Assembly: GCF_003752365.1 (NCBI RefSeq)
Contig: NZ_RJUO01000001.1
Span: 1-64,000 of the forward strand
DNA length: 64,000 nucleotides
DNA from: Frondihabitans sp. PhB188
GTDB taxonomy: Bacteria; Actinomycetota; Actinomycetes; Actinomycetales; Microbacteriaceae
Reading direction: 5' to 3'
A program made the translations under genes and the position numbers. Below, piece by piece: positions 1 to 64,000 of this stretch (the first letter of the stretch is position 1; the number at the start of each line of letters is the position of its first letter). A model generated the notes under the pieces. It was not told where the DNA came from. It saw only the letters and a list, made by a program, of their open reading frames with translations, and did not search any database.

Positions 1-88
1 CGGTCACATTCCGAACCCGGAAGCTAAGACTCTCAGCGCCGATGGTACTGCAAGGGGGACCTTGTGGGAGAGTAGGACACCGCCGGAC
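1..88 (+). rRNA. rrf: 5S ribosomal RNA, 3' part
   Basis: This is the 3' two-thirds of a 5S rRNA; the 5' end lies before the window. The sequence has the usual 5S features, with a CCGAACCCGGAAGCTAAG segment and a closing ACACCGCCGGAC end. A hairpin with a T-run follows 13 bases later, so this is the last gene of an rRNA operon. The exact 3' end is good to within a base or two. Confidence 0.93.
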
Positions 89-101
89 TCAACTTAGAAG
101 A

Positions 102-127
102 GGCCACCCAGCAATGGGTGGCCTTTT
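102..127 (+). terminator. Rho-independent terminator of the rRNA operon
   Basis: A perfect 9-bp stem, GGCCACCCA at 102-110 pairing with 115-123, encloses a GCAA tetraloop and is followed by TTTT. It sits 13 bases after the 5S rRNA. The gap from here to 330 holds no other signal I can support. Confidence 0.9.
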
Positions 128-329
128 CGCATTTAACCCTGCAGCGCCGGCAGTGCCGAGGCTGGCTGTTAGGCTGGGTTCACAACACCACAGCAGGCCC
201 CATCGAGTGAACCCCGGTTAGCGCCGGGCGAGTTCCTCGGTTCCGTGTTCGTCTTCTCGACGTGCACTGGCACAGATGCCGACGTCGACAGACGTCGTGC
301 GACACAGACCCGAACTTCAGGAGAACAGC

Positions 330-1811
330 GTGAGCGATCGCGACGACGACAACGACAAGCGTCCGCGACGCGACGACTCCCGCAACACCGGGTCGGGGCC
401 TCGAGGCGGCAGTTCAGGCCGCGGTGATCGGCCTCAGGGTGGCCGCTCTGATCGCGGTGGCCCGCGTCGCGATGGCGATCGACCTGACCGCGGTGGTCCG
501 CGCCGCGATGGTGGTCCTGCTCGTGATGGTGGTGCGCCGCGTCGCGATGGCGGCGGCTACAGCCGTGACAGCGGCGCCCCTCGTCGTGACGGCGCTCCGT
601 CGCGTGATGGCGCGAACCGCGACCGGACGTGGAGTCCGCGTCCGCCACGGGGTGGTTCCGACCGTGGTGGTGCGGAGCGGGGTGGTGCGGAGCGCGGCAG
701 CCGTCCGTGGCAGGACCGCCCGGCGAACGGGCGCCCGTCGGGGGAGAGGTCTGACAGCCGACGTCCTCCGCGCGGCGACGGTCCTGCGGGTGCTGAGCGT
801 TCCTACCGTCCTGGCGGTCGTCCTCCGCAGACCGGCGGTCGACCGGCCGAGCGAAGCGGGCGTCCCGGGCAGGGCGGTCGTCCGACTCAGGGTGGCAGGC
901 CTCCGCAGGGCGGTCGTCCCGACCGCGGTGGGCCCGACCGCGGTGGGCCCGACCGCAACGGTCCCGACCGCGGCAGCCGCGCCGGCCGCGACCCTCGCGA
1001 CAACGGCGGAGAGTGGGAGGACCGCGATCCGCTGGGCCTGCGTTCCGTCCGTCCCCGCCAGTTCGAGCCGCATCTGCCCGACGAGGTCGAGCCGCGTCAG
1101 CTCGACAAGGTCGCCCGCGCCGAGCTGAAGACTCTGAGCAAGGAGAACGCCGACTTCGTCGCGCGCCACTTGATCATGGCGGCGACGCTCATCGACGAAG
1201 ACCCCCAGCTCGCTCACCAGCACGCTCAGGCCGCGGGTCGTCGCGCCGGCCGCATCGCGGTCGTCCGCGAGACGATCGCCATCACGGCCTACGCGCTGGA
1301 GGACTACGCCCTCGCGCTGCGCGAGCTGCGCACCTACCGTCGCATCTCGGGCCGCAACGACCAGCTGCCCATGATGGTCGACAGCGAGCGCGGACTCGAA
1401 CGGCCCGACCGCGCGCTCGAGCTCGGTCAGTCGGTCGAGGCCGACTCGCTCGAGGTTCCCGTGCGGGTCTCGCTGGCCATCGCCCTGTCGGGCGCTCGTC
1501 TCGATCTCGGCCAGGCCGACGCTGCGCTGCGGGAGCTCGAGATCCCTCAGCTCGACCGCACCCGCGCGTTCAGCTACAGCCCCGACCTGTTCGACGCCTA
1601 CGCGACCGTGCTCGAGGAGCTCGACCGCGGTGCCGAGGCGGCGGACTGGTACGCCCTGGCCCGTCGTGCCCGCGCGGCCCTGAACACGTCAGACATCGAA
1701 GAGGACCGAGAGACCGTTGAGATCGTGGAAGAAGAAATCGAAGGATTCGACGGAGACGACGTCCCCCTCGACTCCGAGCTCGACGGCGACGACGAGCGCC
1801 CCGTCGACTGA
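330..1811 (+). CDS. RGG/RDGG-repeat N-terminus with TPR-like C-terminal domain
   Basis: Protein of 493 residues in two parts. Residues 1 to about 225 are low-complexity and highly basic, built of repeated RGG, RDGG, DRGGP and QGGRP units, as in RNA-binding RGG boxes. Residues from about 240 form a helical domain that reads like tetratricopeptide repeats, ending in a very acidic tail. I start at GTG 330 because AGGAG lies 6 bases upstream; the frame is open further upstream, but without a ribosome site. Its end overlaps the next gene. Such proteins occur at this place in Microbacteriaceae, but no precise function is known to me. RNA binding is inferred from composition only. Confidence 0.8.
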   Translation: MSDRDDDNDKRPRRDDSRNTGSGPRGGSSGRGDRPQGGRSDRGGPRRDGDRPDRGGPRRDGGPARDGGAPRRDGGGYSRDSGAPRRDGAPSRDGANRDRTWSPRPPRGGSDRGGAERGGAERGSRPWQDRPANGRPSGERSDSRRPPRGDGPAGAERSYRPGGRPPQTGGRPAERSGRPGQGGRPTQGGRPPQGGRPDRGGPDRGGPDRNGPDRGSRAGRDPRDNGGEWEDRDPLGLRSVRPRQFEPHLPDEVEPRQLDKVARAELKTLSKENADFVARHLIMAATLIDEDPQLAHQHAQAAGRRAGRIAVVRETIAITAYALEDYALALRELRTYRRISGRNDQLPMMVDSERGLERPDRALELGQSVEADSLEVPVRVSLAIALSGARLDLGQADAALRELEIPQLDRTRAFSYSPDLFDAYATVLEELDRGAEAADWYALARRARAALNTSDIEEDRETVEIVEEEIEGFDGDDVPLDSELDGDDERPVD

Positions 1812-2805
1812 GGCGCGATATCCGCTGGCAGGAGTGGACGTCGTCCTCGCCGACCTCGACGGCGTCGTGTACACCGGCCGTAACGCGATCCCGCACGCCG
1901 TGGAGAGTCTGAACAGGGCCGCTGCCGACGCTCGCGTCGCATACATCACCAACAACGCCTCTCGCACGGCCGACGCGGTCGCCGCGCAGCTGAGCGGCTT
2001 CGGCCTCGACGTGTCGGGCGACGACGTCGTCACGAGCCCGCAGGCGGCCATCCGACTCCTGGTCGACGCTGTCGAGCCCGGCTCGACGATCCTGGTCGTC
2101 GGGGGAGAGGGTCTCACCACCGTCGTGCAGGCTGCCGGCTTCACCGTGACTCGCTCGGCGGACGACTCCCCGGCTGCCGTCATCCAGGGCTTCGCGCCGG
2201 AGGTCGGCTGGAAGGACCTCGCCGAGGCGTCCTTCGCTCTCGCCGCCGACATCCCCTGGATCGCCACGAACCAGGACTGGACGATCCCGCAGGAGCGGGG
2301 CATCGCCCCCGGCAATGGCACGCTCGTCTCCGCAGTCCACACGGCAGTCGGCCGGCTGCCGCTGGTGGCGGGGAAGCCCGAGAGGGCGATCTTCGACGCC
2401 GCCCTCGAGCGGTACGCCGCCGAGGCGCCGCTGTTCATCGGCGATCGCCTCGACACCGACATCATCGGCGCCAACAAGGCGGGCATCCCCTCGGTGCTGG
2501 TGCTGACCGGCATCGACAAGGCCAAGCAGGTGCTGGCCGCCGCGGCAGACTCGCGTCCTCAGTACATCCTCGGTGACCTCCGGGAGCTGCACGAGGAGTA
2601 CCCGGCGACCGTCGAGACGACGAGTCGTGACGGTGCACGAGTCTTCACGGTGCGCGACGCGCGCGTGCAGCTGCACGGCAATGTCGTCACGGTGCTCGAG
2701 AGCGGCGATCTCCCGGTCGACCTGCTGCGCGCCGGCGCTGCGGCCGTCTGGGCGAGCGGACTGATGATCTACGGCATGGTCGTCGACCCGGCGCTGCACG
2801 CCTGA
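1717..2805 (+). CDS. HAD superfamily (subclass IIA) phosphatase
   Basis: NagD/PGP-like phosphohydrolase, probably cytosolic, acting on a small phosphorylated metabolite that cannot be named from sequence. HAD motif I is LADLDGVVYTG, with both nucleophile-region aspartates. Motif II is the TNNAS region, the motif III lysine sits in AGKPERAIF, and motif IV is IGDRLDTDI. About 80 residues follow motif IV, longer than many family members. The start is uncertain. TTG 1717 overlaps the previous gene by 95 bases, and the only later in-frame candidate, GTG 1834, would start almost at motif I. Position before a small protein and tlyA matches the conserved actinobacterial order (Rv1692-Rv1693-tlyA in M. 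tuberculosis). Confidence 0.85.
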   Translation: MRSWKKKSKDSTETTSPSTPSSTATTSAPSTEARYPLAGVDVVLADLDGVVYTGRNAIPHAVESLNRAAADARVAYITNNASRTADAVAAQLSGFGLDVSGDDVVTSPQAAIRLLVDAVEPGSTILVVGGEGLTTVVQAAGFTVTRSADDSPAAVIQGFAPEVGWKDLAEASFALAADIPWIATNQDWTIPQERGIAPGNGTLVSAVHTAVGRLPLVAGKPERAIFDAALERYAAEAPLFIGDRLDTDIIGANKAGIPSVLVLTGIDKAKQVLAAAADSRPQYILGDLRELHEEYPATVETTSRDGARVFTVRDARVQLHGNVVTVLESGDLPVDLLRAGAAAVWASGLMIYGMVVDPALHA

Positions 2806-2878
2806 TCCAGGAGGATCGGCGCGACCCTGTGGACGGCCGCCGAGCGATGTCGGCGGGAGCGGTTAGGGTGGATCGACC

Positions 2879-3037
2879 ATGAGCGACGCGAACGAAGCAA
2901 CGAACGATCTCATCTCGCGACTGGCCGTCATCGACGGCCAGCCGCTCGAGACTCGCGCCGTCGCCTTCGCGCACGTTCACGACGAGCTGCGAGCCGTGCT
3001 CGACGGCGGCCGCCAGGCGTCGACCGGAGTGGCATGA
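2879..3037 (+). CDS. Small conserved protein between HAD phosphatase and tlyA
   Basis: A 52-residue reading frame starting at ATG 2879. Its TGA overlaps the tlyA start in the ATGA arrangement, so the two are likely coupled. The protein is acidic and helical-looking, with LAVIDGQPLETRAVAF in the middle and no membrane segment. A TAGGGT box lies 9 bases before the start, so this may be the first gene of a tlyA-nadK-recN transcript. A similarly small gene (Rv1693) sits at the same place in M. tuberculosis, which supports it being real. Function unknown. Confidence 0.72.
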   Translation: MSDANEATNDLISRLAVIDGQPLETRAVAFAHVHDELRAVLDGGRQASTGVA

Positions 3038-3867
3038 CGCCTGCCACCGAGCCCGAGGCCGCGCTGTCGGGGCCCGAGCGACTCGACGTGGCGCTCACGA
3101 GCCGCGGCCTCGCGCGGTCGCGGACGCATGCCCACCGGATGCTCGCCGACGGTCTCGTGACGGTCGACGGCAAGCCGGTGCTGAAGGCGTCCTTCTCGAC
3201 CCTGCCGGTCCAGCGCATCGAGGTGGCGGGCCTCGACCACTACGTCAGCCGCGCGGCTCACAAGCTGATCGGCGCTCTCGACGCGTTCGACGTCGATCCC
3301 GCGGGGCGCGACGCGCTCGACGTCGGGGCGTCCACGGGCGGCTTCACCCAGGTGCTTCTCGAGCGCGGCATCCGCTCCGTCGTCGCCCTCGACGTCGGCC
3401 ACGGTCAGCTCGTGCCGCGCATCCGCGGCGACGACCGGGTCGCCGTGGTGGAGGGATCGAACGCGCGCTACCTCACGCGCGACGCCCTCGTCGCCTCCGG
3501 CCCGCACGCGTCGACGATCGATCTCGTCGTCGGCGACCTCTCGTTCATCTCGCTGGGTCTGGTTCTGCCCGCGCTGGTGTCGTCCGTCGCACCCGCGAGC
3601 GACTTCGTGCTGCTCGTCAAGCCGCAGTTCGAAGTCGGTCGGCAGGGCATCCGCGAGGGCATCGTCCATGATGCGGCCCTCCGCTCCGACGCGGTGCAGT
3701 CGGTGCTCTGGTCGGCTCACGACCTCGGCCTCAGGACGGCCGGTGTCATCCCGTCGCCGATCGTCGGCACGAACGGCAATCGCGAGTACTGCGTGCACCT
3801 GAGCGCTGCCGCCGGGGTGAATCCGACAGAATGGATCCAGCGGGTCGACGAGATGACGAAGGGCTGA
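3034..3867 (+). CDS. tlyA: TlyA-family rRNA 2'-O-methyltransferase
   Basis: Protein of 277 residues. An N-terminal S4 RNA-binding domain (about residues 10-65, with RLDVALTSRGLARSRTHAHR) is followed by a Rossmann-fold methyltransferase with the SAM motif DVGASTGGFTQVLLERG. The family methylates ribose on 16S and 23S rRNA cytidines, and in mycobacteria its loss gives capreomycin resistance. The start overlaps the stop of the small upstream gene. It is followed 2 bases later by nadK, then recN, the standard actinobacterial cluster. Confidence 0.95.
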   Translation: MTPATEPEAALSGPERLDVALTSRGLARSRTHAHRMLADGLVTVDGKPVLKASFSTLPVQRIEVAGLDHYVSRAAHKLIGALDAFDVDPAGRDALDVGASTGGFTQVLLERGIRSVVALDVGHGQLVPRIRGDDRVAVVEGSNARYLTRDALVASGPHASTIDLVVGDLSFISLGLVLPALVSSVAPASDFVLLVKPQFEVGRQGIREGIVHDAALRSDAVQSVLWSAHDLGLRTAGVIPSPIVGTNGNREYCVHLSAAAGVNPTEWIQRVDEMTKG

Positions 3868-3869
3868 GC

Positions 3870-4811
3870 ATGACTGCCGAGCTTCCTGACGCGAGCGCCC
3901 AGCCCGATCGTCACATTCTGATCGTCTCCCACACGGGCCGGCGCGACTCGATCGACGCGGCGCTCGAGGTGTGCGGAGCGCTGGTGGCCGCGGGTCTCGT
4001 CCCGGTCCTGCCGCGAGACGAGTACGACGACGTCCGCGCCGCCGAGCCCACGCTCGACGGCGTCGACATCCTCGGCTCCGACGTGTCGGTCGACGACGTC
4101 GAGTCCGTCGTCGTGCTCGGCGGCGACGGCACGATCCTGCGCGCCGCCGAGCTGGTGCGGGGCACTCGTGCGCCCATCATCGGCGTGAACCTCGGCCACG
4201 TCGGGTTCCTGGCCGAGAGCGAGCGCGACGACCTGCAGGACACGATCCAGCGCGTGCTCGCCTTCGACTACGAGGTCGAGGAGCGCTTCGCCCTCGACAT
4301 CGCGGTGCTCGTCGACGGCGAGGTCGTGTACGAGTCATGGGCCCTCAACGAGGCAACGGTCGAGAAGGCCGCGCGCGAGCGGATGCTCGAGGTCGTCATC
4401 GAGGTCGACGGCCGCCCGCTGTCGTCGTTCGGCTGCGACGGGGTCGTCATGTCGACCCCGACCGGCTCGACCGCCTACAACTTCAGCGCCGGCGGCCCTG
4501 TCGTCTGGCCCCAGGTCGAGGCGATGATCCTCGTGCCGCTCAGCGCCCACGCCCTGTTCGCTCGCCCGCTGGTCGTCGGGCCCGACTCGACGCTCGCCGT
4601 CGAGGTGCTCAGCCGGACCGACGGCTCGGGAGTCCTCTGGAGCGACGGCCGCCGCGCTCACACGCTCGAGCCCGGCGCTCGCGTCGTCGCGAAGCGGTCC
4701 GACAAGCCCGTGCGGCTGGCCCGCCTCCGACGCGCGCCGTTCGCGGATCGCCTCGTGGCGAAGTTCCACCTGCCCGTCACCGGCTGGCGAGGCCCGCAGG
4801 AGACTCCGTGA
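3870..4811 (+). CDS. nadK: NAD kinase
   Basis: Phosphorylates NAD to NADP using ATP or polyphosphate in the cytosol. 313 residues from ATG 3870, preceded by GAAGGG; the open frame extends upstream into tlyA, but that part is not needed. Diagnostic motifs are VVLGGDGTILRAAELV (the GGDG ATP-binding loop), GVNLGHVGFLAE, and STPTGSTAYNFSAGGP (substrate site). It lies 2 bases after tlyA and 12 bases before recN, so it is part of the same transcript. Confidence 0.95.
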   Translation: MTAELPDASAQPDRHILIVSHTGRRDSIDAALEVCGALVAAGLVPVLPRDEYDDVRAAEPTLDGVDILGSDVSVDDVESVVVLGGDGTILRAAELVRGTRAPIIGVNLGHVGFLAESERDDLQDTIQRVLAFDYEVEERFALDIAVLVDGEVVYESWALNEATVEKAARERMLEVVIEVDGRPLSSFGCDGVVMSTPTGSTAYNFSAGGPVVWPQVEAMILVPLSAHALFARPLVVGPDSTLAVEVLSRTDGSGVLWSDGRRAHTLEPGARVVAKRSDKPVRLARLRRAPFADRLVAKFHLPVTGWRGPQETP

Positions 4812-4823
4812 TCGAGGCCCTTC

Positions 4824-6554
4824 GTGATTGAGGAGATCAGCATCAGAGACCTCGGTGTGATCGGGCGCGCGACACTGCCGCTCGGCCCGGGGTTCACCGC
4901 GGTGACCGGCGAGACAGGCGCCGGCAAGACCATGGTCGTCTCGGCGCTCGGCCTCCTGCTCGGGCAGCGCGCCGACGGCGGAGCCGTGCGCCAGGGCTCG
5001 CCGCAGGCCGTCGTCGACGGCCGCTGGTCGGTGCCCGACGACGGCGCCGTCGCGGAGCGCGTCCGCGACGCCGGCGGCGACATCGACGACGGCGAGCTGT
5101 TCGTGAGCCGCATCGTGTCGAGCGAGGGCCGCAGCCGCGCTGTCGTCGGCGGCCGCAGCGCGCCGGTCGGCGTCCTGGGCGACCTCGCCGAGCACCTCGT
5201 CGCCGTGCACGGGCAGTCCGAGCAGATCCGCCTCAAGTCGTCGTCCGCCCAGCGGCACGCGGTCGACGCCCACGGCGGCGCCGAGCTGGCCGCGACGAGC
5301 GCCGAGTACCGCCGCGCCTACGACGACTGGCAGCTGGCTGCCCGCGAGCTGGCCGAGATCACCGGCGACCGCGACGCCCGCCTCGCCGAGGCCGAGGCCC
5401 TGCGCGCCGCGATCGACGAGATCGTGGCCGTCGATCCGCAGCCCGGCGAAGACGACGAGCTCGAGGCCACGGCCGAGCGCCTGAGCAACGCCGAAGACCT
5501 CCGCCTCGCCGCCGGCCTGGCCCACGAGGTGCTCTCGACCGACTCCGTCGACGGGACCCGCGACGTCGTCACCCTCGTCGACGAGGCACGCCGCCAGATC
5601 GAGCGGGTCTCGCGCCACGATCCCGAGCTGGCGTCGATCGCCGACCTCCTCACCGAGGTGAGCGTCCAGGTCTCGGAGACGAGCTCGCGGCTCTCCAGCT
5701 ACCTGGGCTCCCTCGACGCCGATGTCAGCCGCGAGCTCGAATCGGTGCAGGAACGCCGAGCCCTCCTCGCCCAGCTCGTACGAAAGCACGGTCCCTCGCT
5801 CGCCGAGGTCATCGACCTGGTGTCGACGGGGTCGGCGCGGCTGGTCGAGCTCGACGGGGACGACGACCGCGTCGCGCAGCTGGCCGACGACGTCGAGGCG
5901 TCCCACGCCGAGGCCCGCCGCCTCGCCGCGAAGCTGACCGAGCTGCGCCGGGCGTCCGGCGACGACCTCGCCCGACGGGTATCGGCCGAGCTCTCGGCAC
6001 TGGCGATGACCGGGGCCGAGCTCGTCGTCGCCGTGACCGAGCGCGACGAGCTGGGCGGGTCGGGAGCCGACCATCTCGAGTTCCTGCTCAAGCCGCATTC
6101 GGGCAGCGAGGCCCGGCCGCTGGGCAAGGGCGCCTCGGGCGGCGAGCTCTCGCGCATCATGCTGGCGATCGAGGTCGTCATGGCCGCGTCGAGCGACGTG
6201 CCGACGTTCGTGTTCGACGAGGTCGACTCCGGCGTCGGCGGGTCGTCCGCGATCGAGATCGGGCGGCGCCTGGCGATGCTCGCCGAGCGGTCGCAGGTGA
6301 TCGTGGTCACGCACCTGGCCCAGGTCGCCGCGTTCGCCACGAACCACCTCCGCGTCGTGAAGGATGCCACGGGATCGGTCACCGCATCGAGCGTGCAGCA
6401 GCTGACCGGCGACGAGCGCGTCGCCGAGATGGCCCGGCTGCTCTCGGGCCTGCCGGACAGCGAGAGCGGCCTCGAGCACGCGCGCGAGCTGCTCGACCTG
6501 GCCGCCTCAGACGGCTCGACACGCGCGGGCCGGCCCGTCGACTCACGGTCGTAA
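4824..6554 (+). CDS. recN: DNA repair protein RecN
   Basis: SMC-like ATPase of double-strand-break repair, 576 residues, usual length. The N-terminal Walker A is [21 protein letters not shown] long helical coiled-coil middle follows (about residues 150-350), then the ABC signature [15 protein letters not shown] and Walker [14 protein letters not shown] near the C-terminus. The start is GTG 4824, giving an N-terminus ([13 protein letters not shown]) typical of RecN. Fourth gene of the tlyA cluster. Confidence 0.95.
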
Positions 6555-6577
6555 CGCGAGGGGCTGGGAGAGGAACC

Positions 6578-8294
<1,717 letters not shown>

Positions 8295-8302
<8 letters not shown>

Positions 8303-8867
8303 GTCGATCCCGCTCTCGGACGACGCGTTCGAGGTCGACGTCACTGCGACCGACGTCGTCTTCACCGGCGCCGTCTGGAACGTGCGGCGCGACGCCTTCA
8401 CGTACAACGGCGAGTCGATCCGCCGCGAGTACATCGACCACACGGGCGCCGTCGCCGTCGTCGCGCAGGACGACGCGGGGCGGATCCTGCTCATCAAGCA
8501 GTACCGTCACCCCGTCCGCAGCCGTGACTGGGAGCTCCCGGCCGGGCTGCTCGACATCCCGGGCGAAGACACCCTCGTCGCCGCGCAGCGCGAGCTGGCC
8601 GAGGAGGCCGACCTGCACGCCGACACGTGGGAGCACCTCGTCACGTTCAACACGTCGCCCGGCGGCAGCAACGAGAAGCTCGTGGTGTTCCACGCCACCG
8701 GCGTGAGCGCCACCGAGCAGGCGTTCGACCGCGAGGCGGAGGAGGCCGACATCGAGGTGCGCTGGGTCGCCCTCGACAACATCGTGGCCGGCGTGCTCGA
8801 CGGCGGGCTGCACAACTCGATCCTCGCGATCGCGGCGCTGGCGCTGCACGCGAAGCTGGGGCGCTAG
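8295..8867 (+). CDS. NUDIX hydrolase, ADP-ribose pyrophosphatase type
   Basis: Likely cleaves ADP-ribose or a related nucleoside diphosphate. 190 residues from GTG 8295, inside the end of pyrG. The NUDIX box is [20 protein letters not shown] followed by EADL. The REL-EE core is intact, although the usual Gly near the end of the box is Asp. A pyrophosphatase of this family commonly sits between pyrG and xerD in actinobacteria. Start chosen because it leaves an 8-base overlap with pyrG; an upstream in-frame start would read deep into pyrG. Confidence 0.9.
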
Positions 8868-8889
8868 CCGGGTCGGCGCCCACCTGGCC

Positions 8890-8901
8890 TAGCGTGGGGG
8901 C
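8890..8901 (+). promoter_or_regulatory. Leaderless promoter of xerD
   Basis: TAGCGT (8890-8895) matches the actinobacterial -10 pattern TANNNT and is followed by exactly six bases before the xerD ATG. Transcription would then begin at the start codon. No ribosome-binding site is visible. No clear -35 box. Confidence 0.55.
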
Positions 8902-9900
8902 ATGACCTCCCTCGCCGACGCCGTGAGCCGCTACCTGCGGCACATCGCGATCGAGCGGGGGCTGTCGCCGCACACGGTGTCGGCCTACACGCGGGATCTC
9001 GGGCTGTACTCCGAGTTCCTGCGCGAGAGAGGGGTGGTCGACCCCGCGTTCGTCGAGCCCACGACCGTCGGCGACTTCCCGGCGCACCTCGCGACCCGCG
9101 AGCCGCCGCTGGCCGCGTCGTCGATCGCGCGGATCGTGTCGAGCGTGAAGGGCTTCCACCGGTTCGCCGCGGAGGAGGGGCTCGTCGCCGACGATGCCAC
9201 AACGACGACGCGCCCGCCGAAGCTGCCGTCACGGCTGCCCAAGGCGATCAGCATCGCGCAGGTCGAGGCGCTCCTGGCCGCGACCGACGGCGACGAGCCC
9301 ACACGGCTGCGCGACAAGGCGCTGCTCGAGCTGCTGTACGCGACGGGCGCCCGGGTATCGGAGGCCGTCTCGCTCAACGTCGACGACGTCATCGAGGGCG
9401 ACGTGGTGCGACTGTTCGGCAAGGGCGGCAAGCAGAGGATCGTGCCGCTCGGCAGCTACGCCCGCCGGGCCCTCGACGCGTACCTCGTGCGGGCGCGGCC
9501 GCTCTTCTCGGCGCGGGGATCGGCGACGCCGGCCCTCTTTCTCGGCGTGCGCGGGGCGCGGGTGTCGCGGCAGAACGCGTGGTTGATCATCCAGGCGGCG
9601 GGCGAACGCGCCGAGCTCGGGTTCGAGGTATCGCCGCACACGCTGCGCCACTCGTTCGCGACGCACCTGCTGGAAGGCGGTGCCGACGTGCGCGTCGTCC
9701 AGGAGCTGCTCGGACACGCCTCGGTCGCCACGACGCAGATCTACACGCTGGTGACGGCCGACGCGCTCCGCGACGCGTACGGGGCGGCGCACCCGCGCGC
9801 GCGATGGGCGCCGGGGGAGACGGCGGCGCGGCGGGCTCGGGCCGAGCGGTCGGCGGCTGCGCGGTCGGCGGCTGCGCGGTCGGCGGCTGCGCGGCTGTAG
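8902..9900 (+). CDS. xerD: Tyrosine recombinase XerD
   Basis: Resolves chromosome dimers at dif together with XerC. 332 residues. The N-terminal SAM-like domain (about 1-95) has SVKGFHRFAAEEG. The catalytic domain has Arg in ATGARVSEAVSL, a Lys in GKGGKQRIVPL, HTLRHSFATHLL, LGHASVATTQ and the Tyr nucleophile in QIYTLV. The C-terminus is about 30 residues longer than usual and ends in three copies of RSAAA from a 15-bp DNA repeat. Appears leaderless. Confidence 0.93.
   Translation: MTSLADAVSRYLRHIAIERGLSPHTVSAYTRDLGLYSEFLRERGVVDPAFVEPTTVGDFPAHLATREPPLAASSIARIVSSVKGFHRFAAEEGLVADDATTTTRPPKLPSRLPKAISIAQVEALLAATDGDEPTRLRDKALLELLYATGARVSEAVSLNVDDVIEGDVVRLFGKGGKQRIVPLGSYARRALDAYLVRARPLFSARGSATPALFLGVRGARVSRQNAWLIIQAAGERAELGFEVSPHTLRHSFATHLLEGGADVRVVQELLGHASVATTQIYTLVTADALRDAYGAAHPRARWAPGETAARRARAERSAAARSAAARSAAARL
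9846..9890 (+). repeat. Three tandem 15-bp repeats at the 3' end of xerD
   Basis: The unit GCGGTCGGCGGCTGC occurs three times without mismatch at 9846, 9861 and 9876, adding (RSAAA)3 to XerD after the catalytic domain. In-frame slippage would change the tail length without harming the enzyme. Confidence 0.9.
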
Positions 9901-9906
9901 TTCGGA

Positions 9907-10023
9907 AGGATTCGCGGGGTGGGCGTCCTTGTGAGGGGACGGTTTCAGGCGATGCTTCCTTGTGGCGCGCGCGATCGGCGGCGAAGATCCTTGCGAACGC
10001 TCAGCGCGTCCTCGCGAAAGGAC
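9907..10023. repeat. Intergenic cluster of TCCTTGYG words
   Basis: Between xerD and the ParA-type gene, a short word recurs: AGGATTCGCG at about 9907, GTCCTTGTGA at 9925, TTCCTTGTGG at 9956, ATCCTTGCGAA at 9987 and GTCCTCGCGAAAGGAC at 10008. The last is close to palindromic. The same word family fills two other gaps, at about 21.8 kb and 36.6 kb. Confidence 0.55.
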
Positions 10024-10067
10024 GTGCGTGCCCGCCGCGCCACACCGGCGGAGAGCCGCCCCGCCGG

Positions 10068-10079
10068 TAGGATTGCCGG
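10068..10079 (+). promoter_or_regulatory. Leaderless promoter of the ParA/scpAB operon
   Basis: TAGGAT (10068-10073), then six bases (TGCCGG), then GTG 10080. Same geometry as at xerD. No ribosome-binding site. Confidence 0.5.
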
Positions 10080-10955
10080 GTGAGCACGACGCCGAACACC
10101 AGCACCGAGTCGGCCCCGAAGACGGGCCCGACCGGCCGACCCCTGTCGACGTTCGCCGTGCCGCCCGTGCTGCTCAGCCACGGCCCGGCGCGCATCATCT
10201 CGCTCTGCAACCAGAAGGGCGGCGTGGGCAAGACCACGACGACGATCAACCTCGGCGCCTCGCTCGCCGAGTACGGCCGACGCGTGCTCGCCGTCGACTT
10301 CGACCCGCAGGGTGCGCTCAGCGCCGGCCTCGGAGTGCAGACGCACGACGTCCCCACCATCTACGACCTGCTCATCGGCACCGTCAAGGACCCTTACGAG
10401 GTCATCCAGTCGACCGGCGTCGAGGGTCTCGACGTGATCCCGGCCAACATCGACCTCTCCGCCGCCGAGGTGCATCTCGTCAACGAGGTGGCCCGCGAGC
10501 AGATCCTGGCGCGCGTGCTCCGCAAGGTCCGCGACGACTACGACGTTATCCTCGTCGACTGCCAGCCGTCGCTCGGCATCCTGACCGTCAACGCGCTGAC
10601 CGCGGCTCACGGCGTCCTGATCCCGCTCGAGTGCGAGTTCTTCGCCCTCCGCGGCGTGGCCCTCCTCGTCGAGACGATCGACAAGGTGCGCGACCGACTC
10701 AACGAAGACATCGAGCTCGACGGCATCCTCCCGACCATGTACGACTCGCGCACTCTCCACAGCCGCGAGGTGCTGGAGCGCGTCGTCGACGCATTCGGCG
10801 ACCGGGTGCTCGAGACGGTCATCACGCGGACCGTGAAGTTCCCCGACGCCTCGGTCGCCGCAGCGCCCATCAACCAGTTCGCTCCGTCGCACCCCGCCGC
10901 CGAGGCCTACCGCCAGCTGGCCAGAGAGCTTATCGCCCGTGGCGCCGCAGCCTGA
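10080..10955 (+). CDS. ParA family ATPase next to scpAB
   Basis: Deviant Walker-A ATPase of 291 residues. The P-loop CNQKGGVGKTTTTINLG is followed by AVDFDPQGALSAGL and a VDCQPSLGILT switch region. These proteins dimerise on ATP and bind DNA nonspecifically. This is not the oriC parAB pair: no parB follows, and the gene overlaps scpA by 17 bases, so it probably serves chromosome organisation together with the condensin adaptors. First gene of an operon reaching at least through scpB and rluB. Start GTG 10080 fits the leaderless promoter. Confidence 0.93.
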   Translation: MSTTPNTSTESAPKTGPTGRPLSTFAVPPVLLSHGPARIISLCNQKGGVGKTTTTINLGASLAEYGRRVLAVDFDPQGALSAGLGVQTHDVPTIYDLLIGTVKDPYEVIQSTGVEGLDVIPANIDLSAAEVHLVNEVAREQILARVLRKVRDDYDVILVDCQPSLGILTVNALTAAHGVLIPLECEFFALRGVALLVETIDKVRDRLNEDIELDGILPTMYDSRTLHSREVLERVVDAFGDRVLETVITRTVKFPDASVAAAPINQFAPSHPAAEAYRQLARELIARGAAA

Positions 10956-11790
10956 GACGGCTGCCGCCGACCCGACCGATGTCGCCGCCGACGTCGAATC
11001 GTCGACCGACTCCGCCTTCCGTGTCAGCCTGACGAACTTTTCGGGGCCCTTCGACCTCCTGCTCTCGCTCATCACGAAGCGCGAGATGGACATCACCGAG
11101 ATCGCCCTCAGCGCCGTGACCGACGAGTTCCTCTCGTACCTGCGAGGCCTCGACTCCGATGAGGAGCTCGATCGCGCCAGCGAGTTCCTCGTCGTCGCGG
11201 CCACCCTGCTCGACCTCAAGGTCGCGGGCCTGCTGCCCCAGGGCGAGCTCGTCGACGCCGAAGACGTCGCGCTCCTCGAGGCCCGCGACCTCCTGTTCGC
11301 GCGCCTGCTGCAGTACCGCGCGTTCAAGCAGGCCGCCGAGTGGTTCGCCTCGCGGGGCGAGGCCGAGGGCGACCGCCACGCGCGCAGCGTCCGCCTCGAG
11401 CAGAAGTTCCGCGTCTCGACTCCCGAGCTCGTCTGGACCCTCTCGGTCGACGACTTCGCGGCGATCGCGGCTCTGGCGATGACGCCGCGCGACGAGCCCA
11501 CCGTCGGGCTCGACCACCTGCACGCCCCGCTCGTGAGCATCCGCGAGCAGGCCGCGATCGTCGTGTCGATGCTCCGCCGCGGCGCCGTGATGAGCTTCCG
11601 CGAGCTGATCGACGGGGTCGACGTCAAGGGCGTCGTGGTCGCCCGCTTCCTCGCGATCCTCGAGCTGTACCGCCACGCGTCGCTGAGCTTCGAGCAGCTC
11701 GAGCCGCTGGGTGACCTCACCATCCGCTGGACGGCGGAGCACTGGACCGAAGAGAACCTCGCCAACCTGGGGGCCGACTATGACGGCTGA
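10939..11790 (+). CDS. scpA: Segregation and condensation protein A (kleisin)
   Basis: 283 residues. Bridges the Smc head domains together with ScpB. The kleisin N-terminus reads FSGPFDLLLSLITKREMDIT, followed by FLVVAATLLDLKVAGLLP. The C-terminal winged-helix part ends the protein. The start GTG 10939 overlaps the ParA-type gene, and the stop overlaps scpB, so all three are coupled. Confidence 0.94.
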   Translation: MAPQPETAAADPTDVAADVESSTDSAFRVSLTNFSGPFDLLLSLITKREMDITEIALSAVTDEFLSYLRGLDSDEELDRASEFLVVAATLLDLKVAGLLPQGELVDAEDVALLEARDLLFARLLQYRAFKQAAEWFASRGEAEGDRHARSVRLEQKFRVSTPELVWTLSVDDFAAIAALAMTPRDEPTVGLDHLHAPLVSIREQAAIVVSMLRRGAVMSFRELIDGVDVKGVVVARFLAILELYRHASLSFEQLEPLGDLTIRWTAEHWTEENLANLGADYDG

Positions 11791-12409
11791 CAGCCAAGCC
11801 GCAGAGCGCTTGCACGAGCCCGGGCAGAAGCACGCGGCGCAGGATCAGCCCGCCCCCGGCGTGCCCATCGCCCGCACGCTGGAGGCCATCCTGATGGTGG
11901 CCGACGAGCCGCAGAGCCTCGTGGCGCTGGCCACGGCGGTGGGTGCGCCCGTTCCTGCGGTCAGACAGGCCGTCGACGACCTCGTGGCCGACTTCGACGG
12001 CGGCGCCGGGGGAGTGCGGCGCGGGTTCGAGCTGCGCGAGGTCGGCGGCGGCTGGCGCTTCTACGTGCGCGAGGAGTTCGACCCCATCGTGCGCGACTTC
12101 GTGCTGACGCAGAACCCGACGAAGCTGTCGCAGGCTGCGCTCGAGACGCTCGCCGTGATCGCGTACAAGCAGCCGATCACCCGCGGGGCCATCGCGCAGA
12201 TCCGCGCGGTCAACGTCGACAGCGTCGTGCGCACGCTGCTCGGGCGGGGTCTCATCACGGAGTCGTTCACCGACGCCGAGACCGGGGCGATCAACTACGA
12301 GACCACGGAGCTGCTTCTGACGCATCTCGGCATCAACTCGCTCGACGACCTGCCGCTGATCTCGCCGCTGCTTCCCGATGGAGCCGGAGGGTTCGAGGAT
12401 GTCCGATAA
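11780..12409 (+). CDS. scpB: Segregation and condensation protein B
   Basis: 209 residues from ATG 11780, inside the end of scpA. Two winged-helix domains; the best marker is LSQAALETLAVIAYKQPITRG followed by an RGLITE segment. Partner of ScpA in the Smc complex. The leading 25-30 residues are polar and probably disordered. Its last 11 bases overlap rluB. Confidence 0.94.
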   Translation: MTADSQAAERLHEPGQKHAAQDQPAPGVPIARTLEAILMVADEPQSLVALATAVGAPVPAVRQAVDDLVADFDGGAGGVRRGFELREVGGGWRFYVREEFDPIVRDFVLTQNPTKLSQAALETLAVIAYKQPITRGAIAQIRAVNVDSVVRTLLGRGLITESFTDAETGAINYETTELLLTHLGINSLDDLPLISPLLPDGAGGFEDVR

Positions 12410-13544
12410 GAACGAGCAACAGGGCGAGCGCCTGCAGAAGGTCATGGCCGCCGCCGGCATCGCCAGCCGCCGCGTCAGCGAAGACCTGATCGCCGCCGGG
12501 CGCGTCACGGTCAATGGCGTCGTCGTGACCGAGCCGGGCCGCCGGGTCGACCCCGCGGTCGACAAGGTCGTCGTCGACGGCCAGGCCGCGCAGCTCGACA
12601 CGTCGCGCCGCTACCTCATGCTCAACAAGCCGGTCGGCGTCGTCTCGTCGCTGAAAGACGAGCGGGGCCGCCCCGACCTCACGGAGTTCACGCGTCACTA
12701 CCCGGAGCGCCTCTTCAACGTCGGCCGCCTCGACGCCGAGACCAGCGGGCTCCTCATCCTCACCAACGACGGCGAGCTCGCCCATGTGCTGGCGCACCCG
12801 TCGTTCGGCGTGACGAAGACGTACATCGCCAAGGTCGAGGGCTCGATCACTCCGGCCACGGCCAAGAGGCTCATGGCGGGCATCGAGCTCGACGACGGGC
12901 CGATCCACGCCGACTCCGCGCGCATCGTCGACCGCGGCACGGGTCGTGCGGGCGGCACCAGCATCATCGAGATCACCCTGCACTCCGGCCGCAACCGCAT
13001 CGTGCGGCGCATGCTCGACGCTGTGGGCCACCCCGTCGTCGACCTCGTGCGCCGCTCGTTCGGCCCGCTGCACCTCGGGTCGCTGCGCATCGGCGAGGTC
13101 CGCGACCTGACCCGCGACGAGCTGGGCGACATCCTGACGATCGCGCGCGACGCCGGAATCGCTCCCGCCGAGCCGTCGGCTGTCGTGGCGGCCGCGGTGC
13201 AGGACGCCATGGATTCGACGGGGGTCGAGCTCGTCGCCGACGTCGAGGACGACGTCGCCGAGAGCGACAAGGAGTACTACGACGAAGACGACGAGGAGTA
13301 CGAGCCCGAGCTCGACGCCCGCGAGGAGAGCCGTCGTGGTGCCGCCGAGGCGTCCGATGCCGGCGCTCGCCGCGTGCCGAAGAAGCAGTACGACAGCGAC
13401 GGAAACCGCCGCGTGGCCGTCAACGGCGACGTGACCGGCGGCCGCGCCCCGGCGCCCAGCCGCCGCTCGGAGGTGCGCCGCCAGCAGGAGCAGCGCCGCA
13501 AAGGCCAGCGCCCGGGCGGGCAGCGACCCGGAGGCGACCGGTGA
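12399..13544 (+). CDS. rluB: Ribosomal large-subunit pseudouridine synthase B
   Basis: Isomerises a uridine in 23S rRNA (family RluB/RsuA). 381 residues. An N-terminal S4 domain (RLQKVMAAAGIASRRVSEDL) precedes the catalytic domain, with the Asp in FNVGRLDAETSGLLILTNDG. After about residue 260 there is a long non-catalytic tail, first strongly acidic (DVEDDVAESDKEYYDEDDEE) and then basic and Arg/Gln-rich, common in actinobacterial members. Start ATG 12399 overlaps scpB by 11 bases. Confidence 0.93.
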   Translation: MSDKNEQQGERLQKVMAAAGIASRRVSEDLIAAGRVTVNGVVVTEPGRRVDPAVDKVVVDGQAAQLDTSRRYLMLNKPVGVVSSLKDERGRPDLTEFTRHYPERLFNVGRLDAETSGLLILTNDGELAHVLAHPSFGVTKTYIAKVEGSITPATAKRLMAGIELDDGPIHADSARIVDRGTGRAGGTSIIEITLHSGRNRIVRRMLDAVGHPVVDLVRRSFGPLHLGSLRIGEVRDLTRDELGDILTIARDAGIAPAEPSAVVAAAVQDAMDSTGVELVADVEDDVAESDKEYYDEDDEEYEPELDAREESRRGAAEASDAGARRVPKKQYDSDGNRRVAVNGDVTGGRAPAPSRRSEVRRQQEQRRKGQRPGGQRPGGDR

Positions 13545-14635
13545 GCGACGACTCCAAGCGCCTGGCCGGAGTCGTCCGAATCGTCGGATCGGGCCTCCTC
13601 GGCGCCAGCATCGGCCTCGCGCTCCGGCAGCAGGGCGTCGAGGTCATCCTCGACGACGCCTCGCCGTCGGCCCGACGCCTCGCGATCGACTACGGCGCCG
13701 GCCGCGCTCCCGCCGAGGGCGACGAGCCCACGCTGATCGTCGTGTGCGTGCCGCCCGACGTGACAGCCGACATCGTCGAGCGCGAGCTGGAGTCCTACCC
13801 CGCAGCCCTGGTGACCGACGTCGCCAGCGTGAAGGTGGAGCCCCTGCGCGAGCTCGAGCGCCGCGGCGCCGACGTCTCGCGCTACATCGGCTCGCACCCC
13901 ATGGCCGGGCGTGAGCGCGGCGGCCCCGTCTCGGCGCGCGCCGACCTGTTCGTCGGGCGCCCCTGGGTGATCGCAGGGCACGACGGCATCAGCTACCGCG
14001 CTGCGGCGGCCCTCGAAGACCTCGTCCTCGACCTCGGCGCGACCCCGATCGAGATGACTCCCGAAGACCACGACGCCGGAGTCGCCGTCGTGTCGCATGC
14101 CCCGCAGGTCGTGGCGTCGCTCATGGCGGCGCGCCTTCGCGATGCTCCGGACGCCTCGCTCGGCCTCGCCGGCCAGGGCGTCCGCGACGTGACGCGGATC
14201 GCTGCCAGCGATCCCGCGCTGTGGGTGCAGATCCTCGGCGCCAACGCGGCCGGGGTCGCCACGGTGCTGCGCGCTTACCGCGACGACCTCGACGGCGTCA
14301 TCGCCGCACTCGACGCGCCTGCCGACCCGGGCTCGCTCCGCGTCGTCGCCGAGGCGATCGGCTCGGGCAACGCGGGTGTGGCCCGCCTGCCCGGCAAGCA
14401 CGGCCAGAAGAAGGTGTTCACGCAGGTGGTGGTGCTCGTCGACGACACCCCCGGCCAGCTCGGACGCCTGCTGACCGAGATCGGCGAGATCGGGGTCAAC
14501 CTCGAGGACCTCCGCCTGGAGCACTCGCCCGGCGCCCAGTTCGGCCTCGCCGAGGTGAGCGTCGTGCCCGAGCACGAAGAACGACTGATCGACGACCTGG
14601 TCCGCCGCGGGTGGACCATCGCAGGAGCACAGTGA
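13541..14635 (+). CDS. tyrA: Prephenate dehydrogenase
   Basis: Tyrosine biosynthesis: NAD(P)-dependent oxidative decarboxylation of prephenate. 364 residues from GTG 13541, overlapping rluB by 4 bases. The Rossmann motif is [18 protein letters not shown], and the conserved [12 protein letters not shown] holds the substrate-binding His. A C-terminal ACT-type segment ([20 protein letters not shown]) suggests feedback control by tyrosine. Overlaps cmk by 4 bases. Confidence 0.93.
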
Positions 14636-15447
14636 GCAACGCAGACCTTCCCCAGAAATCGAACCCCCAGAACTCCAACCCCCAGAACTCGAACCCGCAG
14701 ACGTCCGCCGAGCTCGCCGCCTTCAAGAGCGACCTCCTCGCGCGGTACCGCGCCAGCGACCTCTACCGCCCGGTCGTCGTGGCCGTCGACGGCCCCGCCG
14801 GCAGCGGCAAGTCCAGTGTCAGCAAGGCGGCCGCTCGGGCGCTCGGCTTCGACTACCAGGACACCGGTGCCGCCTACCGGGCCTTCGCGCTGCACGTCGC
14901 GAACTCCGACGTCGATCTGACCGACCCCGCCGCGGTGGTGGCTGCCATCCCGAGCTTCGACTACGAGATCGGCATCGACCCCGACGAGTACTTCGTGAAG
15001 GTCGCAGGCGTCGACGTCACCGACGAGATCAGGACGCCGCGCGTGACACAGTCGGTCGCGCACGTGTCGAAGATTCCCGAGGTGCGCGAGTTCCTGGTCT
15101 CCCTCTTTCGCGGCGTGATCTCGTCGACGTCGAAACCCGGCGTCGTCACCGAGGGGCGCGACATCACCACGGTGGTCGCACCGGACGCTCAGGTGCGAAT
15201 CCTGCTCACGGCGTCCGAAGAGGCTAGAATGGCGAGGCGTTCCGCGGAGATCACGGGGCAGAGTGCCGAAGAAACAGCCCGGCAGCTGACCAGGAGAGAC
15301 CAGCAGGACAGCAAGGTGGTCGATTTCATGACAGCCGCTCCCGGCGTCACCACCCTCGACTCCACTCATCTCGACTTCGATCAGACCGTCTCGGCCGTGG
15401 TCGAGCTCGTGCGTTCCACTGCCACGGCGCCCGCCGCCGAAGGCTGA
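14632..15447 (+). CDS. cmk: Cytidylate kinase
   Basis: Phosphorylates CMP and dCMP. 271 residues from GTG 14632, a 4-base overlap with tyrA. The P-loop is [20 protein letters not shown], then [10 protein letters not shown] (substrate site) and [14 protein letters not shown]. About 40 residues precede the P-loop, longer than usual, including about three copies of a SNPQN unit encoded by a near-perfect 15-bp repeat at about 14657-14700. The cmk-der order is conserved in actinobacteria. Confidence 0.94.
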
Positions 15448-15478
15448 GCGCGCGGGCACCAAACCGCAAGGAGCCAGC

Positions 15479-16990
15479 ATGGCGAACGACAAAGAAGACT
15501 TCCCGGAGTTCGACGACTCCATGGCCGACCGCCTGGCGACCCTCGACGACGTCGACGCCGACCAGCGCGCGGCGTCGCTCCGCCAGGGCCTCGAGGCGTA
15601 CGAGCTCGAGGACGAAGACCTCGACGTGCTCGACGCGTCGGAGTGGGACCCGAACGCGATCACCTACGCGCCCGCACTCCCGGTGCTCGCCATCGTCGGC
15701 CGCCCGAACGTCGGCAAGTCGCAGCTCGTCAACCGCATCATCGGCCGCCGTGAGGCCGTCGTCGAAGACAAGCCCGGCGTCACCCGCGACCGCGTCTCGT
15801 ACAAGGCCGAGTGGGGCGGACGCCGCTTCACCATCGTCGACACCGGCGGGTGGGAGCCCGACGCGCTCGGCATCGACGCCTCCGTCGCGATGCAGGCCGA
15901 GATCGCGGTCGACCTCGCCGACGCCGTGCTGTTCGTCGTCGACGTCAACGTCGGGGCCACCGCGACCGACGAGCACGTCGTGCGGATGCTCCGCGCCACC
16001 CACAAGCCCGTGCTGCTCGTGGCCAACAAGACCGACGACGACCGCAAGGCCATCGAGGCGGCCGAGCTCTGGAGCCTCGGCCTCGGCGAGCCGTTCCCGG
16101 TCTCTGCCCTCCACGGCCGTGGCGTCGCCGACCTGCTCGACAAGGCCATGACGATGCTCCCGGCCGTCTCGAAGGTCGCCAAAGAAGAGATCGGCGGCCC
16201 CCGCCGCGTCGCGATCCTCGGTCGCCCGAACGTCGGCAAGTCGTCGCTGCTCAACAAGTCGGCCGGCGAGGAGCGCGTCGTCGTCAACGAGATGGCCGGC
16301 ACCACCCGCGACCCCGTCGACGAGCAGGTCGAGCTCGGCGGCCGCATCTGGACCTTCGTCGACACCGCCGGCATCCGCAAGCGCGTCCACCTCCAGCAGG
16401 GCGCCGACTTCTACGCATCGCTGCGCACGTCTGCCGCTCTCGAGAAGGCCGAGGTCGCTGTCGTGGTCCTCGACGTGACAGAGACGATCTCGACGCAGGA
16501 TCTCCGCATCATCGATCTCGTCCTCGAGTCCGGGCGCGCTCTGGTCCTGGCGTTCAACAAGTGGGACCTCCTCGACGAAGATCGCCGCCGCTACCTCGAG
16601 CGCGAGATCGAGCAGGACCTCGATCACGTCTCCTGGGCGCCGCGCGTCAACATCTCGGCCAAGACCGGCCGCCACCTCGAGAAGCTCGTGCCCGCGCTCG
16701 AGCTCGCCCTCGAGTCGTGGGACACCCGCGTGCCCACCGGAAAGTTCAACGCCCTGCTCGCCGAGCTCACCCAGGAGCACCCGCACCCCGTGCGCGGCGG
16801 CAAGCAGCCGCGCATCCTGTTCGGCACGCAGGCGGCCAACCGTCCGCCGACGTTCGTGCTCTTCACGACCGGGTTCCTCGACCCGCAGTACCGCCGCTTC
16901 ATCACCCGGCGCCTGCGCGAGATCTTCGGCTTCGAAGGCACGCCGATCACCGTGAACATGCGCGTGCGCGAGAAGCGCAAGCGCGCGTAG
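15479..16990 (+). CDS. der: Ribosome biogenesis GTPase Der
   Basis: 503 residues with two consecutive Era-like GTPase domains: P-loops [16 protein letters not shown] (about residue 75) and [16 protein letters not shown] (about 250). Each has its G3 motif (DTGGW, DTAGI) and G4 motif (NKTD, NKWD). A C-terminal KH-like domain ends in KRKRA. The acidic extension of about 60 residues before the first domain is typical of actinobacteria. GGAGCC lies just upstream of ATG 15479. Acts in 50S subunit assembly. A hairpin follows 15 bases after the stop. Confidence 0.95.
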
Positions 16991-17004
16991 GCCTGAACCC
17001 ATCG

Positions 17005-17048
17005 AATCGGCCTCGACGGCAGTCCGCGGACTGGCGTCGAGGCCGATT
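17005..17048 (+). terminator. Long hairpin after der
   Basis: A perfect 14-bp inverted repeat, AATCGGCCTCGACG (17005-17018) with 17035-17048, encloses a second palindrome AGTCCGCGGACT (17021-17032). No real T-run follows. It lies 15 bases after der and probably ends or stabilises the operon transcript. Confidence 0.7.
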
Positions 17049-17098
17049 CTGTCTGTGCAGGCGAGGCGCGGGTGCGGGAATGGGCGAGAATGGACGGC

Positions 17099-17632
17099 AT
17101 GGCCACCGCATCGACGCCGACCCCCGGCACGTTCGGAGCGCTGCTCGACGGGTTGTTCGGCCGGTTCCGCGTCGACCGGCTCGCCGGCGGCCGTCAGCAC
17201 GCCTATGTCGTGCGCGAGGACATGCGGTCGCACCCTCTGACGGTCCGGGCCTTCCAGCGCATCCGGGCACTGCTCGTCAGCGAGACGGCGGTCGGGCTCG
17301 CCGCGATCGTCATCGCCGTGGTGCTCGCGTCGCACGGGGTGCAGGTGCCGTGGGCTGTGTGGTTCCGCTCGACGGTGGTGCTGCTCCTGACGCTGTCGCT
17401 GTACGTGTTCGCCTGGCGCGCCCAGCTCGGCTACTACTGGGCGTTCGCGCGGATGCGGCTGTTCTCGCGGATCTTCCCGCTCGTCACGGTGGTCGTCGCG
17501 AGCTTCCCGGGGCTGTACCCGACGTGGATGGTCGTCGAGCAGCTCGTGTTCTCGGCGCTCATGGTCGGGGTCGCCGTGCAGCTGTCGTCGCCGACGATGC
17601 GGTCGGCGTTCCCGCCGCCGGTGCGGGGCTGA
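17099..17632 (+). CDS. Small integral membrane protein of unknown function
   Basis: About 177 residues. Three to four hydrophobic segments follow a polar N-terminus of about 60 residues (for example AVGLAAIVIAVVLASHGVQV and STVVLLLTLSLYVFAWRAQL). I recognise no family motif. Start ATG 17099 was chosen because GAGAAT lies 7 bases upstream as a possible leaderless -10; ATG 17090 and GTG 17072 are also in frame. Monocistronic, convergent with the HxlR gene across a palindromic repeat. Confidence 0.65.
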   Translation: MATASTPTPGTFGALLDGLFGRFRVDRLAGGRQHAYVVREDMRSHPLTVRAFQRIRALLVSETAVGLAAIVIAVVLASHGVQVPWAVWFRSTVVLLLTLSLYVFAWRAQLGYYWAFARMRLFSRIFPLVTVVVASFPGLYPTWMVVEQLVFSALMVGVAVQLSSPTMRSAFPPPVRG

Positions 17633-17690
17633 GGTCGGCGGCCGCGCGGGCGGCAGCCGGCGTAGCCGCTGGCCGGCGTGGAGGGGCTCA

Positions 17691-17750
17691 GCTAACCGTC
17701 TCACGCGCCGCTAACCGTCGCGTCGGTTAGCGACGCGTGAGACGGTTAGC
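17691..17750. repeat. Nested palindrome between convergent genes
   Basis: The word GCTAACCGTC occurs at 17691 and 17710 and again inverted twice. The outer arms GCTAACCGTCTCACGCG (17691-17707) and 17734-17750 are perfect 17-bp complements. Inside them GCTAACC (17710-17716) pairs with 17725-17731. Could act as a bidirectional terminator for the two converging genes. Confidence 0.8.
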
Positions 17751-17801
17751 CGTGCGAGGGTGCGGCGCGGCGCGGCGGCGCGGCGCGGCGCGGCGCGACG
17801 G

Positions 17802-18263
17802 CTACGGGGCCGCGACCGGCCGCCGCTCGACGCGCACCGCCGACGGCGCGACAGCACGCCCGGCCGGGTCGACGAACGCCAGGCGCAGCGGCTCGTCGGT
17901 GTCGGCGGCCCGGTACGAGAGGCGAGTTCCTGCGCCCTCGACCGGGCGGTGGTCGTTGCCCCACCGGCCGAGTGCCGCCAGGACCGGCGCCAGCTCGCGA
18001 CCGGCCGGGGTCAGGACGTACTCGTCGCGCTCGCGCTCGCCGGGCTCGCGGTAGGTCTGGCGCTCGAGCACCCCGTACTCGACGAGGGTCGCGAGGCGGG
18101 TCGTGAGCACGTCGGGAGAGACGCCGAGGGAGGCGCGGAACTCCGAGAAGCGGGTTCTGCCGAGGAACGCGTCGCGCACCACGAGGAGGGCCCAGCGCTC
18201 GCCGAGGACGTCGAGGCTCTGGGCGATGCCGCAGGTGGGGTCGGGGCAGGGGCGCGGGGGCAT
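17802..18263 (-). CDS. HxlR-family transcriptional regulator
   Basis: 153 residues. A winged-helix HxlR domain covers about residues 5-105: CPDPTCGIAQSLDVLGERW at the N-terminus with the conserved Cys, then FSEFRASLGVSPDVLTTRLA as the recognition region. About 40 residues follow that could sense a ligand. Divergent from an MFS transporter 54 bases away, so the likely role is control of that exporter and of itself. The start is preceded by TATCGT-N6-ATG on its strand, so it looks leaderless. Confidence 0.9.
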   Translation of the reverse strand: MPPRPCPDPTCGIAQSLDVLGERWALLVVRDAFLGRTRFSEFRASLGVSPDVLTTRLATLVEYGVLERQTYREPGERERDEYVLTPAGRELAPVLAALGRWGNDHRPVEGAGTRLSYRAADTDEPLRLAFVDPAGRAVAPSAVRVERRPVAAP

Positions 18264-18317
18264 GCGTCAACGATAGCTCACTTGGTTTTCCGTATCCAGC
18301 CCTGCTAGGGTCGCCCC
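18264..18317. promoter_or_regulatory. Divergent leaderless promoters of the HxlR and MFS genes
   Basis: Rightward, TAGGGT (18306-18311) lies six bases before ATG 18318. Leftward, TATCGT (18275-18270 on the minus strand) lies six bases before the HxlR ATG. The 30-base core between them (CACTTGGTTTTCCGTATCCA region) is the only space for a shared operator. Confidence 0.6.
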
Positions 18318-19520
18318 ATGCCCGCTTCGAGCCGTCTCGCCTTCTGGACCTGCGCCGCCGTCCTCGCCCTCGCGCTGTGGACGTCGGGGGCGGCCACGCC
18401 GGTGTACCCGCTCTACTCCGCCGACTGGCACCTCTCGCCGTTCGCGACGACCGCCATCTTCGCGGTCTACCCGCTCGTGCTCGTGATCGTGCTGCTCGTC
18501 TTCGGCGACCTCAGCGACACGATCGGGCGCCGAGGCAGCATCCTGCTGGGCGTGCTCGCGTCGATCGTCGGCGTGCTGCTGTTCGCGCTCGCGCCCGGGG
18601 TCGTCTGGGTGCTGATCGGCCGTGGGTTCATGGGCCTCGGAGTCGGCCTGTCGCTGAGCCCCGCCACCGCGAAGATGATCGACATCGCCGGTCCGGTCAA
18701 CTCGGCCCGCACCGGTGCGATCAGCACCGCATCGACGGCGGTCGGCCTCGTGTTCGCGACCCTGCTGGGTGGCGCGCTCGTGCAGTACGCGCCGTTCCCG
18801 CTGCACCTCACCTACTGGGTGCTGCTCGCCGTCGAGGCCGTCGTGCTCGTGCTGGTCGGGCGCCTCGAGCCGGATCGCCCCGCCGGCGGCGCGCGCTGGC
18901 GACCTCGTGGCATCCACGTTCCGAAGGCCCTGTGGGGCGCGGTCGCCGCCGCGGCGGTGTGCGTGAGCGCCTCGTACGCGCTCGGCGCCGTGGTGCTGTC
19001 GCTCGGCGCGTCGATCGGCAAGCAGCTCGTCGGCAGCGACAACGCGTTCGTGACGGGCGCCATCATCGCCCTGTCGATGGTCGTGATCGGCGTCGTCGCG
19101 CTGGCATCGCGCAGGATCCCGCTCGTCGTGGCCACCCCGATCGCGTTCGTCGCGGCCGCCGCCGGCTTCGGCTCGCTCATCCTGGCCGCGTCGCTGCACT
19201 CGCTCGGGCTCTTCCTCGTGTTCTGCGTGCTCGGCGGCGTCGCCTACAGCCTCCTGTTCGCCGCCGGCCTCCAGATCGTCAGCCGCTACGCGCCCGCACA
19301 CCACCGCGCCGGAACCCTGTCGGCCGTCTACCTCGTCGCCTACCTCGTTCAGGGAGCCGCCGCGCTGTGGCTCGGAGCCGAGGCCACCGCCGGCGGGCTC
19401 GCGCACGCGGTCGACGTGGGAGCCCCGGCGATCGTCGCGCTCGCCCTCGCGGCGCTGGTGCTCGTCGTGCTGCTCGCGCGGCCGCGGGCGGCGCGCGCCG
19501 TGCCGGCGTCGCAGGGGTAG
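18318..19520 (+). CDS. MFS transporter, probable drug efflux
   Basis: 400 residues with 12 predicted membrane segments in two halves. The loop between segments 2 and 3 is GDLSDTIGRRGS, the MFS motif A of proton-driven antiporters. The arrangement, with a divergent HxlR regulator next door, is typical of inducible exporters. Substrate unknown. The start matches the leaderless promoter. A 12-bp hairpin follows the stop. Confidence 0.88.
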   Translation: MPASSRLAFWTCAAVLALALWTSGAATPVYPLYSADWHLSPFATTAIFAVYPLVLVIVLLVFGDLSDTIGRRGSILLGVLASIVGVLLFALAPGVVWVLIGRGFMGLGVGLSLSPATAKMIDIAGPVNSARTGAISTASTAVGLVFATLLGGALVQYAPFPLHLTYWVLLAVEAVVLVLVGRLEPDRPAGGARWRPRGIHVPKALWGAVAAAAVCVSASYALGAVVLSLGASIGKQLVGSDNAFVTGAIIALSMVVIGVVALASRRIPLVVATPIAFVAAAAGFGSLILAASLHSLGLFLVFCVLGGVAYSLLFAAGLQIVSRYAPAHHRAGTLSAVYLVAYLVQGAAALWLGAEATAGGLAHAVDVGAPAIVALALAALVLVVLLARPRAARAVPASQG

Positions 19521-19534
19521 CGCGGCCGGCCGCC

Positions 19535-19566
19535 GCCGAAACGGCGACCCTGCGCGCCGTTTCGGC
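19535..19566 (+). terminator. Hairpin after the MFS gene
   Basis: GCCGAAACGGCG (19535-19546) pairs perfectly with 19555-19566 around an 8-base loop. No T-run. Confidence 0.6.
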
Positions 19567-19658
19567 AGTGGGCGTGGGGCCCGCCCCGTCGGTACGGTCG
19601 ACGGACGCCGGCCCGGCGACGTCGCCGCGGCCCCCAGCCCCGCCTCGGAGGACCGCCC

Positions 19659-21785
19659 GTGACCCACACCCCGCCCGACGCCGACCACGCCGACGCCGAC
19701 GACACCGCGCCGGAGCACGCCGGCCATGACCACGACGCGCACCCCGGCCACGCCGCCGCCGATCACGACGCGCACGGCGGCCACGCCCACCACGACGACG
19801 CGGTGCCCGCTGGCGCCGCCCGCACGAGCGACGCCGGCCCCGCCGCTCACCCGCTCGAGCCGCTGTCGGCGGCCGAGATCGCCGGGGTGGCGCGGATCCT
19901 GCGCCGGGATCAGGGGCTGAAGGCCACTTCGCGGTTCGTCTTCATCGAGACGTTCGACCCGCCCAAGGCGGAGGTCGTCGCCTGGCGGCCCGGCGACGCG
20001 TGGGACCGCCAGGGGTTCGCGGTGATCCGCGAGACGGCCGAGCACGCGACGTACGAGGCGATCGTGTCGCTGACGCAGGACGCCGTGGTGTCGTTCGAGC
20101 ACATCGAGGGCGTGCAGCCGCCGATCACGGTGGAGGAGTTCGACAAGTCCGAGGAGCTGGTGCGCGCCGACCCGCGCTGGCAGGCGGCGATGCGGCTGCG
20201 CGGGGTCGACGACTTCAGCGGCGCCATGATCGACAAGTGGTCGTCGGGCTACACCGGCGAGGGCGACGCCCCGACGCGGCGCCTCGCCCGGCTGCTGACC
20301 TTCGTGCGGCGCGGGCAGTACGACAACGGCTACGCGCACCCCGTCGAGGGCCTGATCGTGACGATCGACATGGACACCTGGGAGGTGCTGGAGGTCGCCG
20401 ACCACGGCGTCGTGCCGCTGCCGCCGACCAACGGCAACTTCGAGGAGGCGCTCTGGTCGCGCGACGGCCAGTACCCGCCGCTCACCGCGGCCCGCGCGCC
20501 GATGAAGCCGATCGAGATCAGCCAGCCCGAGGGGTCGAGCGTGGTGCTCGACGGGCACTCGCTGAGCTGGGGCCCGTGGCGGCTGAACGTCGGCTACACG
20601 CCCCGGGAGGGCGTCGTGCTGCAGGATGTCCGGTACGACGACCACGGCCGCCTGCGGCCGGTGCTCTACCGCGGGTCGGTCGCCGAGATGTACGTGCCCT
20701 ACGGCGACCCCGCGGCTACGCACTGGAACAAGAACGTCTTCGACGAGGGCGAGTACGGCCTCGGAGTGCTCGCGAACTCGCTCGAGCTCGGCTGCGACTG
20801 CGTCGGCGAGATCCTCTACCTCGACGCCGTGGTGAACGACCAGGACGGCGGCGCGATCACGATCCCGAACGGGATCTGCATCCACGAGGAAGACGCCGGC
20901 ATCGGCTGGAAGCACACCGAGTACCGCGACGGCCGCGGCGAGGTGCGCCGCAACCGCCGCCTCGTCATCTCGTTCTTCGTCACCGTCGGCAACTACGACT
21001 ACGGCTTCTACTGGAACCTGCACCTCGACGGCTCCATCGAGCTCGAGGTGAAGCTCACCGGCATCATCTCGACCGGCGCCCTGCTCGAGGGTGCGGTCGC
21101 CCCCGGCGGCGAGCCCGGCTTCGGCACGCAGGTCGCGCCCCAGCTCTACGGCCCGCACCACCAGCACTTCTTCTCGGTGCGCCTCGACATGCAGGTCGAC
21201 GGCCAGTGCAACAACGTCGACGAGCTGAACTCGGCGGCTGTCCCGGCGGGGCCCGAGAACCCGTGGGGGAGCGCGTGGAAGGTGTCGCGCACCCGCCTGA
21301 CCTCCGAGGCCGGCGCGGCCCGCGAGGCGTCGCCGCAGACCGCGCGCACCTGGCTGGTGACGTCGTCCGACACTCTCAACGGCATCGGCGGGCGCCCCGG
21401 CTACCTGATCGAGCCCGGCGCGGCCGCGCCCTTCTTCGCTATGCCCGGGTCGCAGCAGCGCGAGCGCGGAGCCTTCGCGACGAAGCAGCTCTGGGTAACG
21501 CAGTACTCACCCCGCGAGCGGTACGCAGCCGGCGAGTACATCGCGCAGCAGCCCGCCGACCAGGGCGTCTCGCGCTTCATCGAGGGCGACCGGCCGCTCG
21601 AAGACCAGGACGTCGTCTGCTGGTACACCGTCGGCGTGCACCACGTCGTGCGGCCCGAGGACTGGCCCGTGATGCCGGTCGCGCGCGCCGGGTTCCACCT
21701 CAAGCCCGTCGGGTTCTTCGACGGCAACCCCATGCTCGACCTGCCGATGGAGCCGATGGGGGATCACTGCGCGCATCACGCGTGA
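19659..21785 (+). CDS. Copper-containing primary amine oxidase
   Basis: Oxidises primary amines (phenylethylamine or tyramine type) to aldehyde, ammonia and hydrogen peroxide, using copper and the self-made cofactor topaquinone. 708 residues. The Tyr that becomes topaquinone is in TVGNYDYGF (consensus T-x-x-N-Y-D/E). The catalytic Asp region is FDEGEYGLGVLAN with GCDCVGEI following, and copper-binding HQHFFSVRLDM lies nearer the C-terminus. The first 50 residues are unusual: 12 His with many Asp and Ala, a probable metal-binding extension rather than a secretion signal. GTG 19659 has a GGAGGA site at a good distance. Confidence 0.93.
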   Translation: MTHTPPDADHADADDTAPEHAGHDHDAHPGHAAADHDAHGGHAHHDDAVPAGAARTSDAGPAAHPLEPLSAAEIAGVARILRRDQGLKATSRFVFIETFDPPKAEVVAWRPGDAWDRQGFAVIRETAEHATYEAIVSLTQDAVVSFEHIEGVQPPITVEEFDKSEELVRADPRWQAAMRLRGVDDFSGAMIDKWSSGYTGEGDAPTRRLARLLTFVRRGQYDNGYAHPVEGLIVTIDMDTWEVLEVADHGVVPLPPTNGNFEEALWSRDGQYPPLTAARAPMKPIEISQPEGSSVVLDGHSLSWGPWRLNVGYTPREGVVLQDVRYDDHGRLRPVLYRGSVAEMYVPYGDPAATHWNKNVFDEGEYGLGVLANSLELGCDCVGEILYLDAVVNDQDGGAITIPNGICIHEEDAGIGWKHTEYRDGRGEVRRNRRLVISFFVTVGNYDYGFYWNLHLDGSIELEVKLTGIISTGALLEGAVAPGGEPGFGTQVAPQLYGPHHQHFFSVRLDMQVDGQCNNVDELNSAAVPAGPENPWGSAWKVSRTRLTSEAGAAREASPQTARTWLVTSSDTLNGIGGRPGYLIEPGAAAPFFAMPGSQQRERGAFATKQLWVTQYSPRERYAAGEYIAQQPADQGVSRFIEGDRPLEDQDVVCWYTVGVHHVVRPEDWPVMPVARAGFHLKPVGFFDGNPMLDLPMEPMGDHCAHHA

Positions 21786-21799
21786 GGGGCGTCGTCGTC

Positions 21800-21945
21800 G
21801 TCCTTAGCTAAGGACGCCGTGCACACTCACGAGGATTTCGGGCGAATCGTGCATGCCCCACGAGGATCCCGGGGCGCGGGTGCGACGCCGACAAGGACGC
21901 CCCGCCGCGCGATCCTTGCGAACTCGCGGCGCGCGGGGCTGAGCC
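21800..21945. repeat. Intergenic cluster of TCCTTGYG words
   Basis: Between the amine oxidase and the convergent lipoprotein gene lie GTCCTTAGCTAAGGAC (a perfect 16-bp palindrome near 21802), two CACGAGGAT copies, ACAAGGACG and GATCCTTGCGAA. These are variants of the words found near 9.9 kb and 36.6 kb. Probably transcript-end structures. Confidence 0.55.
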
Positions 21946-21982
21946 CGCCGTGCGAGAGGGCCCGCGGGAGCGCCCCGGGTGG

Positions 21983-22369
21983 TCAGTGGGCGCTGGGCAC
22001 CCTAGTGAGTGTCACGAAGTCATCGCCGACGCGGGAGAGCGTCATCGTCGAGTCGTTCTTCGAGAACGTCGCCGTGTAGTCGACGGTGGTGCCGCCCTGC
22101 TCGACCTCGAGCGTGTAGCCGGTGCCGTCCGAGCCCGTGATGTGGCACATGCCCGGCTTCGCGATCTCGATCATGGTCGCGCCCTTGTAGAGCATGTTCG
22201 TGCAGTTTCCGTCGTCGCTGACGGTTTTGTTCGCCGAGCCGTCGCTGGCCCGCCACACGCCCTCGATGCTCGGGTACCCCGTCGAGCACCCCGTCAAAGC
22301 CAGGGCGCAGGAACTCAGGATCGCCACCGCGATCACCGTCGTCGCTGGCTTCACGTGCGTCGCTCTCAT
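21983..22369 (-). CDS. Small lipoprotein of unknown function
   Basis: 128 residues. A signal peptide of about 28 residues ends in the lipobox LALTGC, so the mature protein should be lipid-anchored on the outer face of the membrane. The remainder (IEGVWRASDGSANKTVSDDG onward) looks like a small beta-rich domain with two further Cys that could form a disulphide. No family recognised. Divergent from tRNA-Pro. Confidence 0.75.
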   Translation of the reverse strand: MRATHVKPATTVIAVAILSSCALALTGCSTGYPSIEGVWRASDGSANKTVSDDGNCTNMLYKGATMIEIAKPGMCHITGSDGTGYTLEVEQGGTTVDYTATFSKNDSTMTLSRVGDDFVTLTRVPSAH

Positions 22370-22517
22370 CGTGCCTCCAGCCTACGGCGCGGGTCGGGGG
22401 TCGCCGCACCTCCGCCGATGCAGGAGTGGTTCGGAGCGGGCGCCGGAGTCGGGTATGCTGGTCCGGTTGCCTCGGTCGGGGCAACACCGGGTCGCACTTC
22501 ATCACGAAGAGCAATCT

Positions 22518-22594
<77 letters not shown>

Positions 22595-22617
22595 GTGTCA
22601 GATAACGACGCGCTTGT

Positions 22618-22648
22618 GAAGACGGTCGCCCACGGGCGGCCGTCTTCG
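22618..22648 (+). terminator. Terminator after tRNA-Pro
   Basis: GAAGACGGTCGCCC (22618-22631) pairs with 22634-22647 with one wobble position. It lies 24 bases after the tRNA. Confidence 0.75.
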
Positions 22649-22671
22649 TTCGTGCGGGCGTGGCGCTGCCG

Positions 22672-22730
22672 GCGAGATGGCTCTCGCCGTCGCCTGCGAT
22701 CCGGCACGGCGCCGGCGGAGGCCATCTCGC
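22672..22730. repeat. Inverted repeat GCGAGATGGC
   Basis: GCGAGATGGC at 22672-22681 and its exact complement GCCATCTCGC at 22721-22730 flank a GC-rich loop that is itself able to pair. A near-identical word (GCGAGGTGGC / GCCACCTCGC) fills the gap at 24.1-24.3 kb. Confidence 0.5.
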
Positions 22731-22847
22731 GACAGGTGCGGGGCGCTCCGCCGCGAACCGCCCACGCTGAGACAGGCCCTCCTCCGGGCGGGTACGACAG
22801 AATCAGGACGGGTCGTTGCGACGGCCCCGAGTGAGAGGGCCCTCCGC

Positions 22848-23645
22848 ATGAGCATCGCCGACCTGACCGTCCCCCTGCCCAACGCCCCGGGCGTCGCCAT
22901 GCCCGCCATCGGCTTCGGCACCTGGCAGGTGAACCGCGAGGCGGTCGCCGTGGCTGCGGCGGCCGGCTACCCGGCGTTCGACAGCGCAACGATGTACCAC
23001 ACGGAGCGCGACGTCGCCGCGGGTCTGGCCGACGAGGGCCTCGCCCCGGCCGACCGCTTCCTCACGACGAAGATCTGGCGCACCGACATGTCTGACGGGG
23101 GAGTCCGCCGCGCCTTCCACGCCTCCAGCAAGAACTTCGGAGTCGACGTCGTCGACCTCCTCCTGATCCACTGGCCGCAGAACGCGAAGACCAACCTCGA
23201 GACCTGGCTCGCGATGCAGGAACTCCTCGACGCCGGCCAGGTACGCGCCATCGGGGTCTCGAACTTCGACGCGGCCGACCTCGACGCCCTCGCGAAGGGA
23301 TCGGACGTCGTGCCGGCCGTCAACCAGATCGAGCTGCACCCCCGCCGCCAGCGCGCGCAGCTCGTCGAGGAGAACCGCCAGCGGGGGATCTCGACGACCG
23401 CGTACTCGCCCCTGGGGCAGGGTGGGCCGGTGCTGCGGGATCCTGCGCTGGGTGCCATCGCATCTGATCACGGCGTCACGAGCGCGCAGGTCGCTCTGCG
23501 GTGGCTCGTGCAGAAGGGGATCGTGGCGATTCCGCGGTCGTCGAACCCGGAGCGGATCCGAGAGAACATCGACCTCGACGGGTTCGCCCTCGACGACGAC
23601 GAGATGGCGCGCATCGACGATCTGCCGCGGCAGCTGCGGAACTGA
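22848..23645 (+). CDS. Aldo/keto reductase
   Basis: NADPH-dependent reduction of aldehydes or ketones; 265 residues, a short bacterial AKR5-like form. GFGTWQV starts the barrel. The catalytic tetrad is readable as Asp and Tyr in AFDSATMYHTE, Lys in TTKIW and His in LLLIHWP. The phosphate-binding end is IPRSSNPERIRENIDL. I start at ATG 22848, since the upstream open frame runs through the repeat region and has no family similarity. Monocistronic. Confidence 0.92.
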   Translation: MSIADLTVPLPNAPGVAMPAIGFGTWQVNREAVAVAAAAGYPAFDSATMYHTERDVAAGLADEGLAPADRFLTTKIWRTDMSDGGVRRAFHASSKNFGVDVVDLLLIHWPQNAKTNLETWLAMQELLDAGQVRAIGVSNFDAADLDALAKGSDVVPAVNQIELHPRRQRAQLVEENRQRGISTTAYSPLGQGGPVLRDPALGAIASDHGVTSAQVALRWLVQKGIVAIPRSSNPERIRENIDLDGFALDDDEMARIDDLPRQLRN

Positions 23646-23654
23646 CCGCGCTTC

Positions 23655-24092
23655 TCAGGACTCGCCGTCGTCGACGATGTCGAACACGAGCGCGCCGCGG
23701 CCGCCGGTCTCGAGAAGGGGGCCGACGAACTCCTTGAAGACGGCGTGCTCCGGGTCGAAGAACGCGGGGTCGCTCTGCACGGGGGCGCCGACGTAGTAGT
23801 TGCGGTCGCCCTCCGACGCGAAGGTCACGACGAAGCCGACCTCGAATCCGTGTCCGGCATTCTCGCCGCTCGACTGCGGGCCCGCATCGATCGACACGAT
23901 GTACGGGGCGCCGTCGGGCCGGACCGAGTGGCGCAGCTGCCGGAACCGCCGAGTCACCTCGTCGCGCTGCTCCTGCGTCGCCTCCGGCCCGAAGCGGAAG
24001 AGCACCACGTGCCGGACGCGAGTCGGCCTGTAGTCGCGTGCGGTGAAGGCGGCAGGCCCGACGGATGCCAGCTCGACTGTGAGATCGTCCAT
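23655..24092 (-). CDS. Dabb (stress-responsive A/B barrel) domain protein
   Basis: 145 residues. A small ferredoxin-like barrel domain runs from RHVVLFRFGPEATQEQRDEV through to HAVFKEFVGPLL, the usual Dabb pattern with its conserved central Tyr and Pro. The short C-terminal VFDIVDD tail is extra. Dabb proteins are dimeric and of varied or unknown function. Convergent with the aldo/keto reductase, 9 bases apart. Confidence 0.82.
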   Translation of the reverse strand: MDDLTVELASVGPAAFTARDYRPTRVRHVVLFRFGPEATQEQRDEVTRRFRQLRHSVRPDGAPYIVSIDAGPQSSGENAGHGFEVGFVVTFASEGDRNYYVGAPVQSDPAFFDPEHAVFKEFVGPLLETGGRGALVFDIVDDGES

Positions 24093-24144
24093 GCGGTGAG
24101 GGTATCCGGTTGCAGGGTGGTCTGGCCCGGGCCGTGGGTCGGGC

Positions 24145-24261
24145 GGCGCAAGGTGGCGTTGCCGGTCTAGCGGCGCGAGGTGGCGTTGCCGGTCTAGCCG
24201 CGCGAGGTGGCCTTACGCGTCGGGTCGCGGGCGGCGAGGCGACGGCGGGGGCCACCTCGCC
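24145..24261. repeat. 27-bp direct repeats with an inverted copy
   Basis: A 27-bp unit (GCGAGGTGGCGTTGCCGGTC core) stands at 24145-24171 and 24172-24198, and a third partial copy starts at about 24199. The inverted word GGCCACCTCGCC follows at 24250-24261 and can pair with the third copy. Lies between the DEAD-box helicase stop and the Dabb start, a gap of 282 bases with no gene. Confidence 0.7.
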
Positions 24262-24374
24262 GAAGAGTCCGGGCAGCACAGGAACTGCCGCCGGCAACCC
24301 GCCGCCGCAGCGCACGCCCAACCCCGCCGAGCGCGCGCGCCTGGACGCAACCCGCGGCAGGGCCCGCAGGACTT

Positions 24375-26189
24375 CTAGTAGCGCGGCTTGCGCGCCGGCC
24401 GCTCGTCGCGCGACCCGCGGTCGGACTCGCGCGGCGGACGCGCAGCCCCGGCACCACGGCGATCGGGACGGATCTCGATGAGCTTGCCGCTGATGCGGGT
24501 GTCGGCGAGGCGGTCGAGCATGTCCTGGCCGACCTCCGACGAGAGCTCGACGATCGAGAAGTCGGGGCGGATCTGGATGGCGCCGAAGTCCTCGCGCGAC
24601 AGTCCGCCCTCGTTGGCCAGAGCGCCGACGATCTGACGCGGCTCGACGCGCTGGCGGCGACCGACCTCGATGCGGTAGGCGGTCATCGGCGCGTTCGAGC
24701 GGGGGCGGCGCTCGGGGCGCTCGCCGCGGTCGTCGCGATCGAAGGAGCGAGCCGGACGGTCTCCGTCGCGAGCGGGGCGCTCCTCGCGCGGCGGACGCGC
24801 GGCGCGCTCGGCGGCCGGGTCGAGCAGCAGCGGGGTGTCGCCCTGGGCGACGACGGCGAGGGCGGCGGCGACGTCGGCCTCGGGCACGTCGTGGTGCTCG
24901 ACGTAGTGCGCGATGATGTCGCGGAAGTCCGAGATCCGCGCCTCCTGCGACAGCGCCTCGGTGATCGAGTCGTCGAAGCGGGTCAGGCGGGTCACGTTGA
25001 CGTCTTCGACGGTCGGCAGCTGCATCTGCGTGAGCGGCTGGCGAGTGGCCTTCTCGATCGCACCGAGGAGGCGGCGCTCGCGGGGCGTGACGAAGCTGAT
25101 CGCCGCGCCCGAGCGGCCTGCGCGACCGGTGCGGCCGATGCGGTGGACGTACGACTCGGTGTCGATCGGGATGTCGTAGTTGACGACGTGGCTGATGCGG
25201 TCGACGTCGAGGCCGCGGGCCGCGACGTCGGTGGCGACCAGGATGTCGAGCTTGCCCGACTTGAGCTGGTTGACGGTCCGCTCGCGCTGCGCCTGGGCGA
25301 CGTCTCCCGAGATGGCGGCGGCGGAGTACCCGCGGGCGCGCAGCTTCTCGGCCAGCGTCTCGGTCTCGCTCTTGGTGCGGACGAAGATGATCATGCCCTC
25401 GAAGTTCTCGACCTCGAGGATGCGCGTGAGGGCGTCGACCTTCTGCGGGTACGACACCATCAGGTAGCGCTGGGTGGTGTTGGCCGACGTGGTGGTCTTC
25501 TGCTTGACCGTGATCTCTTCGGCGTCGTTCAGGTACTGCTTCGAGATGCGGCGGATCTGCGACGGCATCGTCGCCGAGAACAGCGCGACCTGCTTGTCGT
25601 CGGGGGTGTCGGCGAGGATCGTCTCGACGTCTTCGGCGAAGCCCATCTTGAGCATCTCGTCGGCCTCGTCGAGCACGAGGTACTTGAGCTCGGACAGGTC
25701 GAGCGTGCCCTTGGCGAGGTGGTCCATGATGCGGCCGGGGGTGCCGACGACGACGTGGACGCCGCGGCGGAGAGCCGACAGCTGCACGCCGTAGGCCTGG
25801 CCGCCGTAGACGGGGAGCACGTGGACCCCGCGCATGCCCGACGCGAACTGCTCGAACGCCTCGCAGACCTGGAGCGCGAGCTCGCGGGTGGGGGAGAGGA
25901 CGAGCGCCTGCGGCTTCTTGGCCGACACATCGAGGCGCGACAGGATGGGGAGCGCGAAGGCGGCGGTCTTGCCGGTTCCGGTCTGGGCGAGGCCGACGAC
26001 GTCGCGGCCGGCGAGCAGCGTCGGGATCGTCGCGGCCTGGATCGCCGACGGCGTCTCATAGCCGATGGAGCGGACGGCCTTCAGGACCTCGTCGCTCAGC
26101 CCCAGGTCGGCGAACGTCACCTGGTCGCTCTCGCCGCTCTCTGCGGCTGCGGGATTCTCGGTCTCGATCGGGGCTTTTTCGTCACTCAC
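24375..26189 (-). CDS. DEAD-box ATP-dependent RNA helicase (DeaD/CsdA type)
   Basis: 604 residues. The Q motif (FADLGLSDEVLKAVRSIGYE) and Walker A AQTGTGKTAAFALP are followed by DEAD in LVLDEADEML, SAT (FSATMP) and motif VI HRIGRTGRAGR. After the helicase core come an Arg-rich linker and a DbpA-like RNA-binding domain (AYRIEVGRRQRVEPRQIVGA). The C-terminal tail is RGG-like. Role: RNA duplex remodelling in ribosome assembly and cold adaptation. Start GTG 26189. Confidence 0.94.
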   Translation of the reverse strand: MSDEKAPIETENPAAAESGESDQVTFADLGLSDEVLKAVRSIGYETPSAIQAATIPTLLAGRDVVGLAQTGTGKTAAFALPILSRLDVSAKKPQALVLSPTRELALQVCEAFEQFASGMRGVHVLPVYGGQAYGVQLSALRRGVHVVVGTPGRIMDHLAKGTLDLSELKYLVLDEADEMLKMGFAEDVETILADTPDDKQVALFSATMPSQIRRISKQYLNDAEEITVKQKTTTSANTTQRYLMVSYPQKVDALTRILEVENFEGMIIFVRTKSETETLAEKLRARGYSAAAISGDVAQAQRERTVNQLKSGKLDILVATDVAARGLDVDRISHVVNYDIPIDTESYVHRIGRTGRAGRSGAAISFVTPRERRLLGAIEKATRQPLTQMQLPTVEDVNVTRLTRFDDSITEALSQEARISDFRDIIAHYVEHHDVPEADVAAALAVVAQGDTPLLLDPAAERAARPPREERPARDGDRPARSFDRDDRGERPERRPRSNAPMTAYRIEVGRRQRVEPRQIVGALANEGGLSREDFGAIQIRPDFSIVELSSEVGQDMLDRLADTRISGKLIEIRPDRRGAGAARPPRESDRGSRDERPARKPRY

Positions 26190-26259
26190 TGTATGAACCG
26201 TAGTCGGTCGGGAGGGGTGGTTGGTGCCGGGGCGGCAATTCAGGCGGGGTGCGGTGCCG

Positions 26260-27693
26260 TCAGGGGCGGGCGGCGGGCTCGTCTTCGGGCGCCGGTGCAG
26301 CTTCGGGAGCTGCAGTTCCTGTGCGCCGTCTGACGAGGAAGGTGACGCCCCAGAGCACGATCCCGATGACGAGGAGGGCGCCGGCGATCTCGTACTGCTC
26401 GTAGCCGCGGCCCGACGACCAGGGCAGGACCAGCCACAGGCAGGCGAGGATCCCGATGACGGGCAGCACGCGGCCGGCGCGGAAGTGGCCGTGCGGCACG
26501 GTGTCGCGCCGCAGCTTGAGGACGACCAGGTTGACCACCGCGAACACGGCGAGCAGCAGCAGCGAGGTGGTTCCGCCGAGCACGGCGACGATCGGCGACT
26601 CGGGCGACAGTGACACGTAGCCGATCAGCAGCAGGCTGATCCCGGTCGTGAAGAGGATTGAGGCCCACGGCGTCTGGTTCTTCGCGTGCACCTTCGACAG
26701 GAAGCCGGGCAGCACGCGCTGCTTGCTCATGCCGTAGAGCAGGCGGCTGGCCATCATCATGTTGATGAGCGCCGAGTTGGCGACGGCGAACATCGAGATG
26801 AACGGCAGCAGCGATCCGATCGGGAATCCCGGCGCCGCCGTCTCGACCACCGTCACCAGGGGCGTCTCGTTGTCGGCGAGCTGGCCGATCGGCACCACGG
26901 CGACCGCGCAGAGCGACACGAGCACGTAGATGACGGCGGTGACGCCGAGGCCGGTGAGCATGACGCGCGGGAAGATCTTCGAGGGGTCCTTCGTCTCTTC
27001 GGCCATGTTGACGCTGTCCTCGAAGCCGACCATCGCGAAGAACGCCAGGCTCGTCGCGGTCGAGATGCTGAGCAGCAGCGCCTTGTCGCCCGGGGTCTCG
27101 AACATGACCACGCGCGAGAAGTCGGCGCGGCCGCCGAAGATGGCGTAGAAGCCGATCAGGATCACCATCACGAGACCCGACAGCTCGACCAGCGTCAGCA
27201 CGACGTTCGCCTTGACGCTCTCGGAGACGCCGCGGAAGTTGATGGCCATCACCAGCAGCATGAAGCCCATCGCGATCAGCATGACCGTGCCGTTGCCGAG
27301 CTCGACGTCGATGCCCGCCGCCAGGTTCGCCGCGAACGCGCGGGAGGCCGTCGCCGCCGAGGTGATGCCCGAGCACATCACGATGAACGTGATGAGGAAC
27401 GTCACGAAGTGGATGCCGAACGCCTTGTGCACGTAGAGCGCGGCGCCGGCGGTCTGCGGGTACTTCGTCACGAGCTCCAGGTACGAGAAGGCCGTCACCA
27501 GCGCGACGCCGAACGCGATGAGGAACGGCAGCCACGCGGCCCCGCCGACCTCCGCCGCGACCTGCCCGGTGAGGGCGTAGACGCCCGTGCCGAGGATGTC
27601 TCCGACGATGAACAGCAGCAGGAGCTTCGGGCCGATCGCCCGCTTGAGCTCCGTCTCCTGCTTGGGCGCGGGCGCTTGGGTCGTTGCAGCCAT
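26260..27693 (-). CDS. APC-family amino acid permease
   Basis: 477 residues with 12 predicted membrane segments. The N-terminal signature KRAIGPKLLLLFIVGDILGT is followed by GVYALTGQVA, the unwound helix 1 of APC transporters, and later by MVGFEDSVNMAEETKDPSK. Most like the YfnA/CAT group of cationic or neutral amino acid carriers. Start ATG 27693 keeps the usual short polar N-terminus; the frame is open 174 bases further but into noncoding-looking DNA. Divergent from the BCCT gene. Confidence 0.9.
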   Translation of the reverse strand: MAATTQAPAPKQETELKRAIGPKLLLLFIVGDILGTGVYALTGQVAAEVGGAAWLPFLIAFGVALVTAFSYLELVTKYPQTAGAALYVHKAFGIHFVTFLITFIVMCSGITSAATASRAFAANLAAGIDVELGNGTVMLIAMGFMLLVMAINFRGVSESVKANVVLTLVELSGLVMVILIGFYAIFGGRADFSRVVMFETPGDKALLLSISTATSLAFFAMVGFEDSVNMAEETKDPSKIFPRVMLTGLGVTAVIYVLVSLCAVAVVPIGQLADNETPLVTVVETAAPGFPIGSLLPFISMFAVANSALINMMMASRLLYGMSKQRVLPGFLSKVHAKNQTPWASILFTTGISLLLIGYVSLSPESPIVAVLGGTTSLLLLAVFAVVNLVVLKLRRDTVPHGHFRAGRVLPVIGILACLWLVLPWSSGRGYEQYEIAGALLVIGIVLWGVTFLVRRRTGTAAPEAAPAPEDEPAARP

Positions 27694-27881
27694 GAGGACC
27701 TCCGGAGTATCTACTGCTCGGGTCGTGCGATTCGGGCCATCCTGCCCTCGTGGTTTTCGCGCGGTTACGTCTGCGGGGGAGATTGCAGATCGTGCAGTTC
27801 TGCTTCTGCGCAGGAACTCGCTGCCGCGACTCGTGGCATACTCCATTTCAGTGGGCTCACCTCCCACGGATCGGGGTCGGA

Positions 27882-29711
27882 ATGTCGTCGCAGAAGTCAG
27901 GTGCGCCTGCTGTCAGGATTTCAGGTGCGCCCGCCGTCAAGCGCTGGGTGTTCTGGCCCGCCGCCGTGCTGGTGCTCGCTTTCGTCGCCTTCACGCTGGC
28001 CGCACCCGCCACCGCCGAGGGCGTGTTCGCCGCCGTGCAGACCGCCATCGTGCGCGACTTCAGCTGGTACTACGTCTTGATCGCCGCGGGCTTCGTCGGC
28101 TTCGCGATCTGGATGGGGTTCAGCCGGTACGGCGACATCGTGCTCGGCCGCGACACCGACAAGCCGGAGTTCTCGACGGCGTCGTGGTTCTCGCTGCTCT
28201 TCGCCGCGGGAATGGGCATCGGACTCGTCTTCTACGGGGTGTCGGAGCCGCTCAGCCACTTCGCCGACCCGCGCCCCGGCGTCACCGGCGCGCCTGCGCA
28301 CCTCGCTCAGGAGGCGATCACGCAGACCTTCCTGCACTGGGGCCTGCACGCATGGGGCATCTACGTGGTCGTCGGACTGGCCCTCGCCTACGCCGTGCAC
28401 CGCCGGGGCCGGCCGGTGTCGATCCGCTGGGCGCTCGAGCCCGTGCTCGGCAAGCGGGTGCGCGGCGGGTGGGGCAACCTCATCGACGTCATCGCTCTCG
28501 TCGGCACGCTTTTCGGCGTCGCCACCTCGCTCGGCCTCGGCGTCCTGCAGATCAGCGCCGGGCTCGAGAAGACCGGGTTCGTGCAGTCGTCGCTGACCGT
28601 GCAGATCGTGCTGATCATCGTCGTCACGCTCGTCGCCGTCGTCTCGCTCGTCACGGGTGTGGCGCGGGGCATGAAGCTCCTGTCGAACTTCAACCTGCTG
28701 CTCGCGGGCGCACTGCTCGTCTTCGTGTTGATCGTCGGGCCCACGCAGTTCCTGATGAGGGAATTCGTGCAGTCGATCGGCGCCTACCTGCAGGGCTTCG
28801 TCGGGCTGTCGTTCACGGTCAGCGCGTTCTCGGGTGCGCGCGGCGAGGCGTGGCAGGGCACCTGGACGACGTTCTACTGGGGCTGGTGGATGTCGTGGGC
28901 GCCGTTCGTCGGGATCTTCATCGCGCGCATCTCGAAGGGACGCACCGTGCGGCAGTTCGTCTTCGGGGTGCTGCTCGTTCCGACGCTGCTGACCTTCCTG
29001 TGGTTCGGCGTGCTGGGCGGGACGGCGCTGTTCGCGCAGCTGTACGGGGGTGGCGGGTTGATCGGGGGTGCTCTCGGTGGGTCTGGTGCCGGCTCGGGTG
29101 GGGCTGGGGCTGTCTTCGGTGGGTCTGGTGCCGGCTCGGGTGGGGCTGTCGACGTCGAGGGGGCTCTGTTTCAGCTGCTGGGGTCGCTGCCGGCCGGGTC
29201 GGTGCTCGTCGTGGGTGCGATCATCCTCATCGCCGTGTTCTTCGTGACGTCGGCCGACAGCGGGGCGCTCGTCATGGCGATGATCGCGACCGGCGGCGAC
29301 ATCGAGCCGAAGGCGTGGATCCGCGTCTTCTTCGCCGGCATCACTGCGCTCGTGGCCATCGCTCTCCTCGTCGCCGCCGGCCTCACCGCCCTGAAGACCG
29401 CCGCCATCACCACGGCGCTGCCCTTCAGCATCGTGATGATCCTGATGTGCTGGGCAACCGTCGTCGCGTTCAGTCGCGAGTCGCGGGCGTACGCGCGCGC
29501 CCATCGCGCCGTGCTGCTCTCCGAGCTCAGCGCGCACTACGACCGCGAGGTCGTCGCGCCGCTCGAGCGTGAGCCGCGCACCGGGCCGATCGCGCGGGTG
29601 CGGCGGCGGCTCGGAGGTGGTGGGTCGGCGTGGCCGGGGGGCCCGGCGGGGTCTGGTGGGGCTGGTGCGTCTGGTGCGGGGTCGAGTGGGTCTGGGGTGC
29701 CGCCGGAGTAG
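27882..29711 (+). CDS. BCCT-family transporter (betaine/choline/carnitine type)
   Basis: 609 residues, 12 membrane segments. The family signature is TFYWGWWMSWAPFVGIFIAR, with FSLLFAAGMGIGLVFYGVSE in segment 3. Probably takes up a compatible solute for osmotic balance. Between segments 9 and 10, at about residues 395-425, is a Gly/Ser/Ala insert built of two near-identical GGSGAGSGGA units. The tail after the last segment is also Gly/Ser-rich. Start ATG 27882; no strong ribosome site. Confidence 0.92.
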   Translation: MSSQKSGAPAVRISGAPAVKRWVFWPAAVLVLAFVAFTLAAPATAEGVFAAVQTAIVRDFSWYYVLIAAGFVGFAIWMGFSRYGDIVLGRDTDKPEFSTASWFSLLFAAGMGIGLVFYGVSEPLSHFADPRPGVTGAPAHLAQEAITQTFLHWGLHAWGIYVVVGLALAYAVHRRGRPVSIRWALEPVLGKRVRGGWGNLIDVIALVGTLFGVATSLGLGVLQISAGLEKTGFVQSSLTVQIVLIIVVTLVAVVSLVTGVARGMKLLSNFNLLLAGALLVFVLIVGPTQFLMREFVQSIGAYLQGFVGLSFTVSAFSGARGEAWQGTWTTFYWGWWMSWAPFVGIFIARISKGRTVRQFVFGVLLVPTLLTFLWFGVLGGTALFAQLYGGGGLIGGALGGSGAGSGGAGAVFGGSGAGSGGAVDVEGALFQLLGSLPAGSVLVVGAIILIAVFFVTSADSGALVMAMIATGGDIEPKAWIRVFFAGITALVAIALLVAAGLTALKTAAITTALPFSIVMILMCWATVVAFSRESRAYARAHRAVLLSELSAHYDREVVAPLEREPRTGPIARVRRRLGGGGSAWPGGPAGSGGAGASGAGSSGSGVPPE

Positions 29712-29756
29712 CGCGGCGGGCCTGCGCGGCGGCCCGGAGTGTCCTTCGCGGCAGCT

Positions 29757-29818
29757 CGGCCCACGATCGCGACATGACACCAAGCCGGATTGTGGTGTCA
29801 TGTCGCGATCGTGGGCCG
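29757..29818. terminator. 26-bp perfect hairpin between convergent genes
   Basis: Arms at 29757-29782 and 29793-29818 are exact complements around a 10-base loop; the core word is CCACGATCGCGACATGACAC. It lies between the BCCT gene and the convergent RecQ gene and probably serves as a bidirectional terminator. Very stable for a natural hairpin. Confidence 0.75.
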
Positions 29819-29862
29819 GAGTATCGCGATCGTGGGCATCGGCGGCCGGTCGTCGGGCCCGA

Positions 29863-30123
29863 CCCACGATCGGGACTCGGCACCACGGCACGACGTGGTG
29901 TGGAGTCCCGATCGTGGTGCGTTCGGCCGCGTGCGTGGTGCGGAGTCCCGATCGTGGTGCGGGGGCGCGGCGTCGGGCCCTGCCGGCCGTGCTCGGCGCG
30001 GCTTCTGCCCACGATCGGGACTCGGCACCACGGCACGACGTGGTGGGGAGTCCTGATCGTGGTGCGTTCGGCCGGGTGCGTGGTGTGGAGTCCCGATCGT
30101 GGTGCGGGGGCGCGGCGTCGGGC
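29863..30123. repeat. 116-bp duplication rich in TCCCGATCGTGG words
   Basis: A 116-bp segment at 29863-29978 recurs at 30008-30123 with about four differences. Each copy holds CCCACGATCGGGACTC once and GAGTCCCGATCGTGGTGC twice in the opposite sense, so every copy can fold on itself. Together with the 26-bp hairpin just upstream, the core CGATCG appears about eight times in 360 bases. This makes up most of the 580-base gap 29712-30291, which has no gene. Confidence 0.8.
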
Positions 30124-30134
30124 GGAGGTGAACG

Positions 30135-30290
30135 CGAGGCGCGGGCGTGCGGACGCCGGGCGAGCGTGCGCCGGGCGCGAGCGTGCGCCGGGCGCGCCGG
30201 GCGCGACGGACGCGACGGGCGCGCCGGGCGCGCCGGACGCGACGGGCGCGCCGGACGCGACGGACGCGACGGGCGCGCCGGCCCGCCTGC
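30135..30290. repeat. Low-complexity GACGGGCGCGCCGG tract
   Basis: About 150 bases built from short interchangeable units (GCGCCGGGCGC, GACGGGCGC, GACGCGACGG). No coding or promoter signal. It abuts the stop of the RecQ gene. Confidence 0.7.
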
Positions 30291-30291
30291 C

Positions 30292-32454
30292 CTAGCCGAC
30301 GACGGCGAGCGCGAAGGGCAGCACGGCGTCGGCGCCAGCACGACGGAGGGCGCGGCCGGCCACGGTGAGGGTCCAGCGGCTGTCGACGAGGTCGTCCACG
30401 AGCAGGACGGGGCCGGAGTGGGCGGCGAGGGTCGCGGCGAGCTCGGCCGGCACGTGCACGCTCTCCCAGACGTCGGCGAGGCGGAAGACGCTGTTTCCGC
30501 CGCGTTCGCGCCTGGCCGGAACGGAATCGGCCGCACCGGTCGGGCCGGGAGGGGCCACGCGCGACGACGCGAGCGAGCCCAGCACGGGAAGCCTGCCGAC
30601 GGCGCCGAGGGCCTCGGCCAGGGAAGCGATGAGCTGCGGGTGGGTCGACGACGGCATCGCGACGATGCCGGTGGGTCGGGCCTCCCACGGCCAGTCGGCG
30701 AGGACGCGCACGCACCCGTCGAGGAGGGAGCGGCTGAGCGGCGCGTCGGGGGTGGCCGGGGCGAAGGTGGTGCGGAGGGTTGTTCCCCACCCGAGATCGG
30801 TGAGTCGGGCGAGGGCACGGCCGGGCTCCACGCGCTCGGCGGGGCTGATCTTGCCCTTCACCGACAGGCCCACGCGGTCGGCGCCCGTCGGCCATTGCGC
30901 GCGGGGCTCGATCTCGACGCCGACCCGGTCGAGGGCGCCGGCGGCCTGCGTGGCTGCGGATGAGTCGACGTCGACCGGGTACCACGCGCCGGCGCAGACG
31001 TCGCACCGACCGCAGGGTGCCGCGGCCGGGTCGTCGAGGTCGGCCTGCAGCAGCTGCATGCGGCAGGTCTCGCCCGATTCGTACCGGATCATCGCGTTCT
31101 GCTCGGCGACGCGGGCCTCGGCGATGCGGCCGTAGCGCTCGGCGTCGTAGCTCCAGCCGGTCTCCGTCGAGATCCAGCCGCCCTGCACTCGCTTGGCGGC
31201 CCCGTCGACGTCGAGCACTTTGAGCATGAGCTCGAGCGGCGACCGCTTGACGTCGACCCGGGCCTCGAGCGCCTGCGTCGACATGGGCAGGTCGGTGAGC
31301 GCGGACAGCACCGCGTGCGCCCGCGCCTCGGAGGGCATGGACGCTGTCGCGAAGTACTGCCAGATCTCGCCGTCTTCGCTCCCCGGCAGCAGCAGCACGT
31401 CGGCCGAGTCGGTGGCTCGCCCCGCGCGGCCGATCTGCTGGTAGTACGCGACGGGGGAGCTCGGCGCGCCGAGGTGCACGACGAACCCGAGGTCGGGCTT
31501 GTCGAACCCCATGCCGAGGGCGCTGGTCGCCACGAGTGCTTTCAGGTCGTTCGTCTTGAGGCGCTGCTCGAGCCGTTCGCGCTCTTCGGGATCAGTGCGC
31601 CCGGAGTAGGAGGCGACGTCGTACCCGGCGTCACGCAGCAGCCGCGCGGTGTCGTCGGCGGCGGAGATGGTGAGCGTGTAGATGATGCCCGAGCCGGGCA
31701 GGTCGGTGAGGTGGTCGATGAGCCAGCCGAGGCGCTCCCTGCTCGAGGGCAGGGTCAGGACACCGAGCCGGAGCGAGGCTCGGGCGAGGGAGCCTCGGAT
31801 GGTGAGCACCGGGGTTCCTGCGCCCAGTTGCTCTTCGACGTCAGCCACGACTCGGGCATTCGCGGTCGCGGTCGTCGCCAGCACGGGAACCTCGTGCGGA
31901 AGCGTGCGGATGAGGTCGGCCAGCCGCCTGTAGTCGGGCCGGAAGTCGTGGCCCCAGTCGGAGATGCAGTGCGCCTCGTCGACGACGAGCATGCCGAGCG
32001 TGCGGATCAGCTCGGGCATCTGCTCGTCACGGAACCGCGGGTTATTGAGCCGCTCGGGCGACACCAGCAGCACGTCGACCTCACCGGCCGCGATGCGCTC
32101 GCGCACGTCGCCCCACTCGTGCGCGTTGGCCGAGTTGAGCGCTGCGGCGCGCACTCCGGCTCGGGCAGCGGCCGCCACCTGGTCGCGCATGAGGGCGAGC
32201 AGAGGGCTGACGAGCAGGGTCGGGCCGGCCCCGCGACGCCGGAGCAGAAGGGTTGCGATGAAGTAGACGGCTGACTTGCCCCATCCGGTGCGCTGCACGA
32301 CCAGGGCTCGCCGACGATCGGCCACCAGCGCCCGAATCGCCTCGAGCTGCCCGTCGTGGAACACCGCGTCGTCACGCCCGGTCAGCGCTCGCAGGAGCTC
32401 GAGGGCCTCCGCGTCGAGAGAGGTGCCGTCGATGGTCGTGGTGCCGTCTGTCAT
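30292..32454 (-). CDS. RecQ-family DNA helicase with C-terminal phosphoribosyltransferase-like domain
   Basis: 720 residues. The helicase core starts with the Q-motif region DAVFHDGQLEAIRALV. Walker A is QRTGWGKSAVYF (Trp where most have Gly), DEAH is in VVDEAHCISDWGHDFRPDYR, and motif VI is QQIGRAGRA. A four-Cys zinc-binding region follows (CRMQLL... CGRCDVC). The last 200 residues end with VLLVDDLVDSRWTLTVAGR, which matches the PRPP-binding loop of phosphoribosyltransferases. That domain is probably regulatory or vestigial in catalysis. DNA repair role. Confidence 0.9.
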   Translation of the reverse strand: MTDGTTTIDGTSLDAEALELLRALTGRDDAVFHDGQLEAIRALVADRRRALVVQRTGWGKSAVYFIATLLLRRRGAGPTLLVSPLLALMRDQVAAAARAGVRAAALNSANAHEWGDVRERIAAGEVDVLLVSPERLNNPRFRDEQMPELIRTLGMLVVDEAHCISDWGHDFRPDYRRLADLIRTLPHEVPVLATTATANARVVADVEEQLGAGTPVLTIRGSLARASLRLGVLTLPSSRERLGWLIDHLTDLPGSGIIYTLTISAADDTARLLRDAGYDVASYSGRTDPEERERLEQRLKTNDLKALVATSALGMGFDKPDLGFVVHLGAPSSPVAYYQQIGRAGRATDSADVLLLPGSEDGEIWQYFATASMPSEARAHAVLSALTDLPMSTQALEARVDVKRSPLELMLKVLDVDGAAKRVQGGWISTETGWSYDAERYGRIAEARVAEQNAMIRYESGETCRMQLLQADLDDPAAAPCGRCDVCAGAWYPVDVDSSAATQAAGALDRVGVEIEPRAQWPTGADRVGLSVKGKISPAERVEPGRALARLTDLGWGTTLRTTFAPATPDAPLSRSLLDGCVRVLADWPWEARPTGIVAMPSSTHPQLIASLAEALGAVGRLPVLGSLASSRVAPPGPTGAADSVPARRERGGNSVFRLADVWESVHVPAELAATLAAHSGPVLLVDDLVDSRWTLTVAGRALRRAGADAVLPFALAVVG

Positions 32455-32502
32455 GCCCCTACTCTCGCAGGGGCCGCCGACATCCCGCTGAAGTTATCCA
32501 CA
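32455..32502 (-). promoter_or_regulatory. RecQ promoter with TGTGGATAAC box
   Basis: On the minus strand TGTGGATAAC (32502-32493) stands 38 bases before ATG 32454. The 16-mer at 32482-32467 is identical to, and in the same position as, that before the SNF2 helicase gene. GAGAGT stands six bases before the ATG as a possible leaderless -10. The 9-mer TTATCCACA equals a consensus DnaA box. Confidence 0.55.
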
Positions 32503-32538
32503 GGGTCCGTCGCCCTCGAGGGCACGCACGAGCCAGTG

Positions 32539-35500
32539 CTACCCCTCGAGCAGCCCTCGGATGTCGGCCGCCGTGAGCGACCCGCCGAATGCGGCCTCGT
32601 CGTCGTCCATCATCGCGTCGAAGAGCTTGGCCTTCGTCTCTTTCAGCGCCATGACCTTCTCTTCGATGGTGTCGTTGGCGATCATCCGGTAGACCATCAC
32701 GTTCGAGGTCTGACCGATGCGGTGGGTGCGGTCGATGGCCTGCGCCTCGGAGGCGGGGTTCCACCAGGGATCGAGCAGGAAGACGTAGTCGGCCTCGGTC
32801 AGGTTCAGCCCGAACCCGCCGGCCTTCAGGCTGATCAGGAAGACCGGCGCCGCCCCCGCCTTGAACTCGTCGATCACCTCGGCGCGGTGGCGCGTCGAGC
32901 CGTCGAGGTAGGTGTGCGCGATGCCCGCGCCGTCGAGCCGGGCCTGGACGAGCCGGAGGTACGACGTGAACTGGCTGAAGATCAGCGCCCGGTGCCCGCC
33001 CGCCACCACGTCGGCGAGCTCTTCGAGCAGCACCTCGAGCTTCGACGACGGCACGTCGGCGTAGGCCTCGGCGTCGATGAGCGACGCGTCGAGCGCCAGC
33101 ATCCGCAGCAGCGTCAGCGACCGGAACACGATGAACCGGTTGCGATCCAGGTCGTCGACGAGATCGAGCAGCTTCATCCGCTCCCGCTGCAGCACGAGGT
33201 CGTAGAGCTTGCGGTGCGCCGGCGCGAGGTCGACGCGCAGCACCTGCTCCTGCTTCTCGGGCAGGTCGGACGCCACGAGCTCCTTGGTGCGCCGCAGCAT
33301 CAGCGGTCGCACGCGCCGCCGCAGTCGAGCGAGCAGATCGGGCCGGTCGTGCTGCGAGATCGGCTTGAGGTACTCCTCGGTGAACCGCAGACCCGTCGTC
33401 AGCAGACCCGGCGACACCACATGGAAGAGCGACCAGAGATCCATCAGGTCGTTCTCGAGCGGCGTGCCCGTGATGGCGAGCTTGAACGGCGCACGGATCT
33501 CGACGGCCGCCTTGTGCGCCTTCGACTGCCGGTTCTTGATCATCTGCGCCTCGTCGAGCACGAGCCCGGCCCAGTCCACCGCCTCGTACCTGGCGAGGTC
33601 GAGCCGCAGAAGCGCGTACGACGTGACGATCACGTCGTGCGCGGCAGCCAGCTCGTCGAGCTTCAGCCGCCCCTTCGCCGCCGTCGTCGTCACGCCCGCG
33701 ACACGGAGGCCCGGCGTGAACTTCGCCGCCTCGGCCACCCAGTTCGAGACCACAGACGTCGGTGCGACGACCAAGAACGGGGGCGCAGGAACTCCGGAAC
33801 CCCGCCGCACATGCTCCATCAGGGCGAGCGTCTGCAGCGTCTTGCCCAGACCCATGTCGTCGGCCAGCACGCCGCCGAGCCCGTGCTCGTAGAGGAAGGC
33901 CAGCCACCGGAACCCGTCGACCTGATAAGGCCGCAGCTCGGCCTGCACGGTGTCGGGCACCGGAGACGCCTGGATGCTCTCGCCGGCCGCGATGCCGTTG
34001 AGCCCCTCGGCGGTGCGGCGCCACGACTCGGCCTGGTGGCTGGCGTCGGCGAGCTCCTCGAACTCCGACCAGAGGCTCGCCTGGTACCGGTTGATGTGGA
34101 GCTCGCCCGCCGGACCGCCACCAGCGCTCCACTCGTCGAGCGCCTCGGCCTCGGCGATCAGCCGCTTGAGCTCGTCGAAGACCGGCTGCTTCAGCGACAG
34201 GTACGTCTTGTCGACCATCAGCAGCTTGTCGCGGCCCTTGGCCAGCGCGCTGAACAGCGGCGTGAACGGGATGGTGCGGCCCTCGACGGTGACGAGCACG
34301 CCGAGGTCGAACCAGTCGCGCTTGTCCGTCTCGACCGTGGTCACCGTGAGCTGCGGCGTCTCGGTCAGCTCGCGGTAGTCGGGGCGCTCGCCGACCTGGC
34401 GCACGCGCACGTCGTCGCGGGCCTCGAGCACCGGCAGGACCGTGGCGACGAACTCCGCGGCGTCGAGCCCGCGCAACGCGAGCTTGGCAGGCGGGCCGCC
34501 CAGCACGCCGTCGAGATCGCCCGGCACCGGGTACGTCGACAGCCTCTCGACGCGGCCGGCGTACTCCCACGCCCACTCGAGGTCGAGGCGGTCGCCGTCC
34601 TCGAACGTGCAAGTGAGCGTCAGCATCGGCGGCTCGATCTCGGGCAGCGCCACCGAGGCGTCCGAGCTGACGACCTCCACCGTCGAGGCGAGGCGGGGAT
34701 AGAACTCCTGCAGGAACTCGTCCCTCGCCGCCGCCGGAACCTCGATCGGGCGCGGGCTGGTCAGCAGAGCCCGCTGCTCGGCGGTCAGGTGCCCCGTCGG
34801 CGCGAGGGTGAAGTGCGGCGCGGGCGTGAAGGCCCACGTGTAGACGCCGTGGTCGGCGACGACCCCGACGAACGGCGCGGGATGGGAGCGCTCGCCGATG
34901 AGCACCGTCGGAGTGAGGTGGATCGACGCGTCGTCGGCGGCGGCAGGGAGCGGAGCACGCGCGGCGTCGAGCGTGAGCCGCGCCTCGTCGGCCACGGTCA
35001 CGTCGGTCTCGCGCTTGCCGGTGACGAAGCCAATGCCGAGCCGGGCGCCCTCGGCCAGCAGCGGCCAGAGCAGAGGGCTCGCGAAGTCGTCGAGGTACAG
35101 CCAGTCGGCCTCGCCCGGCACGTACGCCTCCCGGGCGGACCGGTGCAGCGCCTGGAACTGGCCGAACCAGCGGTGCTGCTCGGGGCTCGAGCCGAGACGG
35201 TTGAGCGAGAACGGGAGGGTGGTCCAGGTGAGGGAGGCGCGCGTCCAGTTGCCTCGAGCGCTCATCGTGACGGGCCGGACACCGAGCCGGAAGCTGCCGC
35301 CCGCCGTGGCCGAGCGGGGCGTGGCGGGTCGGGATGTCGGTGCTCCCCAGCGCTGGGTGGGCGTGCGACCACGCTCGCGGAGCTCGAACTGGAGCCCCAT
35401 CGGCGTAGCCGTCTCGCGCGGAGGTGCCGGGGTGCCGGTGAGGGCCTCGAGCGCGGACTTCCAGGCGGGGGCGGCCGGGTCGGGAGGCGCCCCCGGTGAC

Positions 35501-35838
35501 ACGGACTGCGCGCCCGCCGTCACGGTCTGCTGCACCTTCGCCGCGTTCGCCGCGAGCAGGAGCGCAGCGACGTGCTTGCAGGCCTCGCCGACGAAGCACG
35601 TGCAGGAGCTCTGCGTCGGCCGGCCATAGTCGCCGCGCGCCGGCGTGAGGGTGACCGCGGCCTCGTACGGCTCGTCCTCACTGCCCTTGACCGACCCGCT
35701 CAGGCGGTGCTCGACGGGATTCCACGCGGTGCTGAGCACGAGCTGCGACCGGACAGAGCTCTTGGCACGCTCGAACGCCGGCCGGCCCACCAGCCGGATC
35801 ACGTCCGTCGCATCGACGAGGGGAGGTGCCTCGGTCAT
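32539..35838 (-). CDS. SWIM zinc-finger SNF2-family DNA helicase
   Basis: 1099 residues. An N-terminal SWIM zinc finger (CTCFVGEACKH at about residue 85) is followed by about 500 residues typical of bacterial SNF2 proteins with few motifs. The SNF2 ATPase has Walker A ADDMGLGKTLQTLALMEH, DEAQ in LVLDEAQMIKN, and motifs V/VI in NLTEADYVFLLDPWWNPASE and RTHRIGQTSNVMVYR. Probably a DNA translocase acting on protein-DNA complexes. Monocistronic, same orientation as recQ. Its promoter shares a box and a 16-bp word with the recQ promoter. Confidence 0.92.
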   Translation of the reverse strand: MTEAPPLVDATDVIRLVGRPAFERAKSSVRSQLVLSTAWNPVEHRLSGSVKGSEDEPYEAAVTLTPARGDYGRPTQSSCTCFVGEACKHVAALLLAANAAKVQQTVTAGAQSVSPGAPPDPAAPAWKSALEALTGTPAPPRETATPMGLQFELRERGRTPTQRWGAPTSRPATPRSATAGGSFRLGVRPVTMSARGNWTRASLTWTTLPFSLNRLGSSPEQHRWFGQFQALHRSAREAYVPGEADWLYLDDFASPLLWPLLAEGARLGIGFVTGKRETDVTVADEARLTLDAARAPLPAAADDASIHLTPTVLIGERSHPAPFVGVVADHGVYTWAFTPAPHFTLAPTGHLTAEQRALLTSPRPIEVPAAARDEFLQEFYPRLASTVEVVSSDASVALPEIEPPMLTLTCTFEDGDRLDLEWAWEYAGRVERLSTYPVPGDLDGVLGGPPAKLALRGLDAAEFVATVLPVLEARDDVRVRQVGERPDYRELTETPQLTVTTVETDKRDWFDLGVLVTVEGRTIPFTPLFSALAKGRDKLLMVDKTYLSLKQPVFDELKRLIAEAEALDEWSAGGGPAGELHINRYQASLWSEFEELADASHQAESWRRTAEGLNGIAAGESIQASPVPDTVQAELRPYQVDGFRWLAFLYEHGLGGVLADDMGLGKTLQTLALMEHVRRGSGVPAPPFLVVAPTSVVSNWVAEAAKFTPGLRVAGVTTTAAKGRLKLDELAAAHDVIVTSYALLRLDLARYEAVDWAGLVLDEAQMIKNRQSKAHKAAVEIRAPFKLAITGTPLENDLMDLWSLFHVVSPGLLTTGLRFTEEYLKPISQHDRPDLLARLRRRVRPLMLRRTKELVASDLPEKQEQVLRVDLAPAHRKLYDLVLQRERMKLLDLVDDLDRNRFIVFRSLTLLRMLALDASLIDAEAYADVPSSKLEVLLEELADVVAGGHRALIFSQFTSYLRLVQARLDGAGIAHTYLDGSTRHRAEVIDEFKAGAAPVFLISLKAGGFGLNLTEADYVFLLDPWWNPASEAQAIDRTHRIGQTSNVMVYRMIANDTIEEKVMALKETKAKLFDAMMDDDEAAFGGSLTAADIRGLLEG

Positions 35839-35885
35839 GGGTCCAGTCTGGCAGGGGCCGCCGACACTCGTCGGCGTTCTCCACA
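35839..35885 (-). promoter_or_regulatory. SNF2-helicase promoter with TGTGGAGAAC box
   Basis: TGTGGAGAAC (minus strand, 35885-35876) lies 37 bases before ATG 35838. The 16-mer TGTCGGCGGCCCCTGC occupies 35866-35851, the same offset as before recQ. CAGACT-N6-ATG completes a leaderless-type layout. Confidence 0.55.
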
Positions 35886-35925
35886 GGCCCGCGAAAGACG
35901 CGCACCAGGCCAGCGGCGACCTCTT

Positions 35926-36519
35926 TTATGCGGTCGCCTTCACCGCCACCAGCACCTCGTCGCGGCCCTCGCGCACCGGATGCGGCAGCAGGCCCGCCTG
36001 CGCGTTGGTCCAGCCCTCGCCGAGCTGCGCGGCGAGGTCGGCAGCGGCGAAGAAGAACTCCGGTCCGATCATCGCGTGCTCGTGCGCCTCGTGCCCCACC
36101 ACGACGAGCGTGCCGCCGGAGCGGGTGGCGGCCGCCATCGTGGCGAGGAGCGTCGACATCTCGGCGGGCGGGAAGTGCGAGTACTGCGACGAGACGAGGT
36201 CGAAGTCGGCGCCCGACGGCCGCCAGGTGAGGGCGTCGGCGTGCAGCCAGTCGACGGGGCGGAGCCCGGCGGCGGATTCGGCGGCGGTGCGGGCCCGCGT
36301 GAGCGCCACGGAGGACAGCTCGAGTGCGGTCACATCCCATCCCTGCTGTGCGAGCCAGATCGAGTCGCCGCCTTCGCCTGATCCGATGTCGAGTGCGCGG
36401 CCGGGCGTGAGGCCCGTCGCGGTCGAGACGAGGTGCGGGTTGGGGTTGCCGCTCCAGCGCGGGCGGTCGCCGTAGAGGTCGTTCCAGAAGGCTTCGTCGG
36501 GCACGGGAGAGGAGGTCAT
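35926..36519 (-). CDS. Class I SAM-dependent methyltransferase
   Basis: 197 residues from ATG 36519, which has GGAGAGGAGG just upstream on the minus strand. Motif I is ALDIGSGEGGDSIWLAQQGW, then motif II/III with FDLVSSQYSHFP. The N-terminal FWNDLYGDRPRWSGNPNPHL is shared with the thiopurine/TehB-like small-molecule methyltransferases. Substrate unknown. Ends 87 bases before the SNF2 start region. Confidence 0.88.
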   Translation of the reverse strand: MTSSPVPDEAFWNDLYGDRPRWSGNPNPHLVSTATGLTPGRALDIGSGEGGDSIWLAQQGWDVTALELSSVALTRARTAAESAAGLRPVDWLHADALTWRPSGADFDLVSSQYSHFPPAEMSTLLATMAAATRSGGTLVVVGHEAHEHAMIGPEFFFAAADLAAQLGEGWTNAQAGLLPHPVREGRDEVLVAVKATA

Positions 36520-36594
36520 GCTCCCAGGGTGGGGGCGGCGCGGGTGCGGGGGCAAGCTCGTTTGCCGGGTTGGCAAATCGTTGGCTGCCTTTGG

Positions 36595-36715
36595 TGAGGA
36601 TTGCGGGGGTGAGCGTCCTTGTGGCGTGCGCACGGCAGGGCGGATCTCCTTGTGGTGCCTTCAGCCGGAGCGCGAAATCCTTGTGTGCCGACGCGGCGTC
36701 CTTCGATAAGGCACG
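36595..36715. repeat. Intergenic cluster of TCCTTGTG words
   Basis: GTGAGGATT, GTCCTTGTGG (36615), CTCCTTGTGG (36646), ATCCTTGTG (36677) and GTCCTTCGATAAGG (36698) follow each other about every 30 bases, all in one direction after the first. Lies upstream of both divergent neighbours, so here it is not a terminator. Confidence 0.6.
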
Positions 36716-36743
36716 GCGCGGGTCTTACGAGATGCCGCGAGAC

Positions 36744-36791
36744 TGTGGATAACCACAGCAGGAACTCGGGCCGCTCGCCTAGCCTCGATCC
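36744..36791 (+). promoter_or_regulatory. Oxidoreductase promoter with TGTGGATAAC box
   Basis: TGTGGATAAC (36744-36753) is 38 bases before ATG 36792. TAGCCT (36780-36785) lies six bases before the ATG, giving a leaderless start. Confidence 0.6.
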
Positions 36792-38426
36792 ATGTCCACA
36801 CGTGTCGCTCCGCCTGTCGCGGCCCCGCCTGCCGCGGCGGTGCCGTCGAGCCGCGCGCTGAAGGTGTGGGCGGCGCTCGGCGGGGTCCTCGCCCTGATCG
36901 CGTTCCTCGCGTCGGCCGAGGCGGTCGCCGTCGTGATCGGCGCCGGGTCCAGCCCGCTCGTGGGCGTCGGCGGCGCGGTCATCGACCTCGCGCCGCCCGG
37001 GGCGAAGAACCTGATGGTGGCACTCTTCGGCACCGGCGACAAGGCTGCGCTCTTCGCGCTCATGGGGGTTCTGCTCGTGATCATCACGGCGGGCGCCGGG
37101 CTGCTCGAACGCAGCCGGCCACCGTTGGGGCGCGTGGTGTTCGGCGTCGGCGGGCTGCTGGCGATCCTCGCCGTGCGCACCCGTGCCGGAGCGGGCAACT
37201 TCGACATCGTGCCGTCGCTCGTCGGGGCCATCGTCGCCACTCTCGTGCTCCATGCCGTGATCGCGCGGCTGTTCCGGTGGGAGGCCGCCGCACGGTACGA
37301 CGCCGGCGAGATGGAGGTGCGGCCGAAGCTGTCGCCCGCCATGCGGTCGTCGGGCCTGGAACGGCGCGCGTTCTTCCGCTGGACCGCCCTCAGCGCTGCG
37401 GCGTGGGCCGTGGTCGGGGCGGGTGCCCGAGTGATCAACGGCGCCGTCGTCAATGCGGAGGCACTGCGTGCCGCGGTGAAGCTGCCGGCCGCTGCCGTGA
37501 CCGAGGATGCGGCTCCGGCGGGGGCTTCGCTCTCGGTCGCCGGCATCACGCCGTACATCACGCCCAACGCCGACTTCTACCGGATCGACACGGCGCTCTC
37601 CGTGCCGCAGATCGACCCGTCGACGTGGAGCCTGCAGATCGAGGGGCTCGTCGAGACGCCCATCACCCTGACCTGGAAGCAGCTGCTCGACCTTCCGCTC
37701 GTCGAGCACACGGCCACGCTGTCGTGCGTGTCGAACGAGGTCGGAGGCGACCTCATCGGCAACGCGCGCTGGCTCGGCTATCCGATCCGGGAGCTGCTCA
37801 AGCGCGGGGCTCCCGACGCGTCGGCCGACATGGTGCTGTCGCGGAGCATCGACGGCTTCACCGCCGGCACGCCGCTGTCGGTGCTGCAGGACGACTCGAC
37901 GCAGGCGCTCCTCGCGATCGGGATGAACGGTGAGCCTCTGCCGCTCGAGCATGGATTTCCGGTGCGGATGGTCGTGCCCGGCCTGTTCGGCTACGTGAGC
38001 GCCACGAAGTGGGTGACGTCGCTGAAGGTCACGCGCTTCGCCGACGAGAAGGCGTACTGGTCGACGCGCGGGTGGACCGAGAAGGGGCCGGCGAAGCTGG
38101 AGTCGCGCATCGACACCCCGTCGGGCTCGAAGACCGTGTCGGCGGGCACCGTGCCGATCGCCGGCGTCGCGTGGGAGCCCCACACCGGCGTCGCCGCCGT
38201 CGAGATCCGCGTCGACAACGGTGACTGGGTCGAGGCGACGCTCGCCGATTCGATCAGCGACGACACCTGGCGGCAGTGGGTGTACCGGTGGGACGCCACG
38301 AAGGGCCGGCACCGGATCCAGGTGCGGGCGACGTCGAAAGACGGCAAGCGGCAGACGGCGAAGTACGTTCCGCCGGCTCCCGACGGAGCCGAGGGCTGGG
38401 ACGAAGTGACGGTCACCGTGGCCTGA
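36792..38426 (+). CDS. Membrane-bound molybdopterin-dependent oxidoreductase (sulfite oxidase fold)
   Basis: 544 residues. About five membrane segments at the N-terminus (residues 20-220) are followed by an extracytoplasmic molybdopterin domain. The Mo-ligand Cys is in TATLSCVSNEVGGDLIGNAR, and the fold continues with TWKQLLDLPL and PVRMVVPGLFGYVSATKWV. The C-terminal dimerisation/Ig-like domain (VPIAGVAWEPHTGVAAVEIR) completes a sulfite-oxidase-like protein. The substrate cannot be told from sequence. Leaderless start. Confidence 0.9.
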   Translation: MSTRVAPPVAAPPAAAVPSSRALKVWAALGGVLALIAFLASAEAVAVVIGAGSSPLVGVGGAVIDLAPPGAKNLMVALFGTGDKAALFALMGVLLVIITAGAGLLERSRPPLGRVVFGVGGLLAILAVRTRAGAGNFDIVPSLVGAIVATLVLHAVIARLFRWEAAARYDAGEMEVRPKLSPAMRSSGLERRAFFRWTALSAAAWAVVGAGARVINGAVVNAEALRAAVKLPAAAVTEDAAPAGASLSVAGITPYITPNADFYRIDTALSVPQIDPSTWSLQIEGLVETPITLTWKQLLDLPLVEHTATLSCVSNEVGGDLIGNARWLGYPIRELLKRGAPDASADMVLSRSIDGFTAGTPLSVLQDDSTQALLAIGMNGEPLPLEHGFPVRMVVPGLFGYVSATKWVTSLKVTRFADEKAYWSTRGWTEKGPAKLESRIDTPSGSKTVSAGTVPIAGVAWEPHTGVAAVEIRVDNGDWVEATLADSISDDTWRQWVYRWDATKGRHRIQVRATSKDGKRQTAKYVPPAPDGAEGWDEVTVTVA

Positions 38427-38460
38427 GGCCTGGCGCCGGTCGTGGGTGGCCGAGCCGCCG

Positions 38461-38700
38461 CTAGTGGCCGGCGACGAGGAGGCTTGCGAAGGCGAGGGTG
38501 CCGGTGGCGCCGAGTCCGACGAGGATCGAGCAGGCCACGGTGACGACACGCTGGCGTCGACGCTCGGCTGCACGGACGAGGCGGCGGCTCGCCGACTCAT
38601 CGAGAGCCCGCAGCACGTCTGAGTCCACGAGAGATGAGGCCGCTACCGAGGCCGTCTGGCGCCGAACTGCGGTGAGTCGCGGGGGAGTGATGGTGGTCAT
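38461..38700 (-). CDS. Small single-pass membrane protein
   Basis: 79 residues from ATG 38700. Polar basic N-terminus of 50 residues, then one C-terminal hydrophobic segment (VVTVACSILVGLGATGTLAF). No family recognised. The frame is open further upstream, but that part lacks a ribosome site. Convergent with the oxidoreductase gene. Confidence 0.55.
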   Translation of the reverse strand: MTTITPPRLTAVRRQTASVAASSLVDSDVLRALDESASRRLVRAAERRRQRVVTVACSILVGLGATGTLAFASLLVAGH

Positions 38701-38846
38701 GGCTGCCTCGAGTCGTCGAATGCCTGCTTTCAGACGACTGTTCGGAGGCCCCGAGCAGGAAGGTGGGTATTCGCTGAGATTCGTCTCCGGCGGCCCCGAG
38801 CGGGTTGCACGTGGGTGCACCCCGCACCCGCGACGTCCAATGGGCC

Positions 38847-39146
38847 ATGGCAGTCCAGAACGCGACGATCGTGGCCGTCATCGGCGCGCGGTCGGCAGAG
38901 GTCATCACGGCCCTGGGAGAGTCGCACGGAGTCGACGCACTCGTGCTCGGCGAACCCGACGACCACGGCACCAAGCGGATCAGCGCGTCGAACGCTCCGT
39001 ACGTCGTCCACGACGCGGACCCGCTTGGTCACGTCGCCCATGCGTGGGTCGAGTTCTACGACGATCGCTCGACGGCCGGCGCCCTCGAGCTCGAGGCGGC
39101 GCTCGCCGCCCCACTCCGCCCCGCCCCGCCGCGCCGACGCGTCTAG
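38847..39146 (+). CDS. Hypothetical protein of 99 residues
   Basis: ATG 38847 opens a frame coding for NATIVAVIGARSAEVITALG and then a mixed alpha/beta stretch. The beginning resembles a nucleotide-binding beta-alpha turn, but no motif is complete. Codon use (third-base G/C) is like the neighbours, which supports it being real. Its last codons run into a repeat of TCTAGTCGCGATT. No function proposed. Confidence 0.55.
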   Translation: MAVQNATIVAVIGARSAEVITALGESHGVDALVLGEPDDHGTKRISASNAPYVVHDADPLGHVAHAWVEFYDDRSTAGALELEAALAAPLRPAPPRRRV

Positions 39147-39207
39147 TCGCGATTCCGGCATCTAGTCGCGAATAAACGCGCCGAGAAGTCGGATTCGCGA
39201 CTAGATG
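39142..39207. repeat. CTAGTCGCGAAT word repeated, one copy inverted
   Basis: TCTAGTCGCGATT at 39142-39154 is repeated at 39161 as TCTAGTCGCGAAT. The arms 39159-39173 and 39193-39207 are perfect 15-bp complements. Between two converging genes; likely a bidirectional terminator built like the one at 17.7 kb but with a different word. Confidence 0.75.
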
Positions 39208-39238
39208 AGGCCGCGGAGGGCACGCCGCCCCCGCCCCC

Positions 39239-40765
39239 CTACGGCGTCGGCGCGAACGTCGGCACCGGCGGCACCGAGAACGTGATGTGCGGCACGGTGA
39301 CCGGGTCGGTCGCGAAGTCGAAGTCCGGGTCGACCACCGACGGGTCACCGCCCGGCGAGGGGTTCGACGACGACGTCGGCGCGAACCCGGTCAGTGCGCC
39401 GGCGGCGAGGCTCCCGACGAGTGCCAGCGTCGCGAGCGCGGCGATCCCGAGCCGGTAGCGGAATGCCAGCCGCCCGCCGAACCGGTGCGGCACGCTGGCC
39501 GTCGTCATGATCGCCTCGCACAGCGCGAAGATCGCGATCGCGGCGGTGACCACCCCGATCGCGACGAGCGGGGCGACCGAGGCGCCGCCCGAGACGACGC
39601 TCCACCCCGTCAAATATGCCGAGAGTCCGACGACGGCGGTGGCGAGCGCTGTCCAGAGGGCGAGCTCCTGACGGAGCGTTCCGAACCGGTTGGCCGTGCC
39701 GTACCAGGCGTAGCCGGTGCGGGCCCGGGCCGTCCGGAGCACGCGGCGGTCGTCCTGCGCGGCGATCGACAGCGCGGCGACCTCGAGCAGGGCCGAGACC
39801 CCGAGGGCGCAGGAACTCGCCCACACCGACACGGGCGCAGCCACCCCGGCGGCCGCCAGCGCCGCGAGCCCCGCCGCCGCGAGCGCCCGCGCCACCCCGA
39901 ACCCGCGGAACTCCGACCGGCGCACCCGCCGGTACGCCTCCGGCAGCCGCTGCAGGTACCCGCGGTACCAGGCGCCGGCGAGGGCGCAGCCGATGAGGCC
40001 GATCACCACTCCGGCAACGGTCATCGGCCAGGCGCGTGTCGAGACGAACAGCAGCGCGGGCAGGAAGGCCGCGATCAGCGGAGCCGACCCCGCGGCCCGC
40101 CGGCGCCACGTGACGACGGCGTCGAGCAGCTCGCGCGACTCGGAGTCGCCCGGGTCGGCCTGAAGCAGCGTCGTCAGGGCGTCGGTCTGCTCGCCGACGG
40201 CCGAGTACTCCACACGCGACTTGAGGAGCGCGCGGTTCTGCGGCTCCAGCTCGAGCGCCTGGTCGAGCAGCCGGATGGCCTCGGGGTCGTTGCCGTAGTC
40301 GTGCTCGATCATCGCGGCCAGGTCGACCATCGACGAGGAGCCGCGGCTCAGCTCGAGGGCGCGCTCGTACGCCTGGCGGCCGATGGCGCGCTCGCGGGCC
40401 GAGCGGGCTCCGAGGTAGGTGAGCGCGTAGTTGATGTGCGCCGCCGGGTGGTCGGGCGCGAGCTGCAGCACGACGTCGAGGTGCTTCCGGGCGGCCTCCT
40501 TGCGGCCGCCCCGCAGGATGATGTTGGCCAGCATGATGCGCGGCCCGGGTGCGTTCGGCGCGGCGGCCACGGCCTCGCGGGCGCGCACCTCGGCGCGCGG
40601 CAGGTCGCCGAGGTCGGCCTGCAGCGAGGCGAGCTCGGTCAGCAGCCTGGGGTGGCCGGGGTGCTCGACGACGGCTGCTCCGACGAGCTCGAAGGCGCGC
40701 TGCGTCTGCCCCAGCCCCTCGAAGGTGAGGGCCTGGTGCAAGACGGCTTCGGGGTCGGTCGCCAT
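39239..40765 (-). CDS. TPR protein with C-terminal membrane domain (paralogue 2)
   Basis: 508 residues. About four tetratricopeptide repeats occupy residues 1-210 (for example FELVGAAVVEHPGHPRLLTE). Then DAVVTWRRRAAG leads into about six membrane segments, and the C-terminus is a Pro/Ser-rich tail after the last segment. It shares the same design and the DAVVTWRRRAA junction with the gene upstream, so the two are tandem paralogues. The start overlaps the upstream stop in a TGATG arrangement (GTG 40768 is an equal alternative). Function unknown. Confidence 0.75.
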   Translation of the reverse strand: MATDPEAVLHQALTFEGLGQTQRAFELVGAAVVEHPGHPRLLTELASLQADLGDLPRAEVRAREAVAAAPNAPGPRIMLANIILRGGRKEAARKHLDVVLQLAPDHPAAHINYALTYLGARSARERAIGRQAYERALELSRGSSSMVDLAAMIEHDYGNDPEAIRLLDQALELEPQNRALLKSRVEYSAVGEQTDALTTLLQADPGDSESRELLDAVVTWRRRAAGSAPLIAAFLPALLFVSTRAWPMTVAGVVIGLIGCALAGAWYRGYLQRLPEAYRRVRRSEFRGFGVARALAAAGLAALAAAGVAAPVSVWASSCALGVSALLEVAALSIAAQDDRRVLRTARARTGYAWYGTANRFGTLRQELALWTALATAVVGLSAYLTGWSVVSGGASVAPLVAIGVVTAAIAIFALCEAIMTTASVPHRFGGRLAFRYRLGIAALATLALVGSLAAGALTGFAPTSSSNPSPGGDPSVVDPDFDFATDPVTVPHITFSVPPVPTFAPTP

Positions 40766-42318
40766 CACGGGAAGCAGGGGGTCGAGGGCGTGAAGGCGTG
40801 CGGGTGCGTGTAGGCGCAGGCCCCGGAGGCGGGTTCGGCAGGGTCGGGGGTGTAGGGAGCGGGGTGGAGGGTCGAGACGGGGCGGGGAGTTCCTGCGCCG
40901 TCATCGAGCGTGAAGCCCGTGGCGGCGCCCACCGCGAAGCTGCCCATCGTCAGCGCGACAGCCATCACGGAGAGGGCCCGGCGGGCACGAAACAGGCGCA
41001 TCCGACTGCGCGTGAGCGGCACGCTCTGGTGCGACGCGACGGTCTCGACGAGCGTGTAGATCGTGATGACGGCGAACGCGGCGCCGACGGCGGCGAACGG
41101 GATCACGTCGGCGGTGGGGTCGACGTCGTTGCGGACGTAGGGGGTGACCGCGATGACGAGGCCGATGACGGCGGTCGCGACTGCGGTCCAGGCGCCGAGT
41201 TCGAGGCGTCGTCGGGCGAAGCGGTAGGCGGTTCCGTACGCGGACGCCGCGCCGGGCTGGGCACGGTAGAGAATCCGGTGGTCGTCGCGCGCGATCAGCA
41301 CGAAGACGGCGAAGTCGATCAGGGAGGCGATCAGCAGCAGGAACGCGGCGGCATCCCTTGAGGCCACCGCCACCGCCGCACCGACCGCCATCACCACCAG
41401 CCCGGCCGCCGCCCCGCCGACCACGAGTGGACCTTGCCTGAACTCGGTGCGCCTCAGCGCCAGGTACGCCGGGGGCAGCCCGCGGCGGAAGTCGCGGTAG
41501 GCGGCTCCGGCCAGCGCGCACACCACGAGGGAGGCGACGGCTCCGACCGCCGGGAGCGCGGGGGAGAGGTCGAGCACGAGCAGCAGCCCCGGCAGGAGCG
41601 CGGCGAGCAGGAGCGGGGTCGCGGCCGCGCGCCGACGCCAGGTGACGACGGCGTCGAGGAGTGACCGCGAGGGGCCGTCGGTCGGGTCGAGCGTGAGCAG
41701 GTCGAGGGCGCGCGACGCCTGCTCGGCCAGGGGTGCCAGCTCGGCCCGGACGACCTGCAGCGGCTGGTTCGTCGGGTCGGTCTCGAGCGCGGCGTTCGTG
41801 AGGCGCAGGGCTTCGGCGTCGTGGCCGAAGTGGCGCTCGATGGTGATCGCCGTGAGGTATGCACGGGTCGAGCCGCGGGTGAGCTCGAGGCTGCGGCGGG
41901 AGGCGGAGCGGGCCAGGGTCTCGTCGGCGAGGTGCGCGTTGCCGTCGCCCTCGCCGAGGTAAGTGATCGCCAGCTGCAGATGGGCTTCGGCGAGGTCGGG
42001 CGAGACCGCGAGCAGGTCGAGGAGGGCGGACCGAGCTTCGTCGAGGTGGCCGAGGAGCGACATGACGGTGGCCCAGGCAACGCGGAACGTCAGCCTGTCG
42101 GGCTCGGCGGCGATGACCTCGCGAAGGGTGCTCTCGGCCAAGATGAGACCCCAGCGGGTGCCGGCGTCGGTGAGCAGGAGAGCGTGCTCGAACAGCAGGT
42201 CGGGGTTCTCGGGGTCGGCGCCGAGGGCGTCGTCGATGAGTGTGCGGGCGCGGTCGTGCTGGCCGAGCCCGCGCAGCTGATCGGCCCGGGTGATGATCCC
42301 CTCTGCGTCCCCCTCCAT
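40765..42318 (-). CDS. TPR protein with C-terminal membrane domain (paralogue 1)
   Basis: 517 residues. TPR units in residues 1-215 (LGQHDRARTLIDDALGADPE is typical), then DAVVTWRRRAAATPLLLAAL and about six membrane segments, ending in a Pro-rich tail with one Cys. Middle gene of an operon: 6 bases after the AAA ATPase and overlapping the next paralogue. TPRs on the inside and a membrane half suggest a scaffold that receives the ATPase at the membrane. Confidence 0.75.
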   Translation of the reverse strand: MEGDAEGIITRADQLRGLGQHDRARTLIDDALGADPENPDLLFEHALLLTDAGTRWGLILAESTLREVIAAEPDRLTFRVAWATVMSLLGHLDEARSALLDLLAVSPDLAEAHLQLAITYLGEGDGNAHLADETLARSASRRSLELTRGSTRAYLTAITIERHFGHDAEALRLTNAALETDPTNQPLQVVRAELAPLAEQASRALDLLTLDPTDGPSRSLLDAVVTWRRRAAATPLLLAALLPGLLLVLDLSPALPAVGAVASLVVCALAGAAYRDFRRGLPPAYLALRRTEFRQGPLVVGGAAAGLVVMAVGAAVAVASRDAAAFLLLIASLIDFAVFVLIARDDHRILYRAQPGAASAYGTAYRFARRRLELGAWTAVATAVIGLVIAVTPYVRNDVDPTADVIPFAAVGAAFAVITIYTLVETVASHQSVPLTRSRMRLFRARRALSVMAVALTMGSFAVGAATGFTLDDGAGTPRPVSTLHPAPYTPDPAEPASGACAYTHPHAFTPSTPCFP

Positions 42319-42324
42319 CGGTCG

Positions 42325-43629
42325 CTAGAGAATCCGCTTCTGCTTGAGGTACTCGACGAGGTCGTCGTAGCGGCCGTCGGCGTTGGCGAAGCTGGCGACG
42401 TTCTTGGCGCTGACGAGCCAGGAGCCGGTGCTCGGCTTGACCTGCTTGAGCACGGTCTCGAGGTCTTTCATGCCGATCGGCTCGATGACGCCCGACTTGA
42501 TCGACCGGGTCATCGCCTGTTCGGCCGCAGAGGCGACGAGGTGCTCGAGGTCGGCGCCCGAGAAGCCGTCGGTGCGGTCGACGAGCTTCTGCAGCTGGAT
42601 GCCGGCGATGGGGCGGCGTTCGAGGTGGTGCGTGAGGATCGCCTCGCGCGCCGGGGCGTCGGGCGGGAGCACGAGCATCATGCGGTCGAAGCGGCCGGGG
42701 CGCAAGAGCGACGCATCGACGTCCCACGGCGAGTTGGTGGCCCCGAGCACGAATAGGCCGTCGTTGTCGGCGACCATCGAGTCGAGCTCGAGCAGCAGCT
42801 GGTCGACCATGAGGCGGAGCCCCGACCAGCCGGCGCCGAGGCCGGAGCGGCGGGCGCCGATGGCGTCGAGCTCGTCGAGAAAGAGCACGGCGGGCGCGAG
42901 GCTGCGGGCCTTCTCGAACAGGTTGTGGAGGTTGCGCTCGGTCTCGCCCTGGTAGCTGCCGACGATGTCGCTGATTCCGACGGTGATGAACCGAGCGCCG
43001 AGCTCGCCCGCGATCGCCTTGGCCATGAACGTCTTGCCGCAGCCGGGAGGGCCGTAGAGCAGGAGCCCGCCTCGAAGCGTCTTGCCGAACGCCGCGGCGA
43101 CCTCCGGGTGCTTCATCGGCTCGAGGAACGACTCGCGGATCCGCTGCTTGACCACCTCCAGGCCGCCGACATCGGCCAGCGTCACCGTGGGGATCTCGAC
43201 GTCGAGGGAGGGGACGACCGCGTCGTCACCGGGCTGAATGGCGATGCGCCCGTCGTCCGTGCCGTCGGCGTCGTCGCTCACGAATGGCGCGGGGACGTCT
43301 TGCGGGCCGAGGTCGGCCTCGGCGCGGTGCCAGTCGAACGCAGTCGGCTCGGCGGTGGCGGATGCGGCGGCCGGGGCGGCGGGAGGTTCGGCGGAGGGGG
43401 CTGCTGGCTGGGGAGCCGAAGTTCCTGCGAGGGCTGCACTCGCCCCCGCGATCACCGTGAGCGCGGTGGCGCTGGTCGGCTCGGTGCGGAGGATGCGCGA
43501 CGCGTGCTCGAGCGCCTCGGCGTGACGCCCGCGTTCGAGCAGCAGCTCGGCGACCTGGCCCCGCAGCTCGGCGTTGTCGGGCTCGGCCTCGAGGGCGCGG
43601 AAGAGGCTGTCGAAGAGGGCGTCGTTCAC
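42325..43629 (-). CDS. AAA ATPase with N-terminal TPR segment
   Basis: 434 residues from GTG 43629. Residues 1-60 contain TPR-like helices (LFRALEAEPDNAELRGQVAE), then an Ala/Pro-rich linker. The AAA domain has Walker A GPPGCGKTFMAKAIAGEL, Walker B VLFLDELDAIG, sensor 1 LGATNSPWDVD and the arginine-finger region RPGRFDR, with an FtsH/VCP-like C-terminal helical lid (GFSGADLEHLV). One ATPase domain only. A TGTGGATAAC box and TACGGT-N6-GTG precede the start. Head of a three-gene operon with two TPR-membrane proteins. Confidence 0.88.
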   Translation of the reverse strand: MNDALFDSLFRALEAEPDNAELRGQVAELLLERGRHAEALEHASRILRTEPTSATALTVIAGASAALAGTSAPQPAAPSAEPPAAPAAASATAEPTAFDWHRAEADLGPQDVPAPFVSDDADGTDDGRIAIQPGDDAVVPSLDVEIPTVTLADVGGLEVVKQRIRESFLEPMKHPEVAAAFGKTLRGGLLLYGPPGCGKTFMAKAIAGELGARFITVGISDIVGSYQGETERNLHNLFEKARSLAPAVLFLDELDAIGARRSGLGAGWSGLRLMVDQLLLELDSMVADNDGLFVLGATNSPWDVDASLLRPGRFDRMMLVLPPDAPAREAILTHHLERRPIAGIQLQKLVDRTDGFSGADLEHLVASAAEQAMTRSIKSGVIEPIGMKDLETVLKQVKPSTGSWLVSAKNVASFANADGRYDDLVEYLKQKRIL

Positions 43630-43675
43630 ACGTCCACCGTAGACGACCCCGTCGACCCCGGCAGAGTTATCCACA
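43630..43675 (-). promoter_or_regulatory. Promoter of the AAA/TPR operon with TGTGGATAAC box
   Basis: TGTGGATAAC (minus strand, 43675-43666) stands 36 bases before GTG 43629. TACGGT (43641-43636) stands six bases before it. Both features repeat the layout at the RecQ, SNF2 and oxidoreductase genes. Confidence 0.6.
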
Positions 43676-43772
43676 GGGCCAGAACTGCCTACAGGCGCAG
43701 GAACTGGCGCGCCGCCGTCGGGCCCGCCCGCCCGCGCCCCGCCTGCCGCCCCCCGCCTTCCCCTTTCGGGAC

Positions 43773-43808
43773 ACTTTCCCTGTGCGTGAATTCACGCGCA
43801 GGGAAAGT
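43773..43808 (-). terminator. 36-base loopless palindrome
   Basis: ACTTTCCCTGTGCGTGAA (43773-43790) and 43791-43808 are complementary with a single wobble and no loop; GAATTC is at the centre. It lies 42 bases after the stop of the minus-strand gene at 43851, so a terminator is likely. A regulatory site for the AAA operon is the alternative. Confidence 0.6.
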
Positions 43809-43850
43809 CGCTCCGACCGCAACAGGGTCACCCCCGTGACGGCGCTCGGC

Positions 43851-44219
43851 TCACGCCTCGTACGGCGCCGGCCCGCCCTGCTCGTCCCACGCCCACATCG
43901 GCCCGCGCAGCTCGCTCCAGCCGAAGGCGGACTCCGAGATGAAGTCCTGCAGGTCGTTGTAGAACTGCGAGGCGATCTCGTCGACGGAGCGCGGCTCGAA
44001 CAGCGAGACGTTCAGCTGCTCGTCGGCGATCGTGACGCGCGCGCCGAAGTCGTTCTCGCCGACGACCGTGCTCCCGGCGACAGCCTTGCCATGGTCGTCG
44101 ACGATCTCGATGCGGAGGGTGCGGAACTCGTCGTCGCTCAGCAGAAAGCGGCAGATCCGCATCCAGCTCTCGTGCACGGCGCCCGATCGGTAATCGTCGA
44201 TGGTCCGCGGGGTGTCCAT
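43851..44219 (-). CDS. Hypothetical protein of 122 residues
   Basis: Soluble, acidic, mixed alpha/beta. Features TIDDYRSGAVHESWMRICRF at the N-terminus and FGWSELRGPMWAWDEQGGPA near the C-terminus, a Trp-rich end. No family recognised. Start ATG 44219 lies 9 bases after murJ, so the two are probably co-transcribed; GTG 44225 is an alternative. Confidence 0.65.
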   Translation of the reverse strand: MDTPRTIDDYRSGAVHESWMRICRFLLSDDEFRTLRIEIVDDHGKAVAGSTVVGENDFGARVTIADEQLNVSLFEPRSVDEIASQFYNDLQDFISESAFGWSELRGPMWAWDEQGGPAPYEA

Positions 44220-44228
44220 GACCACACG

Positions 44229-45602
44229 CTACGACGCTGGGTGCGCGAGGCGCCGCAGCCCCACCCGCACCCCGGCACGCCTTCGTATCAGCACCAGCGC
44301 CACACCGACCCCCACCGCATTCGCCACCCCGACCCCCACGGCGACACCCAGCACGACTTGCTCGTCCGGCAGCAGGGCCGACGCGACGACGGCGCTCGCC
44401 GCAGTCACCACCGCCACCACCCCCTGCGGCACGAACGCCAGCCGTGCCCGCCTCACCGCGTACAGCACCCGGGTGCAGACGTAGAGCAGCGCGAACGGAA
44501 TCATCCCCGGCGCCAGGCAGATCACCACCGTGCCGATCACGTCGGTGTTCCAGATGATCCGGCTCACGACCGGCGCGAGCACTACGAGCGCCACCACCGA
44601 CGGAGTCATCACCGCCAGCACGAAACCGAGCAGCCGCCCGGCGAGCCGCTCGAGCTCCTGCGGCGACGCCTCGACCAGCGCCTTGGCCTTGGTCGTCGTC
44701 ACCGCGACCACGAACACGCTGAACGGAACAAGCACCAGCAGGTACGCATTCGACAGCGAATTCAGGCTCGGCCCGACGACCCCGGCGGCGGTGAGCCGAG
44801 CCCCGGCCGACGACGACACCGACGAGGTGACGACGAACGCGAGCTGCCCCGCCAGTGTCGCGGCGAACGACCAGAGCGCAGCGTCGCCGATCCTGCCGAG
44901 AGATCTGAAGGCGAGGCGCGGCCGAAACCGGAACCCGCACCGCCACAGCGGCACCACCAGCACCGCCGCCTGCACGACGGCGCCAGCCGTGGCCCCGCCC
45001 GCCGTCAGCAGCACCATCGTCCGGGTCCACTCGTCAGGCGCCACCAACCCCGAGGGCACGAGGCGCAGGAACGCGGCCACCCCTCCGCACGCAACCCCGT
45101 TCGCGGCCACTGGAGCCCAGGCAGCCGCCACCACGTTGCCGTAGGCGTTGAGCAGCTGGGCCGCCACCGCGAATGCGACCGAGAAGAACACCTGCGGGAG
45201 GCACCACAGCGCCAGCCACGTTCCGAGTCGCAGCCAGTCGGCCGGCCAGGATCCGGCGTAGATCCGCACCAGGCCGGGCGCTCCCGCCAGGAGCGCCACC
45301 GTGCCCACCAGCCCGACCAGGAGCGCGGCCGTCACGATGCTGTCGAGCTGCCGCCGCTGCCCCTTCGACACGTACTCCACGAGGTGGGGGAGCAGCACGG
45401 AGGCGAGGACTCCGCCGGCGATCAGCGCGAAGAAGTTCGTCGGCAGCGCGTTCGCGACGTCGAAGATCTGCCCGCCGGGCGACGCGCTCGTGCCGCCGAT
45501 CGCCGCGACAAGGAGGACACTCCGGGCGAAGCCGGTGAGGCGCGAGGCGACGATGCCGGTGGCGACGAGGGTGGTCGTGTGGCGGGTGGAGCGGAGGGAC
45601 AT
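44229..45602 (-). CDS. murJ: MurJ/MviN-like lipid flippase
   Basis: 457 residues, 13-14 membrane segments. The N-terminus TGIVASRLTGFARSVLLVAA and FDVANALPTNFFALIAGGVL are characteristic of the MurJ branch of the MOP superfamily, which moves lipid II across the membrane. This copy is not beside parB or trxB as the main actinobacterial mviN usually is, so it may be a second copy with another lipid-linked substrate. Last native gene before the island. Confidence 0.8.
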   Translation of the reverse strand: MSLRSTRHTTTLVATGIVASRLTGFARSVLLVAAIGGTSASPGGQIFDVANALPTNFFALIAGGVLASVLLPHLVEYVSKGQRRQLDSIVTAALLVGLVGTVALLAGAPGLVRIYAGSWPADWLRLGTWLALWCLPQVFFSVAFAVAAQLLNAYGNVVAAAWAPVAANGVACGGVAAFLRLVPSGLVAPDEWTRTMVLLTAGGATAGAVVQAAVLVVPLWRCGFRFRPRLAFRSLGRIGDAALWSFAATLAGQLAFVVTSSVSSSAGARLTAAGVVGPSLNSLSNAYLLVLVPFSVFVVAVTTTKAKALVEASPQELERLAGRLLGFVLAVMTPSVVALVVLAPVVSRIIWNTDVIGTVVICLAPGMIPFALLYVCTRVLYAVRRARLAFVPQGVVAVVTAASAVVASALLPDEQVVLGVAVGVGVANAVGVGVALVLIRRRAGVRVGLRRLAHPAS

Positions 45603-45890
45603 CCCGAGAGCATTGCAGGCGCTGGAGTCTTAATGCAAAGCTCTACATGTGAGTTTCGAAATTACCCCTGCGTCGCCGCGCTACCCCACCGCGACTCGGA
45701 GCGCGCCGCTCCTGATAGCCGCGCTCGTGTTCCCGGTGTTCGCACTCACGACGACTGAAGTGAGGCGCGGTGCCACTGGCGAGGTGATGCTCTGAGGTAC
45801 AGCCCAACGCAGCACCTCAAGAATGGAAAAACCGCGTCGCTTCAGAGACCAATACGGATCAATGCAACAGATCTGTTTAAGGGGCTAGGA

Positions 45891-46427
45891 ATGACGCAAA
45901 ACAGGACGCAGACAGTCGCCCACGTGCGCGTCAGCAGCGCTAACCAGAACCTCGCGCGTCAGCTTGAAGCGGTCGGACCCGTCGATCGAGTCTTCGAGGA
46001 GAAGGTCTCAGGAGGTTCCTGCGACGACCGGACGGCGTTGGCCGAGTGCATCCGGTACGTCCGCGACGGCGACAATGTTCGCGTCGCATCCATGAACCGT
46101 CTCGCGCGGTCCCTGCGTGACCTACGCGACATCGTCGACGAGATCTCGACTAAGGGTGCCTCGGTGACGTTCGTGAAAGAGCAGCAGACCTACGGCGTCG
46201 ATACCGGCGATGCGATCGGTGAGCTCATGCTCAACCTCCTCGGCGCCTTCGCCGAGTTTGAACGCTCCCTGATCCGTGAGCGTCAAAGCGAGGGAATCCG
46301 GATCGCAAAAGAGGCCGGGAAATACCTCGGCCGCGCACCTAAGCTGACTATCGAACAGATCAGCGAAGCTCAGGGCTTGATCGGCGCAGGCGTTCCCAAG
46401 AGCGTCGTCGCCCAAAGCTCGGGGTGA
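45891..46427 (+). CDS. Serine recombinase (resolvase), C-terminal HTH broken
   Basis: 178 residues. The catalytic domain is complete: AHVRVSSANQNLARQLEAVG with the active Ser, VASMNRLARSLRDL and the E-helix FAEFERSLIRERQSEG. The DNA-binding Hin-type helix-turn-helix starts (LTIEQISEAQGLIGAGVPKS) but breaks at about 46417. A missing base throws the frame, and the other frame reads LGVNRATLY and then hits TGA where Arg is expected. So one frameshift and one nonsense change have removed the recognition helix. Probably inactive in site-specific recombination. Confidence 0.85.
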   Translation: MTQNRTQTVAHVRVSSANQNLARQLEAVGPVDRVFEEKVSGGSCDDRTALAECIRYVRDGDNVRVASMNRLARSLRDLRDIVDEISTKGASVTFVKEQQTYGVDTGDAIGELMLNLLGAFAEFERSLIRERQSEGIRIAKEAGKYLGRAPKLTIEQISEAQGLIGAGVPKSVVAQSSG

Positions 46428-46598
46428 ACCGCGCGACTCTTTACTGAGCTCTCGCCCCGACCGGGGCCTGCGCGTCCGAAGAGCCGGCCCATACGCAGAC
46501 TGGATTAGATCAATTTCATTCAGCCGCGCCCCGGCTGTGAGGATGTCTCGACAAGGCCGGTAGAGAATCGTCTTGCCGGATAGAGAAAGCAAAGGCAT

Positions 46599-46904
46599 AT
46601 GAGCAATTTGGGGAAGTACCAAGACATCACGACCTGGGCTAAAGATGTCGGCGGCGTTGATAAATTGATCGAAGCAATTGGCTCGGAGGCCGTGCTCAAG
46701 GCCGCTCCCAAGCTCGTTGGTGTCGGGATTGTCGCAGGTGGAGCTCTTTTTCTTGGCGGCCGAACGGCGGTTACCCAGGGCAAGGTGCTGCGCACGAAAT
46801 TCGAAGCAGTTCGGGGCGCGGCCGCGCAAGCGAAAACCGACTTGCGCGCCCGGCTCGAGAAGAGCGACGAGCCGGATGGCCTGCAATCGGACGACCAGGG
46901 GTAA
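46599..46904 (+). CDS. Small membrane protein of the island
   Basis: 101 residues from ATG 46599. An amphipathic N-terminal half is followed by one hydrophobic helix (LVGVGIVAGGALFLGGRTAV) and a charged helical tail. Unknown family. It lies 86 bases before the methyltransferase gene on the same strand and may belong to the same defence module as a membrane component, but the gap leaves that open. Confidence 0.6.
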   Translation: MSNLGKYQDITTWAKDVGGVDKLIEAIGSEAVLKAAPKLVGVGIVAGGALFLGGRTAVTQGKVLRTKFEAVRGAAAQAKTDLRARLEKSDEPDGLQSDDQG

Positions 46905-46990
46905 ACCACACGCCGAAGCGGAGACGACTAAAACCAGCACCACTCCCGGTAGATTCGGCGCGTTAGCTATTCAGCTGCACGACAGGGGAA

Positions 46991-48181
46991 ATGCTTTTGA
47001 GCGCTAGGACGATCCATCCCTTTCCGGCGCGTATGGCTCCGGAGATCGCGTTGAATGCGATTCCGGAGAGGCGTTCCGCAGAGCAGCTACTAGTGATCGA
47101 TCCCATGTGCGGCTCCGGCACCGTGCTGGCCGCCGCTGTTCAGCGGGGTCAGAGGGCTCTCGGAATCGACATTGATCCTTTGGCCGTCATGATGTCGACG
47201 GTGGTGACGTCGCCCCAAAATTTCGCCTCGCTAAGCGAACTCGCGCAGGGCGCCATTTCGGCGAGTAAGCAGGCCAAAGCTCATTCGCCATGGATCGACG
47301 ATGAGACCGAACGGTTTGCGCAATATTGGTTCGGGAAAAAGCAAAAATACCAACTCACCGTCCTGGCGGCCGCCATCAAGAACATCGAGGACGTTCACCA
47401 GAGACTCGCGCTGCAGGTGGCTCTCAGCCGGATCATTGTCACTAAGTCTCCTCAGGCTTCACTTGCCGCAGACACGGCGCATAGCAGGCCTCACAAGGTG
47501 CAGCAGGAATCCGACTACGACGTCTTCCTTGGTTTCGAAAAATCGGCACAGGCACTCGGGCGGTTGCTTGAGAAGCGCGAAAATCTAGGCTCCGCCAACG
47601 TACTTCTGGGAGACTCTCGCACACTGGGCGGTATTTCAGACGGCTGCGCTGATCTTGCTGTTACATCGCCGCCGTATCTCAATGCACTGGATTACCTGAG
47701 AGGCCACAAATTAGCTCTTATTTGGTTCGGTCACTCCATTCCATCTCTGCGCGAGATCCGGAGAGACAGCATCGGGGCAGAGCGGGCTCTGGATGGTCCG
47801 CCAGACGAACTGGGCCAAGACTTGGCCGACATGATCACTGATTCAGTGAGTGAGCCGGACACCCTTCCCAAAGGAATGATTCTTCGCTTTGCGCATGACA
47901 TGGTCGGGTTCGCCAAGCAGCTGCGACGAGTTCTAAAAGCGGACGGATCCGTCGTTGTCGTTGTAGGGAACTCCACTCTCAAGGGAAACTACATTCGCAA
48001 CGATTTGATCACTCAAACGGCACTCGAAGCCATGGGGTTCGCTCTCGCGTCCCGCCATGAACGCGAAATTCCCCCGCAAAAGCGCTACATGGCCATGAGC
48101 TCCCGAGGCGCCGACATGGCACTAGCTAAACGAATGCGCTCAGAGGTCGTTCTCACGATGAAAGGCACCGCCCGTGGCTGA
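46991..48181 (+). CDS. DNA methyltransferase, SPPY type (N4-cytosine or N6-adenine)
   Basis: 396 residues. Motif X/N-terminal region HPFPARMAPEIALNAI, SAM motif I DPMCGSGT (residues 37-44) followed by GIDIDPLAV, and catalytic motif IV TSPPY at residues 225-229 with LNALDYLRGHKLAL. The I-to-IV order and SPPY favour an exocyclic amino methylase of the beta/TRM11-like class. No separate target-recognition domain is obvious. First gene of a tight operon: its stop overlaps the ATPase gene by 8 bases. TTG 46997 fits the AGGGG site slightly better than ATG 46991. Confidence 0.82.
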   Translation: MLLSARTIHPFPARMAPEIALNAIPERRSAEQLLVIDPMCGSGTVLAAAVQRGQRALGIDIDPLAVMMSTVVTSPQNFASLSELAQGAISASKQAKAHSPWIDDETERFAQYWFGKKQKYQLTVLAAAIKNIEDVHQRLALQVALSRIIVTKSPQASLAADTAHSRPHKVQQESDYDVFLGFEKSAQALGRLLEKRENLGSANVLLGDSRTLGGISDGCADLAVTSPPYLNALDYLRGHKLALIWFGHSIPSLREIRRDSIGAERALDGPPDELGQDLADMITDSVSEPDTLPKGMILRFAHDMVGFAKQLRRVLKADGSVVVVVGNSTLKGNYIRNDLITQTALEAMGFALASRHEREIPPQKRYMAMSSRGADMALAKRMRSEVVLTMKGTARG

Positions 48182-50384
48182 GGTCTTAGCGTTCCGTCCT
48201 CACGCTCGCCTGCTCACGATGCTCGGCGAGCAGTTGATAAAAAACGACCGAATAGCTCTGGTAGAACTCGTGAAGAACGCCTACGACGCGGATGCCACCC
48301 GCGTCGACGTCGATTTTCAAGGCTTTGACCCCGACGGTCACGCTACGCAAACGTCTTCCATAGTCGTAACCGACAACGGCACCGGCATGCCGGAGGACGT
48401 TGTTAGGGGAGCGTGGATGAACCCTGCCACTCCATCGAAGCTCAACCGCAAGAGAACGCAAGGTGCCACCTCAAGTGGCCGAGTCATGCAGGGTGAGAAG
48501 GGCATTGGTCGCTTTGCTTCCTTCAAGCTAGGTAGCGTCGTGATGCTCACCACACGCACCTCAGGCGAAGCCGAAGAGCTCACAGTGCTGGTCGACCTGA
48601 GTGAATTGGACGTGGTTCCCGACGCGGGATTTGAGTACGAGCCGCTCTACCTAGATGAGATGGGAGCAAATCTCTCTAAAGGCGAGGCACGGGTCTTTAG
48701 CGGCTCGAGCCAGACCGGCTCTTCCGACCATGGCACGCGGATTGAGATCTCCGCGCTCCGGTCCGAGTGGAGCCGGGAAGAGTTTGAAGAAGCCTTCGCA
48801 GATCTCGAGCGCATGCAGCCGATCATGTGGGCTACTGAACCGGACTCAGTAGCAAAGGCCCCGAAGACAGCCGCGAGCTTCGAAGTCCACTTTCTCGTCG
48901 ATGGAGTCGACCAGGAGCTGGCAGGCGTCCGTGAACTCGAGCTTTCAGCGCTCTTCGACCGTGCGGTACTCAGAGTGACGAATGGTCGATTTCATGACCA
49001 AGAACGTCAATTCTCCTTCGAGGTAAACAAGCGACCAATCCGGCTCTCTATCGACTCTGGCGAAGTGCGCGGCATTCGACCGTTCCGAGACCGCTTTAGA
49101 CCAGAGCAGGCCGAGCATCCCGAAATCGCCTGTGGCCCGTTCAATTTTGAGTTCTACATCTTCGACTTCTCACCTACCGCTCCTGCACAGCATCTACTTC
49201 GAAGGGATGACAAAGACCTTCTACGAGAGCACCGCGTTTATCTCTACCGCGACGGAATCCGGGTTTACCCATATGGAGACCCGGAGGACGACTGGCTCCA
49301 GGTTGATCGAATTCGCGGCACCCAGTCTGCCCGATCCATGTTTAGCAATGATCAGGCACTGGGCTACGTCAGCATTACGCAAGAACAAAATTCCCTCCTT
49401 CAGGACAAGACAAACCGGGAAGGTCTTATAGACGCAGGGCGCTCGAGCGGAGACTTTGTTGCCCTGATTCAGACTGTTCTGAGCTGGCTTCGCGCTAAGC
49501 CGTATGACCAATACGCCGCCGCAAACCGCAGGAACAAGGAAAAATCTCAACGAGACCAAGGTGTCTTCGATAAGGAAATTTCCGACCTGATCAATGCGGC
49601 CGGACTACCAAAGGCGCTTCAGCAAAACCTGCAGCGAATCAATACAGCTGTCACGTCCGAGAGGGAACTAGCCAAGGTTCAGTTGGCTCGAACTCAGGAC
49701 CTAGCGGGAGTTGGGCTGTCCGTCGAGTCGGCCTCGCATGACCTGATAGCGGCAGGCACAGAATCTCTTCGTCTCGCCCGGAAGATTCATCGAGAACTTC
49801 GAGAACTTGGCTTGGCCATGGAGCCCGTCTACGCCGACACGGGCAGCCTCGTCCAAAGGCTCGAGTTCGTTGACTCCCGCTTCCGAGACGTCCAAGGGCT
49901 ATTCGTGTCTACGCGGCAGAAGCGTTCCTCACTTGACGTCTTTATGTATCTCCGACGAGTCAAATCGATGTACGCCTCACTTCACCGGGATAAAAACATC
50001 CAGTTCGAAATAGACGACACCGCTCCGCTTCGAGTTATGACGACTGAGGCAGCTCTTTTGCAGTGCTTCATCAACCTGATTGACAACGCCACTTATTGGC
50101 TCATGTCCAGTAGCCACGAGCCACGACTAATTCGTGCCTTCCCAACCCAAGCCTCGCAAATCGTCATTTCAGACAACGGTCCGGGGATCAGTCCCACCGA
50201 TGCCGAGTTCATTTTCGAGCCCTTCTATTCTGGCAAAGGTGATGAAGGGAAAGGCCTTGGGTTGTTCATCGCCCGAGAAGTGGGGCTTAGGAACGATTTT
50301 TCTGTTGACATCGCGGCTTCAGATGACTCGCGCATGCTGCCAGGCGCCAGCTTCGAGGTCACTTTTGGAACACCGGGGGAGTAA
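48174..50384 (+). CDS. Hsp90/MutL-type ATPase fused to histidine-kinase core
   Basis: 736 residues with two GHKL nucleotide-binding domains. The first is N-terminal and Hsp90/MutL/MORC-like: E31 and N35 in ELVKNAYDAD, D67 in TDNGTGM, and glycine-rich GEKGIGRF at about residue 110. After a 250-residue middle and a coiled-coil comes an H-box-like ASHDL with H522. The second is a histidine-kinase ATPase with N638 (IDNA), D667 (SDNGPG) and GKGLGLFIAREVG. So it looks like a cytosolic sensor kinase whose input domain is an ATP-driven clamp. No membrane segment. The receiver gene starts 2 bases after it. Confidence 0.85.
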   Translation: MAEVLAFRPHARLLTMLGEQLIKNDRIALVELVKNAYDADATRVDVDFQGFDPDGHATQTSSIVVTDNGTGMPEDVVRGAWMNPATPSKLNRKRTQGATSSGRVMQGEKGIGRFASFKLGSVVMLTTRTSGEAEELTVLVDLSELDVVPDAGFEYEPLYLDEMGANLSKGEARVFSGSSQTGSSDHGTRIEISALRSEWSREEFEEAFADLERMQPIMWATEPDSVAKAPKTAASFEVHFLVDGVDQELAGVRELELSALFDRAVLRVTNGRFHDQERQFSFEVNKRPIRLSIDSGEVRGIRPFRDRFRPEQAEHPEIACGPFNFEFYIFDFSPTAPAQHLLRRDDKDLLREHRVYLYRDGIRVYPYGDPEDDWLQVDRIRGTQSARSMFSNDQALGYVSITQEQNSLLQDKTNREGLIDAGRSSGDFVALIQTVLSWLRAKPYDQYAAANRRNKEKSQRDQGVFDKEISDLINAAGLPKALQQNLQRINTAVTSERELAKVQLARTQDLAGVGLSVESASHDLIAAGTESLRLARKIHRELRELGLAMEPVYADTGSLVQRLEFVDSRFRDVQGLFVSTRQKRSSLDVFMYLRRVKSMYASLHRDKNIQFEIDDTAPLRVMTTEAALLQCFINLIDNATYWLMSSSHEPRLIRAFPTQASQIVISDNGPGISPTDAEFIFEPFYSGKGDEGKGLGLFIAREVGLRNDFSVDIAASDDSRMLPGASFEVTFGTPGE

Positions 50385-50386
50385 GA

Positions 50387-51622
50387 ATGTCGATTCTGCA
50401 TGGGCCCGTGGCCTTCATCGATGACGAAATAGATGACCGCGAAAAACCCGCTTACATCATGCGGAAGGCGATGGAGGCGGACGGGAGGCCCGTTGCGGCC
50501 TACTCGACGCTCCCAGATGTTGCTGCCATTCGGCACTGGCAGTCGCTTTCGTTCTTGGTCCTCGACTGGGACCTGAGCCCAGGCTCCTACGGTGGTTCGG
50601 GAGCCTCAACACTAAGCGGCTACGCGCGAGATGAATTGTTTCGCTTCCTGCAAGAGCTATTGGCAACGGTGTTCTGCCCGATCTTCATCATCAGTGCAGA
50701 AGATGTCGCAGACATTCAACGCCAGCTTGAGGAAGACCACCGGTTCGGAGGGAAGGAGCTCGACACCCGAATCAAGGTCTTCGGAAAATCGGCCGTTGTT
50801 GACGACCTGATCAATGACCTGTCAACCTGGGTCGAGAACAATTTGGCTCTCTCAGTGCTTCGCGTTTGGGAGCAGGAGTATGAAAAGGCCAAGAATCGAC
50901 TATTTATTGATCTAAACAAGTTGGATTCCAACTGGCCTATCTACGTCTGGCAAAACGCCATAGACGACAAGGTCGAACCATCCTTCGAACTAGCCACCAC
51001 CCTCACCGCCAACTTGCTTCACCGCATCGATCTTGTGAAATTTGACACGGAAACAATGCTCGCGGCGAGTGAAAACGCTCAATTGGCGAGCAGCGCAATG
51101 CGCAAGGTTCTCAATGGTCGGACAGTCATTCCTGCGAACAGGCTGCATTTAAACGTCGTGATGCCGGGCGACATGTTTTTCGACAGCGAGAACCCAGATC
51201 AGATTTGGCTGAATCTGACGCCTGCGTGTCACACCGTGCCTGGCCGATTGAAGGACGGCGAAGACATGCGTCTTTTCGTCGTTCCAGGAACTAAGCAGCC
51301 CCACCCTCCGAGCAAGACGAAGTTCACGGACCTGAATAGGGACAATCCCAACTCATTCGTTGTCCATGTGCTCCACGATGACAGCCCCTATATCTTCAAT
51401 TTAAAAGCCTCTGAGTACGTTCTTTGGAGTGAAGCAGGTCCGCGGCGAGTTGGGCGACTCCTGGCTCCCTACATCACGCGTGCCCAACAGGCCAATGCAA
51501 TGTTTATGCAGATCGAAGGCGTTCCCCGCACTAGCTATGAGCTGTACAAGCCCGGCGAGGACTCGACTTCTGACCCGTCGGTGACAAGCGCGACTAGTGC
51601 TGCCACAACAGACAGCGCCTAG
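50387..51622 (+). CDS. Receiver-domain protein with unknown C-terminal domain
   Basis: 411 residues. Residues 1-150 read as a response-regulator receiver: acidic pocket D12-D13 (AFIDDE), phospho-acceptor D60 (LVLDWDLSPG), S103 (IISAED) and K134 (VFGKS), all in the right order. The loop after D60 is longer than usual. The C-terminal 260 residues have no motif I know; they look mixed alpha/beta, with conserved-looking MPGDMFFDSENPDQIWLNLT, and contain no helix-turn-helix. The likely role is as phosphorylation partner and effector or adaptor for the upstream kinase. Confidence 0.75.
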   Translation: MSILHGPVAFIDDEIDDREKPAYIMRKAMEADGRPVAAYSTLPDVAAIRHWQSLSFLVLDWDLSPGSYGGSGASTLSGYARDELFRFLQELLATVFCPIFIISAEDVADIQRQLEEDHRFGGKELDTRIKVFGKSAVVDDLINDLSTWVENNLALSVLRVWEQEYEKAKNRLFIDLNKLDSNWPIYVWQNAIDDKVEPSFELATTLTANLLHRIDLVKFDTETMLAASENAQLASSAMRKVLNGRTVIPANRLHLNVVMPGDMFFDSENPDQIWLNLTPACHTVPGRLKDGEDMRLFVVPGTKQPHPPSKTKFTDLNRDNPNSFVVHVLHDDSPYIFNLKASEYVLWSEAGPRRVGRLLAPYITRAQQANAMFMQIEGVPRTSYELYKPGEDSTSDPSVTSATSAATTDSA

Positions 51623-51702
51623 CGAGCACTGGCGAGTCGATTGCTCGGGGCTGCTGAAGGTCTGATTTCCACCTGACCCTGTTAGGCCCTTGTCCCTTGC
51701 TG

Positions 51703-51720
51703 CGAAACCCATAGGTTTCG
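51703..51720 (+). terminator. Small hairpin after the three-gene operon
   Basis: CGAAACC-CATA-GGTTTCG at 51703-51720, 80 bases after the stop. It sits just outside the left end of the IS3 element. No long T-run. Confidence 0.4.
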
Positions 51721-51810
51721 GCGCTCTTTGGTTTGGGACACCTGGGTGCGGGGCAAGGGAACCTTAGTCGGCCTGGGTTTTGTTCCGTTCTTTGGTCAAG
51801 GATGGGCATC

Positions 51811-52143
51811 ATGACCCAGTACACGACAGAGATGCGTGACCGGGCGCTGCGGATGGTGAATGAGGCCCGCCCGGAGCACCCGAATTTGATGGCCGCGATC
51901 AGGCATGTCGCCGGGATGCTCGGGATGAGTCCGGAGACACTGCGGATGTGGCAGCGCCGCTACGAGGTCGATGCCGGCGAGCGGCCCAGTGTGACGTCAA
52001 ATGTTTTCGAGGAGAACCGTCGCCTGAAACGCGAGGTCACCGAGCTGAAGCGTGCGAACGAGATCCGAAAGTCCGCATCAGTCTTTTTCGCCAAGGAACA
52101 GGGCCGTCCCACGACGAGACGATTCGCTTCATCGATCAGATGA
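51811..52143 (+). CDS. IS3 transposase OrfA
   Basis: 110 residues from ATG 51811. A helix-turn-helix (RALRMVNEARPEHPNLMAAI then GMSPETLRMWQRRYEVDAG) is followed by a leucine-zipper-like VFEENRRLKREVTELKRANE. It binds the element ends. A run of T's near 52083 may be the slippery site for making the OrfAB fusion. OrfA itself seems intact up to the frameshift zone. Confidence 0.85.
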   Translation: MTQYTTEMRDRALRMVNEARPEHPNLMAAIRHVAGMLGMSPETLRMWQRRYEVDAGERPSVTSNVFEENRRLKREVTELKRANEIRKSASVFFAKEQGRPTTRRFASSIR

Positions 52144-53047
52144 GGGATCGTTTCGCAGGGCGTGCGCCATCTGCCGGGTGCTGCGCCCGGCAGTTCGTGG
52201 GTTCCTCACCGCCCGCGGATACCGGGCCGCGAGAGCACGTCCGCCATCCGCGCGGCAGCTCTGGGACGACTTTCTCGTTCCTGTGGTGGCCAGGTTGCAC
52301 CGTGAGAACTACGGGGTTTACGGGCTGCAGAAAATGCACGCACTGCTCCGCAGGCAGGGGTGGAACGTCGGCCGCGACCAGACCGAACGGCTCATGCGCG
52401 CCGCCGGTGTTCGCGGGGTCAGGCGCTCGAAGCGTCTGTTCACGACGAAGTCGGACCCGCGTCAGACGTTGCCGCATGAACTCGTGAAGCGGCGCTTCAC
52501 CGCCGAAGGGCCTCGCAAGCTCTGGGTCGCAGACGTGACCTGCGTCGCCACCTGGAGAGGGTTCGCCTACGTGGCCTTCGTTACCGACGTCTACTCGAGA
52601 CGGATCGGCGGCTGGAACGTGGCCGCCGCATTGAAAGCGGACATCCTCCCGCTGCAAGCCCTCGACATGGCCGCGTGGGCGGCCGACGGAAACCTTGCCG
52701 GGCTGATCCACCACTCGGACCACAGGTCGTGCTCCTCGGCGCTGGTCTACACCGAGCGGATCGTCGCACTCGATGCCACCCCGTCGACCCGGACGGTCGG
52801 CGACAGCTTCGACAACGCTCTAGCCGAGGCCGTGAACGGGCTCTACAAGACCGAGTTGGTCCGGCAGCGCAGCCCCTGGCGCACCGACGAACAAGTCGAG
52901 TTAGCGACGCTCGAATACGTTTAGTGGTGGAACAACCAGCGCCTCCACTCCGAGCCGGACTACGCCACCCCGATCGAGGTCGAGCAGGCGTACTACGCTG
53001 ACCTCGAATTAGCCCAGCAGGCATCCGCCGGACCAGGCACAACCTAG
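52052..53047 (+). pseudogene. IS3 transposase OrfB, inactivated
   Basis: The integrase-core reading frame is interrupted. Its expected beginning (ETIRFIDQMRDRF) is in a different frame from the rest (AICRVLRPAVRGFLTARGY), a frameshift at about 52160. An in-frame TAG at 52922-52924 replaces the first Trp of the usual WWWNNQRLH run, after which the frame continues to 53047. The DDE residues can still be placed (WVADVT, HHSD, NALAEAVNGLYKTE), but the segment after the second Asp (HRSCSS) is corrupted. Confidence 0.85.
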
Positions 53048-53210
53048 GAACAAAACCCAGGCCGATTCAACAGCACCCAACGAAGCGCGTGGTTCGACTG
53101 CCAGGTTGAGAGGGATGGGCCGAACCTCATCCTGTCGGCCTGCGACCCGCCATAGGCTGAGTCACGTGCGCTTCTGACTGGCGTGCAGCGTTTCAGGAGA
53201 TCGAGAGAGC

Positions 53211-54773
53211 ATGACTAAAGAAGCCCAGCGCGGCGAGTTGCACAAGACCATCTGGCGTGTCGCCAACGACCTGCGGGGCAGCGTCGACGGGTGGGACTTC
53301 AAGACCTACGTCCTCGGGATTTTGTTCTACCGGTTCATCTCCGAAAACCTCTCCTCCTACTTGAACGAGCAGGAACAGCGCGCTGGCACGGCCGACTTCG
53401 ACTATGGCCAGCTCGCAGACGCGGATGCGGAGTTCGGGCGGGCGGTGACCGTCGCCGAAAAGGGGTTCTACATCCTCCCCAGTGAACTGTTCCAAAACGT
53501 TCTCGCGAAAGCGACTGGAAATGAGAACCTCAACGAGACCCTTGAGCGGGTGTTCCGAAATATTGAAGGGTCTGCGGTCGGGACGGACAGCGAGGACGAC
53601 CTGAAGGGGTTGTTCGACGATCTCGACGTCAACAGCAACAAGCTTGGTCCCACCGTTGCTCGGCGGAACGAGAAACTCGTGAAGCTCCTCGCCGCCGTCG
53701 GAGACCTCCAGCTAGGGAACTTCGCGGACCACACGATCGACGCGTTCGGGGACGCGTATGAGTACCTGATGGGCATGTACGCCTCCACCGCCGGGAAATC
53801 GGGCGGCGAGTATTACACCCCCCAAGAAGTCTCCGAGCTTCTCGCACGGATCACCGTCGTCGGGAAAACCGAAGTGAATAAGGTCTATGACCCCGCCTGC
53901 GGCTCCGGGTCCCTGCTCCTGCAATTTTCGAAAGTCCTAGGGAGGGACAATGTCCGACAGGGGTTCTACGGGCAGGAGATCAACCTGACGACGTTCAACC
54001 TGTGCCGGATCAACATGTTCCTCCACGACGTCAACTACGAGAAATTCAACATTGCCCACGGCGACACCCTCCAAGACCCCGCGCAGTGGGACGACGAACC
54101 CTTCGAAGCAATCGTCTCCAACCCGCCCTACTCTGCGAAATGGGAGGGAGATGCCAACCCGCTGCTGATCAACGACGCCCGCTTCGCGCCTGCGGGCGTC
54201 CTGGCACCAAAATCGAAGGCGGACCTCGCCTTCACCATGCACATACTCTCCTGGCTTGCGGTCAATGGGACCGCCGCCATCGTCGAGTTCCCCGGCGTTC
54301 TCTACCGGGGTGGCGCGGAACAAAAGATACGTAAGTACCTGATCGACAACAATTACGTCGACACCGTCATTCAGCTGCCCCCGGACCTGTTCTTCGGCAC
54401 CACCATCGGCACGTGCATTATTGTGCTCAAGAAATCCAAGACTGATAACAAGGTGCTGTTCATCAACGCTTCCACCGAGTTCGTTCGGGCCGGGAGCAAG
54501 AACAAGCTCGACGACACCAATCGGGCCAAGATTCTTGACGCCTACTCCACACGCCAGGACCGAGAGCACTTCGCCGTGCTTGTCGACAACGCCAGGATCG
54601 GGGAAAACGGCTACAACATTGCGGTCTCGTCTTACTTGGAAGCCGAAGACACCAGCATCGCCGTAGACATCGCTGCCCTCAATACCGAAATACAACAGAT
54701 CGTCGGCCGTCAACAAGAATTGCGGCAGAGAATCGACGAGATTGTGGCTACCCTTGGAAATGTAAACCCGTGA
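53211..54773 (+). CDS. hsdM: Type I restriction-modification methyltransferase subunit
   Basis: 520 residues. The N-terminal HsdM helical domain has WRVANDLRGSVDGWDFKTYV. SAM motif I is DPACGSGSLL from D227, and the N6-adenine motif IV is NPPYSAKW from N304. Works as M2S in modification and R2M2S in restriction. GGAGATCGAGAGAGC before ATG 53211 provides a ribosome site. The stop overlaps hsdS by 4 bases. First gene of a complete hsdMSR operon directly after the dead IS. Confidence 0.95.
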   Translation: MTKEAQRGELHKTIWRVANDLRGSVDGWDFKTYVLGILFYRFISENLSSYLNEQEQRAGTADFDYGQLADADAEFGRAVTVAEKGFYILPSELFQNVLAKATGNENLNETLERVFRNIEGSAVGTDSEDDLKGLFDDLDVNSNKLGPTVARRNEKLVKLLAAVGDLQLGNFADHTIDAFGDAYEYLMGMYASTAGKSGGEYYTPQEVSELLARITVVGKTEVNKVYDPACGSGSLLLQFSKVLGRDNVRQGFYGQEINLTTFNLCRINMFLHDVNYEKFNIAHGDTLQDPAQWDDEPFEAIVSNPPYSAKWEGDANPLLINDARFAPAGVLAPKSKADLAFTMHILSWLAVNGTAAIVEFPGVLYRGGAEQKIRKYLIDNNYVDTVIQLPPDLFFGTTIGTCIIVLKKSKTDNKVLFINASTEFVRAGSKNKLDDTNRAKILDAYSTRQDREHFAVLVDNARIGENGYNIAVSSYLEAEDTSIAVDIAALNTEIQQIVGRQQELRQRIDEIVATLGNVNP

Positions 54774-55972
54774 ACCGCGCCGATCGCTTGCCTAATGAGT
54801 TCTCATCGGACGGAGTGGAGTACCGCACTCTTGGCGAGCTTGGGACTCTTTATGGAGGCCTCTCGGGTAAATCTAAGGCCGACTTCTCCGATGGAAACGC
54901 TCACTTTCTGCCCTACGTCAATGTTTTTCGAAACGAGGTCGCTGACCTGAATGACGTTTTTCCCGTGACCGTAGGCGGAGATGAGCGACAGAACCGCCTT
55001 GCGATGGGCGATGTCCTTTTCACGTCGTCCTCCGAGAATGGGGATGACGTCGGCATGTCGTCTGTGGTCATGGCCGAACCAGAGGCGCCGCTATATCTCA
55101 ACAGCTTCTGCTTTGGCTTTCGGGCGACCGAGCCGGATACCTACCTGCCAGAGTTCGCGCGACACCTGTTCCGATCACCAGCGGTGCGCCGTCAGATTGT
55201 ACGAACTGCTAGCGGCGTCACGCGGTTCAACGTATCTAAATCTCGCTTTTTAGAGGTCCGCGTTCCTCTGCCTCCGATTAAGGTTCAGCGCGAGATCGCA
55301 AAGGTTTTGGACGAGTTCACTGAACTGGAATTAGAGCTGGAACATCATTTGCAGGCGGAGCTAACCGCCCGTGCGCGTCAGCTTCGGTTCTACCGGGAGA
55401 CGCTTTTAGATTTCGAGGAGCAGGAGGACGTGACCTGGCTTCCCTTACTCGATGTCGCAGCAATCGGCACAGGATCTCGAAACACCAACGAGGCCATAGC
55501 TCATGGGAAATACCCGCTTTTTGTGCGTTCCCAGGAACCTCTGGCAAGTGACACCTATGAGTTCGACGAGGCGGCAATTATTACGGCTGGCGATGGGGTT
55601 GGAGTCGGGAAGATATTTCATTTTATTGAAGGAAAATACTCACTGCATCAGCGCGCGTACCGAATAAGCCCGAGGTCTCCGGCGATTCGACCGAAATTTC
55701 TCTATCACTTCGTCCGGGAGGATTTCGGTCGGTATCTGACCATGACCGCTGTCCATGCTTCTGTCACCTCCCTCCGGAGACCCATGTTCGAAAAGTACTC
55801 GATCCCGATTCCGTCGTTGGTCGATCAGGATCGGTTGGTCCGCGTTCTCGACGAATTGGATTCACTCGATATTGATCTGACAATCCGTCTTTCAGCCGAG
55901 CTAGCGGCCCGTCGGATACAACATGGGTTCTACCGAGACCGGCTTCTCACATTTGCCGAGGTGGTCGCGTGA
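54770..55972 (+). CDS. hsdS: Type I restriction-modification specificity subunit
   Basis: 400 residues, two target-recognition domains. TRD1 (about 10-165) ends at the conserved helix IKVQREIAKVLDEFTELELE, TRD2 (about 215-350) at DQDRLVRVLDELDSLDIDLT. Both are followed by FYR segments (QLRFYRETLL, QHGFYRDRLL), the usual internal repeat of HsdS. GC is lower than in hsdM and hsdR, as is common for exchanged specificity genes. Overlaps both neighbours by 4 bases. Confidence 0.93.
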   Translation: MNRADRLPNEFSSDGVEYRTLGELGTLYGGLSGKSKADFSDGNAHFLPYVNVFRNEVADLNDVFPVTVGGDERQNRLAMGDVLFTSSSENGDDVGMSSVVMAEPEAPLYLNSFCFGFRATEPDTYLPEFARHLFRSPAVRRQIVRTASGVTRFNVSKSRFLEVRVPLPPIKVQREIAKVLDEFTELELELEHHLQAELTARARQLRFYRETLLDFEEQEDVTWLPLLDVAAIGTGSRNTNEAIAHGKYPLFVRSQEPLASDTYEFDEAAIITAGDGVGVGKIFHFIEGKYSLHQRAYRISPRSPAIRPKFLYHFVREDFGRYLTMTAVHASVTSLRRPMFEKYSIPIPSLVDQDRLVRVLDELDSLDIDLTIRLSAELAARRIQHGFYRDRLLTFAEVVA

Positions 55973-58900
55973 CGAATGAGGAAACTCGCCATTTTGAACC
56001 GATCGCTTTGAGCGCAGAAAGCACCGTTGTTGCTGAGTTCACACCGGACCCCGCGGCGGACGTGGCCTACCAGTCGGAGGCAGATCTTGAAACGGCATTT
56101 ATCTCCCTGCTACAGGAGCAGGCGTACGAGTACCTCGCCATCACGACGGAGAATCAGCTCGTCTCGAACCTTCGGAGCCAGCTCGAACTCTTGAACTCGC
56201 TCACGTTTTCGGATTCGGAGTGGGACCGGTTCTTCTCGGAGCGGATTGCGGGGGAGCGAGACGGGATTGTGGAGAAGACGGCGCGGGTCCAGGAGGATCA
56301 CGTGCAACTGCTCCGCCGGGATGATGGCACGTCGAAGAACGTGATGCTGCTCGATAAGCAGCACGTCCACAACAACCGTCTCCAGGTCATCAACCAGTAC
56401 GAAGTCGGACAAGGAGCCGGCGGCGCGAAGTACGCGAACCGGTACGACGTCACCGTCCTGGTCAACGGTCTCCCGATGGTCCACATTGAGCTGAAGCGGC
56501 GCGGCGTGAACATCCGGGAAGCGTTCAACCAGATCGACCGGTACCAGCGGGACAGCTTCTGGGCAGGTTCTGGTCTATTCGAGTACGTGCAGCTGTTCGT
56601 GATCTCCAACGGGACGCTGACGAAGTACTACAGCAACACCACCCGTCGGCAGCACCTCGACGAGGCCACCGGGACTCGGCGGGTGCGGAAGACGTCGAAC
56701 AGTTTCGAGTTCTCGTCCTGGTGGGCGGACGCCAACAACCGGCCCATCCAGGACCTGACGAGCTTTGGGAAGACTTTCTTCGCCAAGCACGCCCTTTTGA
56801 ACATTCTGACGCGCTACTGCGTCTTCACGGCCGACCGGATGCTGCTGGTGATGCGTCCGTATCAGATCGTCGCCACCGAGCGGATCTTGCAGCGAGTTCA
56901 GGCGTCGACGAACCAGAGGCAGCTCGGCACCATCGCCGCAGGCGGCTACGTCTGGCACACCACCGGTTCCGGAAAGACCCTCACGAGCTTCAAAGCCGCG
57001 CAGCTGGCCTCCCGGCAGCCCGGCGTCGACAAGGTGCTGTTCGTCGTCGACCGCAAAGACCTCGACTACCAGACGATGCGCGAGTACGACCGGTTCGAGA
57101 AGGGCGCCGCGAACTCCAACACCTCCACCCGTGTCCTGAAGCAGCAGCTCGAGAACCCGGCGTCTCGGATCATTATCACCACGATCCAGAAGCTGGCCAC
57201 GTTCATCCTCGGCAACAAGGGCCACGAGATCTACGACGGGCACGTGGTTATCGTCTTCGATGAGTGCCACCGGTCCCAGTTCGGGGACATGCACACCGCG
57301 ATTGTGAAGGCGTTCAAGAAGTATCACCTGTTCGGCTTCACCGGGACACCGATCTTCTCGGCCAACGCCGGGACCGGCGGGAGCCCGGTGCTGCGGACGA
57401 CGGAGCAGGCGTTTGGGGAGAAGCTTCACACGTACACGATCGTTGACGCGATCACGGACAAGAACGTACTCCCGTTCCGCATCGACTACGTCAACACGAT
57501 CAAGCTGCCACCCGCGGTCACCGACAAGCAGGTGTCCGCCATCGACACCGAAAGCGCCCTCCTCTCGGAGACACGCGTCCGCCAGGTCGTCGGCTACACG
57601 CTCGAGCACTTCGACCAGAAGACCAAGCGGGCCGAGTACTACGCGGTCGCCGGAAAACGACTCCGCGGATTCAATGCCCTCTTTGCCACCGCGTCGATCC
57701 CCGCCGCCCGCACGTACTACCGCGAGTTCGCCAAGCAGCAGAGGGACCTTCCGGAGGCGCAGCGGCTCAAGGTGGGACTGATCTACAGCTACGCCGCCAA
57801 CGAGGCTGTCGCTGACGGGATCCTCGAGGAAGAGGAGTTCGAAACTCAAGCCCTCTCGTCCGACGCGCGCACCTTTCTCGAAGGTGCGATCCAGGATTAC
57901 AACGGCCTGTTCAGGACGAGTTTCGACACGTCGTCGGAGAAGTTCCAGAACTACTACAAGGACCTCTCCCTCCGGGTGAAGAACCGCGAGCTTGATCTGG
58001 TCATCGTCGTGAATATGTTCCTCACCGGGTTCGACGCCACCACCCTCAACACCCTCTGGGTCGACAAGAACCTCCGCGCCCACGGCCTTGTGCAAGCTTT
58101 CTCCCGCACAAACCGGATCCTGAACTCCGTGAAGACCTATGGGAACATCGTCAGCTTCCGGGACTTGGAAGACCAGACCACCGACGCCATCGCCTTGTTC
58201 GGCAACAAGAACGCCGGCGGCATCGTGCTCCTCAAGCCTTACGGCGACTACTACGCCGAGTACGCCGAGAAGGCGTCCGATTTGCTGAGTCAGTTCCCGC
58301 TGGGTACCCCGATCATTGGGGAGACCGCTCAAAAGCAATTTGTCGCCTTGCTCGGCGGGATCCTACGGCTGAGGAACATCCTCACCTCATTCGACGACTT
58401 CGAGGGCAACGAGATACTGACCGCCCGGCAGATGCAGGACTACCAGTCCGTCTACCTCGACCTCTACGCGGATTTCCGCCGCGAACAGCACGCGGAAAAG
58501 GAATCGATCGCAGAAGACGTCCTCTTCGAAATCGAGCTGATCAAACAGGTCGAGATCAACGTCGACTACATCCTCATGCTCGTCCAGCAATACCGAGAGG
58601 CCAAGGGTGACGGTGACGACACCGAGATTCGGGCCACGATCAGCAGAGCCGTCGACTCGAGCCCATCTCTTCGGAACAAGACAGACCTCATCGAGTCGTT
58701 CGTCGACTCCGTCACTGTGGATGGCGATGTCGGGAAGGACTGGCAGGCGTTCATCGCCGCGAAGCGTGCCGAGGAGCTTGGGCGGATCGTTGAGGAGGAA
58801 AACCTCAACCCAGAAGCGACCCAGGACTTCATCGACACGGCATTCCGCGACGGCGCAATCCAGTCTGGAGGAACAGCGATCACCCGAATTCTGCCCCCGG

Positions 58901-58998
58901 TGTCGCGCTTTACCGCTGGCGGCAACCACGCAATCAAGAAGCAGACGGTCCTCGACAAGCTCGGCGTCTTCTTCGACCGATTCTTCAGACTCGGCTAA
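55969..58998 (+). CDS. hsdR: Type I restriction endonuclease subunit
   Basis: 1009 residues. The N-terminal PD-(D/E)xK nuclease is visible as RYDVTVLVNGLPMVHIELKR. The SF2 motor follows with Walker A HTTGSGKTLTS (G333-T337), DECH in VIVFDECHRSQFG and TGTPIF, plus motif VI QAFSRTNRI. The C-terminal helical domain binds HsdM. All key residues are present, so the system may be active. Start GTG 55969. Confidence 0.95.
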   Translation: MTNEETRHFEPIALSAESTVVAEFTPDPAADVAYQSEADLETAFISLLQEQAYEYLAITTENQLVSNLRSQLELLNSLTFSDSEWDRFFSERIAGERDGIVEKTARVQEDHVQLLRRDDGTSKNVMLLDKQHVHNNRLQVINQYEVGQGAGGAKYANRYDVTVLVNGLPMVHIELKRRGVNIREAFNQIDRYQRDSFWAGSGLFEYVQLFVISNGTLTKYYSNTTRRQHLDEATGTRRVRKTSNSFEFSSWWADANNRPIQDLTSFGKTFFAKHALLNILTRYCVFTADRMLLVMRPYQIVATERILQRVQASTNQRQLGTIAAGGYVWHTTGSGKTLTSFKAAQLASRQPGVDKVLFVVDRKDLDYQTMREYDRFEKGAANSNTSTRVLKQQLENPASRIIITTIQKLATFILGNKGHEIYDGHVVIVFDECHRSQFGDMHTAIVKAFKKYHLFGFTGTPIFSANAGTGGSPVLRTTEQAFGEKLHTYTIVDAITDKNVLPFRIDYVNTIKLPPAVTDKQVSAIDTESALLSETRVRQVVGYTLEHFDQKTKRAEYYAVAGKRLRGFNALFATASIPAARTYYREFAKQQRDLPEAQRLKVGLIYSYAANEAVADGILEEEEFETQALSSDARTFLEGAIQDYNGLFRTSFDTSSEKFQNYYKDLSLRVKNRELDLVIVVNMFLTGFDATTLNTLWVDKNLRAHGLVQAFSRTNRILNSVKTYGNIVSFRDLEDQTTDAIALFGNKNAGGIVLLKPYGDYYAEYAEKASDLLSQFPLGTPIIGETAQKQFVALLGGILRLRNILTSFDDFEGNEILTARQMQDYQSVYLDLYADFRREQHAEKESIAEDVLFEIELIKQVEINVDYILMLVQQYREAKGDGDDTEIRATISRAVDSSPSLRNKTDLIESFVDSVTVDGDVGKDWQAFIAAKRAEELGRIVEEENLNPEATQDFIDTAFRDGAIQSGGTAITRILPPVSRFTAGGNHAIKKQTVLDKLGVFFDRFFRLG

Positions 58999-59045
58999 CC
59001 ACCAGTGGGTCGCACGTGTCCGAGTTCCATAGGGCCGATTAGGGG

Positions 59046-59879
59046 ATGACCATGCCTTACTTCGATCTAGACCGATTCGACCAGGACGAGGACTCAATGG
59101 TTCGACGGCTTTCAGGAGCCACGCGAGCAGCAGTTCCCGAAGGAACCGACGGATGGACGTGGGCCTTGCCGCTGGTGTTTCAGTCATTGGCCTCACCCTC
59201 CACTGCCCGGTTTCCACAGCGCCCAGGCGGCGGACCACATGAGGTGGAACCGGGCGTCTTGGGCTACTGGGCGGCGCTTCAGGGTTTCCTCACCTATGTT
59301 CTCGGCTGGCGGCGCCATGACCGGGGACTCCGGTGGTGGATCGATAAGGGGCGTCCGACAGAAGACCCTCATCTGGCGTTTCTTGCTGACGTATGGGGGG
59401 CCGACGGCGCGGTTGAGCCGTACCTGTTCTGGGTGCAGTCCCTGCCCCAATTTCGCAACCCCGGCGCTCTTTCCCATGACCATGCATGGCACGCTGAGGA
59501 TCTAGATCTGGGGTGGTCTCTCTGGCAGACGGAACAGGAGCGGGCCAGAGCCGGGGCCCATCCTCGCCCGTTCGGGCTGCACCTGGAAAACGGCGATCAC
59601 ATTGCCGATCTTGGTCCCGTAGCCGTGGGCCCCCGCGACATGCCACCACGGATGACCTACAACTTGGCTTCCCACGAAGCCGTTTTAGAGACCCAAACTC
59701 TCGCCCAAGCGTTCGAACGCCTTTCCACCATGGGCGGTGCGCTGCCGGCCGCCGCTGGTGCTGCGTGGCGCATCCATCTGTATGCCAAGACGGTGGGGTT
59801 CCTGGGCACGTATCGACAATCCTGGCGAACAGGACTCTGGTTCAGCGGTCCTCACCGCCACCACTCGCCCGGCAACTAA
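59046..59879 (+). CDS. Unknown protein downstream of hsdR
   Basis: 277 residues from ATG 59046. Soluble, Trp-rich (about 13), with YFDLDRFDQDEDSMVRRLSG at the start and a central AALQGFLTYVLGWRRHDRGL. No motif recognised. It lies 48 bases after hsdR on the same strand, and a bidirectional hairpin follows, so it may be co-transcribed with the restriction genes. Being in a defence island suggests, but does not show, a defence or regulatory role. Confidence 0.7.
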   Translation: MTMPYFDLDRFDQDEDSMVRRLSGATRAAVPEGTDGWTWALPLVFQSLASPSTARFPQRPGGGPHEVEPGVLGYWAALQGFLTYVLGWRRHDRGLRWWIDKGRPTEDPHLAFLADVWGADGAVEPYLFWVQSLPQFRNPGALSHDHAWHAEDLDLGWSLWQTEQERARAGAHPRPFGLHLENGDHIADLGPVAVGPRDMPPRMTYNLASHEAVLETQTLAQAFERLSTMGGALPAAAGAAWRIHLYAKTVGFLGTYRQSWRTGLWFSGPHRHHSPGN

Positions 59880-59910
59880 CGCCGCCGGATTCTTCCAATC
59901 CCTGGCGGCG
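59880..59910. terminator. Bidirectional terminator hairpin
   Basis: CGCCGCCGGATT (59880-59891) pairs with AATCC and GGCGGCG (59897-59910) with a two-base bulge, loop CTTCC. Between two converging genes. Confidence 0.65.
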
Positions 59911-59916
59911 TCTCGC

Positions 59917-60978
59917 CTAAGTGTCGTCGCGAAGCATCCACACGCGGTGCAGCGGCAGACGCGACGTGATTGCTTCTGGAAGTCGCTCGTAGTTGCGCAG
60001 CACACCATCGACGATGTCTTTTGAGTCCCAAACCTTCACTCGGAACCGTTGGTGTTTCACTGCGTCGCGAGCGGGCTTGCTGAGGCCAGCCCAGGTTGCG
60101 AGGAGGCCAAAATCTGCCCCTTGGGTAACGACAAGCCCGTTCAGCTGTGCAACCACCTCGGAGCCCACTTGCCCGGTTTTCACCTGGACTATCAGTTTTG
60201 GTGACTCCAGGCCCAGCAAACCGCGCCCCGCGGTGATGTCGATCCCTCCGTCAGCCCCGGGGGGTGCTTCGTCTGCGTCGAATCCTTCGGCACGAAGAAG
60301 CTCAGTGACGAGGTGTGCGAAGCCATGGCCAGAGAACTCTTCGCCGATCCGGGTGATGATCTGGTCGTGCGCAAGCTCAGCGACGTTGGGCAGCAGCTCG
60401 GGTTCGTCCACTAGATCTTGGCTGGTCGTCTCCTCCTTGATCCGAGCCGGCCCTCTTGCAACGCCGAGAGCGCCCGGATCGGTTCCGTGGGCGAAGACGT
60501 GCTCGAGGCGAGCCACCGCGTTGTTGCGGCTTGGGGAAAAGATGGAGATGGCGCTTCCGAGTGTGTACAGAAGGTCTTGCTTGATGACTGTCCGGGGGAC
60601 TCGTATCTTCCATTCGACTTCGACGACGTGTCGACAGTTCGGGTCCGCCTCATCGCTGAGGTACCGGTACCCGCTGGTTACCCGGCCCATGGCGAGTTCG
60701 CGCGTGGTCTTCATCGGCAACACGAGAAGATCTCCCACCTCGATCCGGCCCCGCAATGCCCACATTTGTCCTGTGTACGAGGCCCGAAGCCCGGCACTTT
60801 CCGCGCCAAACACCTCCGCGATCACGCCCTCGACGCCGGCCCGGTCCCTGGCCTGCGTGAGATCGGGAACTTCCCGCCACCCTCCACCCGAAACACCAAC
60901 CTGTGTCGCCCATTCGTCTCGCTCTCCGTACTTTCCAGAGCGAATAACCCAGGCGCCAGCCATCGTTTCCCCAATCAT
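59917..60978 (-). CDS. Mrr-like restriction endonuclease
   Basis: 353 residues. The C-terminal Mrr catalytic domain has GFAHLVTELLRAEGFDADEA, the first Asp in ADGGIDITAG and the QxK motif in LIVQVKTGQ, i.e. the PD-(D/E)xK fold in its QxK version, then ATWAGLSKPARDA. The N-terminal 200 residues (WVIRSGKYGERDEWA, GDLLVLPMKTT) look like an EVE/PUA-type or other DNA-reading domain. Probably cuts modified DNA (type IV). Alternative start: the Met at residue 6. Convergent with the unknown gene. Confidence 0.85.
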   Translation of the reverse strand: MIGETMAGAWVIRSGKYGERDEWATQVGVSGGGWREVPDLTQARDRAGVEGVIAEVFGAESAGLRASYTGQMWALRGRIEVGDLLVLPMKTTRELAMGRVTSGYRYLSDEADPNCRHVVEVEWKIRVPRTVIKQDLLYTLGSAISIFSPSRNNAVARLEHVFAHGTDPGALGVARGPARIKEETTSQDLVDEPELLPNVAELAHDQIITRIGEEFSGHGFAHLVTELLRAEGFDADEAPPGADGGIDITAGRGLLGLESPKLIVQVKTGQVGSEVVAQLNGLVVTQGADFGLLATWAGLSKPARDAVKHQRFRVKVWDSKDIVDGVLRNYERLPEAITSRLPLHRVWMLRDDT

Positions 60979-61225
60979 TGCCTCGAAGCTAACAGGTCAT
61001 CCGACCTGCTCCATCCATCGCGAAGCTAGCAGGGGTGGCGTATCTCGGACTGCGAACCTCTTTCGGAGGCAAGTCGAGATCTCCAAGGAGCCGATTAGGA
61101 GATGTTCAAGAATGGCTCGGTCACTTCTAGGAAGCGGTCGCTTGTCAAGAACATATCCGAGGGTTCTCTTCCGTGACGTCTCGCGCGATTCTGCAAGCAA
61201 TCATGAGGGCGAGTCACCACGCCGT

Positions 61226-61852
61226 TCAACTACCCCGCGAAGCCCGTCGCTCACCCTCGTCGAACCCGCGTCGGGTGCCGCCGCGGACGTCACTGAAGTA
61301 CCGGTTCACGGTGGCTGAGGCCGCCGCGACGCCGGCGGCACCAGCTTCGAACGTCATCGAGCTGTCGGAAGCGAAGCCAAGCGCGGCGCCGGTGAGCACG
61401 GCGTCCTGGTTCGCGCCGAGGTAGACGAAGTCCCAGCCGTATGTGGTGGTCTGCTGCCGCACGAGCTTCTTGACGGTGGCGGCCGTCCACTCCTGGCTGG
61501 TGTTCTCATGGCCATCGGTGACCACGACGACCTGAACGGTTGCGGGGCGGGCGTGCTCGGGGAGGGCAGCGAGCGTGGAGCCGAAGGTCGTGACGGCGAT
61601 GCCGACGGCGTCGTGGAGGGCCGTGGCGCCGCGAGGCTCGAGCGCGATTTCGATGGAGCGCGGGTCGGCGAGGGTGTCCAGCTGCTCGATCTCGTTGTCG
61701 AACTGGACGACGTCGACGGTCAGGAGGCCGGGCGCCTTCGCCTGCGTCTTGAGCAGGGCGGTGACGCCACCGATCATCTCGTCGCGGATCGAGATCATCG
61801 AACCGCTTCGGTCGATGACGAGCAGCAGGGCGGTGTAGTTCGAGTCGGTCAT
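61226..61852 (-). CDS. von Willebrand factor type A domain protein
   Basis: 208 residues made of one VWA domain. The metal-ion-dependent adhesion site is DRSGSMISIRDEM, with further ligands in GATALHD and VVTDGHENT. No signal peptide or membrane segment, so intracellular. Divergent from the ADP-ribosylglycohydrolase/phosphatase gene, with two operators in the gap, so the pair is probably co-regulated. VWA proteins of this size often act beside ATPases or NAD/ADP-ribose enzymes; the precise job is unknown. Confidence 0.88.
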   Translation of the reverse strand: MTDSNYTALLLVIDRSGSMISIRDEMIGGVTALLKTQAKAPGLLTVDVVQFDNEIEQLDTLADPRSIEIALEPRGATALHDAVGIAVTTFGSTLAALPEHARPATVQVVVVTDGHENTSQEWTAATVKKLVRQQTTTYGWDFVYLGANQDAVLTGAALGFASDSSMTFEAGAAGVAAASATVNRYFSDVRGGTRRGFDEGERRASRGS

Positions 61853-61936
61853 TGGGATCTCCTTGGTGTCTAGGTTTGCTTAGGTTCGAGTGGGTTGAGT
61901 GTGGGAAGAGCGTCGGGCATTGATCGGGGTGTCGGG

Positions 61937-62000
61937 TTTACGCGAGTTTGCGTAAATCACTGACTTGGTTCTACCATGGATTTGCGCGGTTGAGCGTAAA
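61937..62000. promoter_or_regulatory. Paired operators TTTRCGC-N6-GCGTAAA
   Basis: Two 20-bp sites of the same architecture: TTTACGC-N6-GCGTAAA at 61937-61956 (perfect palindrome) and TTTGCGC-N6-GCGTAAA at 61981-62000 (one mismatch). They are 44 bases apart centre to centre, about four helical turns, in the divergent gap between the VWA and ADP-ribosylglycohydrolase genes. Likely bound by a dimeric repressor; an NrtR-type NAD regulator is a guess based on the target genes. Confidence 0.7.
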
Positions 62001-62049
62001 TGTCTCGAACAAGCGAATGAACTTGAACGAACGAACGAGGGGGACCGAC

Positions 62050-63483
62050 ATGGTGAACATGGATCGCGCCGCAGGGGCACTGGTGGGGATGGCAAGCGGA
62101 GACGCGCTCGGCGCCGGCTACGAGTTCGGCGGCCCGCTGCCCGACGGGGCCGTCGTCGACATGATCGGCGGCGGCGCCTTCAACTGGGACCGCGGCGAAT
62201 GGACCGACGACACCTCGATGGCCGTGCCGATCCTCCGTGAGCTGGCTGCTGGCGAGGGGCTCGACGACGAGGCCACGCTGGGGCGCATCGCCGGAGAGTG
62301 GCAGACCTGGGCCGCCACCGCTAAAGACGTCGGATCGCAGACCCGCCAGGTGATGTCGCTGATGAGCGAGCACACCGAGGTGGCCGCGCGCCAGGCGGCG
62401 CTGGCTGTCCACACCCGGTCAGGACGCTCGGGCGGTAACGGCTCCCTCATGCGGACCGCGCCAGTCGCCCTCGGCTACCTCGACGACCCTGAGGGCCTCG
62501 CACTGGCCGCCCGACGCATCAGCGACCTCACCCACTTCGACGAGGATGCCGGCGACGCGTGCGTTCTGTGGTCGCTCGCGATCCGGGCCGCGATCGTCGA
62601 GGGGCGGCTTGTGATTCGTGAGGGTCTCGAGTTCCTGCGCCCGGAGCGCCGTGCACGGTGGGCGGCCCTGCTCGACGAAGCAGAGCGCGAGCATCCCCGC
62701 GACTTCGAGAACAACGGCTGGGTCGTCGAGGCGCTGCAGGGGGCGTGGTCGGCGATCACGAACGGCGACTCGCTCGTCGACGTGCTCGAGCGGGCGGTGC
62801 GGGGTGGGCGCGACACCGATACGGTCGCTGCGATCGCCGGCGGGTTGGCGGGGGCGTTCTACGGGGTGTCGGCGGTTCCGACGCGGTGGCAGCGCGAGCT
62901 GCACGGCTGGCCGGGGTTGCGCTATGCCGACCTCGTGGAGCTTCCGACGCTCGCTGTACGCGGCGGGGTGCCAACGGCGGCCATTGACTACACGAGCTAC
63001 GGCGACATCACCTCGCTCGCACGCCACCCGTTCGACGAGGGAGTGTGGCTCGGGGGAGTCGGCATCCTGTCGTCGCTGCCCTCCGACGTCGACGCGGTCG
63101 TGTCTCTGTGTCGGGTCGCAGGAACTCCCTCCGGCATCAGCCCCGCCGACCACGTGCAGGTCTGGCTCATCGACCAGGTGCAGCCGTCGGCCAACCCCCA
63201 CCTCGACTTCGTGCTCGCCGAGGCCGCCGATGCCGTGGCTGCGCTGCGGGCCGAGGGGAAGACGGTGCTGCTGCACTGCGCGCAGGGGATGTCCCGGACG
63301 CCGGCGGTGGGGGCTGTGTATGCGGTGCGGCATCTGGGGGTGTCGCCGGTCGACGCGTTGGCGGCCGTGGAGGGTGCGTTGCCGCTGGGGAATGTGAATG
63401 CGGCTTTTCGTGCGGCTGTGCTCGGGCTTTCGATAGCGGACACCGTCGATGACCGAGTGCGCGGCGACCGTGAAGAACCCTGA
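62050..63483 (+). CDS. ADP-ribosylglycohydrolase fused to dual-specificity phosphatase
   Basis: 477 residues from ATG 62050, with GAGGGGGA upstream. Residues 1-290 are an ADP-ribosylglycohydrolase: GMASGDALGAGYEF, the metal-binding TDDT in EWTDDTSMAVPIL and GRDTDTVAAIAGG. Residues 310-470 are a Cys-based phosphatase with LLHCAQGMSRTPAVGA (HCx5R). Such a protein could remove ADP-ribose and phosphate from the same target, or process ADP-ribose-1''-phosphate. Two operators lie upstream. Confidence 0.9.
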   Translation: MVNMDRAAGALVGMASGDALGAGYEFGGPLPDGAVVDMIGGGAFNWDRGEWTDDTSMAVPILRELAAGEGLDDEATLGRIAGEWQTWAATAKDVGSQTRQVMSLMSEHTEVAARQAALAVHTRSGRSGGNGSLMRTAPVALGYLDDPEGLALAARRISDLTHFDEDAGDACVLWSLAIRAAIVEGRLVIREGLEFLRPERRARWAALLDEAEREHPRDFENNGWVVEALQGAWSAITNGDSLVDVLERAVRGGRDTDTVAAIAGGLAGAFYGVSAVPTRWQRELHGWPGLRYADLVELPTLAVRGGVPTAAIDYTSYGDITSLARHPFDEGVWLGGVGILSSLPSDVDAVVSLCRVAGTPSGISPADHVQVWLIDQVQPSANPHLDFVLAEAADAVAALRAEGKTVLLHCAQGMSRTPAVGAVYAVRHLGVSPVDALAAVEGALPLGNVNAAFRAAVLGLSIADTVDDRVRGDREEP

Positions 63484-63607
63484 CGTCAACGGTACGGACG
63501 TGGCCACCGCTACGACGTACCAGCCCTGATTGCTTTATGCGCTATTCGGTCAAAGGACGTTCGACCAAGTCGAGACGCGAGCCAAGAGCGATCGCAGGTT
63601 TTTCGGG

Positions 63608-64000
63608 CTACATACGCGCAAGCAGTTCAGTCTTTTTGGCTGTGAACTCTTCTTCGGTCAATATGCCGGCGTCCCGAAGCGAGGCAAGTTTTGAAAGCTG
63701 ATCAGCGACGTCGATCTGGCTGGGATCGATGGCTTGATTCGTGCCGTCCTGCTTTCGATCTTTGATCAATCCAGAGACAAGGGAGAATGCCTGTTCCGTC
63801 AACGTCGGAGGCTCTCCGGTATCGGAGGTCACAACCTCGGTGGCGGTGACATTGGGGACGATCGCTGTGTCTGGCGACCGGAGTTCACCCAGGATGAGTT
63901 CGAAGTGTGTGAAGAGTTTGTCGGGAAGCTTGAGAAGCGACTGTTGACCGTCAGCCCAGTCAATACGGACAGTGTGGGGCGGCCGCGTCGTCGTATCGAA
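63608..64000 (-). CDS. SHOCT-domain protein, partial (5' end beyond window)
   Basis: The minus-strand frame is open from the window edge to a stop at 63608, giving 130 residues of the C-terminus. It ends in a SHOCT domain (DQLSKLASLRDAGILTEEEF then AKKTELLARM), a short oligomerisation tail. The visible upstream part (VRIDWADGQQSLLKLPDKLF) is unlike known families to me. An internal GTG at 63832 would give a 74-residue form, but the open frame continues without break, so I take the longer one. The 124 bases before it hold no signal. Confidence 0.7.
   Translation of the reverse strand, partial: FDTTTRPPHTVRIDWADGQQSLLKLPDKLFTHFELILGELRSPDTAIVPNVTATEVVTSDTGEPPTLTEQAFSLVSGLIKDRKQDGTNQAIDPSQIDVADQLSKLASLRDAGILTEEEFTAKKTELLARM

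Follow-up and report, generated by a model that had tools for sequence, protein, structure and literature searches.

Three genes at positions 46991-51622 of a stretch of Frondihabitans sp. PhB188 DNA place a DNA methylase, a histidine kinase and a receiver protein in tandem, raising the question whether they work together and, if so, at what task. The window is the whole 64,000-nucleotide stretch analysed (contig NZ_RJUO01000001.1, positions 1 to 64,000). A sequence-only reading had proposed that the trio is an undescribed defence system.

Anatomy of the methylase and the kinase

All three open reading frames lie on the + strand, as do the features described below. In the window's ORF list they occupy 46991-48181, 48174-50384 and 50387-51622, and comparison of starts and stops confirms the overlapping and abutting arrangement that the sequence-only reading had claimed: the methylase and kinase genes overlap by 8 bases (48174-48181) and a gap of 2 bases (50385-50386) separates the kinase gene from the receiver gene. 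The motifs that it had called intact were all recovered, with every named residue at its given position in the three proteins.

The first gene (46991-48181) encodes a DNA methyltransferase of 396 residues, matched by Pfam N6_N4_Mtase (2.5e-10) and by PADLOC Type II MTase models. Motif I, DPMCGSGT, begins at residue 37 (47099-47122) and motif IV, TSPPY, at residue 225 (47663-47677). The SPPY motif generally goes with m4C, and the presumed modification is probably m4C. Looking for the cognate endonuclease of a Type II restriction-modification (R-M) system, we recognised no nuclease within the window's trio.

The second gene (48174-50384) encodes a 736-residue protein with a MORC/MutL-like GHKL ATPase at its N-terminus and a histidine-kinase core at its C-terminus. 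The ATPase domain (residues 27-140; 48252-48593) is matched by Pfam HATPase_c_3 (1.2e-21), and the C-terminal catalytic domain (49926-50366), with N638, the G-boxes and D667 in a DNGPG motif, by HATPase_c (3.3e-17). Between them lie an S5-like second domain (residues ~265-400; 48966-49373, an approximate boundary judged from the AF2 model and Foldseek) and a DHp-like helical hairpin (residues 480-581; 49611-49916) carrying the presumed phospho-acceptor H522 in an SHD motif (49737-49739). In Foldseek searches with the AF2 model (mean pLDDT 78.7), on which the S5-like assignment rests, the N-terminal half resembles MORC2, SMCHD1, MutL and Hsp90, and the C-terminal half resembles histidine kinases. 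The Pfam domains at both ends and the structural resemblances thus agree with the Hsp90/MutL-type ATPase and kinase core first read from the sequence. The N-terminal half also gives a partial match to the BbrUII/HgiDII restriction-enzyme model, at 57 bits, far below the cut-off of 550.

Conservation was assessed over 148 loci (L003-L150), from which L030, having no kinase ORF, was dropped. The 38 loci carrying the closest kinases form the close set, in which a flank side shorter than 1 kb was counted as not evaluable. H522, N638 and D667 are identical in all 33 close kinases aligned; across the wider family, the window included, H522 and N638 are present in 147/147 kinases and D667 in 140/147. 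The GHKL motif residues E31, N35, D67, G69, G71, G107, G110 and G112 are identical in 147/147; such motifs and an S5-like second domain, here predicted by the model, are the features expected of a MORC/paraMORC ATPase.

Conservation and setting of the trio

The methylase gene adjoins the kinase gene in 33 of the 34 evaluable close loci, and the receiver gene does so in 35 of 36, a count that upholds the suggestion that the three genes belong together. Without three loci that were found through their receivers, the figures are 30/31 and 32/33. The exceptions are sister locus L011, which lacks a recognisable methylase, and L090, which lacks a receiver. In the close loci the gene order is kept across many phyla and in one archaeon. 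In 33 loci, pairwise distances correlate between kinase and receiver (rho 0.83), kinase and methylase (0.50) and methylase and receiver (0.47), and none of 1000 permutations reached any of the three values. Judged from these distances, the kinase and the receiver coevolve. The loci are not all independent, because some viral loci share an identical kinase (L098/L099, L108/L122 and L141/L147). A scan of viral contigs that used just the receiver returned no relatives. A fourth core gene was also considered, since in the Allorhizobium plasmid locus (L003) the receiver gene is followed by one encoding 265 aa; it was rejected because no two of the ten genes compared downstream of the receiver are alike at E<=0.01. 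These observations support the conclusion that the trio is one conserved unit.

The DNA of the trio has a GC content of 0.54-0.57, against a comparison value of 0.72, and mobile genes are present in this low-GC island of the window. Type I R-M genes lie downstream within 1.6 kb. In an empty-site comparison with six congeners, the flanks of the trio showed no synteny. Such an island could hold an accidental run of three genes without joint function; the order kept across many phyla, and also in an archaeon, in nearly all the close loci that could be evaluated, and the coevolution of kinase and receiver make this explanation hardly credible.

The neighbourhoods of the loci are rich in defence genes: at E<=1e-30, PADLOC returned 67 models in 77 neighbour proteins against 1 in 77 control proteins, a contrast from one sample that counts models, many per gene, with 25 of the 67 listed. 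The PADLOC candidates PDC-M43B (E 0.01) and PDC-M46A (E 0.0025) gave weak partial matches only and were set aside.

The receiver and the putative effector slot

The third gene (50387-51622) encodes a receiver protein, or response regulator, of 411 residues. Its receiver domain (residues 1-140; 50387-50806), which resembles receivers in Foldseek, carries D12, D13, S103, K134 and the presumed phosphorylation residue D60 (50564-50566). In 35 aligned receivers, D12, D60 and K134 are identical throughout; at position 13, 28 have D, 6 have N and 1 has E, and at position 103, 19 have S and 16 have T. A helical linker domain follows (residues 141-244; 50807-51118), with W183 in 35/35 and D194 in 33/35, and then a C-terminal domain (residues ~245-390; 51119-51556) in which G261, D262, C281 and P361 are identical in 35/35 and N276 is found in 33/35. 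The window has H282 at a position where 30 of the 35 have D. The protein matches no Pfam family at E<=0.1, and a profile of the window-type receivers matched no PDB sequence at E<=1. Profile comparison links the window type to standard receivers through receiver family A6.

The sequence-only reading had given this protein no DNA-binding output. This holds insofar as Pfam, the structure model and Foldseek revealed no recognised DNA-binding domain; yet the protein is not without an output, as its C-terminal part forms a conserved domain whose predicted fold is MazF/CcdB-like. By profile, this domain matches four other receiver families at 4.6e-17 to 1.7e-6, with unrelated controls at 0.06 or worse. 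A new finding is that, on these comparisons, it is common to five of the eight receiver families compared, the published one included. The remaining three (339-410 aa, from viral contigs) match the receiver and lack the output domain.

The fold of the output domain is tentatively predicted to be MazF/CcdB-like. Foldseek with the receiver model, aligned range unstated, returned 5ckf (TM-score over target 0.70), 3tcj and 1vub (both 0.64), that is, 0.70 for MazF/PemK and 0.64 for CcdB, with probability 1.00 and weak E values of 0.013-0.023; clear mismatches such as the human CB1 receptor appeared at similar E with probability 0.93. A further match, to a viral PemK/MazF, stood at a TM-score over target of 0.67 and E 3.5e-3, likewise on a predicted model and with the aligned range unstated. 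At the sequence level, the receiver does not match PF02452 (MazF/PemK) in the Pfam scan, and hhalign of the output domain against 25 PemK sequences detected no homology (E 0.52). The catalytic site of MazF consists of Arg and Thr; these are not evident in the output domain, whose invariant residues differ from that site. The domain further differs from MazF/PemK and CcdB in its partner: it is joined to a receiver in one protein, where those toxins come with an antitoxin. Toxicity is only a guess from the predicted fold, because homology to PemK/MazF is undetected and the Arg/Thr pair is not evident.

A toxin-like predicted fold would also suit a selfish addiction module, in which the methylase is protective and cells that lose the unit are killed by a process that the kinase triggers, phage defence being a by-product. 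The distribution is compatible with selfishness: in its phylum the trio type was found in its own genome and one other among 396 genomes searched, and carriers include a plasmid (the Allorhizobium locus), a phage-collection scaffold and viral contigs. The surroundings rich in defence genes speak against it. Addiction modules usually consist of a toxin and an antitoxin and are not known to employ a phosphorelay. We regard this explanation as unlikely.

In viral relatives, the position of the effector is filled by a short receiver together with a second gene: receiver and HNH-family gene in 8 viral-contig loci, and receiver-like and metallo-beta-lactamase-family gene in 3. The HNH gene is seen in sister types only, never in the window's trio. 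A nuclease in this slot points to attack.

The methylases of the close loci are N4/N6 enzymes, with a C5 methylase in 1/38. Among the wider loci, 31 of 75 have Vsr (34 of the 109 have flanks below 3 kb and are omitted from the C5/Vsr count), against 0/38 close loci. Because all 31 Vsr loci have a C5 methylase, Vsr tracks 5-methylcytosine chemistry and not the kinase pair, and it was ruled out as the effector. A HhH-GPD gene is present at L034, a C5 version; the HhH-GPD profile is contaminated by C5 proteins, and none of its counts were used. The MutL-like fold of the kinase, Vsr beside many C5 versions and this HhH-GPD gene might suggest a DNA-repair or epigenetic signalling unit, in which the clamp reads methylation state outside any defence role. 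The restriction of Vsr to C5 loci and the HNH nuclease of the sister types argue otherwise, and we consider such a unit very unlikely.

Relation to known systems and proposed mechanism

The claim that the system is undescribed is not supported. A kinase/receiver pair, HEF_HK (PF19191) and Response_reg_2 (PF19192), was published in 2021 beside DNA methylases, mainly C5 (Bellieny-Rabelo et al., PMC8011034). According to the available text of that paper, the system is soluble and without transmembrane segments, a C5 methylase is usual and Vsr frequent, no other known domain is reported in the receivers, and the pair is assigned no function. In the literature searched, which excluded bioRxiv and most subscription papers, we found the pair described only there. 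The window type shares with it a kinase of HATPase_c_3, DHp and HATPase_c (conserved His in 147/147), a directly adjoining gene for a receiver that has the full set of phosphorylation residues, an upstream methylase and R-M-rich surroundings. It differs in that, at E<=0.1 in the Pfam scan, PF19191 does not match the window kinase and PF19192 does not match the window receiver; the methylase is N4/N6 (SPPY) and not C5; Vsr is lacking; and the receiver has 411 aa against 555-617 in PF19192 loci. Across 26 genomes that carry loci of the set, PF19192 gave one match, below the cut-off, in the genome of L034.

In three true PF19192 loci the kinase is homologous to the window type (E 1.8e-52 to 1.7e-60). 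Whole receivers align with PF19192 only over ~40 C-terminal columns (E 1e-5 to 1.7e-6), where the PF19192 receivers share a GD..P.CD module (39 columns, E 1.7e-6); against family A6 they align over 141 columns (E 8e-10). The window proteins form a clade separate from HEF_HK/Response_reg_2, with another methylase class.

The authors of PMC8011034 speculate that the pair controls neighbouring R-M genes. Two-component anatomy and an R-M neighbourhood, including the Type I genes in the window, fit a regulator of their expression or activity. However, the receiver has no recognised DNA-binding domain, and there is no constant R-M target, because in the 10 loci compared the genes that follow the receiver are all unrelated to one another. 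We find this role quite unlikely.

Other systems share parts of the design. Detocs likewise uses two-component signalling in a defence of three genes, and its effector comes into action upon phage infection; the best described effector is an ATP-degrading PNP (PMC11249213). The trio is set apart from it, by description, through its methylase, MORC-like ATPase half and predicted MazF/CcdB-like output; PADLOC-DB 2.0.0, which may not include Detocs, gave no Detocs match. MORC and paraMORC proteins carry an N-terminal GHKL and S5 ATPase beside DNA methylases, Vsr and endonucleases, and their C-terminal parts are nuclease, TIR or other domains (Iyer et al., 2008, PMC2292703). In the available text of that paper, the word receiver is absent and histidine kinase appears only in the name of the GHKL superfamily. 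HATPase and REC are among the domains of eight predicted, unvalidated systems in the legend to DefensePredictor Fig. 6F (PMC13092281), a likeness by domain names alone.

Based on these observations, we suggest, with confidence evenly balanced, that the trio is a self-contained, R-M-like defence under phosphorelay control. Of the original proposal, a conserved unit in defence-rich surroundings is supported and methylation as a self-mark fits; the sensing of DNA or phage, the phosphotransfer and phage defence as such are presumed, and the claim of an undescribed system is the part that finds no support. The methylase, whose motifs are present, would mark host DNA as self. The N-terminal MORC/MutL-type clamp may sense DNA that is entering the cell or lacks the mark, or some other sign of phage, and its closure would switch on the C-terminal kinase, so that H522 is phosphorylated. 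From H522 the phosphate would pass to D60 of the receiver; both residues are in place, and the chemistry is presumed from them. Phosphorylation would free the output domain, with its predicted toxin-like MazF/CcdB fold. The freed domain may attack nucleic acid, or a target resembling gyrase, and halt the phage whether or not the cell dies. In sister types, the same slot would be filled by a gene of its own, for an HNH nuclease or a metallo-beta-lactamase-fold protein.

More broadly, and at somewhat less than even confidence, we propose a 'phosphorelay restriction' class of immunity that includes the HEF_HK/Response_reg_2 pairs: a self-marking methylase, a MORC-type clamp that senses foreign DNA as the sensor half of a kinase, and a phosphate that fires an exchangeable effector. 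If true, this would supply a function for a published but unexplained two-component family, that of HEF_HK/Response_reg_2. It would join a methylation self-mark, a MORC/MutL sensor and a His-Asp phosphorelay trigger in one immune pathway, a combination for which we found no joint description in the literature. In the effector slot, a toxin-like fold and nuclease-type genes would replace one another, and the family would offer a bacterial setting for probing what MORC-type clamps recognise.

Three adjoining genes and their setting

The trio is encoded by three forward-strand genes. The first (46991–48181) specifies a DNA methylase of 396 residues with DPMCGSGT and TSPPY motifs (N6_N4_Mtase, 2.5e-10), the second (48174–50384) a kinase of 736 residues with HATPase_c_3 at residues 27–140 and HATPase_c at 625–713, and the third (50387–51622) a receiver of 411 residues that matched no known family, with no Pfam or NCBIfam match at E ≤ 0.1 and no PHROG match at 0.001. 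As the sequence-only reading had it, the first two open reading frames overlap by 8 bases and a 2-base gap follows. The G+C content of the trio is 54–57%, and that of the left flank 72%. A serine recombinase/DNA invertase-like gene lies upstream (45891–46427; Resolvase, 2.5e-32), possibly tied to island mobility, and a 101-residue ORF without Pfam or PHROG match (46599–46904) immediately precedes the methylase. An IS3-type element (51733–53045) separates the trio from the Type I restriction-modification genes; its transposase looks broken because the element's second ORF (52052–52924, with an rve domain) appears by eye to stop early. Past it, in the same low-GC stretch, hsdM, hsdS and hsdR are all open (53211–58998), followed by a 277-residue protein (59046–59879) without Pfam, PADLOC or PHROG match.

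The receiver is rare near home: it was found in its own genome and one other, both among 60 genomes searched and among 396 of the phylum. In its own genome no second receiver copy was found, and the kinase has elsewhere only a partial match of 90 residues.

Linkage and phylogeny of the kinase family

Using the kinase alignment as bait, we fetched 80 genome loci (the best 80 of 553 confirmed) and 65 viral-contig loci. Many host genomes are metagenome bins; the hosts include Actinomycetota, Bacillota, Bacteroidota, Pseudomonadota, Acidobacteriota, Verrucomicrobiota, Ignavibacteriota, others and the archaeon Methanoperedens. Among the fetched loci, L003–L150, 147 have a kinase ORF (L030 was dropped), and the 38 with a kinase score better than E 1e-120 are termed close loci. 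A same-family methylase immediately precedes the kinase (no more than 400 bases away, or overlapping it) in 33/34 evaluable close loci, and a receiver comes directly after the kinase in 35/36, bearing out the proposed co-occurrence. With L003–L005, found via the receiver itself, left out, the counts are 30/31 and 32/33. The exceptions are L011, where no methylase was recognised and the upstream genes have no methylase match in Pfam, and L090, which has no receiver. Spacings are mostly −20 to +13 bases. Across 33 loci, pairwise distances correlate at 0.83 for kinase and receiver, 0.50 for kinase and methylase, and 0.47 for methylase and receiver, values that 0 of 1000 permutations reached.

In four close loci a further methylase gene runs divergently, on the reverse strand (L003 5073–6263, L008 6051–7244, L031 6058–7308, L091 6361–7545). 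The window methylase is nearer to the second one of L003 (39% identity) than to that locus's adjacent one (26%), which may point to an asymmetric target or to an exchange of methylases.

Motif residues are strongly conserved. In 35 aligned receivers, D12, D60, K134, G261, D262, C281 and P361 are invariant and residue 103 is S or T. In 33 close kinases the invariant positions are E31, N35, D67, G69, G71, G107, G110 and G112 at the N-terminus, and H522, D523, N634, N638 and D667 in the C-terminal half; H522, N638 and these N-terminal residues are identical in 147/147 of the wider set, and D667 in 140/147. The kinase model (mean pLDDT 78.7, pTM 0.59) matches SMCHD1, MORC2, Hsp90/TRAP1, topoisomerase VI-B and MutL (TM 0.61 of target), and also resembles histidine kinases, ZraS and HK853 among them. 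Searching PDB sequences with a profile likewise placed Hsp90/HtpG at the N-half and histidine kinases at the C-half. Residues 14–200 match the NCBIfam BbrUII/HgiDII restriction-enzyme model at 1.1e-15, scoring 57 bits where that model's cut-off is 550.

The kinase/receiver pair is of a kind described in 2021 (PMC8011034), so the trio is not entirely undescribed, as the sequence-only reading had suggested it might be. Neither Pfam model of the published pair, HEF_HK (PF19191) or Response_reg_2 (PF19192), matched the window proteins. In 26 genomes behind the fetched loci, PF19192 gave one match, below cut-off, and PF19191 four, three above. PF19192 proteins above cut-off came from 3/274 genomes, are 555–617 residues long and adjoin a homologous kinase of 991–1003 residues. 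The superfamily is therefore wider than the Pfam models.

A FastTree phylogeny of the 147 kinases groups the window type in one clade of 39 (support 100). An N4/N6 methylase adjoins 36 of these; none was found for 3, two of which sit at a contig edge. L134 and L146 form a small second group with N4/N6 methylases, apart from this clade. The tree, made by a fast method, with some long branches meeting and many rows of odd composition, needs 2 changes between C5 and N4/N6 methylases. Of the 75 wider loci whose flanks reach 3 kb or more on both sides, 54 have a C5 methylase, 31 Vsr (all 31 with C5), 49 a receiver profile match and 2 a window-family N4/N6 methylase; the close loci have Vsr in 0/38 and a C5 methylase in 1/38. 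Vsr was rejected as an effector: since it repairs mispairs arising from deaminated 5-methylcytosine (PMC8011034), we take it to be accessory to C5 chemistry. In L034, a C5-type relative (5035–12927), genes for a HerA-like ATPase and an HhH-GPD glycosylase surround the kinase/receiver pair, and the glycosylase may do Vsr's job.

Receiver output domain and effector swap

For the window receiver, AlphaFold2 (mean pLDDT 86.1) predicts a receiver domain, then a helical linker, then a beta-rich domain whose last element is a helix. Leading Foldseek matches in the PDB are mostly receivers; the top 50 include CcdB (3tcj, 1vub; TM 0.64 of target) and MazF (5ckf; 0.70) at probability 1.00 and E 0.013–0.023, an E similar to that of mismatches such as GPCRs (probability 0.85–0.96). 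In a viral structure library a phage PemK/MazF toxin ranks fourth (TM 0.67, probability 1.00, E 3.5e-3), and other PemK-like proteins also match. Judging from fold class and size, these matches probably fall on the C-terminal domain. Its profile gave nothing against 25 PemK sequences (E 0.52), so the likeness to MazF/CcdB is put forward for the fold only, as a prediction. The catalytic residues of MazF are not evident in the domain, which conserves D262, N276 and C281 and, in most members, D282, where the window protein has H.

Over almost its full length, the window-type receiver family (A4) aligns with the C5-type families A5 (7.2e-13) and A6 (1.6e-19) and with the L034 type, A7 (6.7e-24). 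Its C-terminal part alone matches A6 at 4.6e-17, A7 at 1.2e-11, A5 at 3.9e-7 and true PF19192 receivers at 1.7e-6, the last over 39 columns only. C-terminal parts of the other families match PF19192 receivers at 8e-10 over 141 columns (A6) or weakly (A7, 9.1e-5; A5, 7.7e-4); unrelated-region controls gave 0.06 or worse.

In eight viral-contig relatives (L111, L113, L116, L118, L120, L121, L130, L149) the gene after the kinase codes for a short receiver (~210 residues) and the next one for a small protein of one family. That of L121 is HNH by Pfam (3.8e-7), and CxYC, DHF and CxxCN are kept in 8/8. The short receivers, nine with L136, keep D59, T92 and K111 in 9/9, and their profile matches the A6 receiver at 4.8e-12. 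A methylase-family gene, assigned via members L110 and L142 (N6_Mtase, Eco57I by Pfam), lies upstream in L116, L118, L120, L121 and L130 and downstream in L113 and L149; none was seen in L111.

In L110, L112 and L115 a receiver-like gene precedes a metallo-beta-lactamase-family gene (Pfam on two members, L110 and L112); these operons comprise a methylase-family gene (Pfam in L110), a MORC-like kinase and these two genes. From both sets of viral-contig loci, some of which may be prophages, the fused C-terminal domain of window-type receivers likely occupies an effector slot. Three further viral receiver families, 339–410 residues long, matched the receiver domain (2.7e-10, 1.5e-8, 1.1e-6) and seemingly end differently, as the output profiles did not match them (0.05 or worse). 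Behind each (L142, L141, L125 and kin) is a small gene family, possibly of further effectors; Pfam found nothing in one scanned member per receiver family or in those of the following small genes that were scanned.

Defence surroundings and proposed role

In 77 proteins outside the trio, taken from the window and from eight close loci, 67 PADLOC models matched at E ≤ 1e-30, 25 of them listed; the control, 77 proteins drawn at random from 158 on 16 stretches of the same nine genomes, matched 1. The matches listed include Type I restriction-modification (window), Gabija GajA and GajB, HmaB, a Type IV restriction enzyme and a DRT helicase. The figure of 67 counts models, not proteins, and overstates the number of systems, because many are versions of one gene and some, DndA/SspA and RtcR, may be housekeeping; the contrast with the control remains, in line with the proposed defence-island setting. 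The ten genes next after the receiver include a Type III methylase, HsdM, an AbiEii-like AAA protein, a PIN domain and a Schlafen-type helicase, alongside metabolic genes and genes without known role.

Two-component defence exists, as Detocs exemplifies (PMC11249213). HATPase and REC also appear in the figure key that a 2026 paper gives for eight predicted but unvalidated systems (PMC13092281), and this family may be among them. The literature searched yielded no name for the N4/N6-methylase trio. What computation shows is its anatomy, its linkage and coevolution, its neighbourhood and the effector swap; that it senses DNA, transfers phosphate, has a toxic output and protects against phage is inferred. 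Our preferred reading, held at even odds, is that a phosphorelay runs the trio as an abortive or restriction-modification-like defence.
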